Below are positions 1-28,515 of a stretch of 28,515 bases of DNA, piece by piece (the stretch's first letter is position 1; each line of letters begins with the position of its first letter). Location: IMG/VR virus record IMGVR_UViG_3300008266_000520, positions 1 through 28,515 of that record, one strand, 5' to 3'. The translations under genes and the position numbers were made by a program. Below the pieces are notes generated by a model. It was not told the origin of the DNA. It searched no databases and saw only the letters and a list, made by a program, of their open reading frames with translations. The stretch is from a virus.

Positions 1-180
1 TTTCCAACCGATGCAAACACTTGCACAACTTACAACGAGTTATTGACTCAAGACGGTACACTTTGTACCGCTTGGAACTACACGTTGACTGATGAGGAGT
101 TTGCAGAGTGGGGAGAAGACAACACTTGGGTAGAACAATGTGTTGCAAATGACAAAAACATAACTATAATAACATATTAA
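1..180 (+). CDS. C-terminal end of an unidentified protein (partial)
   Basis: The reading frame is open from the first base and ends in TAA at 178-180, giving the last 59 residues of a protein whose start lies outside the window. The tail is acidic and polar, with three cysteines (in the contexts NTCTTY, TLCTAW and EQCVAN) and several Trp and Tyr residues. No domain can be recognised from so short a piece. It sits one base before the small ORF at 182 and upstream of a tail fibre, so it is probably a phage tail or appendage gene of the same operon. That role is inferred from position only. Confidence 0.75.
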   Translation, partial: FPTDANTCTTYNELLTQDGTLCTAWNYTLTDEEFAEWGEDNTWVEQCVANDKNITIITY

Positions 181-181
181 A

Positions 182-313
182 ATGGAAGAATTAAACGTAA
201 TTAAACAAGCTCTTGAGATTGCAACTCAGAAAGGTGCATTTGGAATGAATGACGTGGTAGCGATCTACCAAACACTAGCCAAACTAGAAGAGAAACTTAA
301 AGAGCAGGAGTAA
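182..313 (+). CDS. Small conserved phage protein, 43 aa
   Basis: ATG 182 to TAA 311-313 encodes a 43-residue helical protein. It has the segment ALEIATQKGAFGMNDVVAIY followed by a charged amphipathic C-terminus (AKLEEKLKEQE), suggesting a short coiled coil. Similar 'ALxxATQKGxFxxxDV' mini-proteins are familiar from Bacteroidetes phage tail-fibre neighbourhoods, but I know of no assigned function. The stop overlaps the next start by one base (TAATG), and GGAG at 307-310 lies directly before that junction, which points to translational coupling. It is likely real because frame, spacing and overlap are continuous with both neighbours. Confidence 0.7.
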   Translation: MEELNVIKQALEIATQKGAFGMNDVVAIYQTLAKLEEKLKEQE

Positions 314-450
314 TGGCTATAAAGACAAACACCAGCACGAAGTTAGATACTCCAAAGGTATCTCGTCCTGGCGTGCACGCAAAGAAGAAGACAAGCAAGT
401 TAAAGACTAGCAAGAACTATAAAAAACAATATAACTCACAGGGACGATGA
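313..450 (+). CDS. Small lysine-rich basic protein, 45 aa
   Basis: ATG 313 overlaps the preceding stop by one base, and TGA at 448-450 overlaps the tail-fibre ATG at 447 (ATGA). The 45-residue product is strongly basic: about a third of residues are Lys or Arg, with the core SRPGVHAKKKTSKLKTSKNY and ending KKQYNSQGR. This SRPGVHAK...SKNYKK pattern recurs in small ORFs of Bacteroidetes phages next to fibre genes; its role is not known to me. It could bind nucleic acid or be a minor virion component. Both overlaps argue for a coupled operon ending in the fibre gene. Confidence 0.75.
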   Translation: MAIKTNTSTKLDTPKVSRPGVHAKKKTSKLKTSKNYKKQYNSQGR

Positions 451-2372
451 CAAAAATTAAACTGTATCCTATAGATACAAACATTACAGACGATGATATA
501 GTAATTGGATCGGATGCAGAAAATTCTGACATCACGAAGAACTATCAGATGTCGGCCATACGGTCGTACATAGCATCTGGCCTTTCTCCAGAGGTAGGTG
601 GAACACTAAAGATAACAGAACTTGTAGACGTTGACTTTAATGAGACTCCAGAGGACTTCATAAATAGCCTAAGCCCAGCGGTTACTATAGCTAGCTATGA
701 GGTTGTAATTGTTGTTTTGTCTACATCTAAGTACATACTTAAGCTTCAAGACGTGGTTGTAGGTAACGGAGAGACTCCGACAACATCTAACGACTTTATC
801 CTTATCACAGACTCATTCTCAGGTACATTTGAATATGTAGCTAAGTTTACGCCTGACGGTACTCAGATAGGTGACAGTCAGATATACGACAACGGATTAA
901 ACGTGTCTATTGGATCTGCAACTCCTCCTGTAAGCGCGTTGTTAAATCTAACGTCTACAACAAAGGGTCTTCTTCAACCAAGAATGACTACAACTCAAAG
1001 GAACGCTATATCTTCTCCAGCAGAGGGTCTAAGGATATACAACACAACAACTAAAAAAGAAAACTTCTACAACGGAACAGTATGGGTTGAGATTCAGAAC
1101 GACGCAGTGAATGGAACTCTAAATAAAGTTGCAAAGTTTACACCTGATGGTACTCATGTTGGAGATAGTGCTATTACTGATAATAGTACATTAGTTGAGG
1201 TAGATAAACCTATATATGTAAATGGAAACTCTACAACAGATAGTCCACTAGGACCAGAGCTATTAACATCAAGTGACTGGACATCTACTGGATGGACAGG
1301 TGATTTTGCAACTGGTTTTATTCACACTACAGGAAACACAAATGTTCTAAGTAATACTATTGCTGCAACAGTTAACTCTTACTATCAGATTACATATACA
1401 ATAACTGGAAGAACTGCTGGATATGTTCATGTTAGTTTTGGAGGAGAGTCTAAATATTATGTTACATCATCTGGAGCATTTGGACCTAAGGCATCTACAA
1501 CAGGTAACCTAACTATTACTCCTGACACTAACTTTGATGGTACAGTTGTTCTGTCTATAAAGCAAATAAATTCATCGTATGCATTACTTACTTTAAACAA
1601 CTCTACATCTGATACAAACTACATGGAGTTTAGGGTAGGTGCTGGAGACTTAAGGTCTGTGGCAATTGGATCTAATGCTGGAAGAAAAATTACAACTGGA
1701 GCATTTAACTCTATTGTAGGACATAGTGCTGGAGCAAATTTGACTAGTGGAACTAATAACACACTGTTTGGATACAATACAGGAAATGTAGTAAATGTTG
1801 GATCTAATAATACGTTACTAGGTGCAGGTGCTGGACAAGTTAATGTATCATCAGATGGTGGTAATACATTTGTTGGATCATACGCTGGTCTAACAAGTGT
1901 GACAGGAACTCAGAACACTTTTGTTGGTTTTAACTCTGGTGGATCTTCTACTGGAGGTTATTATAATACATTGATAGGAGCAAGTACTGGATCTGAGGTG
2001 AGTGGAAACTATAACACTGCGATTGGAAATTCAGCTATTGCTAATTTAGTAAATGGAGGTGATTATAACGTTGCATTCGGTGTAGACGCTGGAAGAAATT
2101 ATGGTGTTCCTGCTTCATTTGGAGTAGAATCTGCGACAGGAAGTATATTCTTAGGAGCTAAAGCTAGACCATTAAATGATGCTCAAACAAATCAGATCGT
2201 GATTGGATATAACACTGTTGGAGCTGGTAACAACACAGTGACAATAGGTAACGAAGACATCGTTAAGACTGTGATTAGAGGAACTATAAATGCTGCTGAC
2301 CTTCCAACATCTGCGGCAGGGTTATCTGCTGGAGATATATGGAACAATGCAGGTGTATTAAGTATAGTTTAA
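447..2372 (+). CDS. Tail fibre / receptor-binding adhesin with YadA-head-like repeats
   Basis: The 641-aa protein is probably a trimeric virion appendage that contacts the host surface. The N-terminus (KLYPIDTNITDDDIVIGSDA) resembles the virion-attachment segment of many Bacteroidetes phage fibres. Two copies of a VAKFTPDGT..GDS..(Y/T)DN motif occur at residues 131-150 and 228-246. Residues about 270-390 form a carbohydrate-binding-like beta region. Residues 405-551 hold about seven Gly/Asn-rich repeats of the form NTxxGxxAG, as in the beta-roll head of YadA-type trimeric adhesins. The end (LPTSAAGLSAGDIWNNAGVL) is a common fibre C-terminus, so the protein looks full-length. The repeat half is visibly more AT-rich than the first 230 codons, suggesting modular exchange of the receptor-binding part. 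No intramolecular chaperone (peptidase S74) domain is seen. Confidence 0.85.
   Translation: MTKIKLYPIDTNITDDDIVIGSDAENSDITKNYQMSAIRSYIASGLSPEVGGTLKITELVDVDFNETPEDFINSLSPAVTIASYEVVIVVLSTSKYILKLQDVVVGNGETPTTSNDFILITDSFSGTFEYVAKFTPDGTQIGDSQIYDNGLNVSIGSATPPVSALLNLTSTTKGLLQPRMTTTQRNAISSPAEGLRIYNTTTKKENFYNGTVWVEIQNDAVNGTLNKVAKFTPDGTHVGDSAITDNSTLVEVDKPIYVNGNSTTDSPLGPELLTSSDWTSTGWTGDFATGFIHTTGNTNVLSNTIAATVNSYYQITYTITGRTAGYVHVSFGGESKYYVTSSGAFGPKASTTGNLTITPDTNFDGTVVLSIKQINSSYALLTLNNSTSDTNYMEFRVGAGDLRSVAIGSNAGRKITTGAFNSIVGHSAGANLTSGTNNTLFGYNTGNVVNVGSNNTLLGAGAGQVNVSSDGGNTFVGSYAGLTSVTGTQNTFVGFNSGGSSTGGYYNTLIGASTGSEVSGNYNTAIGNSAIANLVNGGDYNVAFGVDAGRNYGVPASFGVESATGSIFLGAKARPLNDAQTNQIVIGYNTVGAGNNTVTIGNEDIVKTVIRGTINAADLPTSAAGLSAGDIWNNAGVLSIV
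1659..2100 (+). repeat. Protein-level tandem repeats (NTxxGxxAG) in the tail fibre
   Basis: This part of the fibre gene encodes a series of degenerate repeats of roughly 20 residues, each with a core such as NSIVGHSAG, NTLFGYNTG, NTLLGAGAG, NTFVGSYAG, NTFVGFNSG, NTLIGASTG or NTAIGNSA. The spacing and the invariant Asn-Thr...Gly...Gly positions match the left-handed beta-roll of YadA-like heads, which forms only as a trimer. Copy number in such arrays can change by recombination. Confidence 0.8.
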
Positions 2373-2378
2373 TATTCG

Positions 2379-2386
2379 TATATTTG
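2379..2386 (+). promoter_or_regulatory. Bacteroidota-type -7 element TATATTTG
   Basis: The sequence matches TAnnTTTG, the -7 box used by the primary sigma factor of Bacteroidetes. It lies in the 30-base gap after the fibre gene and 17 bases before ATG 2403. A clear -33 TTG partner is not visible. It would start the 2403-3704 small-gene operon, and possibly the terminase and portal genes behind it. Confidence 0.5.
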
Positions 2387-2402
2387 TAAAAAATTAAATA
2401 AA

Positions 2403-2642
2403 ATGAAATCAATAGAAAAAGAAGAATTAGAGAAATTGAGAGACGCAAACCACAGGTTGTACTCTCTAAAGAATAACATCGCAGAGATAGAGCTATCTAT
2501 CAGAGCGTTGGAATTAAATAAGTCGTCAGTTTTTACAAGCATTGACGAACTTAATGTTGAATTTAGGTCTCTAGAGAAGGAACTCACTCAGAAGTACGGA
2601 AACGTATCTATCAATCTAGAGACTGGAAATATCCAGGAGTAA
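2403..2642 (+). CDS. Small coiled-coil protein, 79 aa
   Basis: The product is nearly all helix: an N-terminal acidic/basic heptad-like stretch (EKEELEKLRDANHRLYSLKN), a second helix with IAEIELSIRALELNKSS, and a short C-terminal tail KYGNVSINLETGNIQE. This layout (about 60 residues of coiled coil, then 'KYG.(I/V)(S/N)(I/L)xTGxI') is common in small phage ORFs found before terminase genes. The function is unknown to me. The stop overlaps the next ATG by one base (TAATG at 2640-2644), and GGAG lies just upstream of that junction. Confidence 0.8.
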   Translation: MKSIEKEELEKLRDANHRLYSLKNNIAEIELSIRALELNKSSVFTSIDELNVEFRSLEKELTQKYGNVSINLETGNIQE

Positions 2643-2869
2643 TGAAGGATATAAGAAAGATATCTATCGGAGCTGACTACAAGTCTGATGCTATGCACTA
2701 CCTTGTAGATCAGCTCGTGTTAGATAAGTCCTGGAAGATACACCTCATCCAGCACGACGAGTTCAACGACAGCATGAAGATATGGATCGAGAGAGACAAG
2801 GAGATCATACTCTGGAAGGAGTTCAACTCTAACATGCCAATATCTATCGAGTACAACATAAACTTCTAA
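2642..2869 (+). CDS. Conserved small phage protein, 75 aa, unknown function
   Basis: This 75-residue protein starts ISIGADYKSDAMHYLVDQLV and ends LWKEFNSNMPISIEYNINF. It reads as an alpha/beta mini-domain with a Trp-containing strand (MKIWIERDKEIILW). I recognise the pattern 'ISIGxDYKxDAMHY ... LWKEFNxNMPxSIEYNxxF' as recurrent in phage structural clusters but know no function. It overlaps both neighbours by one base, so it is probably translated by coupling with the coiled-coil protein and the GroES-like protein. No signal peptide or membrane segment is visible. Confidence 0.8.
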   Translation: MKDIRKISIGADYKSDAMHYLVDQLVLDKSWKIHLIQHDEFNDSMKIWIERDKEIILWKEFNSNMPISIEYNINF

Positions 2870-3444
2870 TGAGGTCCCCGTTCTATTTTATCGTCAAGCC
2901 TGTAAGCGGCAGACGATACGACAACATCAAGACTCTTGGTGACGTTGAGATTATAACAAGCGTGTCTCAGGAGGACCACATGTCATCCAACAGATTTGCT
3001 GAGGTTATCAACACGCCATCTGGATACGACGGACCTATACAGGTTGGAGATACACTACTTGTACACCACAACGTGTTCAAGATATACTACGACATGAAGG
3101 GTAGGGAGAGGAGCGGATTCAGCTTCTTGAAGGACGACACGTTCTTTGTGGACTTTGAGCAGTTCTTTCTATACAACCACGACGGTGAGTGGATGGCTCA
3201 CTCGAAGTACTGCTTCATAAAGCCATCAAAGATTAGGGACAACTACCTAGCGACGTCACTTACAGAGCAGCCGCTACTCGGAACAATACGGTACATCAAC
3301 CAGGAGCTAATAGACTTAGGTCTGAGGGTTGGAGATGAGATCACGTTCGAGCCAGAGAGCGAGTACGAGTTTACCATAGATGGAGAGAAGCTGTACAGGA
3401 TGCTTACAAAAAATATAGCGATAAGATGGACACAAGAGACATAA
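2869..3444 (+). CDS. Putative tandem GroES-like co-chaperonin
   Basis: The 191-aa protein appears to contain two GroES-type beta-barrels. Half 1 starts FIVKPVSGRRYDN (7-19) and continues to VGDTLLVHHNVF (59-70) and DDTFFVDFEQFF (89-100). Half 2 starts CFIKPSKIRDN (115-125) and continues to VGDEITFEPESEYEFTIDGE (154-173) and NIAI. The second half follows the GroES order 'GD.V.(F/Y)...(T/E)(Y/E)..DGE.Y...I'. Co-chaperonins such as T4 gp31 cap host GroEL to fold the major capsid protein. That role would fit a gene just upstream of the terminase/capsid genes, but it is inference from pattern alone. I cannot place a clear mobile-loop hydrophobic tripeptide. It overlaps the next gene by 19 bases. 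The alternative is an unrelated beta-barrel structural protein. Confidence 0.6.
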   Translation: MRSPFYFIVKPVSGRRYDNIKTLGDVEIITSVSQEDHMSSNRFAEVINTPSGYDGPIQVGDTLLVHHNVFKIYYDMKGRERSGFSFLKDDTFFVDFEQFFLYNHDGEWMAHSKYCFIKPSKIRDNYLATSLTEQPLLGTIRYINQELIDLGLRVGDEITFEPESEYEFTIDGEKLYRMLTKNIAIRWTQET

Positions 3445-3704
3445 AGCTTAAGATCATAGAGGCGGCAGAGCTTGCCGTTCAGCAGCTCATAAAGGTGGCC
3501 AGGGAGGACATCATCAAGACAGGTGAGGGTGACGACATCGCTGCCGACAGACTTAAGAACGCTGCTGCAACTAAAAAGCTGGCTGTGTTCGACGCCTTTG
3601 AGATCATAAACAGGATAGAGACGGAGAGGGACATGCTCAGTGGAGACACATCAACAAAGTCAGAACCTAAAATTCAAGGATTTGCAGAGAGAAGATCAAA
3701 ATAG
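3426..3704 (+). CDS. Small helical protein in small-terminase position, 92 aa
   Basis: The 92-residue product is strongly helical: LKIIEAAELAVQQLIKVARE is followed by the segment NAAATKKLAVFDAFEIINRI, then a polar C-terminus. The 'NAAATKKLAxFDAFEIxxRI' block recurs in ORFs directly upstream of large terminase genes in related phages. Position and helical character make a small terminase subunit (DNA recognition and oligomeric assembly) possible, but no helix-turn-helix can be asserted. It overlaps the GroES-like gene by 19 bases and the terminase GTG start by 65 bases. If TerL starts at ATG 3745 instead, the two do not overlap. Confidence 0.7.
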   Translation: MDTRDIKLKIIEAAELAVQQLIKVAREDIIKTGEGDDIAADRLKNAAATKKLAVFDAFEIINRIETERDMLSGDTSTKSEPKIQGFAERRSK

Positions 3705-5928
3705 TTTATACACCGTACTCAAGGAGCACGTACCAAACTCGGTCATGGTCAGTAAGAACAAGGCAAGGTCTTGGGAGTACGGCTACAACGAGAAGTACGA
3801 CATCGTCGTTATATCTAAGGATGGGACGTTGGGTGACGTGTACAACATAAACGGTCTAAATATAGGGTTACCAGCTACACCAGACTCCGTGTACAGGAGG
3901 AGCGATAAGAAGGAACTACAGTACTGGGAGCCAGCAGAGTATCCGAAGGAGCTCAACAACATAAAGTCAATATTTCACTGGCACAACACGTCCAAGGAGT
4001 TCAAGGACAAGTGGGTCGACTACATAGAGGGTGAGTTTGATCGCAGGGAGCATGGATTCTGGTTCATGAATAACGGGATTAAGACGTACATCACTGGGTC
4101 TCACTACATGTACCTACAGTGGACAAAGATCGACGTAGGTCTTCCAGACTACCGTGAGGCTAACAGGATATATCATATATTTTGGGAGGCTTGCAAGGCG
4201 GACAACAGGTCGTTCGGTATGGTGTACCTTAAGATCAGACGTTCAGGGTTCTCGTTTATGGGATCCAACGAGCTTGCAAACACAGGAACACTTGCCAAGG
4301 ATGCTAGGCTTGGGATACTATCAAAGACTGGACAGGATGCAAAGAAGATGTTTACGGACAAGGTAGTGCCAATTATTAGTAACTACCCGTTCTTCTTCAA
4401 GCCTATTCAGGACGGTATGGACAAGCCAAAGACGGAGCTTGCGTTCAGGGTTCCTGCGGCAAAGATCACAAAGAAGAACATGTACGAGGAGGTAGAGTCT
4501 CAGATCGAGGGACTTGACACCACTATTGACTGGAAGAACACGTCAGACAATAGTTATGATGGGGAGAAACTAAAGCTACTCATACATGACGAGTCTGGAA
4601 AGTGGGAGAAGCCAGAGAATATTCTTAACAACTGGCGTGTAACGAAGACCTGTCTGCGACTCGGTAGCAGGATCATCGGTAAGTGCATGATGGGATCTAC
4701 TCCTAACGCGCTTGCGAAGGGTGGAGAGAACTTCAAGAAGCTATACGAGGACTCAAGGATAACAACACGTAACGCGAACGGTCAGACAAAATCTGGTCTG
4801 TACGCACTGTATATACCTATGGAGTGGAACTTCGAGGGCTACATAGATAGGTACGGTATGCCTGTGTTCAGAAAGCCTGAGAAGCCAGTCGTTGGAATAG
4901 ACGGACAGATGATCAACAACGGTGCGATAGACTACTGGGAGAACGAGGTGAACTCTTTAAAGAATGATGCAGATGCTCTCAACGAGTTCTACAGACAGTT
5001 CTCCAGGACAGAGTCTCACGCCTTTCGAGATGAGTCGAAGTCATCTATATTCAACCTGACAAAGATATACCAGCAGATCGACTATAACGACTCTCTAATG
5101 AAGGATAGAGTCCTTACCAGGGGATCGTTCCACTGGAAGGACGGGGCAAAGGATACGAAGGTTGTATGGACTCCAGATCCAAGGGGTAGATTCTTGGTAT
5201 CTTGGATACCTAACCAGGCACTACAGAACAACGTGATACACAAGAACGGGATGAAGCACCCAGGGAACGACCACATCGGTGCGTTTGGTTGTGATCCATA
5301 CGACATCTCAGGTACTGTCGGTGGTGGAGGATCTAATGGATCACTTCACGGACTTACTAAGTTTAACATGGACAACGCTCCTAGCAACCACTTCTTCTTG
5401 GAGTACATAGCAAGACCACAGACGGCAGAGATATTCTTCGAGGAGGTCCTTATGGCGTGCGTGTTCTACGGGATGCCGATCCTCGTAGAGAACAACAAGC
5501 CAAGACTTCTGTACCACTTCAAGAATAGAGGCTACAGGGGATTCTCTATGAACAGGCCAGACAAGCACTTTGTCAACCTATCTAAGACAGAAAAAGAACT
5601 CGGAGGTATACCTAACTCATCTGAGGACGTCAAGCAGTCTCACGCTGCCTCTATCGAGTCGTACATCGAGAAGTACGTAGGACTTGATCTTGAGGGTACG
5701 TACAGGGACTCTGACGAGATGGGGTCGATGTACTTCACGAAGACGCTTGAGGAGTGGGCTAAGTTTGATATAAACAACAGGACAAAGTTTGATGCCGCAA
5801 TTAGCTCAGGATTAGCTATTATGGCTACACAGAGGGGTAACTTTTTACCTGTTAAAAAAGAATCGAAAATAAGTATTACCTTTGCTCGATATAATAATTC
5901 GGGAAGATATAGCGAAATAATAAAATAA
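3640..5928 (+). CDS. terL: Terminase large subunit (packaging ATPase/nuclease)
   Basis: The 762-aa protein is the DNA-packaging motor. With the GTG 3640 start, a P-loop-position segment RRSGFSFMGSNE is at 200-211; it is a degenerate Walker A, as in crAss-like terminases. A Walker B with catalytic Glu is at LLIHDESGKW (D317, E318). The C-terminal RNase-H-fold nuclease has candidate acidic residues D552 (FGCDPYDISG), E617 (PILVENNKP) and D718 (KFDAAISSGLA). The N-terminus (YGYNEKYDIVVISKDGTLGD) and GSHYMYLQW are also typical. The start is uncertain. GTG 3640 has the purine stretch GGAGAGGG about 10 bases upstream but overlaps the previous gene by 65 bases; ATG 3745 removes 35 residues without touching known motifs. 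The portal start follows immediately (TAAATG). The last 100 bases are more AT-rich than the gene body. Confidence 0.93.
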   Translation: METHQQSQNLKFKDLQREDQNSLYTVLKEHVPNSVMVSKNKARSWEYGYNEKYDIVVISKDGTLGDVYNINGLNIGLPATPDSVYRRSDKKELQYWEPAEYPKELNNIKSIFHWHNTSKEFKDKWVDYIEGEFDRREHGFWFMNNGIKTYITGSHYMYLQWTKIDVGLPDYREANRIYHIFWEACKADNRSFGMVYLKIRRSGFSFMGSNELANTGTLAKDARLGILSKTGQDAKKMFTDKVVPIISNYPFFFKPIQDGMDKPKTELAFRVPAAKITKKNMYEEVESQIEGLDTTIDWKNTSDNSYDGEKLKLLIHDESGKWEKPENILNNWRVTKTCLRLGSRIIGKCMMGSTPNALAKGGENFKKLYEDSRITTRNANGQTKSGLYALYIPMEWNFEGYIDRYGMPVFRKPEKPVVGIDGQMINNGAIDYWENEVNSLKNDADALNEFYRQFSRTESHAFRDESKSSIFNLTKIYQQIDYNDSLMKDRVLTRGSFHWKDGAKDTKVVWTPDPRGRFLVSWIPNQALQNNVIHKNGMKHPGNDHIGAFGCDPYDISGTVGGGGSNGSLHGLTKFNMDNAPSNHFFLEYIARPQTAEIFFEEVLMACVFYGMPILVENNKPRLLYHFKNRGYRGFSMNRPDKHFVNLSKTEKELGGIPNSSEDVKQSHAASIESYIEKYVGLDLEGTYRDSDEMGSMYFTKTLEEWAKFDINNRTKFDAAISSGLAIMATQRGNFLPVKKESKISITFARYNNSGRYSEIIK

Positions 5929-8262
5929 ATGAAGGACGTAACTATTTCTATAAATCCTCAAGGTTTCCCTAATCAATTCGCTTCTGACAAAGAAAAAGAG
6001 TCGTACGAGTACGGCCTTCAAATTGGGCAAGCCATTCAGTATGAGTGGTTTAAGAAAGATGGACAGCGTTGTAGATTCTATGATCAGTGGGGAGACTTTC
6101 ATAAGCTTAGGCTTTACGCTAGGGGAGAGCAATCTGTAGCAAAATATAAGAACGAGATCTCTGTTGACAAGGCATACGCACAGGATGCGATGTCTATAGA
6201 CAAGAGATTCAAGTTCCAGGACAACATCCAGGCAGACATGGTCTCAAAGGATGTGCTACTTCAGGTCAAGGATCAGTTCGGTGTAGACGCATTTGACACT
6301 CCAGTTGAGGAGTTGCCAGGTACAGACGAGGAACTGTCATTGTATATGCAGTTAAACTACAAGCCAGCGATCGAGATAGCTGAGGAGGAGGCGATAAATA
6401 CAATATTTGCAGAGAACCACTACGACGACACCAGAAGACGTGTAGACTACGACATCACTACAATTGGTATAGGTATTGTAAAGAATATGTTCTTGCCAGG
6501 TACTGGAGTTAAGATAGAGTACGTAGATCCTGCAAACGTGGTGTACAGCTACACAGAGGATAGACACTTCAAGGACTGCTTCTACTGGGGAGAGATCAAG
6601 ACTGTTCACATGACTGAGCTTGTTAAGATCGATCCTTCACTCACAAACGAGCAACTGGATGAGATATCTAAGTACAGCCAGTCTTGGTACAACTACTATA
6701 ACACGGCTCAGTTCTATCAGAACACGATGTTCAATAGAGATACAGCCACACTACTATACTTCAACTACAAGACCACCAAGAGGATGGTCTATAAGAAGAA
6801 GGTTCTAGACAACGGAAACGTAAAGGTCATTCAGAAGGACGATACGTTCAATCCTCCAAAGGAGATGATGGACGAGGGAAGATTCGAGGTGATGGAGAAG
6901 ACCATAGATGTATGGTACGATGGTGTAATGGTGATGGGAACAAACATTATGTTGAAGTGGGAGCTTGCCAAGAACATGGTTAGACCTAAGTCTGCATCTC
7001 AGCACGCGTACCCAAACTATGCAGCAGTTGCACCAAGAATGTACAAGGGTAACATAGAGTCTTTGGTTAGACGTATGGTACCATTTGCTGACATGATTCA
7101 GATCACACACTTGAAGCTTCAGCAGGTACTTGCTAAGGTTGTTCCTGACGGGGTGTTTATCGATGCTGATGGACTTAATGAGGTTGACTTGGGTACAGGT
7201 GCAGCATACAATCCAGAGGATGCCCTCAGATTATACTTCCAGACTGGTAGTGTTATTGGTAGGAGCTACACTCAGGACGGTGAGTTCAACAACGCACGTG
7301 TGCCGATTCAAGAGCTCAACTCAAACAGCGGTCAGGGTAAGATAGCAAGTCTCATAGGAAGCTACAACCACTACCTTGGAATGATTAGGGACGTGACTGG
7401 ACTTAACGAGGCTAGGGACGGAAGTATGCCAGATCCAAACTCTTTGGTTGGTGTACAGAAGCTTGCAGCATTAAACTCGAACACGGCCACAAGACACATC
7501 TTGGATGGCTCATTGTACCTGACAAGAACACTTGCAGAGTCTCTATCTCTAAGGATAGCTGACATACTTGAGTACTCTGACTTTAAGGAGCAGTTCACTA
7601 TGCAGATAGGTAAGTACAACGTGGCTATACTTGAAGAAATTAAGGATCTATACCTTTACGACTTCGGTATCTTTATAGAGGTTACACCAGATGAGCAGGA
7701 AAAGGCACAGTTAGAGCAAAACATTCAGGTTGCACTATCTCGTGACGCTATATACCTTGAGGATGCTATAGACATCAGAGAGATGAAGAACCTTAAGTTG
7801 GCTAACCAGTTGCTTAAGCTTAAGAGAAAGAAAAAAGAAGAGGCGATACAAAAGAACGAGCAGGCCAAGCAGGAGATGCAGGGTCAGATGCAGATGCAGT
7901 CACAACAGATGGCGGCACAGACTGCAATGCAGAATATACAGGCAGAGGCTCAGGCCAAGATGCAGATCAAGCAGGCAGAGACAGCCTTCGATATAGAGAA
8001 GATGAGAAGCCAGGCAGAGTTGAAGAAGCAGCTGATGGAGCTTGAGTTCCAGATGCAGTCTCAGTTAAAGGGTATGGAGCTTCAGACAATTAAAGAGAAG
8101 GATGACATGAAGGAGAAGGCTAAGGACAAGCGTATAAGCATACAGAACACACAGCAATCAAAATTGATAGAGCAGCGCAAGAACAACCTTCCTCCAGTCA
8201 ACTTCGAGTCAAATGAGGACTCGCTTGATGGATTTGATTTGGCAGAATTTGAGCCTAGATAA
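5929..8262 (+). CDS. Portal protein
   Basis: This 777-aa protein directly follows terL and should form the dodecameric DNA channel at the unique capsid vertex. The length fits the P22/crAss-like portal class. The N-terminal helical part is followed by a stem/wing region with TTIGIGIVKNMFLPGTGVKI and EYVDPANVVY (the Asp-Pro motif seen in many portals), and by RDVTGLNEARDGSMPDPNSL, a well-conserved portal element. From about residue 640 to 745 there is a long Gln/Met-rich coiled coil (for example MQGQMQMQSQQMAAQTAMQN), and the protein ends FDLAEFEPR. The Q/M-rich barrel-like extension is usual in large portals. Translation is probably coupled to terL, as the stop and start are adjacent. Confidence 0.92.
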   Translation: MKDVTISINPQGFPNQFASDKEKESYEYGLQIGQAIQYEWFKKDGQRCRFYDQWGDFHKLRLYARGEQSVAKYKNEISVDKAYAQDAMSIDKRFKFQDNIQADMVSKDVLLQVKDQFGVDAFDTPVEELPGTDEELSLYMQLNYKPAIEIAEEEAINTIFAENHYDDTRRRVDYDITTIGIGIVKNMFLPGTGVKIEYVDPANVVYSYTEDRHFKDCFYWGEIKTVHMTELVKIDPSLTNEQLDEISKYSQSWYNYYNTAQFYQNTMFNRDTATLLYFNYKTTKRMVYKKKVLDNGNVKVIQKDDTFNPPKEMMDEGRFEVMEKTIDVWYDGVMVMGTNIMLKWELAKNMVRPKSASQHAYPNYAAVAPRMYKGNIESLVRRMVPFADMIQITHLKLQQVLAKVVPDGVFIDADGLNEVDLGTGAAYNPEDALRLYFQTGSVIGRSYTQDGEFNNARVPIQELNSNSGQGKIASLIGSYNHYLGMIRDVTGLNEARDGSMPDPNSLVGVQKLAALNSNTATRHILDGSLYLTRTLAESLSLRIADILEYSDFKEQFTMQIGKYNVAILEEIKDLYLYDFGIFIEVTPDEQEKAQLEQNIQVALSRDAIYLEDAIDIREMKNLKLANQLLKLKRKKKEEAIQKNEQAKQEMQGQMQMQSQQMAAQTAMQNIQAEAQAKMQIKQAETAFDIEKMRSQAELKKQLMELEFQMQSQLKGMELQTIKEKDDMKEKAKDKRISIQNTQQSKLIEQRKNNLPPVNFESNEDSLDGFDLAEFEPR

Positions 8263-8289
8263 CACTAAAACAGGTATATAATTAATTAA

Positions 8290-8297
8290 TAACTTTG
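8290..8297 (+). promoter_or_regulatory. Bacteroidota-type -7 element TAACTTTG
   Basis: TAnnTTTG match in the 39-base portal/mini-gene gap. The ATG at 8302 lies only 4 bases after the box, so transcription starting about 5-8 bases downstream would miss the start codon or make a leaderless message for the mini-gene, while serving the scaffold and capsid genes further on. Confidence 0.45.
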
Positions 8298-8301
8298 CAA
8301 A

Positions 8302-8403
8302 ATGAAAAAAACAGCAACAAAAAAAATGACGATGTCTACTAAACCAATGGCAAAAAAACCAATGGCAAATAAGTCAATGTCTATGAAAAAAGGTAAGTGT
8401 TAA
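8302..8403 (+). CDS. Lys/Met-rich mini-protein, 33 aa
   Basis: ATG 8302 to TAA 8401-8403 gives a 33-residue product of extreme composition: about 12 Lys and 8 Met including the initiator, no acidic residues, a repeated KPMA(K/N)K element and the end MKKGKC. Its position between portal and scaffold-like genes, and an A-rich start region, support translation. A role in neutralising packaged DNA or as a head-internal peptide is possible but unproven. Because a promoter-like box sits 4 bases upstream, it could instead be untranslated leader sequence of the capsid transcript. Several internal Met codons leave the start open. Confidence 0.5.
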   Translation: MKKTATKKMTMSTKPMAKKPMANKSMSMKKGKC

Positions 8404-8440
8404 TATAACACTTCAGTAAAAATTAAATAAATCAAATCAA

Positions 8441-9535
8441 ATGGAAAATTTTACAGTAAGAGACTTGGGAGAGTCTGAACAAAAGTCCGTACAAGAAATT
8501 GAACAACAACTTTTGGACAAGCACGAGGAGACTCTAAGACAACAGGATGAGGCTCAGTCGCTACAGCAAGAGATTGAGGTAGAGCCTGAGTATCCAAAGG
8601 AGACATCACTAGGTGATGAAGACGTTCTTTCATATATTAAGACACGGTATAATAAGGAGGTGAACTCTATCGAGGACTTGTTTCAGGCAAGAGAAGATAG
8701 AGAGGAGCTTCCAGAAGATGTTTCGGCATACTTCAAATTCAAGAAGGAGACTGGTAGAGGTATCGAGGATTTTGTTAAGTTAAACAAGAACTTCGATGAC
8801 ATGGAGCCAGATACCTTATTGGCTGAGTACTACTCGTTGACAGAGGAGGATCTAGACAAGGACGACATCGCATACATGATGGAGGACAAGTTTTCCTACG
8901 ACGAGGACTTTGATGACGCAAAGGAAATCAAGAAGAAGGAACTAGCCAAGAAGAAAGAGCTTGCTAAGGCAAAGAAATATTTCGATCAAATGAAAGAGAC
9001 GTACAGAACTCCTCTTGAGTCAAAAGGAGGTCTAGTCAACGAGCAGGAGGTTGAGCAGTACAATGCCTACAAGAAATATGTTCAAGATTCGCATTCGTAT
9101 CAGGAAGAGGCTTTAAAAAAATCTGAATACTTTCAGAAGAAGACGGATGAACTTTTTACCAATGATTTCAAAGGTTTTGATTTCGAGGTTGGTGATAAGA
9201 AGTATACGTTCTTGCCAGATAATCCAAGCGAGATGAAGAAGAACCAGTCGAATGTAAATAACTTCATAATGAAGTTCTTAGATAGCGACGGTTTGATCTC
9301 TGATCCAGTGGGTTACCACAAGTCTTTAGCTACGGCAATGAATCCAGACAAGATTGCAAAATTCTTCTACGAGCAAGGCAAGTCCGATGCTCTGTTGGAC
9401 AACGACAGGAAAATTAAGAACATAGACATGGAGGTTCGAAATGCTCCTCAGTCTATCAGCAACTCTGGTTTTAGAGCAGTGGCGGTTGACAACGATAGTG
9501 GTCGCGGACTAAAGATTAGAAGTAATAAAAAATAA
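8441..9535 (+). CDS. Acidic, charged scaffold-like protein upstream of MCP
   Basis: The 364-aa product is highly charged and mostly helical, with a Gln/Glu-rich N-terminus (QEIEQQLLDKHEETLRQQDE), an acidic middle (LDKDDIAYMMEDKFSYDEDF) and a Lys/Glu coiled coil (KEIKKKELAKKKELAKAKKY). The C-terminal part has FYEQGKSDALLDNDRKIKNI and a polar tail. This composition and the place between portal and major capsid gene are those of capsid scaffolding proteins, which chaperone MCP assembly and may be cleaved or expelled. No enzymatic motif is seen. The start ATG 8441 is preceded by an A/T-rich leader without a Shine-Dalgarno sequence (AAATAAATCAAATCAA). A virion-internal protein is the main alternative. 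Confidence 0.7.
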   Translation: MENFTVRDLGESEQKSVQEIEQQLLDKHEETLRQQDEAQSLQQEIEVEPEYPKETSLGDEDVLSYIKTRYNKEVNSIEDLFQAREDREELPEDVSAYFKFKKETGRGIEDFVKLNKNFDDMEPDTLLAEYYSLTEEDLDKDDIAYMMEDKFSYDEDFDDAKEIKKKELAKKKELAKAKKYFDQMKETYRTPLESKGGLVNEQEVEQYNAYKKYVQDSHSYQEEALKKSEYFQKKTDELFTNDFKGFDFEVGDKKYTFLPDNPSEMKKNQSNVNNFIMKFLDSDGLISDPVGYHKSLATAMNPDKIAKFFYEQGKSDALLDNDRKIKNIDMEVRNAPQSISNSGFRAVAVDNDSGRGLKIRSNKK

Positions 9536-9557
9536 CAATTAAAAAAACAAAAACAAA
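9536..9557 (+). promoter_or_regulatory. A-rich translation leader of the capsid gene
   Basis: The 22 bases between the scaffold-like stop and the MCP start are almost only A, with a few T and C. Bacteroidetes ribosomes rarely use Shine-Dalgarno pairing, and their most highly expressed genes carry A-rich, unstructured leaders. This is the clearest such site in the window. Confidence 0.6.
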
Positions 9558-10964
9558 ATGGGAGTTTTAAGTACACCAGGTTTTGACTTACAGCCATCTG
9601 CTGAGAAGAAAACCTTATCAACAAATTACATTACAAACTTTGATTTCTTGAATCAGTATCTTCCTGATACTTACGAGAAAGAGTTTGAGCGTTATGGTAA
9701 CCGTTCAGTTGCATCTTTCTTAAGAGCAGTTGGAGCAGAGATGCCATCTAACTCTGACCTTATCAAATGGGCAGAGCAAGGACGTTTGCATACTAAGTAT
9801 GTAGACTGCGAGAGTGGAGATGCTGTTAATTCAGATACAGCTACAATCACTGTTAACGACACATTGGTTCCTGGAAATGGCGGTATCGCTTTCCGAGTTG
9901 GACAGACAGTTATGTTGTCATCTAACGCTAATGCTGCTTTGTCAAACAAGGCTATCATTACATCTGTTGACTACACTGCTGGTACATTCGACGTAGCTTA
10001 CTACGAGGCTGGTGGTCAATCATTTGCTTTAGGAGCTGCTGTTACAGCATTCGTTTACGGTTCTGAGTTCAGAAAAGGAACATCTGGAATGGAAGAATCT
10101 TTAGAAGCTGATGACGCTATCTTCGAGAACAGCCCAATCATCATCAAAGACAAGTACGCAGTATCTGGATCAGATATGGCTCAGATCGGATGGATTGAGG
10201 TTACTACCGAGAATGGTGCTACAGGTTTCTTATGGTACATCAAGTCAGAGCACGAGACTCGTTTGCGTTTCGAGGACTACTTGGAGATGGCAATGATCGA
10301 GGCTGTACCTGCTGAGGCTGGTTCTGGAGCTATTGCTACTACTGGAGAAGTTGGAAACAAAGGATCTGAAGGTTTATTCTACGTTGTTAACAACCGTGGT
10401 AACGTTTGGTCTGGTGGTAACCCAACTACATTGGCTGACTTCGACGCTATCATCCAACGTTTAGACAAACAAGGAGCTATCGACGAGAACGTATTGTTCA
10501 TCAACCGTCAGTTCTCTTTCGACATCGACGATATGTTGGCATCACAAAACTCTTACGGAGCTAATGGTACATCATACGGTTTGTTTGATAACGACAAGGA
10601 CATGGCCTTGAACTTAGGTTTCTCAGGATTCCGTAGAGGTTATGATTTCTACAAGACTGACTGGAAGTACTTAAACGACGCTGCTTTACGTGGTGGAATC
10701 GTTGGTGGTGCTATCAATGGTGTGTTAGTTCCTGCTGGATCTACTACAGTTTACGATCAAGTTTTAGGTAAAAACGCTAAACGTCCGTTCTTACACGTTC
10801 GTTACCGTGCATCTGAGACTGAAGACAGACGTTACAAAACTTGGATTACTGGTTCTGCTGGTGGTGCTTCTAACTCTAGCTTAGATGCTATGGAAGTTCA
10901 CTTCTTATCAGAGAGAGCTTTATGTACTTTAGGTGCTAATAACTTCTTCATCTTCAAAGGATAA
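9558..10964 (+). CDS. Major capsid protein
   Basis: The 468-aa protein is the likely shell subunit. It follows portal and scaffold-like genes. It shows the block FRKGTSGMEESLEADDAIFE, then ENSPIIIKDKYAVSGSDMAQ and GFLWYIKSEHETRLRFEDYL, which I recognise from the HK97-fold capsid family of crAss-like and related Bacteroidetes phages. Residues about 80-170 look like an inserted beta domain (TATITVNDTLV ... ITSVDYTAGTFDVAYYEAGG). Arg is written mostly CGT and codons are otherwise uniform, unlike the AGA/AGG-rich neighbours, which fits very high expression. The leader is nearly pure A (ATTAAAAAAACAAAAACAAA) with no Shine-Dalgarno sequence, the strong-translation signal in Bacteroidetes. A strong terminator follows 16 bases after the stop. 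Confidence 0.9.
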   Translation: MGVLSTPGFDLQPSAEKKTLSTNYITNFDFLNQYLPDTYEKEFERYGNRSVASFLRAVGAEMPSNSDLIKWAEQGRLHTKYVDCESGDAVNSDTATITVNDTLVPGNGGIAFRVGQTVMLSSNANAALSNKAIITSVDYTAGTFDVAYYEAGGQSFALGAAVTAFVYGSEFRKGTSGMEESLEADDAIFENSPIIIKDKYAVSGSDMAQIGWIEVTTENGATGFLWYIKSEHETRLRFEDYLEMAMIEAVPAEAGSGAIATTGEVGNKGSEGLFYVVNNRGNVWSGGNPTTLADFDAIIQRLDKQGAIDENVLFINRQFSFDIDDMLASQNSYGANGTSYGLFDNDKDMALNLGFSGFRRGYDFYKTDWKYLNDAALRGGIVGGAINGVLVPAGSTTVYDQVLGKNAKRPFLHVRYRASETEDRRYKTWITGSAGGASNSSLDAMEVHFLSERALCTLGANNFFIFKG

Positions 10965-10980
10965 GAATAGTTGAAATATC

Positions 10981-11017
10981 ACAGAGCCTCATCAGTGAGG
11001 CTCTGTATATTTTTTTT
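10981..11017 (+). terminator. Strong intrinsic terminator after the capsid gene
   Basis: A perfect 11-bp stem (ACAGAGCCTCA at 10981-10991, TGAGGCTCTGT at 10996-11006) with a TCAG loop is followed by ATA and eight T (11010-11017). It lies 17 bases after the MCP stop and should end or strongly reduce the capsid transcript. No TAnnTTTG box is seen between it and the gene at 11043, so that gene may depend on read-through. Confidence 0.92.
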
Positions 11018-11042
11018 ATAAATAAATTTTAAATCATATCAA

Positions 11043-11783
11043 ATGAAAGCAAATGCTACACCAACGGACAAGATCTATGTCCTAAAGAGTAAGAGTAAGC
11101 CACTATCCTTTATGTTGGCTTCAAGAAATTCAAGTCGTTACCCGTTATTCTACTTTGACGGAAAGACAAACAGAGCGTTAAGATACGCAAGAAACCAGAA
11201 ATCACCCTTCGAGGATGAGCAGGACGGAAACTTTATTTTAGAACCAATAGTATTTACAGATGGTGCTCTTTCTGTTCCTCAGAATAATCCTGTACTTCAG
11301 GAGTTCTTATCGTTACACCCAGATAATGGGAATGTTTTCGAGGAGGTAAACATTGAAAAGGACGCAACGTCTGAGGTTGATAGACTATCAAATGAGTTAG
11401 ATGCACAGATCACAGCAAGGGATTTAAGCTTAGATATGCTTGAGTCTGTGGCCAGGGTATTGCTTGGATCTAAGATCGATAGAATGTCTACATCTGAACT
11501 TAAGAGAGATGTCTTGGTGTACGCCAAGAAGAATCCTATCACGTTCTTAGAGATGTTGAACGATCCTATGCTTCAGTTGCAGAATACCTGCGCTAAGTTC
11601 TTCGAGAATGATTTGTTGAGACTGAAGAACAAGGGTAGAGATATCTACTTCAATCTCCCACAAAATAAGAAAAAATTATTGACCGTTCCTTATGGAGAGG
11701 ACAGTAACTACATATTGGCATCTTATCTACAGACGGACGAGGGTATCGAGGTACTTCGACTGTTAGAGAATAAGTTGCAGTAG
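11043..11783 (+). CDS. Conserved head/neck-module protein, 246 aa, unknown function
   Basis: The protein has an N-terminal beta-rich domain with KPLSFMLASRNSSRYPLFYF, DGKTNRALRYARNQKSPFED and EQDGNFILEPIVFTDGALSV. A helical C-terminal half follows with LDAQITARDLSLDMLESVAR and VLLGSKIDRMSTSELKRDVL, ending NKKKLLTVPYGED ... YLQTDEGIEVLRLLENKL. I recognise this as a recurrent protein placed right after the MCP in crAss-like and related phages, but no function is known to me. It might be an auxiliary capsid or head-completion protein. It lies between two terminators and has no obvious promoter of its own; its start has an A/T-rich leader. Confidence 0.75.
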   Translation: MKANATPTDKIYVLKSKSKPLSFMLASRNSSRYPLFYFDGKTNRALRYARNQKSPFEDEQDGNFILEPIVFTDGALSVPQNNPVLQEFLSLHPDNGNVFEEVNIEKDATSEVDRLSNELDAQITARDLSLDMLESVARVLLGSKIDRMSTSELKRDVLVYAKKNPITFLEMLNDPMLQLQNTCAKFFENDLLRLKNKGRDIYFNLPQNKKKLLTVPYGEDSNYILASYLQTDEGIEVLRLLENKLQ

Positions 11784-11819
11784 CGTTCATTATATTTGAA
11801 CGTTCACGAAAACGTGAAC
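11784..11819 (+). repeat. Overlapping inverted repeats (CGTTCA/TGAACG family)
   Basis: Three nested palindromes occur here. CGTTCA (11784-11789) pairs with TGAACG (11797-11802). TGAACGTTCA (11797-11806) is a perfect palindrome. GTTCACG (11802-11808) pairs with CGTGAAC (11813-11819) around an AAAA loop. A TATATTTG box (11791-11798) overlaps the first. This could be a repressor operator or RNA hairpins; no T-run follows. Confidence 0.7.
11791..11798 (+). promoter_or_regulatory. Bacteroidota-type -7 element TATATTTG
   Basis: TAnnTTTG match inside the loop of the first inverted repeat and overlapping the TGAACGTTCA palindrome. Any transcript begun here would run straight into the hairpins and the intrinsic terminator at 11823-11852, so it would be mainly a short RNA unless termination is relieved. 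Confidence 0.35.
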
Positions 11820-11822
11820 AAG

Positions 11823-11852
11823 AAGCACTTCTGAACGGAGTGCTTTTTTTTT
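11823..11852 (+). terminator. Intrinsic terminator upstream of the neck genes
   Basis: The stem AAGCACTTC / GGAGTGCTT (9 pairs including one T-G) closes a TGAAC loop and is followed by nine T (11844-11852). It ends the transcript of the gene stopping at 11783. The loop plus its next base reads TGAACG, complementary to the CGTTCA units just upstream. Confidence 0.88.
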
Positions 11853-11854
11853 GC

Positions 11855-11862
11855 TATCTTTG
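11855..11862 (+). promoter_or_regulatory. Bacteroidota-type -7 element TATCTTTG
   Basis: TAnnTTTG match 2 bases after the terminator T-run and 16 bases before ATG 11879. It should restart transcription for the neck and tail genes from 11879 on. A separate -33 TTG is not evident, and the T-run may occupy the spacer. Confidence 0.65.
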
Positions 11863-11878
11863 TAAAAAGTTTTTGAGC

Positions 11879-12571
11879 ATGATAAATTCGGTGAGATCTA
11901 CCGTAATGTCTGTGGCTAACAAGAATAACTTTGGGTATATTACACCTGAGGACTTCAACTTGTACGCTAAACAGGCTCAGTTAGATATATTTGAGGATTA
12001 CTTCTACCAGTACAACAACTGGATAATTAGACAAAACAATAGAGCTTCAAATAGTTCTTACGCAAATATCGTTAAGAACTTAGAGGAGGTAATAGAGACT
12101 TTCTCTAGTACGGTTGCACTTACGTATTCCGCAGGTGAGTTCGCTCTTCCTAGCGACTATTACTACCTAAATACGATACGATACAACAACACAAAGGAGG
12201 TAGGAAAGGTTTCTCAGAACAAGGTATTGAACCTTCTGTCATCTAACCTGACGTCACCTTCTGTGCTTTACCCTTCGTACACGCTTGAGGGTGATAGTAT
12301 AACGGTGTACCCAAGCACGATACAGACAAACATAAAGGCTCAGTACATCAGGGTACCAGCTGATCCTAAGTGGACATACATATCTTTGTCTGGAGGAGAG
12401 CCTGTGTTTTTTCAGAACGCAACTGACTACCAAGACTTTGAGCTTCCATACACTGACGAGCCTCTTTTGGTGGCTAAGATACTACAGTACGCGGGTATGT
12501 CTATAAGAGAGGGTGACCTATACACGTTCGGGAACCAAGAGGAAATGAAAAATAAACAACAAGAAGGATAA
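11879..12571 (+). CDS. Neck / head-tail connector-type protein 1
   Basis: The frame could be extended to a GTG at 11840, but that stretch is the terminator stem, its T-run and the -7 box, so ATG 11879 is the right start and the product has 230 residues. It begins INSVRSTVMSVANKNNFGYI, then TPEDFNLYAKQAQLDIFEDY, a common opening of podovirus neck (tail-tubular A/gp4-like) proteins in Bacteroidetes phages. A beta part follows with FALPSDYYYLNTIRY (LP at 90-91) and a C-terminal helix. It probably forms one of the dodecameric rings under the portal. The stop overlaps the next start by one base. Assignment is from motif pattern and position. Confidence 0.75.
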   Translation: MINSVRSTVMSVANKNNFGYITPEDFNLYAKQAQLDIFEDYFYQYNNWIIRQNNRASNSSYANIVKNLEEVIETFSSTVALTYSAGEFALPSDYYYLNTIRYNNTKEVGKVSQNKVLNLLSSNLTSPSVLYPSYTLEGDSITVYPSTIQTNIKAQYIRVPADPKWTYISLSGGEPVFFQNATDYQDFELPYTDEPLLVAKILQYAGMSIREGDLYTFGNQEEMKNKQQEG

Positions 12572-13488
12572 TGGCATACTTAACAGGATACCAATACTAC
12601 GAGAACTCAGGAGCGACTAACGAGTCTGAGAACTGGGGATCGTACCAGTACGTCTCTCTACAGGACATAGTGAATAACTTTATGTTGATGTACGTCGGGA
12701 ACGACAAGCTTATAAATAACGTCAACGTGTACGACGTTCTGTTTTACGCAAAGAGAGCAATTCAGGAGATAAACTACGACGCGCTTAAGGAGATTAAGGT
12801 ACTTGAGTTCAGTATATGCGACGACTTAAAATTTGTCCTACCAAACAACTACGTTAACTATGTCAGAATCTCTTTGTACAAGGATGGAGTTCTTAGACCG
12901 CTTACAGAAAATATTCAGACGAATTATAGTAACAGTTACCTTCAAGACAATAACTGTCGTGTACTATTTGATCAGGATGGAAATGTACTTGAGGGGACCT
13001 CTATCATTGATTATGACAGGATAACGGACAAGCAGAAGACTATGTACCTCGGCAGTGGACCGTTCAGTGGATCTGAGGGTTACTGCTACAACGACTCATG
13101 GTACTTCGAGTATAACATCGGTGCGAGGTTTGGTCTAAACACGGAGACTGCAAACACAAACCCTACGTACAGAATAGACAAGAAGTCTGGGGTTATAAAC
13201 TTTAGCTCTGGTATGGCTAACGAGCTGTGTATACTTGAGTACATATCTGATGGTATGGAGAACGGAGACGACTCTTTGATCACGGTGAATAAACTAATCG
13301 AGGAGTTCATGTACGCATACATCAAGTACGCTATACTAAATGGAAAGGTAAACATACAAGAGTACGTTGTACAGAGAGCCAAGAAGGACAAGACAGCCCT
13401 TCTAAGAAACGCAAAGATAAGATTGAGTAATATTCACCCAGGTAGACTCTTGATGAACATGAGGGGCCGAGACAAATGGATTAAATAG
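12571..13488 (+). CDS. Neck / head-tail connector-type protein 2
   Basis: The 305-aa protein starts at an ATG overlapping the previous TAA. After a short N-terminal arm it has the helical segment DVLFYAKRAIQEINYDALKE and a beta domain beginning KFVLPNNYVNYVRIS. The LP here sits at 90-91, exactly as in the preceding protein, so the two may be diverged relatives. The C-terminus is helical with EEFMYAYIKYAILNGK and a basic tail (RLLMNMRGRDKWIK). This order matches ring/tail-tubular A-like proteins that join portal and tail in short-tailed phages. The stop and the next start are separated by one base. No other function is suggested by the sequence. Confidence 0.72.
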   Translation: MAYLTGYQYYENSGATNESENWGSYQYVSLQDIVNNFMLMYVGNDKLINNVNVYDVLFYAKRAIQEINYDALKEIKVLEFSICDDLKFVLPNNYVNYVRISLYKDGVLRPLTENIQTNYSNSYLQDNNCRVLFDQDGNVLEGTSIIDYDRITDKQKTMYLGSGPFSGSEGYCYNDSWYFEYNIGARFGLNTETANTNPTYRIDKKSGVINFSSGMANELCILEYISDGMENGDDSLITVNKLIEEFMYAYIKYAILNGKVNIQEYVVQRAKKDKTALLRNAKIRLSNIHPGRLLMNMRGRDKWIK

Positions 13489-13489
13489 T

Positions 13490-16400
13490 ATGGCAAACAC
13501 TGCTAGTCAAAACTTTATAGCTGGGAAGATGAACAAGGACTATGATGAGAGAATACTTCCATCTGGTCAATACGTAGATGCGCTTAACATTAGGATGGGA
13601 TCTACTGAGAACAATAGTATCGGTGCAGTAGAGAACACAAAGGGGAACGTAAAGTTGACCTCTCTAATGTATGACAACATACCTCTTTCTAATGAAGCTA
13701 AGTGTATTGGAGTGTACGAGGATGGAGGAACAGAGACTATATACTGGTTCGTTTGCGATCCAGGTAGAGGAGTAGATCTTGTTCTATCTTTTAACACAAG
13801 TAATAACGTACTTGTGTACCATGTCATATCTACTTCTGTACTTAACTTTAATCAGACGTACTTAATAAATGGTATAAATCTTATAGATGATCTTTTATTT
13901 TGGACTGATAATTACAATCCACCAAGAAGAATAAATATAAATTCAAACTACGCAAATCCTATAGCTGGTGTAGATCAGATAACAGAGGACGACATAAATG
14001 TTATCGTTGCTCCTCCAATAAACTCACCAACGCTATCAATGTTTGAGAAGTCTGGTGGTCAAAACTTTATGGACGATAAGTTCATATCTTTTGCCTATAG
14101 GTACAAGTACAAGGACGGTGAGTACAGTGCTTTGTCTCAGTTCAGCGACATTGCGTTCACACCTGGTGAGTTTGGTATAAACTACGAGACTTTTGAGAAC
14201 AGCGGAATGTTTAATTCATACAACAGTGTCAACGTAAGTTTTAACACTGGTCCTAGCAACGTTGTCGGTATTGACTTGTGTTTTAAGTTGTCTGACTCAA
14301 ACATTGTAAACGTAATAGATAAGTACGACAAGCACGACCAGGGATGGTTAGATAATGACATTGAGAGTATAAACTTTACAAACCAAAAGATATACACTGC
14401 CCTTACCGAGAGCGAGCTCCTAAGATTATTCGACAACGTACCAAGACTTGCCAAGACTCAGACTACCATGGGTAACCGAATATTTTACGGTAACTACGTA
14501 GACGGATACGACATCGACACAACAATTGACTATAAACTTACAAAAGTTTCAGAAAAAATTGGGTTTAGAGAGATTCCAGTTTCGTTGTTTTCTAGTAATT
14601 ATTTAATAGAAGGTGTTGTTAGACCTATAACAAATTCAAAGATAAAGTTTGATCTAACAGGATGTGAATTAACAGAAGGAGCTAGGATAGGTTTGTCTAT
14701 ATTTATAGATCATAACTCATTTGAAGGAGATGACTCAAGCTATACTTCACCTTTAAATTTATTTAATGGAGGTATTTCATTTGTTTTGCCTCAAGACTAC
14801 GCAAGCGTTAATGAACTTATTACATCAGACGCTTTTATAAATACTATAACAACACAACCTACACTGCCAATAGCAGATTGTGCAGATGGACTATCTCTTA
14901 CAGATGACTTTAACTGCTACATAGAACCTAAGGCTGGATGGGATAAGGCTGGAACTGGAATAGATTCTTTAAATGAAGCATTTAAGATAAGTCAGGACAG
15001 TATTACTGATACATACTTCTATATACAATTATTAGCTGCAAAGTATTATGAAGAGTCAGACCCTTCAAATGTTGTGTACGAGTACTTCCAAGATAATGGA
15101 TCAACTGCGTCTTATTCTAAGCTTGAATCATTTAAGAGCTTGCACAGTAACAGAGATTACGAAGTTGCGATAGTGTATATGGATAAGTATCTTAGAAGCT
15201 CTACCGCACTTGTTGCTAATAATAACACAGTATTTTTTAATGCAAATACATCAGATAATAAGAATAGTATAGACGTAACAATACCAGCAGGAGTTCTTGC
15301 TCCTTCTTGGGCAGACTACTATAAGTTTGTTATAAAACCGTCAAAGACAGAATATGAGATTATATACTCAAACATATACTACACAGACGGAGTTAGTAAC
15401 ACTACGTGGTTTCTTCTTGAAGGGAATAATGTTAGTAAGGTTAATGTTGGAGACTTCTTAATTGTAAAGGCAGACTCAAATGGACCTCTTACAAATCTTA
15501 TACGTGTAAAGGTTCTAGATATAAAAGTACAGTTAGAGAATTTTTTATCTGGACCTGACGCTGAAGGAGTTATTGAGGTTCCAGGTGTATACATGCAGCT
15601 TAGAGCTTCTAATTTTTCAGCTGGTACTACAGATTCATCTTTTGTACACAGAGAAACAGAAATTCAAGCTGTATATCCAGTTGGAGCTATAGGTGGATTT
15701 ACTGATCTTTCAGAAGAAAATCCAGATTACGATCCTTTAACTCCAGGTTCATTAGAGTATAGACCAATAGCTATACCAGCTGGTAGTAGAGTTAAGTTTA
15801 GATTTCACAATATAAGATATGGTGGTGATATTTTTAATTCAGGAGCTACGTATGAGTACACATTTGAGAAGCCTTTTATAGCAAATAGAAACTACAATAA
15901 CATGTATGACTTTGTTATTGGAGAGAATATTTCTTTTGAAGATCCTTTTAGTAATATAGCATTTTATCAGTACCAAAATTTAGTAAACGTTACTTCTTTT
16001 AACTTTTTTACTCAATATTTTGAAAATATATTTCAATTTCAATACAACACTACAAATGGTCAAATGAAACTAATGTGGGGTAGTAATATACCTAATTTAG
16101 GAGGAAATAATAACAATGCTGATGGTTATATAGATATATCATTGGCTCCTGATAACATCATATTTGAGACAGAAGGTCTTGACTCTAATGGAGAGACGTT
16201 CTACGAGGGTAGTCAGTCCCTTAGAGTTGTGAATAGATTTCACGAGAGTAGCGACGGAACTTACCAGACAGAAAATACACCAGCACTTGTCAACCTAAAC
16301 TTCTTCAACTGCTTCGCGTTTGGAAACGGTGCAGAGTGCTATAAGATTGGAGATAACTTGCTTGGTATGCCATTCTACTTAGGTTCAAGGGTTACTGCTG

Positions 16401-17752
16401 TATCTCAGGAGGACTTCAAGGAGGCTCATAGGTACGCAGATATGACCTACAGTGGAGTATACAACGCAGAGACAAATGTAAACAAGCTCAACGAGTTTAA
16501 CCTTGCTCTTGCAAACTTTAAGACACTTGAGAAGTCGTTCGGACCTATAAACAAGATGCACGCTAGACGTACAGACATTCTAACTCTACAGGAGGATAAG
16601 ATATCTTACGTGCTGGCTGGAAAGAATTTACTGTCTGACGCGGCAGGTGGTGGTGCAATTACATCCATTCCAGAGGTACTTGGTACTCAGATATCAAGGA
16701 CAGAGGAGTTCGGTATTAGCCACAACCCTGAGAGCTTTGCTGTGTACGGTAATGACGTCTTCTTTACAGACATCAAGAGGTCGGCAGTTATAAACTTAAA
16801 GGGAGATGGAGCAAGCTCCGATCAGGTGTCTGTTATATCTGAACTAGGTCTTAAGTCTTGGTTTAGGGATTCGTTTAAGAATACGTTCTATAACCAAAAG
16901 ATTGGTGGATATGATCCGTACATGAGTGAGTATGTTCTTTCATTTAATGAAAACTTACTTCCTGTTCAGTTAGACTCTTACGCGTGTGGAACCACGATAT
17001 CTGTTCAGGAATCAAGTGCTGAGTACTCATTTGAGTTAGAGCTTACAGACATTATAGGTCTTGTTAGTATAGACTATAACTTCACAGTAGGCAACGGAAC
17101 TATTGTTATAAATTATAATGGTACCGATGTTATAGATGATATTGTTTCAGGAGATGGTACTCTATCTTTTACAAAAGCAGACCTATCTTCAAATAAGGCA
17201 ACAGTTACTATATATCCTGACGAGGCTTCTTATACAATAACAATAAACTGTCCAGAGACGTATACACTTACTGTCAAGAGAATAGTGTTGAGCTCTCCTG
17301 ACGACGAGGGTAAGACTATAACAAACTCATACAGATGGATTTTAGATGAGTACGTTAGTCCGTATAATGTGGATCCTATAACGTTTAGTGAGACAGGAGT
17401 TTCATTGTTTGCACAGAGGACAGGTCTTATGTCTAACGGTACAATACCTGCCGACGAGAGTTTGGTCGTAATGTACTCTCAAAAGGACGTCGATGATACG
17501 TATATATTTGTAGAAGGAGTTAACTCTTTCAAGTATCTGTCATCTGATGTAGACTATGGAGAGGAAGACCTTGAGACACTTATACCTCTTCTAAGTACAG
17601 CGACTCCATTGATTTCATTTAACTACGGAGCAAACTTTACATATGATAAGGGTCCAGGTCCGTACTACCTATACTTGGTGTGGGACTACAGGAAACCTGA
17701 CTACACTTCAGAAGATTACTCACCAGCAGATTATTCAACAACAATAAACTAA
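13490..17752 (+). CDS. Large 'stabilization'-type tail/neck protein, 1420 aa
   Basis: The N-terminus NFIAGKMNKDYDERILPSGQ (8-27) followed by YVDALNI is the signature of proteins called stabilization proteins (P22 gp10-like) in podovirus-type and crAss-like phages; they form the tail hub that plugs the packaged head. The body is mainly beta, probably propeller-like in the first 350 residues (LLFWTDNYNPPRRININSNY; FISFAYRYKYKDGEYSALSQ), with later blocks HNPESFAVYGNDVFFTDIKR and LKSWFRDSFKN that recur at the end of this family's core. At 1420 residues it is much longer than P22 gp10 (under 500). Bases about 14520-16150 (residues about 344-887) are clearly more AT-rich, with Asn mostly AAT, than both flanks, suggesting an exchanged insert. 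Confidence 0.82.
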   Translation: MANTASQNFIAGKMNKDYDERILPSGQYVDALNIRMGSTENNSIGAVENTKGNVKLTSLMYDNIPLSNEAKCIGVYEDGGTETIYWFVCDPGRGVDLVLSFNTSNNVLVYHVISTSVLNFNQTYLINGINLIDDLLFWTDNYNPPRRININSNYANPIAGVDQITEDDINVIVAPPINSPTLSMFEKSGGQNFMDDKFISFAYRYKYKDGEYSALSQFSDIAFTPGEFGINYETFENSGMFNSYNSVNVSFNTGPSNVVGIDLCFKLSDSNIVNVIDKYDKHDQGWLDNDIESINFTNQKIYTALTESELLRLFDNVPRLAKTQTTMGNRIFYGNYVDGYDIDTTIDYKLTKVSEKIGFREIPVSLFSSNYLIEGVVRPITNSKIKFDLTGCELTEGARIGLSIFIDHNSFEGDDSSYTSPLNLFNGGISFVLPQDYASVNELITSDAFINTITTQPTLPIADCADGLSLTDDFNCYIEPKAGWDKAGTGIDSLNEAFKISQDSITDTYFYIQLLAAKYYEESDPSNVVYEYFQDNGSTASYSKLESFKSLHSNRDYEVAIVYMDKYLRSSTALVANNNTVFFNANTSDNKNSIDVTIPAGVLAPSWADYYKFVIKPSKTEYEIIYSNIYYTDGVSNTTWFLLEGNNVSKVNVGDFLIVKADSNGPLTNLIRVKVLDIKVQLENFLSGPDAEGVIEVPGVYMQLRASNFSAGTTDSSFVHRETEIQAVYPVGAIGGFTDLSEENPDYDPLTPGSLEYRPIAIPAGSRVKFRFHNIRYGGDIFNSGATYEYTFEKPFIANRNYNNMYDFVIGENISFEDPFSNIAFYQYQNLVNVTSFNFFTQYFENIFQFQYNTTNGQMKLMWGSNIPNLGGNNNNADGYIDISLAPDNIIFETEGLDSNGETFYEGSQSLRVVNRFHESSDGTYQTENTPALVNLNFFNCFAFGNGAECYKIGDNLLGMPFYLGSRVTAVSQEDFKEAHRYADMTYSGVYNAETNVNKLNEFNLALANFKTLEKSFGPINKMHARRTDILTLQEDKISYVLAGKNLLSDAAGGGAITSIPEVLGTQISRTEEFGISHNPESFAVYGNDVFFTDIKRSAVINLKGDGASSDQVSVISELGLKSWFRDSFKNTFYNQKIGGYDPYMSEYVLSFNENLLPVQLDSYACGTTISVQESSAEYSFELELTDIIGLVSIDYNFTVGNGTIVINYNGTDVIDDIVSGDGTLSFTKADLSSNKATVTIYPDEASYTITINCPETYTLTVKRIVLSSPDDEGKTITNSYRWILDEYVSPYNVDPITFSETGVSLFAQRTGLMSNGTIPADESLVVMYSQKDVDDTYIFVEGVNSFKYLSSDVDYGEEDLETLIPLLSTATPLISFNYGANFTYDKGPGPYYLYLVWDYRKPDYTSEDYSPADYSTTIN

Positions 17753-17763
17753 AACATAAGAAA

Positions 17764-18198
17764 ATGAATTACTCACAGGTATTAACACTGATAAACACAA
17801 AACTTGCCAGCGCATCAAATATAACAGCCACTGAGCATAGAGAGGTAGAGACTGCAATACTGGACTACGCACAGACACAGAACAACTACGTTGGATATAT
17901 GACTGGAGTTAATCTTCCAGTTCCAGACGGAACTAGTTTAGCTGTCAGTGGAGATATAGCTTCTGCTGTTGGTACTGCAAGTAGTGGTGTACTCGTTACT
18001 CTAACAACACCGATGCCATCAATAAACTATTACGTTAGATTCTATGTTGAGAGTTTAGGTAGTTACAGTGGAGATAAGGAGATATACTGCCCTGCATTTA
18101 AGAAGCTTAGTACAACTCAGTTCTACTACATACAAGAGGAGCCAGGTGGTGCTACTCAAGATTTAAGGATTCACGTTGAGGTTATATCCCTAGACTAA
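17764..18198 (+). CDS. Small tail-associated protein, 144 aa
   Basis: The 144-aa product has an N-terminal helix region (INTKLASASNITATEHREVE, then TAILDYAQTQN) that resembles the attachment segment found at the start of many small phage tail proteins ('TAxEHRxVExAxLDY'). A beta-sandwich-like C-terminal domain follows (VLVTLTTPMPSINYYVRFYV ... IHVEVISLD). It lies 11 bases after the stabilization protein and 3 bases before the next tail gene, so it is probably a tail fibre adaptor or a short appendage. No catalytic motif is visible. Confidence 0.7.
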   Translation: MNYSQVLTLINTKLASASNITATEHREVETAILDYAQTQNNYVGYMTGVNLPVPDGTSLAVSGDIASAVGTASSGVLVTLTTPMPSINYYVRFYVESLGSYSGDKEIYCPAFKKLSTTQFYYIQEEPGGATQDLRIHVEVISLD

Positions 18199-18201
18199 TA
18201 C

Positions 18202-18966
18202 ATGGAAAAGACACTTACATACAGTGAAAATGTTGCAGGATGGGTATCTTTCTACTCCTTCATCCCTGAGATGATGGTCGGCATGAACAGCTACTTCTAC
18301 ACGTTTAAGAACGGAGAGTTGTACAGACATAACTCAAATGAAGATAGAAACACATTCTATGGTTCGTTTACTCCTACATCCATAACGAGCGTGTTCAATC
18401 CAGATGTGGCCATAGTCAAGAACTTCAAGACAATATCGATAGACGGAGACGATTCGTGGTCGTGTAATGTCATCACAGACCTTGGAACTGGAAGTATAGA
18501 CAAGGACTGGTTCGAGCTTAAGGAGGGTAACTGGTTTGCATACATAAGACGTAACGACATAGGTAGTCCTGTAATATCAAGTAACGACCTAAGGATGAGA
18601 TCAGTACAGGGAGTAGGTACTGTTTCATCTGTAAACTCAACCAATCCAGCTGCTGTTGTTCTGACGTTCACGTTTAACATAGGAACCATAATAAGCGTAG
18701 GAGACACTATGTACAAGAACAACGCTGGAACTGTTGTAAAGGTTGGAGATATAGTCGGAACCACAGGTAACACAATAACTATAAATACAACTGTCGCTGG
18801 AGGTTCTATACCATCTGCTAATGACTTCATGCTTTATATCAAGAATAGTATAGCTGAGTCTTATGGTGCAAGTGGATACTACATGCAGTTTGAGATAACC
18901 AATGACTCTCAGGCGAGGACAGAGATATTCTCTATATCTTCATCTATATTTAAAAGTTATCCATAA
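18202..18966 (+). CDS. Conserved tail structural protein, 254 aa
   Basis: The sequence starts with LTYSENVAGWVSFYSFIPEM, then MVGMNSYFYTFKNGELYRHN and FYGSFTPTSITSVFNPD, and continues ISIDGDDSWSC ... FAYIRRND. I recognise this series ('YSENxxGWxSFYSxxP..M.G.N..F+TFKxGxLYxHN') as a widespread structural protein that follows the stabilization protein in short-tailed phages of Bacteroidetes and cyanobacteria-like groups. The middle (140-215) is a small beta-barrel-like insert, and the end SGYYMQFEITN ... IFKSYP closes the same fold. It probably belongs to the tail hub or spike base. The stop is followed by a 30-base gap with a promoter box, so it is the last gene of this unit. Confidence 0.78.
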   Translation: MEKTLTYSENVAGWVSFYSFIPEMMVGMNSYFYTFKNGELYRHNSNEDRNTFYGSFTPTSITSVFNPDVAIVKNFKTISIDGDDSWSCNVITDLGTGSIDKDWFELKEGNWFAYIRRNDIGSPVISSNDLRMRSVQGVGTVSSVNSTNPAAVVLTFTFNIGTIISVGDTMYKNNAGTVVKVGDIVGTTGNTITINTTVAGGSIPSANDFMLYIKNSIAESYGASGYYMQFEITNDSQARTEIFSISSSIFKSYP

Positions 18967-18973
18967 AATTTCT

Positions 18974-18981
18974 TATCTTTG
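18974..18981 (+). promoter_or_regulatory. Bacteroidota-type -7 element TATCTTTG within an inverted repeat
   Basis: TAnnTTTG match 15 bases before ATG 18997. It is framed by AAATTTC (18966-18972) and GAAATTT (18984-18990), an inverted repeat centred on the box, which could be an operator. It would start the unit with the GNAT-like protein, internal proteins and the giant protein. Confidence 0.6.
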
Positions 18982-18996
18982 TAGAAATTTAATCCA

Positions 18997-19392
18997 ATGT
19001 TTAGTTACAGGCTAGAGAGTAAGTACGACTTCTACGACACGCTCTGCGAGTGGTGGGAGGACTGGAATTTTCCAGTCGTCTCTATAACATCACTACCTGA
19101 GAGGGTGTTTGTGGTTAGTAACGACGGTGTGGATCTATACGCCATACCTGTATACTTTGGAGACTCCGACTTGTGTTGGATTGGTTTTGTTACAGGAAAT
19201 AAAAAGAGCACTAAGGTACAGCGTAACGGTGCGTTAGAGTACCTACTGGATATGGTGGAGTCACACATGAATGGAATAGGTGCTAGGATAGTGATGACGG
19301 TCAGTGGTACGCCAGTTTTGAAGAGACTATACGAGACGTCTGACTACACTATTAGCGCAAAAGGAATTAACGAATACATAAAAAAAATATAG
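18997..19392 (+). CDS. GNAT-like acetyltransferase-fold protein, 131 aa
   Basis: The protein has the compact pattern of phage-encoded GNAT-fold proteins: an N-terminal helix with WWEDWNFPVVSITSLPERVF, strands VVSNDGVDLYAIPVYFGDSD and LCWIGFVTGN, the segment STKVQRNGALEYLLDMVESH where the acetyl-CoA-binding loop and helix would lie, and the end LKRLYETSDYTISAKGINEY. Instead of the full RxxGxG/A motif it shows QRNGAL, so activity is uncertain. Such proteins are common in structural regions of short-tailed phages; their substrate is unknown. It begins a new transcription unit, and the next gene starts 2 bases after its TAG. Confidence 0.65.
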   Translation: MFSYRLESKYDFYDTLCEWWEDWNFPVVSITSLPERVFVVSNDGVDLYAIPVYFGDSDLCWIGFVTGNKKSTKVQRNGALEYLLDMVESHMNGIGARIVMTVSGTPVLKRLYETSDYTISAKGINEYIKKI

Positions 19393-19394
19393 AT

Positions 19395-20264
19395 ATGGGT
19401 AAAGATGCAGCAGCAACAACAGCTAAAACAGCATCGGATACATCTGATGCGTCAGGTGTAGGATTATCTGCAGCAGGTACAGCACTACCGTTTGTGGGTC
19501 TTGGAGTGAACCTACTTCAGACTGGTATGGGATTAGTTCAAGCATCACAACAGGCAGCAAATGAGAGAGAGGCACAAAGGGTAGCAGAGATTGCTACAAA
19601 GATGCGTATTCAGCAGCAGGAGCAGGCATTCTTTGATAAGGTTCAGATACCTATGGAGGCATACAATAGAGCACTTCGTGAGGGTACAGCTCAACAAAAG
19701 CAAGCTATTGAAGCTCTACAGGAGGGTGACACTAGACTAAATTTAGGTAATATAGGTAAGGTTCAAGCCGTTGGTGTTGATCAAATTGCAGGTCTAACAG
19801 ATGAGATGGCTCAAAAGAAATTTGAACTAAGTAAGTTACAGGCTCAGGAGGGAATGCTTGGTGCAGATGATCTTGCAAAGATATATGAGGATAGAGCTTT
19901 AGGTGCACAGAAGGCGGCACAGGCTGCTAACTTGGCAGAGATTGGAGCATTAACTTCAGCTGCTACAGGAATCACTGACTTTGCTACAAGATTAGATGCT
20001 GCTCGTAATGAATATAAGAAACAGCCAGCAATATCAAATACAGGTGCTAACATATCTGGCGTTACAGGTACAGGAATTAATCTTGTGAATACGCAGAGTC
20101 AGAGTCCAGTTGGATCTATGTTTGCTGATCAAAATACTTCATTTTCATTTCCAACATATCAACCATTTACTAGTCCTGCTCAATACAATCCTATGCAATC
20201 GGTGTCCTCTAATTATAATTTATTTCCTAATCCATATAATAATAAATTTATTATAAAACAATAA
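19395..20264 (+). CDS. Ala/Gln-rich putative internal (ejection) protein, 289 aa
   Basis: The 289-aa product is rich in Ala, Gln and Gly. Residues about 20-48 form a hydrophobic/amphipathic stretch (SGVGLSAAGTALPFVGLGVN) that could insert into a membrane. Long helices follow (QASQQAANEREAQRVAEIAT; QQKQAIEALQEGD; AQGMLG-like loop; GAQKAAQAANLAEIGALTSA), and a polar Ser/Asn/Pro-rich tail ends the protein. This is the usual architecture of small internal virion proteins ejected with the DNA by short-tailed phages (like T7 gp14 or P22 gp7, without sequence similarity that I can claim). Its place before another helical protein and the giant multidomain protein supports that role. It starts 2 bases after the GNAT-like gene. 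Confidence 0.65.
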   Translation: MGKDAAATTAKTASDTSDASGVGLSAAGTALPFVGLGVNLLQTGMGLVQASQQAANEREAQRVAEIATKMRIQQQEQAFFDKVQIPMEAYNRALREGTAQQKQAIEALQEGDTRLNLGNIGKVQAVGVDQIAGLTDEMAQKKFELSKLQAQEGMLGADDLAKIYEDRALGAQKAAQAANLAEIGALTSAATGITDFATRLDAARNEYKKQPAISNTGANISGVTGTGINLVNTQSQSPVGSMFADQNTSFSFPTYQPFTSPAQYNPMQSVSSNYNLFPNPYNNKFIIKQ

Positions 20265-20267
20265 CAC

Positions 20268-21800
20268 ATGGAATACGCAGGATACGTAGATAGCGCAACG
20301 GTAACGGCAGCCCCAACAGTAAACTGGGGAGGTATACTTACAAACTTAAACAAGAACCTAGACGCCAACGAGGCAGCTAGAGAGGCAACTAGACAGAAAC
20401 AGGCTACAGACACTCAGAAGGCACTTGAGGAGATAAATGCCATGAATGTAGGTCAGAACCAGACTGGTAATGAGTACATCACAAAGGCTAGCTACCAGGC
20501 AAAGACACTACTTAACGACGCTTACAAGAAGTACACATCTGGTCAGATGACTCGTGAGCAGTTCAATATAATTAAACAAAACACATCCTCATCTTTTTCT
20601 GACGTCAACACGTACATGAAGACGCTACAGGACAACTTCTTGAAGTATCAGGAGATGTCTCAGAAGGGTGAGTTATCTAAGTACTCTGACTACATGCAGG
20701 CAGAGCTTGGTAAGCTTTCAGATCTTAGCAACAAGACGATGTACTTCAACCCACCTGACGGCAAGGGTTACATCGCTGTTATAGATAAGGATGGAAAGAT
20801 AGACACCAAGAATACACTTGAGACTTCATGGATCAAGGGAGGAACAAACTTCTTTGATCCTAAGGTGAAGGTCGAGGACGAGGTTGGAAAGTTCACTGGA
20901 AAGATGAAGGAGTTTACAAGAATGATGGATGCTAGACGTGGATACGGTCTTTGGACCGTTGAGGATCCTACTGCAAGACCTGAGTTTGACAAGTTATCTA
21001 AAGATATATCAAGTGCTGTTGCGTCCACTCCACTACGAATGGCAAGCGTACTTACAGACTTTGTCACAGACAAGAACTACACGTACACAAAGGATGAAAA
21101 GGAGGCAGCTGCCGATCCATCTAAGATTCTGCTCGTTAAAACATCAAGTGGAGTACTTCAGCCTAAGTTGACAGATCAACAGATTGCTGACGGAGAGGCT
21201 GCAATTAAGAGAGTCATCAAGTCACAACTAGGGTACAAGGAGACTCAAGTTGAGAATAGACCTAGTCCTAGGGGCGGAGGAAGTGGAGGCGGTGGAGAAA
21301 AAACTCCAGATATTCCAAGTACAAATGATATTGTACATAGTTCATCTCTAAAACGATTCGGTAAGTACATACCAGCTCAGAGATACATATCAAATGTATC
21401 TATTGTAGATGAGGCGACTGGAAATAACAAAGTTGTGAAGTCAATAACCATAGATCCAACAACTGGACACATGGAGATGGATGTAGAGGTGAAGTCAAGT
21501 GAAGATGCTTACGATGAAAATGGAATAAAAAAACAATCATCAACGTCAACATACACGATATCTACTAATGAAGGAGGTATAACTGGTAAGAAAGGAACGA
21601 TAGTAGATATAGCAGAAATGAATATATTTGCAAACTCTATATATAGTCCAAAAAAACGTAGGTATTTAAGAAGTTGGGAGGAGTTGTATGACGAGAAGAA
21701 GGACGACGCTGCGATTAGGGCTTCTAGAAATGAAACTGCTAATAAAAAATCAGATAAGAAACCAGATCTCAACGCATCTAATCGTAAAGGCAAAAAATAA
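20268..21800 (+). CDS. Putative internal virion protein, 510 aa
   Basis: The 510-aa protein is helical in its first 180 residues (ANEAAREATRQKQATDTQKA; YLKYQEM-type segments; KYSDYMQAELGKLSDLSNKT). A mixed alpha/beta middle follows (YIAVIDKDGKIDTKN; SWIKGGTNFFDPKVKVEDEV), then a flexible Pro/Gly-rich linker at 331-350 (RPSPRGGGSGGGG) and a C-terminal beta domain ending in a very basic Lys/Ser/Asn tail (KKSDKKPDLNASNRKGKK). The linker separates two independent domains. No enzyme motif is seen. Gene order (Ala/Gln-rich protein, this protein, giant protein) fits a set of three ejection proteins, as inference. It starts 3 bases after its neighbour and is followed by an 8-base gap. Confidence 0.65.
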   Translation: MEYAGYVDSATVTAAPTVNWGGILTNLNKNLDANEAAREATRQKQATDTQKALEEINAMNVGQNQTGNEYITKASYQAKTLLNDAYKKYTSGQMTREQFNIIKQNTSSSFSDVNTYMKTLQDNFLKYQEMSQKGELSKYSDYMQAELGKLSDLSNKTMYFNPPDGKGYIAVIDKDGKIDTKNTLETSWIKGGTNFFDPKVKVEDEVGKFTGKMKEFTRMMDARRGYGLWTVEDPTARPEFDKLSKDISSAVASTPLRMASVLTDFVTDKNYTYTKDEKEAAADPSKILLVKTSSGVLQPKLTDQQIADGEAAIKRVIKSQLGYKETQVENRPSPRGGGSGGGGEKTPDIPSTNDIVHSSSLKRFGKYIPAQRYISNVSIVDEATGNNKVVKSITIDPTTGHMEMDVEVKSSEDAYDENGIKKQSSTSTYTISTNEGGITGKKGTIVDIAEMNIFANSIYSPKKRRYLRSWEELYDEKKDDAAIRASRNETANKKSDKKPDLNASNRKGKK

Positions 21801-21808
21801 ATAAATAT

Positions 21809-24800
21809 ATGGACGAAAAATATATCCAAGATTTATATAATCAACTAGGGGGCCAATCTAAGTTTGGTAACTTTAATGATTTTAAAAATTTAATCAAGAC
21901 AGACAAGGCATACCAAAAGGACTTCTATAACTCATTTGGTGCAAAGAAACTTGGTGACTTCAATGATTTTAGCGGACTTGTGTCTGCTCCTAATCAAAAA
22001 AAAAAAGGATCTTCTCAGCCTACTTCTCAAGAAAAACAGCAGGTATCAAGTGCACAACAGAAGGAGCGACTTATTTCTGCGGTTACAGGTCAACAGCCAG
22101 ATCAACAGGCTTCGGCTGGTTTAGATGGAGAACCTAATAATAAAATTCCTTTTGAAGAATGGTATAAGACAGTTCCTAAAACTAAGAACGATATATCTAC
22201 TTACAATTTAAAAAGAGCTTATGAATTAGCTCCTAAAAAAGATTTAGATGCTTTTGTAAAAGATCCTAAAGCACATTTACTTACATCTTATCCTAATAAA
22301 GATGGAGTATATGAGTTCATGAAATCTAAAAATCATCCAACTGTTCAAAAAGAAATAGATTGGTACAATAGTAAAGAAGGTGCTGATTTTAGAAGCAAGT
22401 ATAATCTTGATACGTCTGGAGATTACTATCGTTATGTACCAAAAAATAAACAGGCTTCTGCTGGTTTAGATGGAAAATCTAAGATGGGTATTTTCACTGG
22501 ATTTACACCTGAACAACTGAAGTCTATGAAGGCTAAGCCTGCTCCAGACTACATGGTTAAGAAGCCAAGAGAAAAGGAAATACAAAAACAAACTGAGGTT
22601 AGTAAGGGAGAGCTTCTTATTCAGTCACCTCCACTTGGTCAAGAAACAAAGAGCTACTATAGAGTTGTAGCAGATGAAAAGAGGGCTGTAGAGAATAAAA
22701 TAAAAAACTTTGAGGATAAGTACCTTAAGGCTGGTATCGATATTGAGCAAATAAAGAGAGACGGAACCTATCAAGACCTTCAAAAACAAAAGGCTCAGTT
22801 AGATAAGGAGTACAAACCAGTAGAGAATGCACTTAGGGAAGTAAAAAAAGAGACGACGACATTTACTAGACCTATAGAGAGGTTGGTTAGTTCGTTTACA
22901 GATGGAAAGTATACCCTTGCAAATACTGAGGTTATAAATCTAAGTAAGGATGTAGAGGACAAGCTCATAGACTCATTTGATAAACTTCCACAGGAACAAA
23001 AACAGAAGTTGGCCAAGGGTTCTCTTCCTACGGAGGCAAAAGAACAGCTAATAAATTCAGCAAAGACTGACGTACTGAATGAAAGGTACGCATCACTTAA
23101 GTCAGAGGTTAGCGACTACATAAAGAATGTAAAGGACAACCCAAACATTTCAACAGAGCAGAAGAAACTAATTCAGGACCAGTTAAAGGCTAAGAACGAT
23201 GCATTTAACGCACAGTTAGCTATTGACTTCTCTGGAAATATGCTAAAGAATAACTTCAAGTCTACAGAAGAATCTAAGAAACTTGACGAGGGAATACTGT
23301 CAAAGTATGAAGGATTTTTACCAGAGACTTTAGATGCTGTATCTACATTTGTAGAGGGAATGGGTAGTGTATTTGCTAAGGGCGCAACAGGTATACCTAC
23401 ACTGGCATTACTTGGTGCCGAAAGATTTAATCAGATAACAGGTGCGTCTAATCCAGACGACTACACGCCTATAGAGGCTACGCTTGACTTAATTAACGAC
23501 GCAACAAACTATAACTTTTTGCCAAGCTCGAAGTCTGCTGAAGGCAATATAGTTGATGACAAAGGAAACCTTAACTTATCGTACAGGTCTATAACTAGAT
23601 CACTAGCAAACACACTTCCTTTCACGTTAAAGATAATTAACGACGTGAAGAATGGAAGAATAGAGGGTTCTCCTCAGTCAATGATGTCTCAGCTACTTAA
23701 TCCTAAGAACAACAAGCAGTTCAGGGATGAATTAATTGCAGCAGAGACAGCATATAAGATGACAATTGGGGACAACTATAAGCAGGCCAAGGATTTAGGT
23801 ATGACAGATGCTAATGCGTTTGTTTATGCTAATGTAATGTCAACTGCTGAAGGTGTTTCAGAAAAAATTATGCCTGACATTAAGTTCTTTGACTCTCCAG
23901 TTGGATCAAGCATCAAGGAGGCGTTCAAGGGTAACTTAAAGAAGGCTGCAACAAAGGAGGCCGCAAAGACAGTAACAAAGGATTTCTTTCAAAATATTGC
24001 TGGAGAACTTGGCGAGGAGGAGTTTACTCTTGCCGTAGAGGATGGACTTAAGTACTCGTTGCTTCTAAACCACAAGAACTCTGAGTTCTTTAATTTAGCC
24101 AAGCAGAAGGAGCTTGCTGCATCCACAGTAATAATGTCTGGTGCACTTGGTGGCGTAGCTATTCCAAGTAAGTTAAGTGAGAGCAAGAAAGATATATACA
24201 GAGGTGTTTACAACAACATAGCAGACATACAAGACATATTTGCTAGAGAGATAAAGTCTCCACTCACAGACAAGAAGACAAAGGAGACACTGTATGAGGC
24301 ATACAAGTTTGCGTCAGATGTTGCTAACGCTGTGGCTAAGGCACCAGAGACTGTGACTGCTGATCAGATTGACTTGCTAGTTCAGAAGAATAAGCTAGAA
24401 GAGAAGAAGAAAAATATAGACACCGCATTTCATCCAGATATAAACAAGGAGATAGCTGATATAGACGCTAAGATAACTGAGGCATCTAAAGCAAAAGTAG
24501 AGCCTGTTGTTGAAGAGATTAAGACTACACAGCCAGTTGTTACAGCAGAGACATCTTCTAACTTCGCAAACATGACTCAGGATGGTGAAGGTAATTTTGT
24601 GTTCTACCACGTATCTCCAACCACACTTGACGTTATAGACCCGTCTAAGTACGGATCGAACGCAGGAAACGTAACATCTAGAGATGAGAAGGCTGCTATT
24701 GGACGAGTAGGTGGTGTGGCTATGTTCTATACTGATCCAAATGACAGCGAGAGCATGGTGAACGGAAACAAGCACGTGGTGAAGGTTCCAGAGTCTGAGG

Positions 24801-27800
24801 TTTATGACTTTAACTCTGATCCTAACAACTTCTATGACGAGGCAGAGAGACAGTTTAAGGAGGCAAATCCTAACATGGCGTTCTCTCCAAACGATCAGTT
24901 TGCTTGGATAACAAAAGTTGCTGGAGATAATGGATACAAGATGGTTGTTGGTGAGTGGGGTAATGGAAAGACACGTGCACAGACTACACAGAAACTAACC
25001 CCTGTTGACGTAATGGAGGTTAGCGGTAACACAGTTACTAAACCTTTTGAGAAGGAGTACGTTGGAAATAGAGAGAAGGGATTCAAGTCTGTTATTCCTA
25101 AGTCTAAACAGAGTAAGATAAGCGAGGCGAAGGAAGCTATAAGATCATTTAGATCTCAAGCTGGAAATTATGATGAGTTGTATCAGGCCGTAAATTTTTC
25201 GCGTCCAAACATGACTGATGAAGAAATTAAAAAGTTAGTTGACGAGTCAGATATACCTCAAGAATTAAAGGACCAATACAACGAGGCTATGGCTTATGAG
25301 CCAGGAAAGAGACGTACAGAGGCTCCAGTTGCTGCTTATGAAAGAACAGACGATGTGTCATTAGATAATGCCCCAGAAGGCACGTATTTAAACATTGGTT
25401 TAAATATAGGAACCACTCAAGACTTAATGGATAAGGATGATGTAATATCTATGCTTCCAGAGGGAGTAGAGGTTTTGGATCAAGGAGTTCATGAGGCTAT
25501 AAGCGAGATAGACGGTAAAGAAAATAAAGAACTAACGCTATCTGTTAAATTGTCTAGACCACTTACTGACGTTGAGATGGCTAAGTTTTTAGTTGATACT
25601 AAGCAGAAGGCAATACCTCAGATGTCAGAATCTAAAGGTGCCATGCACGGAACTAAGGAGTGGGGAGATTTTAATCCTGAGTACTTCTATATGCCAGATG
25701 GATCTAAACTATCTGACACTGCGTCTCTTACAAAAGACGTTGATACAGAACTTGAGGCTTTGAATAAGCTATTTGATGAGAGTGAACAGGGAGGTAAGGT
25801 CACTGACGAGCAGATTGAGAACGGTAAGAAGGCTATAGAGAATCTTGTTCCAGACGTAGAGTGGGTTATACATGATACCAACGAGTCTATGACTGCTGCG
25901 ACTGGGTCTCCTGACAGGGGTGCCTACATAATGACTAGAGACAAGGACGGCAACGTCAAGAAGGTCATACACATAAACAAGGCCAGCGCGGATGGTACCA
26001 CAGTGGCTCACGAGGTTTTTCACGCTGTGTTGCTTGAGAAGGTATTGAATGATGCTGACGCTCAGGATCTTACGAGAAGAATGATGAAGGCGGTTGCAAA
26101 GACAGCCTCACCAGAACTAAAGAGACAGCTGGATGAGTTCGCTAGAAACTACGAGGAGAACATAAGAGACGAGGAGAAGCTAGCTCAGTTGATCGGTATA
26201 CTTGCAAAGAACTACGACCAATTATCTCAACCAAACAAGACAATCATTAAGAAGTGGTTGGACAAGCTTGCCAAGATGTTTGGACTTAAGCCGTTCACAG
26301 ATAACGAGGTGATAGACCTGCTAAACACAATCGCTGGAAAGACGGCCAAGGGTGAGGCTATAACTGAGGAGGATGTAATGATACTTGGAGACGGTAAAAT
26401 AAATGTAAACAAGAACGTAGAGAGACAGAGCAAGTTTATAGACTCACTTGTATTCAATAGATTTCCAACAAACAAAAACACAAAGGTATTAGAGAACTTT
26501 GACATATCAAGTATAGATGGTCAGGTTGCAGCATCGACACTTTCTGACAAGTTAACTGCTGGAGAACTTAAAAAATACAAGACTGTAGGAGGAAAACAAG
26601 TACTTGAGTCTGTGTATACTTTTTTTGGTGGGATAGGATACCCAGAGGTTACAGGAAGGGTATGGGCCGCATCTAAGTTGAGTGGAGTAAAAAAGATTAT
26701 AGACGACATGAAGGTCAGCTCTGATGGATACAGGTACTTAATACCTGCCGTAATGTCTAATGTGTCTCACATGTCAAATAAGAACATGACATCAATAACG
26801 ATGGAGGTGTTCAAGGAGGCTATTAACAACAACGAGTTAAATAGGACTAAGTTTAAGGAGATAGTGTCTAAGGCATTTGATAATAAAAAAACAAGAGAAT
26901 TTAAGGAAGGAGCACTAGAAGCTATATCTGGAAACATCTCTGGTAACAAGATGGCAGACAACTTAAGGGATTACATCTTGTCGAGTAAGATGACATTTGA
27001 CTCTAGGAAGGACTTGTTACAGAGCATGGTTGGTAACCCAGAATCTGGAAACCCTAAGTTCTCTACAGTTGGCACGTTCTTGAGTCTAGCTAAGTCACTT
27101 TCAGATCCTATCGCGAAGGACGCAGATCTTCATCAGGTTCCTGTCATAATAAGAACAAAGGGGAACCTTACACCAGTAAAGACAGACAATAACGATGAGT
27201 TCTATCACGAGTCTTATGGATACCACATAGAGTCAGACCAAGAGATAGAGGTCCTGCACTTGGACGGAATATATAATCTAACAGATATAATTCCTGAGTT
27301 CACAAATGAAAATGGTAACACCGTGTCTACTGAAAAAGAATTGAAAGAAAAGGGCGCGATGGGATGGGACATAAAGAGAATACTTACAAACCTTGGCAGG
27401 ACTCATGGTATATCTAAGTACTCCGCTAAGATTGTGTCAAAAAAACCTCAGGATGTAGCTGTAACAAAACGTTCTCAGAAGAGTGATGAAGGAATTAAGT
27501 TTGAGTCTAGAAGAAATAGTGAGTATGTAGTTAAAGACAATGGAGATGTTGTAGGTAGATTGAAGCTTACGAACAATAGAGACCTAGGTAAAGGATACCT
27601 AGAGGTTGATACGGCTGAACTTTTAGCTGATTATATTGGTAAGGGAATTGGTTCAGACCTATACAGGGCTGCCGCTAATAACTTAAAGAATGAAGATATA
27701 GTAATCACATCATCTAAATTTAGAACAGAAAAGTCTCAATCAATGTGGGAGAAGCTTGAGAAGGCTGGTGAGGCTATAAAGATATATAGCGACAACAAGT

Positions 27801-28515
27801 TGAAGAGAAGTGTATATGCGCTTGTAAGCCCAAAACAGGTAGAGGTTGAGGTAAGAAGATATCAAAAAGATGGGGTTACTGATTCAGATAATTTGAACGA
27901 GTCATTATTAAAAAAGACTGTTAAAAATCTTTCTGATGATGAAAGAAAAAATATAATAAAAAACATTAAAGAAAATGAATACTCTCCAAATAATACTGTA
28001 AAGGCATATAAGTTATTTAGAGTTAATGAAAAAGATAAAGGACAATTATTTCCTCTTTTTGTTAATGCAGATAAACCTGTTCCGTTTGGAACTTGGATAA
28101 AGGCAGCTATAGGTGAACAAGTAGAAAAAACTAAAACTGGAAATAAACAAGTAAAATCTAAACTAGGCCCACTTGCATTTAGACCAGGATGGCACTCTGG
28201 AGATATTCCAATTGCTACTCATATTGGAGATAAGGCTAACAGAGAAGATAAGGCTCCGTCTATAAGACCTTCTAATCAAGTATGGGCTGAGATAGAAGTT
28301 GCTAATGATTTTGATTGGCAAAAAGAAGCAACAGATAGAGCTGAAAAAACAAAGGATGGAAGAATAAATTTAAGAACTGCTCATATAACTGACAGATTAC
28401 CTGACGCTGGATTTTATAAGTATAAAACAAACTCAAACATGACTGGATCGTGGTTGATATCTGGCGAGATGAAAGTCAATAAAATATTATCTGATGAAGA
28501 GGTTCTTTCTATAAA
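21809..28515 (+). CDS. Giant multidomain 'polyvalent' protein (partial, at least 2235 aa)
   Basis: The frame opens at ATG 21809 and has no stop up to the window end. In order: a duplicated 21-22-aa motif (8-29, 38-58); a module at 108-214 with the HPT motif (KSKNHPTVQKEIDWY); a long helical region (240-500); hydrophobic helices near 507-538 and 768-785 with an acidic segment between (AGELGEEEF, E736-E738); a domain at about 930-1070 starting FYHVSPTTLDVIDPSKYG (ADP-ribosyltransferase-like fold possible, H934/Y974); a zincin protease with HEVFH (1401-1405) and a possible third ligand E1455/E1456; a conserved block GGIGYPE (1607-1613); a GNAT-like domain (1896-2010, GKGIG at 1944-1948); and a C-terminal block with GQLFPLFV (2078) and LAFRPGWHSGD (2122). 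This is the architecture of the polyvalent proteins described by Iyer, Aravind and colleagues, thought to be delivered with phage DNA. Activities are inferred. Confidence 0.85.
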   Translation, partial: MDEKYIQDLYNQLGGQSKFGNFNDFKNLIKTDKAYQKDFYNSFGAKKLGDFNDFSGLVSAPNQKKKGSSQPTSQEKQQVSSAQQKERLISAVTGQQPDQQASAGLDGEPNNKIPFEEWYKTVPKTKNDISTYNLKRAYELAPKKDLDAFVKDPKAHLLTSYPNKDGVYEFMKSKNHPTVQKEIDWYNSKEGADFRSKYNLDTSGDYYRYVPKNKQASAGLDGKSKMGIFTGFTPEQLKSMKAKPAPDYMVKKPREKEIQKQTEVSKGELLIQSPPLGQETKSYYRVVADEKRAVENKIKNFEDKYLKAGIDIEQIKRDGTYQDLQKQKAQLDKEYKPVENALREVKKETTTFTRPIERLVSSFTDGKYTLANTEVINLSKDVEDKLIDSFDKLPQEQKQKLAKGSLPTEAKEQLINSAKTDVLNERYASLKSEVSDYIKNVKDNPNISTEQKKLIQDQLKAKNDAFNAQLAIDFSGNMLKNNFKSTEESKKLDEGILSKYEGFLPETLDAVSTFVEGMGSVFAKGATGIPTLALLGAERFNQITGASNPDDYTPIEATLDLINDATNYNFLPSSKSAEGNIVDDKGNLNLSYRSITRSLANTLPFTLKIINDVKNGRIEGSPQSMMSQLLNPKNNKQFRDELIAAETAYKMTIGDNYKQAKDLGMTDANAFVYANVMSTAEGVSEKIMPDIKFFDSPVGSSIKEAFKGNLKKAATKEAAKTVTKDFFQNIAGELGEEEFTLAVEDGLKYSLLLNHKNSEFFNLAKQKELAASTVIMSGALGGVAIPSKLSESKKDIYRGVYNNIADIQDIFAREIKSPLTDKKTKETLYEAYKFASDVANAVAKAPETVTADQIDLLVQKNKLEEKKKNIDTAFHPDINKEIADIDAKITEASKAKVEPVVEEIKTTQPVVTAETSSNFANMTQDGEGNFVFYHVSPTTLDVIDPSKYGSNAGNVTSRDEKAAIGRVGGVAMFYTDPNDSESMVNGNKHVVKVPESEVYDFNSDPNNFYDEAERQFKEANPNMAFSPNDQFAWITKVAGDNGYKMVVGEWGNGKTRAQTTQKLTPVDVMEVSGNTVTKPFEKEYVGNREKGFKSVIPKSKQSKISEAKEAIRSFRSQAGNYDELYQAVNFSRPNMTDEEIKKLVDESDIPQELKDQYNEAMAYEPGKRRTEAPVAAYERTDDVSLDNAPEGTYLNIGLNIGTTQDLMDKDDVISMLPEGVEVLDQGVHEAISEIDGKENKELTLSVKLSRPLTDVEMAKFLVDTKQKAIPQMSESKGAMHGTKEWGDFNPEYFYMPDGSKLSDTASLTKDVDTELEALNKLFDESEQGGKVTDEQIENGKKAIENLVPDVEWVIHDTNESMTAATGSPDRGAYIMTRDKDGNVKKVIHINKASADGTTVAHEVFHAVLLEKVLNDADAQDLTRRMMKAVAKTASPELKRQLDEFARNYEENIRDEEKLAQLIGILAKNYDQLSQPNKTIIKKWLDKLAKMFGLKPFTDNEVIDLLNTIAGKTAKGEAITEEDVMILGDGKINVNKNVERQSKFIDSLVFNRFPTNKNTKVLENFDISSIDGQVAASTLSDKLTAGELKKYKTVGGKQVLESVYTFFGGIGYPEVTGRVWAASKLSGVKKIIDDMKVSSDGYRYLIPAVMSNVSHMSNKNMTSITMEVFKEAINNNELNRTKFKEIVSKAFDNKKTREFKEGALEAISGNISGNKMADNLRDYILSSKMTFDSRKDLLQSMVGNPESGNPKFSTVGTFLSLAKSLSDPIAKDADLHQVPVIIRTKGNLTPVKTDNNDEFYHESYGYHIESDQEIEVLHLDGIYNLTDIIPEFTNENGNTVSTEKELKEKGAMGWDIKRILTNLGRTHGISKYSAKIVSKKPQDVAVTKRSQKSDEGIKFESRRNSEYVVKDNGDVVGRLKLTNNRDLGKGYLEVDTAELLADYIGKGIGSDLYRAAANNLKNEDIVITSSKFRTEKSQSMWEKLEKAGEAIKIYSDNKLKRSVYALVSPKQVEVEVRRYQKDGVTDSDNLNESLLKKTVKNLSDDERKNIIKNIKENEYSPNNTVKAYKLFRVNEKDKGQLFPLFVNADKPVPFGTWIKAAIGEQVEKTKTGNKQVKSKLGPLAFRPGWHSGDIPIATHIGDKANREDKAPSIRPSNQVWAEIEVANDFDWQKEATDRAEKTKDGRINLRTAHITDRLPDAGFYKYKTNSNMTGSWLISGEMKVNKILSDEEVLSI
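22106..22129 (+). repeat. 24-bp direct repeat, copy 1 (encodes QASAGLDG)
   Basis: This copy and 22451-22474 are identical at 23 of 24 bases and both encode QASAGLDG (residues 100-107 and 215-222) in the giant protein. They flank a module whose Lys codons are mostly AAA, unlike the AAG-rich sequence after it. This suggests a duplicated linker used as a recombination joint. Confidence 0.85.
22451..22474 (+). repeat. 24-bp direct repeat, copy 2 (encodes QASAGLDG)
   Basis: Second copy of the repeat at 22106, 345 bases downstream, in the same reading frame. The distance is a multiple of three, so recombination between the copies would remove exactly 115 codons and keep the frame. Confidence 0.85.

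Follow-up and report, generated by a model that had tools for sequence, protein, structure and literature searches.

The window, a viral contig of 28,515 bases, carries tailed-phage genes coding for a terminase, a portal, and virion proteins, and the named phages closest to it in protein sequence, the elemo phages and phages of Cellulophaga, Tenacibaculum, and Maribacter, infect Flavobacteriia. The locus described here is the junction between two genes on the plus strand. The upstream gene, p5 (11043-11783), follows a virion structural protein gene (9558-10964), matches PHROGs 34748 and 16922, and is of unknown function; its stop codon lies directly 5′ of a palindromic array. The downstream gene, p6 (11879-12571), codes for a virion structural protein (PHROG 14543; E = 2e-44) and has a weak match to the SU10 adaptor (PF24175) that falls below the cut-off. 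A strong terminator with an 11-bp stem is also present one junction upstream (10981-11006), 3′ of the virion structural gene, and a terminator as such is thus not unusual in this phage.

The p5/p6 junction contains an intrinsic terminator on the plus strand (11820-11852), recognized both by folding and by a terminator scan, in which a GC-containing stem-loop with a 12-bp stem (11820-11848) is followed by a T-run. Close to the 5′ side of p6 is a Bacteroidota-type −7 promoter box, TATCTTTG (11855-11862, plus strand), matching TANNTTTG, which we take to be the Bacteroidota −7 consensus. An earlier note on this DNA had proposed this as the second of two promoter boxes, and its placement directly 5′ of p6 is conserved in relatives; the −33 TTTG/TTG position upstream of it is occupied by the terminator and its T-run. 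The junction was sampled at 158 loci, including that of the window, which represent 98 distinct sequences. Among 64 distinct short junctions of relatives, 62 have TANNTTTG 10 to 40 nt 5′ of the ATG and 51 have an automatically recognized terminator, and in the other 13 an inverted repeat before a T-run is visible by eye. The terminator stems of relatives vary in sequence, with pairing kept and a T-run following. Conservation of both elements indicates that terminator plus promoter is the normal design of the p5/p6 junction, and the two are predicted to act separately, one ending the upstream transcript and the other starting that of p6. In 34 of the 98 distinct sequences the junction exceeds 150 nt and frequently contains an inserted small gene, and 33 of these 34 have TANNTTTG within the first 120 nt (e.g., L033, L099, L134, and L159); the long junctions are a predicted cargo hotspot between terminator and promoter.

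Superimposed on this junction, partly upstream of the terminator and partly overlapping it, is an array of four half-sites organized as GTTCA-N12-GTTCA-N8-TGAAC-N12-TGAAC (11785-11836, without strand). Half-site 1 (11785-11789) and half-site 2 (11802-11806, extending to GTTCAC at 11802-11807) are on the plus strand, and half-site 3 (11815-11819, or GTGAAC at 11814-11819) and half-site 4 (11832-11836) are on the minus strand, the last lying in the terminator loop and in the N11/N12 register of host operators. Scored as GTTCAC-N11-GTTCAC-N6-GTGAAC-N11-GTGAAC, the array reaches 22 of 24; the second-highest score in the window is 15, and the highest in 15 simulated windows is 18. Contig L167, which is identical to the window, is an exact match to the array pattern. 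An additional TGAAC (11797-11801, minus strand) outside the four-half-site core creates a second, adjoining palindrome, giving a double palindrome of 17+18 bp that is also found in other, unrelated phages.

The features that the earlier note named within 11784-11862 are all present. The CGTTCA/TGAACG units at 11784, 11797, 11801, and 11832 are four of 17 in the window and fall inside 54 bases; the total of 17 compares with a chance mean of 10.1 and is reached by 4 of 100 shuffles. The exceptional degree of structure that it described is borne out by the RNA fold of 11784-11862, which consists of three hairpins in succession (−27.7 kcal/mol; z = −5.34; none of 200 shuffles is as good), this minimum-energy structure making up 57.5% of the ensemble.

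At the p5/p6 junction the array is present only in the clade of the window, which consists of the window and seven IMG/VR contigs in three versions; a scan with GTTCACGNAAACGTGAAC finds 56 stretches, seven of which belong to this clade, while several of the remainder have the 17+18 bp double palindrome in unrelated phages. The substitutions between versions (two and five, small numbers) are all in spacers and none are in the 20 half-site positions, half-site 1, for example, being the same in all three. The suggestion of a repressor operator at this locus was correct as to the type of element, but what is conserved is the 52-bp four-half-site array, including the terminator loop, and not TGAACGTTCA (11797-11806), the shorter palindrome to which that role had been given and which is made by the extra TGAAC. 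TGAACGTTCA is the sole match in the window with one mismatch allowed, and by count it is not unusual, occurring at least once in 64 of 100 shuffles; it reads TGAGCGTTCA in L006 and in L007/L008, where the extra TGAAC is TGAGC, and as an operator by itself it is rejected as not conserved in the clade. The promoter-like box reported inside the palindromes, TATATTTG (11791-11798, plus strand), is present but is lost in two of the three clade versions. Since a TANNTTTG box is found in only 3 of 79 phage arrays (among the matches listed), a promoter inside the array is not a general feature.

The exact four-half-site pattern is widespread in phages, with at least 119 matching stretches among viral contigs and no occurrence of the letter-reversed pattern. 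Eighty of the at least 119 were listed, corresponding to L167 and 79 new loci, and the latter were analyzed; among these listed matches, the 79 form 54 clusters by flanking DNA, across which spacers diverge while half-sites and spacings are kept, the inner half-sites are of subtypes GTTCAC, GTTCAT, and GTTCAG, and only 11 of the 79 arrays lie inside open reading frames (ORFs), compared with 55.9 expected. The double-palindrome pattern is found in 40 viral stretches versus two in a collection of bacterial and archaeal genomes. Examination of 23 double-palindrome arrays retained after dereplication, each with 100 nt of flank (leaving out L233, a direct-repeat-like locus of Nonomuraea), shows a further half-site at exactly N11 to the left of 13 arrays and to the right of 5, a spacing not imposed by the search, compared with 0 to 2 further half-sites in the same orientation at any other gap from 0 to 30. 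Records of up to 304 kb have roughly a single array each (28 of 30); the two records with no array match have the other spacing, and a second match in four records is an overlapping register or a place with three mismatches. The double palindrome is similarly single in 29 of 32 records with up to three mismatches allowed. The array is palindromic, has no fixed orientation with respect to genes, and is also found between convergent genes, and a DNA site is therefore preferred to an RNA-level element, which was rejected. No protein common to array-bearing phages emerges from blastp clustering of flanks or of larger sequences (to 40 kb for G012 and G026 and 60 to 100 kb for G022), the latter giving no cluster shared by more than 6 of 25 sequence sets; a shared phage DNA-binding gene was rejected on this basis, as was a site-specific recombination site, tyrosine recombinases being present in 2 of 30 array records.

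Arrays are also present in cultured phages. Tenacibaculum phage pT24 has an array without mismatches in a long gap that carries no annotation, and partial arrays, excluded from the counts, lie directly 3′ of a gene stop codon in Cellulophaga phage phi19:1 (L487) and in Nekkels (L488 and L489). BLAST searches with single arrays against named phages are insensitive: one query gave no Bacteroidota phage, one found pT24 weakly, and two found Bacteroidota phages, mostly with weak E-values. Among 17 relatives of the window phage of at least 56 kb, five have an array, always elsewhere than at p5/p6, and the other 12 have none. Two of the five arrays are exact, one has two mismatches, one has a single mismatch and lies inside an elemo gene, and one, in Maribacter phage Panino, is near perfect, a single spacing deviating by one base; Panino is described as virulent (PMC11590407). 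The single-mismatch array (L490 1501-1551, corresponding to elemoE_6-9C 37136-37186) is inside the start of an elemo virion gene, and the stretch recurs in 68 elemo records with at least 99% identity. The patchy and moving distribution among relatives suits an accessory counter-defense function better than a core replication site.

The same type of site occurs in bacterial chromosomes. The inner palindrome is present in 12 of 296 Bacteroidota genomes (three for the reversed control), and several of these sites are just 5′ of a gene for a protein of ∼333 aa, followed by a nucleotidyltransferase gene. The ∼333-aa protein is AbiEi_2 (PF09952; Pfam E = 1e-24 to 1e-28), and the nucleotidyltransferase matches AbiEii (PF08843) just over the cut-off (E = 6e-5). 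PF09952 is present in 48 of 395 sampled Bacteroidota genomes, and the exact four-half-site pattern is in 20 of the 395, at 26 places, with the reversed control in none of the 395. The array is at an AbiEi_2 gene in 14 of these 20 genomes, typically just 5′ of the start codon, and in the other six it is away from AbiEi_2, near AbiEi_4/AbiEii, HipAB-like, HNH, defense-type, or other genes (in G319 it is near no AbiE-type, HipAB-like, HNH, or defense-type gene), suggesting that another regulator may use the same site. An HMM search gave 49 AbiEi_2 ORFs, two of them repeated, leaving 47 that are distinct. GTTCAC-N11-GTTCAC-N5/6-GTGAAC-N11-GTGAAC scores at least 19 of 24 upstream of 16 of the 47 (per-gene shuffle maxima are 14 to 17), with 15 of these 16 arrays at 24 to 38 bp 5′ of the ATG and one at 111 bp. 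The other 31 AbiEi_2 genes have no high-scoring array, and one group has a three-half-site form 11 bp 5′ of the ATG. A search of solved structures gave no sequence relative of AbiEi_2.

The GTTCAC/GTGAAC half-sites and N11-N5/6-N11 spacing of AbiEi_2 operators are shared by the window array, and 11785-11836 is very probably an AbiE-type operator array. However, it is not located just 5′ of an abiEi gene, its neighbors being virion-cluster genes, and it thus resembles an AbiE operator without being part of an abiE operon. As judged from its sequence, it is a free-standing copy of the AbiEi_2 operator, lacking AbiE genes, laid over an ordinary terminator/promoter junction. A phage-encoded AbiEi_2 was considered and rejected: there is none in the 30 records with the double-palindrome or related form, no AbiEi_2 ORF at the 79 phage array loci (among the matches listed), no match by tblastn in 50,697 phage records, and no confirmed example in a scan of viral contigs.

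To our knowledge, the way in which type IV toxin-antitoxin systems, AbiE among them, detect phages or are countered by them is an open question, and our searches of the open-license PMC literature gave no description of an abiE or toxin-antitoxin operator carried by a phage. Among the closest known systems, the AbiEi of Streptococcus agalactiae, a type IV toxin-antitoxin system, is a winged helix-turn-helix (wHTH) antitoxin that binds inverted repeats in its own promoter (TGTTGC...GCAACA) and represses it (PMC3985639). As in the Bacteroidota arrays, those repeats are close to the start codon, but their sequence and spacing are different and they serve abiE, whereas the window array is a predicted site that stands alone in a phage. 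Rv2827c, an AbiEi-like antitoxin of Mycobacterium tuberculosis, is reported to have an operator with four inverted repeats in tandem (PMC7319586), similar to the array in number, although the repeats are of 23 bp, differently spaced, and not in a phage. BrxR and RptR are DNA-binding repressors of defense genes, with BrxR binding inverted repeats and derepression of RptR by a phage-derived partner being discussed; they belong to different protein families, and the portions of these reports available mention no phage-carried operator (PMC9122601, PMC12255303). Phage "sponge" proteins that inhibit the nucleotide signals of antiphage defense (PMC11722364) are alike in countering defense by sequestration, but are proteins acting on nucleotide signals and not a DNA operator.

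Because published AbiEi binds and represses the repeats of its own promoter, the phage array should bind AbiEi and titrate it as phage DNA multiplies, and binding of the array by AbiEi is reasonably likely. In the mechanism that we propose, the AbiEi antitoxin-repressor of the host would bind the phage array, replication of phage DNA would titrate it off the abiE promoter, and AbiE output would be changed in favor of the phage, for example by forcing early resynthesis of antitoxin. An AbiE-type operator acting as a decoy that titrates host AbiEi is the best overall explanation, with a probability of about 0.5. The benefit to the phage is not obvious, since titrating the repressor raises toxin as well as antitoxin, and we regard it as tentative, at slightly worse than even odds. 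Several counts weigh against an AbiEi decoy: AbiEi_2 is in only 48 of 395 sampled genomes, whereas phages commonly have arrays; in 6 of the 20 bacterial genomes with an exact array it is away from AbiEi_2, and no high-scoring array stands upstream of 31 of the 47 AbiEi_2 genes; and no array is seen in 12 of the 17 relatives with 56 kb or more, the array being clade specific at p5/p6. For phages at large, it is an even bet that many lytic Bacteroidota phages carry one free-standing toxin-antitoxin operator that would titrate AbiEi and disarm or mistime abortive infection, or would be the landmark that AbiE reads. If true, a phage-borne operator would constitute counter-defense by noncoding DNA, and the array points to an unrecognized DNA decoy or sensor in phage-host conflict. 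A pattern search suffices to locate it in at least 119 viral stretches as well as in cultured phages (exactly in pT24 and nearly so in Panino and elemo), and such an operator would make the question of AbiE and phages directly testable.

Other explanations differ in what is supposed to recognize the site. A different protein, such as a host or phage regulator or a replication or partition factor, could bind the array, with the abiE likeness reflecting a shared DNA-binding type. The bacterial arrays away from AbiEi_2, the inner subtypes of the listed phage arrays, and the placement of some arrays in long gaps beside replication genes (pT24) fit this idea, but the blastp clusters contain no protein common to array-bearing phages, tyrosine recombinases are scarce in the array records (2 of 30), and the strict position 5′ of abiEi start codons fits autoregulation; on balance it is unlikely, though worth keeping in mind. 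Alternatively, the array may have some other use to the phage and the AbiE antitoxin may have evolved to read it, titration freeing the toxin and bringing about abortive infection. AbiE is an antiphage system (PMC3985639), and arrays are common and about single copy in diverse phages and rare in bacteria outside AbiE or defense-like loci, in keeping with such a sensor. However, patchiness among close relatives (5 of 17) and shifting position are unlike an essential core site, and no shared phage gene accounts for the array; occurrence that is both patchy and in unrelated phages favors a decoy over a sensor, which we consider distinctly unlikely. The array might also be a mobile or relict palindrome, such as an end repeat of an AbiE cassette, with no present function in the phage, as inverted arrays flank an AbiE operon in G343, arrays flank AbiE genes in G355 and G232, and array position differs between related phages. 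The persistence of half-sites and spacings despite divergent spacers across 54 clusters (among the matches listed), the copy number of about one per genome, and the retention of outer half-sites at N11 make a relict very unlikely.

Two further readings concern the junction itself. An ordinary terminator-promoter junction with palindromes arising by chance is consistent with the conservation of terminator and TANNTTTG box across relatives, and holds for those two elements; for the array it is refuted, given a score above the simulated maximum of 18 and an exact pattern that recurs in viral stretches and never in reverse, and as an account of the whole it is highly improbable. The termination switch envisaged in the earlier note, in which CGTTCA units pair alternatively with the TGAACG of the terminator loop and control read-through, has in its favor that such complementary units exist, but it is hardly credible. 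The three separate hairpins dominate the fold, and mutually exclusive pairings are not conserved in relatives; the palindromes upstream of the terminator, for which such conservation had been proposed as a check, are limited at this junction to the clade of the window, and most relatives have other terminators and no CGTTCA/TGAACG units. L026 (p6 about 74% identical) has around 2900-2990 the exact terminator of the window, including the TGAACG loop, and no upstream repeats; a terminator with this loop can thus do without the upstream units. In other phages, arrays show no association with terminator loops, lying between convergent genes or bordering unrelated transcripts. A probable decoy operator remains the preferred reading of the array, with the terminator and promoter beneath it being ordinary.

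Several array loci in bacterial assemblies have additional features. L232, recovered in the double-palindrome search of genomes, is a phage-like contig of a Chitinophagaceae metagenome-assembled genome (MAG), and its ORFs group with structural-type genes from phage contigs that bear the array. The same MAG also contains an abiE operon (L344; genome G081, contig C50, 3416-3466) whose operator has a 17-bp inner palindrome, GTTCACTGCCCGTGAAC, identical to one in the double-palindrome array of L232 (4905-4939); the pair is suggestive, although binning does not prove that phage and host belong together and comparable spacers are present in further phage arrays. The AbiE operon of G343 lies between two inverted arrays (L342 1980-2030 and 3874-3924) that share 34 identical bases, and AbiE genes are likewise flanked by arrays in G355 and G232. 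A reverse transcriptase of the retron/antiphage type (L345 1315-2895, scanned as a partial protein from L281) adjoins an AbiE locus with an array.

Follow-up and report, generated by a model that had tools for sequence, protein, structure and literature searches.

Polyvalent proteins are multidomain products that join unrelated activities in one chain around a zincin hub. Their genes neighbour virion genes, and their injection into the host is presumed; the zincin has been proposed to release the remaining domains (Iyer et al. 2017, PMC5512222). The capsid and tail of crassviruses hold giant cargo proteins, for which extrusion in a partly unfolded state has been proposed (PMC10172136). Giant multi-enzyme virion cargo is an already known strategy. 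The protein described here, the last gene product of an IMG/VR virus record, is likely another instance: a phage-type polyvalent protein with host-acting domains, packaged as cargo by a podovirus of Bacteroidetes whose tail resembles that of crassviruses.

The window, i.e., the whole stretch of DNA that was analyzed, is a linear IMG/VR fragment of 28,515 bases. Its virion module, which ends in the gene for the giant protein, contains the following features.

2869-3444, GroES-like co-chaperonin, just upstream of the terminase gene
3640-8262, plus strand, terminase large subunit and portal protein, in the same virion module as the giant
13490-17752, plus strand, 1420-aa crassvirus-type muzzle protein (PF25731, E=1.1e-13; phi18:3 gp114, E=2.5e-168)
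18202-18966, plus strand, 254-aa protein with the crassvirus muzzle C-terminal domain (PF25729, E=1.6e-17)
18997-19392, plus strand, 131-aa protein, whose relative phi40:1 gp098 is MS/MS confirmed
19395-20264, plus strand, 289-aa candidate ejection protein with a hydrophobic stretch near its N terminus (synteny; weak PHROG virion-protein match, E=0.0019)
20268-21800, plus strand, 510-aa candidate ejection protein directly upstream of the giant (synteny in 49 of 63 relatives)
21809-28513, plus strand, predicted giant polyvalent protein, 2,235 codons from an ATG, open at the record end (28515)

A probable capsid-type structural protein and further virion proteins complete the module. A GroES-like gene beside the terminase gene is also present in phi18:3 and Elemovirus. 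The window terminase is 74% identical to that of the spring-water phage MW202828, 46% identical to that of Elemovirus (Flavobacterium), and 37 to 39% identical to those of Cellulophaga phages. All named relatives infect Flavobacteriaceae, and the host of the window phage is therefore likely to be a member of the Bacteroidetes.

The giant gene is a real, selected coding sequence and no artefact, as indicated by the open frame, a second contig, and its substitution pattern. As originally predicted, the frame is uninterrupted from the ATG at 21809, with no stop before 28513, and the probability of 2,235 open codons arising by chance at the base composition of the window is ∼1e-69. A second IMG/VR contig (L002) carries the first 4,125 bases of the gene (1,375 codons) with 100% identity, and pN/pS is 0.23 to 0.38 over the blocks that the giant has in common with relatives (53 to 73% protein identity). 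An exact 34-base probe for contig extension past 28515 found no match in IMG/VR. In relatives that carry the last domain of the window giant, the chain runs ∼1,250 to 1,800 aa further after that domain, so the complete window giant probably has 3,500 to 4,000 aa. GC3 within the gene changes from 0.23 at the start to 0.49 in the zincin and 0.18 at the end, in keeping with a mosaic that has undergone module exchange. Searches of the giant against PADLOC and NCBIfam gave no match. The following regions were distinguished, all on the plus strand.

21809-21994, aa 1-62, N-terminal motif common to the giants of L005 and L006
22058-22453, aa 84-215, domain with 47.5% identity to a stretch of human-gut phage contig MT835470 (E=4e-28)
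22604-24532, aa 266-908, all-helical N-terminal region (pN/pS 0.27 to 0.38)
24563-25012, aa 919-1068, H/Y/RAQ domain found in 33 distinct relatives, called ADP-ribosyltransferase (ART)-like in the original prediction
25343-25651, aa 1179-1281, small alpha/beta domain whose strand/helix order resembles a ferredoxin-like fold
25814-26374, aa 1336-1522, predicted zincin-like metallopeptidase
26009-26023, aa 1401-1405, HEVFH zinc-binding motif
26171-26176, aa 1455-1456, conserved Glu pair (EE), candidate third zinc ligand
26453-27355, aa 1549-1849, unnamed conserved domain without a Pfam model, for which we coin the name LPDX
27455-27784, aa 1883-1992, predicted GNAT acetyltransferase domain (PF00583)
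27926-28513, aa 2040-2235+, "YKLFR...RPGWH" domain (PHROG 30118, E=1.7e-59), cut by the record end

The helical region (aa 266-908) is 57 to 65% identical in L003, L004, L033-L035, and L059 and is a candidate for the packaging or ejection part of the giant. Structural-type helices had been proposed for this protein, and the region is indeed modelled as all helical, but model confidence is low; the proposed hydrophobic segments are weak (two, with Kyte-Doolittle means of 1.10 and 1.48). Weak top matches in Foldseek to HPPK, CutA, and bS6 were attributed, by assumption, to the small alpha/beta domain at aa 1179-1281.

The assignment of aa 919-1068 as an ART is unproven. The H, the Y, and the RAQ are invariant across the 33 distinct relatives, with the H located in strand 1, the Y in the conserved strand that follows, and the RAQ in the last. 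The H-Y-D ARTs (PF18760) are similar in the placement of H (strand 1) and Y (strand 2) but carry D, rather than RAQ, in strand 5. A Pfam scan of 21 members of the H/Y/RAQ domain family gave no ART match, hhalign comparisons with first 4 and later 12 ART-PolyVal sequences gave probabilities of ≤0.6%, no ART was among the matches listed by Foldseek for the domain model against the PDB, and a PDB profile search with the domain gave no ART support. These tests lend the ART assignment no support despite the conserved H and Y. Further, the L037 giant holds both the H/Y/RAQ domain (aa 1126-1272) and a true Pfam ART-PolyVal (aa 2221-2371), which suggests that the two are different families.

The zincin, in contrast, was substantiated by the HEVFH motif at aa 1401-1405 and the conserved EE pair at aa 1455-1456. 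HExxH and the downstream Glu occur in 77 of 77 relatives, a count in which the search pattern favoured the motif, and were found independently in L009, L011, L016, and L017, loci that were reached via the last domain. In L010, L012, and L014, HExxE replaces HExxH; the peptidase of this branch is probably inactive, judging from the altered motif, and peptidase activity would thus be dispensable in part of the family. For the zincin, AlphaFold gives a confident model (a helix, three strands, and helices) that matches no PDB structure at E≤0.001, and a profile search of the PDB using the zincin-LPDX alignment was likewise empty.

LPDX is 82 to 83% identical in L021-L023, and its high-confidence AlphaFold model has no PDB relative at E≤0.001, making it a candidate for a novel or highly diverged fold. 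An hhalign comparison of LPDX with ART-PolyVal found nothing, and Foldseek matches to DnaK and hexokinase were disregarded as too weak (TM <0.2). Across zincin and LPDX, pN/pS is 0.23 to 0.25. The GNAT-like domain, also part of the original prediction, scores above the Pfam cutoff (PF00583, 22.0 bits versus 20.7; E=2.1e-4), has a GKGIG acetyl-CoA motif near aa 1943, and gives weak GNAT fold matches. At least two conserved blocks of no known function had been noted as well, and both LPDX and the last domain (aa 2040-2235) answer to this description.

The last domain also has no Pfam model. In giant relatives it sits in the middle of the protein, and 37 bacterial genome contigs representing many phyla also encode it, mostly within ORFs of 1,100 to 4,900 aa. 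Its neighbours, in the six proteins that were scanned, are LPD23, LPD38, ART-PolyVal, PBECR5, ddrB-ParB, InPase, SNF2 helicase, or GNAT. Stand-alone homologues of 213 to 218 aa are encoded in viral contigs of 204 to 236 kb, and smaller stand-alone versions (PHROG 12224, 104 to 110 aa) are found in ∼40 enterobacterial and Vibrio phage records. The match of the window domain to PHROG 12224 is weak but significant (E=7.7e-6), and reciprocal searches of these solo proteins with the PHROG 30118 profile gave E=2e-8 to 2.6e-8. Residues common to the solo and giant versions are Y39, K40, F42, G66, W68, A71, A95, R97, P98, G99, H101, P170, and W187. The AlphaFold model of the domain is poor (pLDDT mostly <50), its input alignment having some short fragments out of place, and no fold is therefore claimed; neither a PDB profile search with the alignment of the domain nor hhalign against ART-PolyVal found anything. 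Solo homologues were located as follows.

L162:1456-1776, in a T7/T3-like phage
L163:1339-1659, in a T7/T3-like phage
L164:3001-3321, in a T7/T3-like phage
L160:4031-4345, in a T7/T3-like phage
L159:3992-4324, in a Certrevirus
L165:4001-4312, in a Certrevirus

In all four T7/T3-like genomes viewed, the solo gene is flanked by gene 0.3 (SAM hydrolase) on one side and the gene 0.7 kinase on the other. It is annotated as "hypothetical" in Pisces, IMM-002 (where gene 0.3 is labelled as a SAM-dependent methyltransferase), and vB_EclP_26, and NJ2 has at this position an ORF that carries no annotation and follows one with 37% identity to SAM hydrolase. The gene 0.3 SAM hydrolase of T3 is an anti-restriction gene. 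The position between 0.3 and 0.7 suggests an early role in counter-defence or takeover, by guilt by association across four related genomes. It is conceivable, although we hold it as a tentative reading with the balance against it, that the RPGWH domain is a previously undescribed counter-defence or takeover domain used in two ways, within giant virion proteins and as an early gene behind 0.3; its giant form would arrive ready-made, via phages and prophage-like elements, in hosts of many phyla. In the Certreviruses CR3 and phiTE, the solo gene is ∼2 to 3 kb from genes for nicotinamide phosphoribosyltransferase and PRPP synthetase on the other strand, possibly an NAD-salvage neighbourhood.

A scan of IMG/VR with the zincin-LPDX alignment found at least 124 places, of which 80 were fetched; together with other loci, these yielded 66 distinct complete giants of 1,917 to 3,886 aa (median, ∼3,000 aa). 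The giants occupy a conserved slot, in the order muzzle, 254-aa protein, 131-aa protein, 289-aa protein, 510-aa protein, and giant. Among the 63 with upstream sequence, the muzzle C-terminal protein was found in 55, the 131-aa protein in 46, the 289-aa protein in 39, and the 510-aa protein in 49, all in the order of the window; the 510-aa gene lies directly before the giant and usually ends a few bases short of it. Effector modules within the giants are arranged as zincin alone, zincin followed by the ART-like (H/Y/RAQ) domain, the reverse order, zincin-LPDX, zincin-CTD, and others. The zincin-LPDX junction of the window is reproduced in L021-L023 at ∼70% identity, with the similarity in L022 continuing to aa 1927, and the GNAT-to-RPGWH junction was found in no other fetched relative. 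The suspected novelty of the domain combination thus applies to the full set, seen once in ∼95 proteins sampled, but not to its parts, which recur in smaller sets. By the end of three rounds, a C-terminal profile of the whole family had strayed into the zincin region, and only first-round matches and plain phmmer matches were therefore used.

Some loci depart from the common arrangement. In L005 the giant is split, with the N-terminal part right after the 510-aa gene and the effector part in a separate ORF, and gene spacing points to a similar split in L046, L048, and L049. In MW202828, the closest relative by terminase, the giant in the same slot (L007:741-12320) bears the label "reticulocyte binding/rhoptry protein," which is almost certainly wrong; this giant has no zincin, ART-like, or last-domain match in common with the window giant.

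Delivery through the virion had been proposed from the two ejection-gene neighbours. This proposal gains from the conserved slot and from MS/MS notes on isolates, evidence at the level of the family but not of the window protein itself. In the Cellulophaga phage phi18:3 (Pachyviridae), the 1,935-aa gp123 in the same slot is recorded as a virion protein found by MS/MS, and gp101 of phi40:1, again in the same slot, is noted by MS/MS. Residues 271-590 and 960-1866 of gp123 match the giants L073/L074 and L090, and its C-terminal part matches L027, which carries the zincin and LPDX of the window, and others (E down to 5e-46 across these matches). No zincin or ART-like domain was found in gp123, nor any direct similarity to the window giant, including its helical region. 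The phi18:3 protein is the best packaging evidence, and its apparent link to the window giant, traced through sequence matches, is transitive. The window giant itself is probably packaged and would be carried into a Bacteroidetes cell.

The features by which polyvalent proteins are recognized are largely present. The chain combines unrelated domains (zincin, GNAT, and the unnamed domains), its ≥2,235 aa and the up to 3,886 aa of its relatives match the large size of such proteins (often >2000 aa), and its late, virion-type location with terminase, portal, and muzzle genes is conserved in relatives. No Pfam LPD or other polyvalent-specific model matched the window giant itself. The polyvalent reading is, however, well supported by its family: in L021, LPD23 directly follows LPDX and is itself followed by a second metallopeptidase domain, L037 and L050 contain true ART-PolyVal domains, and polyvalent domains accompany the last domain elsewhere.

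Other explanations of the giant were weighed against these data. It could be primarily a protein of the ejection channel or the internal core, like gp16 of T7 or P22, with enzyme-like domains that have decayed or serve only in crossing the envelope. The location directly behind two candidate ejection proteins, the long helical region, the degenerate zincins of L010, L012, and L014, and the existence of a shorter member without a zincin (phi18:3 gp123) would all suit such a protein. We nevertheless regard it as unlikely, since the zincin ligands are intact in the window giant and most relatives, zincin plus LPDX has a pN/pS of 0.23 to 0.25, the slot is kept while effector modules swap, and a Pfam scan of the window gave no lysozyme or transglycosylase match. 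That the giant is not packaged at all and acts late inside the infected cell, e.g., in superinfection exclusion or assembly, is compatible with its gene position, because a late-gene position on its own is no proof of packaging. The MS/MS notes on the slot equivalents in phi18:3 and phi40:1 virions, and the homology of gp123 to family members, make this very unlikely.

Complete relatives (L003, L012, and L021) have no polymerase domain in Pfam, and it is highly improbable that the part of the giant past the window carries a virion RNA polymerase of the N4 or crassvirus kind to which the other domains would be accessory. The attraction of that idea lies in the missing C-terminal part of the chain and in the facts that N4 vRNAP and crassvirus cargo include giants and that every N4-like vRNAP has a zincin fused to it (PMC5512222, PMC10172136). 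We give almost no credence to an assembly chimera in the 3' part of the gene, which would make the domain combination artificial: although the second contig stops at codon 1375, the GNAT-RPGWH junction is absent from other fetched relatives, and GC3 drops from 0.49 to 0.18 within the gene, the frame is open through every junction, L021-L023 repeat the zincin-LPDX junction, and shuffled modules are expected to give a mosaic composition.

If the giant is packaged polyvalent cargo, as we favour, it would be made late together with the virion genes and packed alongside the two upstream ejection proteins, and its helical N-terminal region, with C-terminal parts past the window, may hold it in the particle. 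It might then be extruded into the host before or with the DNA. The zincin could act in the particle or in the cell, cleaving the giant into active pieces or cleaving a host protein, and GNAT would then acetylate a host protein. The unnamed modules, RPGWH foremost, may target host defence or takeover in the first minutes, as their context suggests. In such a scheme the giant would disarm defences or remodel the host.

The results link a large and mostly unannotated family of giants, encoded by phages of aquatic Bacteroidetes, to the concept of polyvalent proteins, and the isolates Elemovirus and phi18:3 allow packaging and cleavage of such giants to be measured. Of greatest use is the finding of the last, unnamed domain, which has small homologues among the early genes of E. 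coli phages. The domain is widespread and lacks a Pfam model, and its smallest version is an early gene of laboratory-tractable E. coli phages, so its function is directly testable.

Compared with known systems, the window giant resembles the polyvalent proteins of the type described by Iyer et al., such as P1 DdrB and N4 vRNAP, in being a large, late, multidomain product that combines a zincin hub with unrelated enzymes, but its domain set differs. With the crassvirus cargo (gp45-gp50 of phi-crAss001; PMC10172136) it shares a crassvirus-type muzzle in the same module and a large protein of the kind carried in capsid and tail; crassvirus giants are RNA polymerase associated, whereas the relatives of the window giant that were scanned have no polymerase domain. 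The phi18:3 gp123 protein shares the slot and has N- and C-terminal homology to family members. In the Flavobacterium phage Elemovirus (vB_FspP_elemoE), gp18 (YP_010109083.1, 3694 aa) has the same virion slot, the same zincin (E=9.6e-79), and the same ART-like domain (E=2.8e-69), and its zincin-LPDX is ∼31% identical. It differs in having the ART-like domain after the zincin, a different N-terminal part, and no RPGWH or GNAT match, and its annotation is "structural protein" only, a label for which no basis was found. The PHROG 12224 solo proteins (Pisces QEG09556.1, IMM-002 gp04, and Certrevirus CR3 gp250) have the YK-F, G-W, A-RPG(W)H, P, W core of the window domain, but they are proteins of only ∼104 to 110 aa with expected early expression, whereas the window domain is part of a giant.
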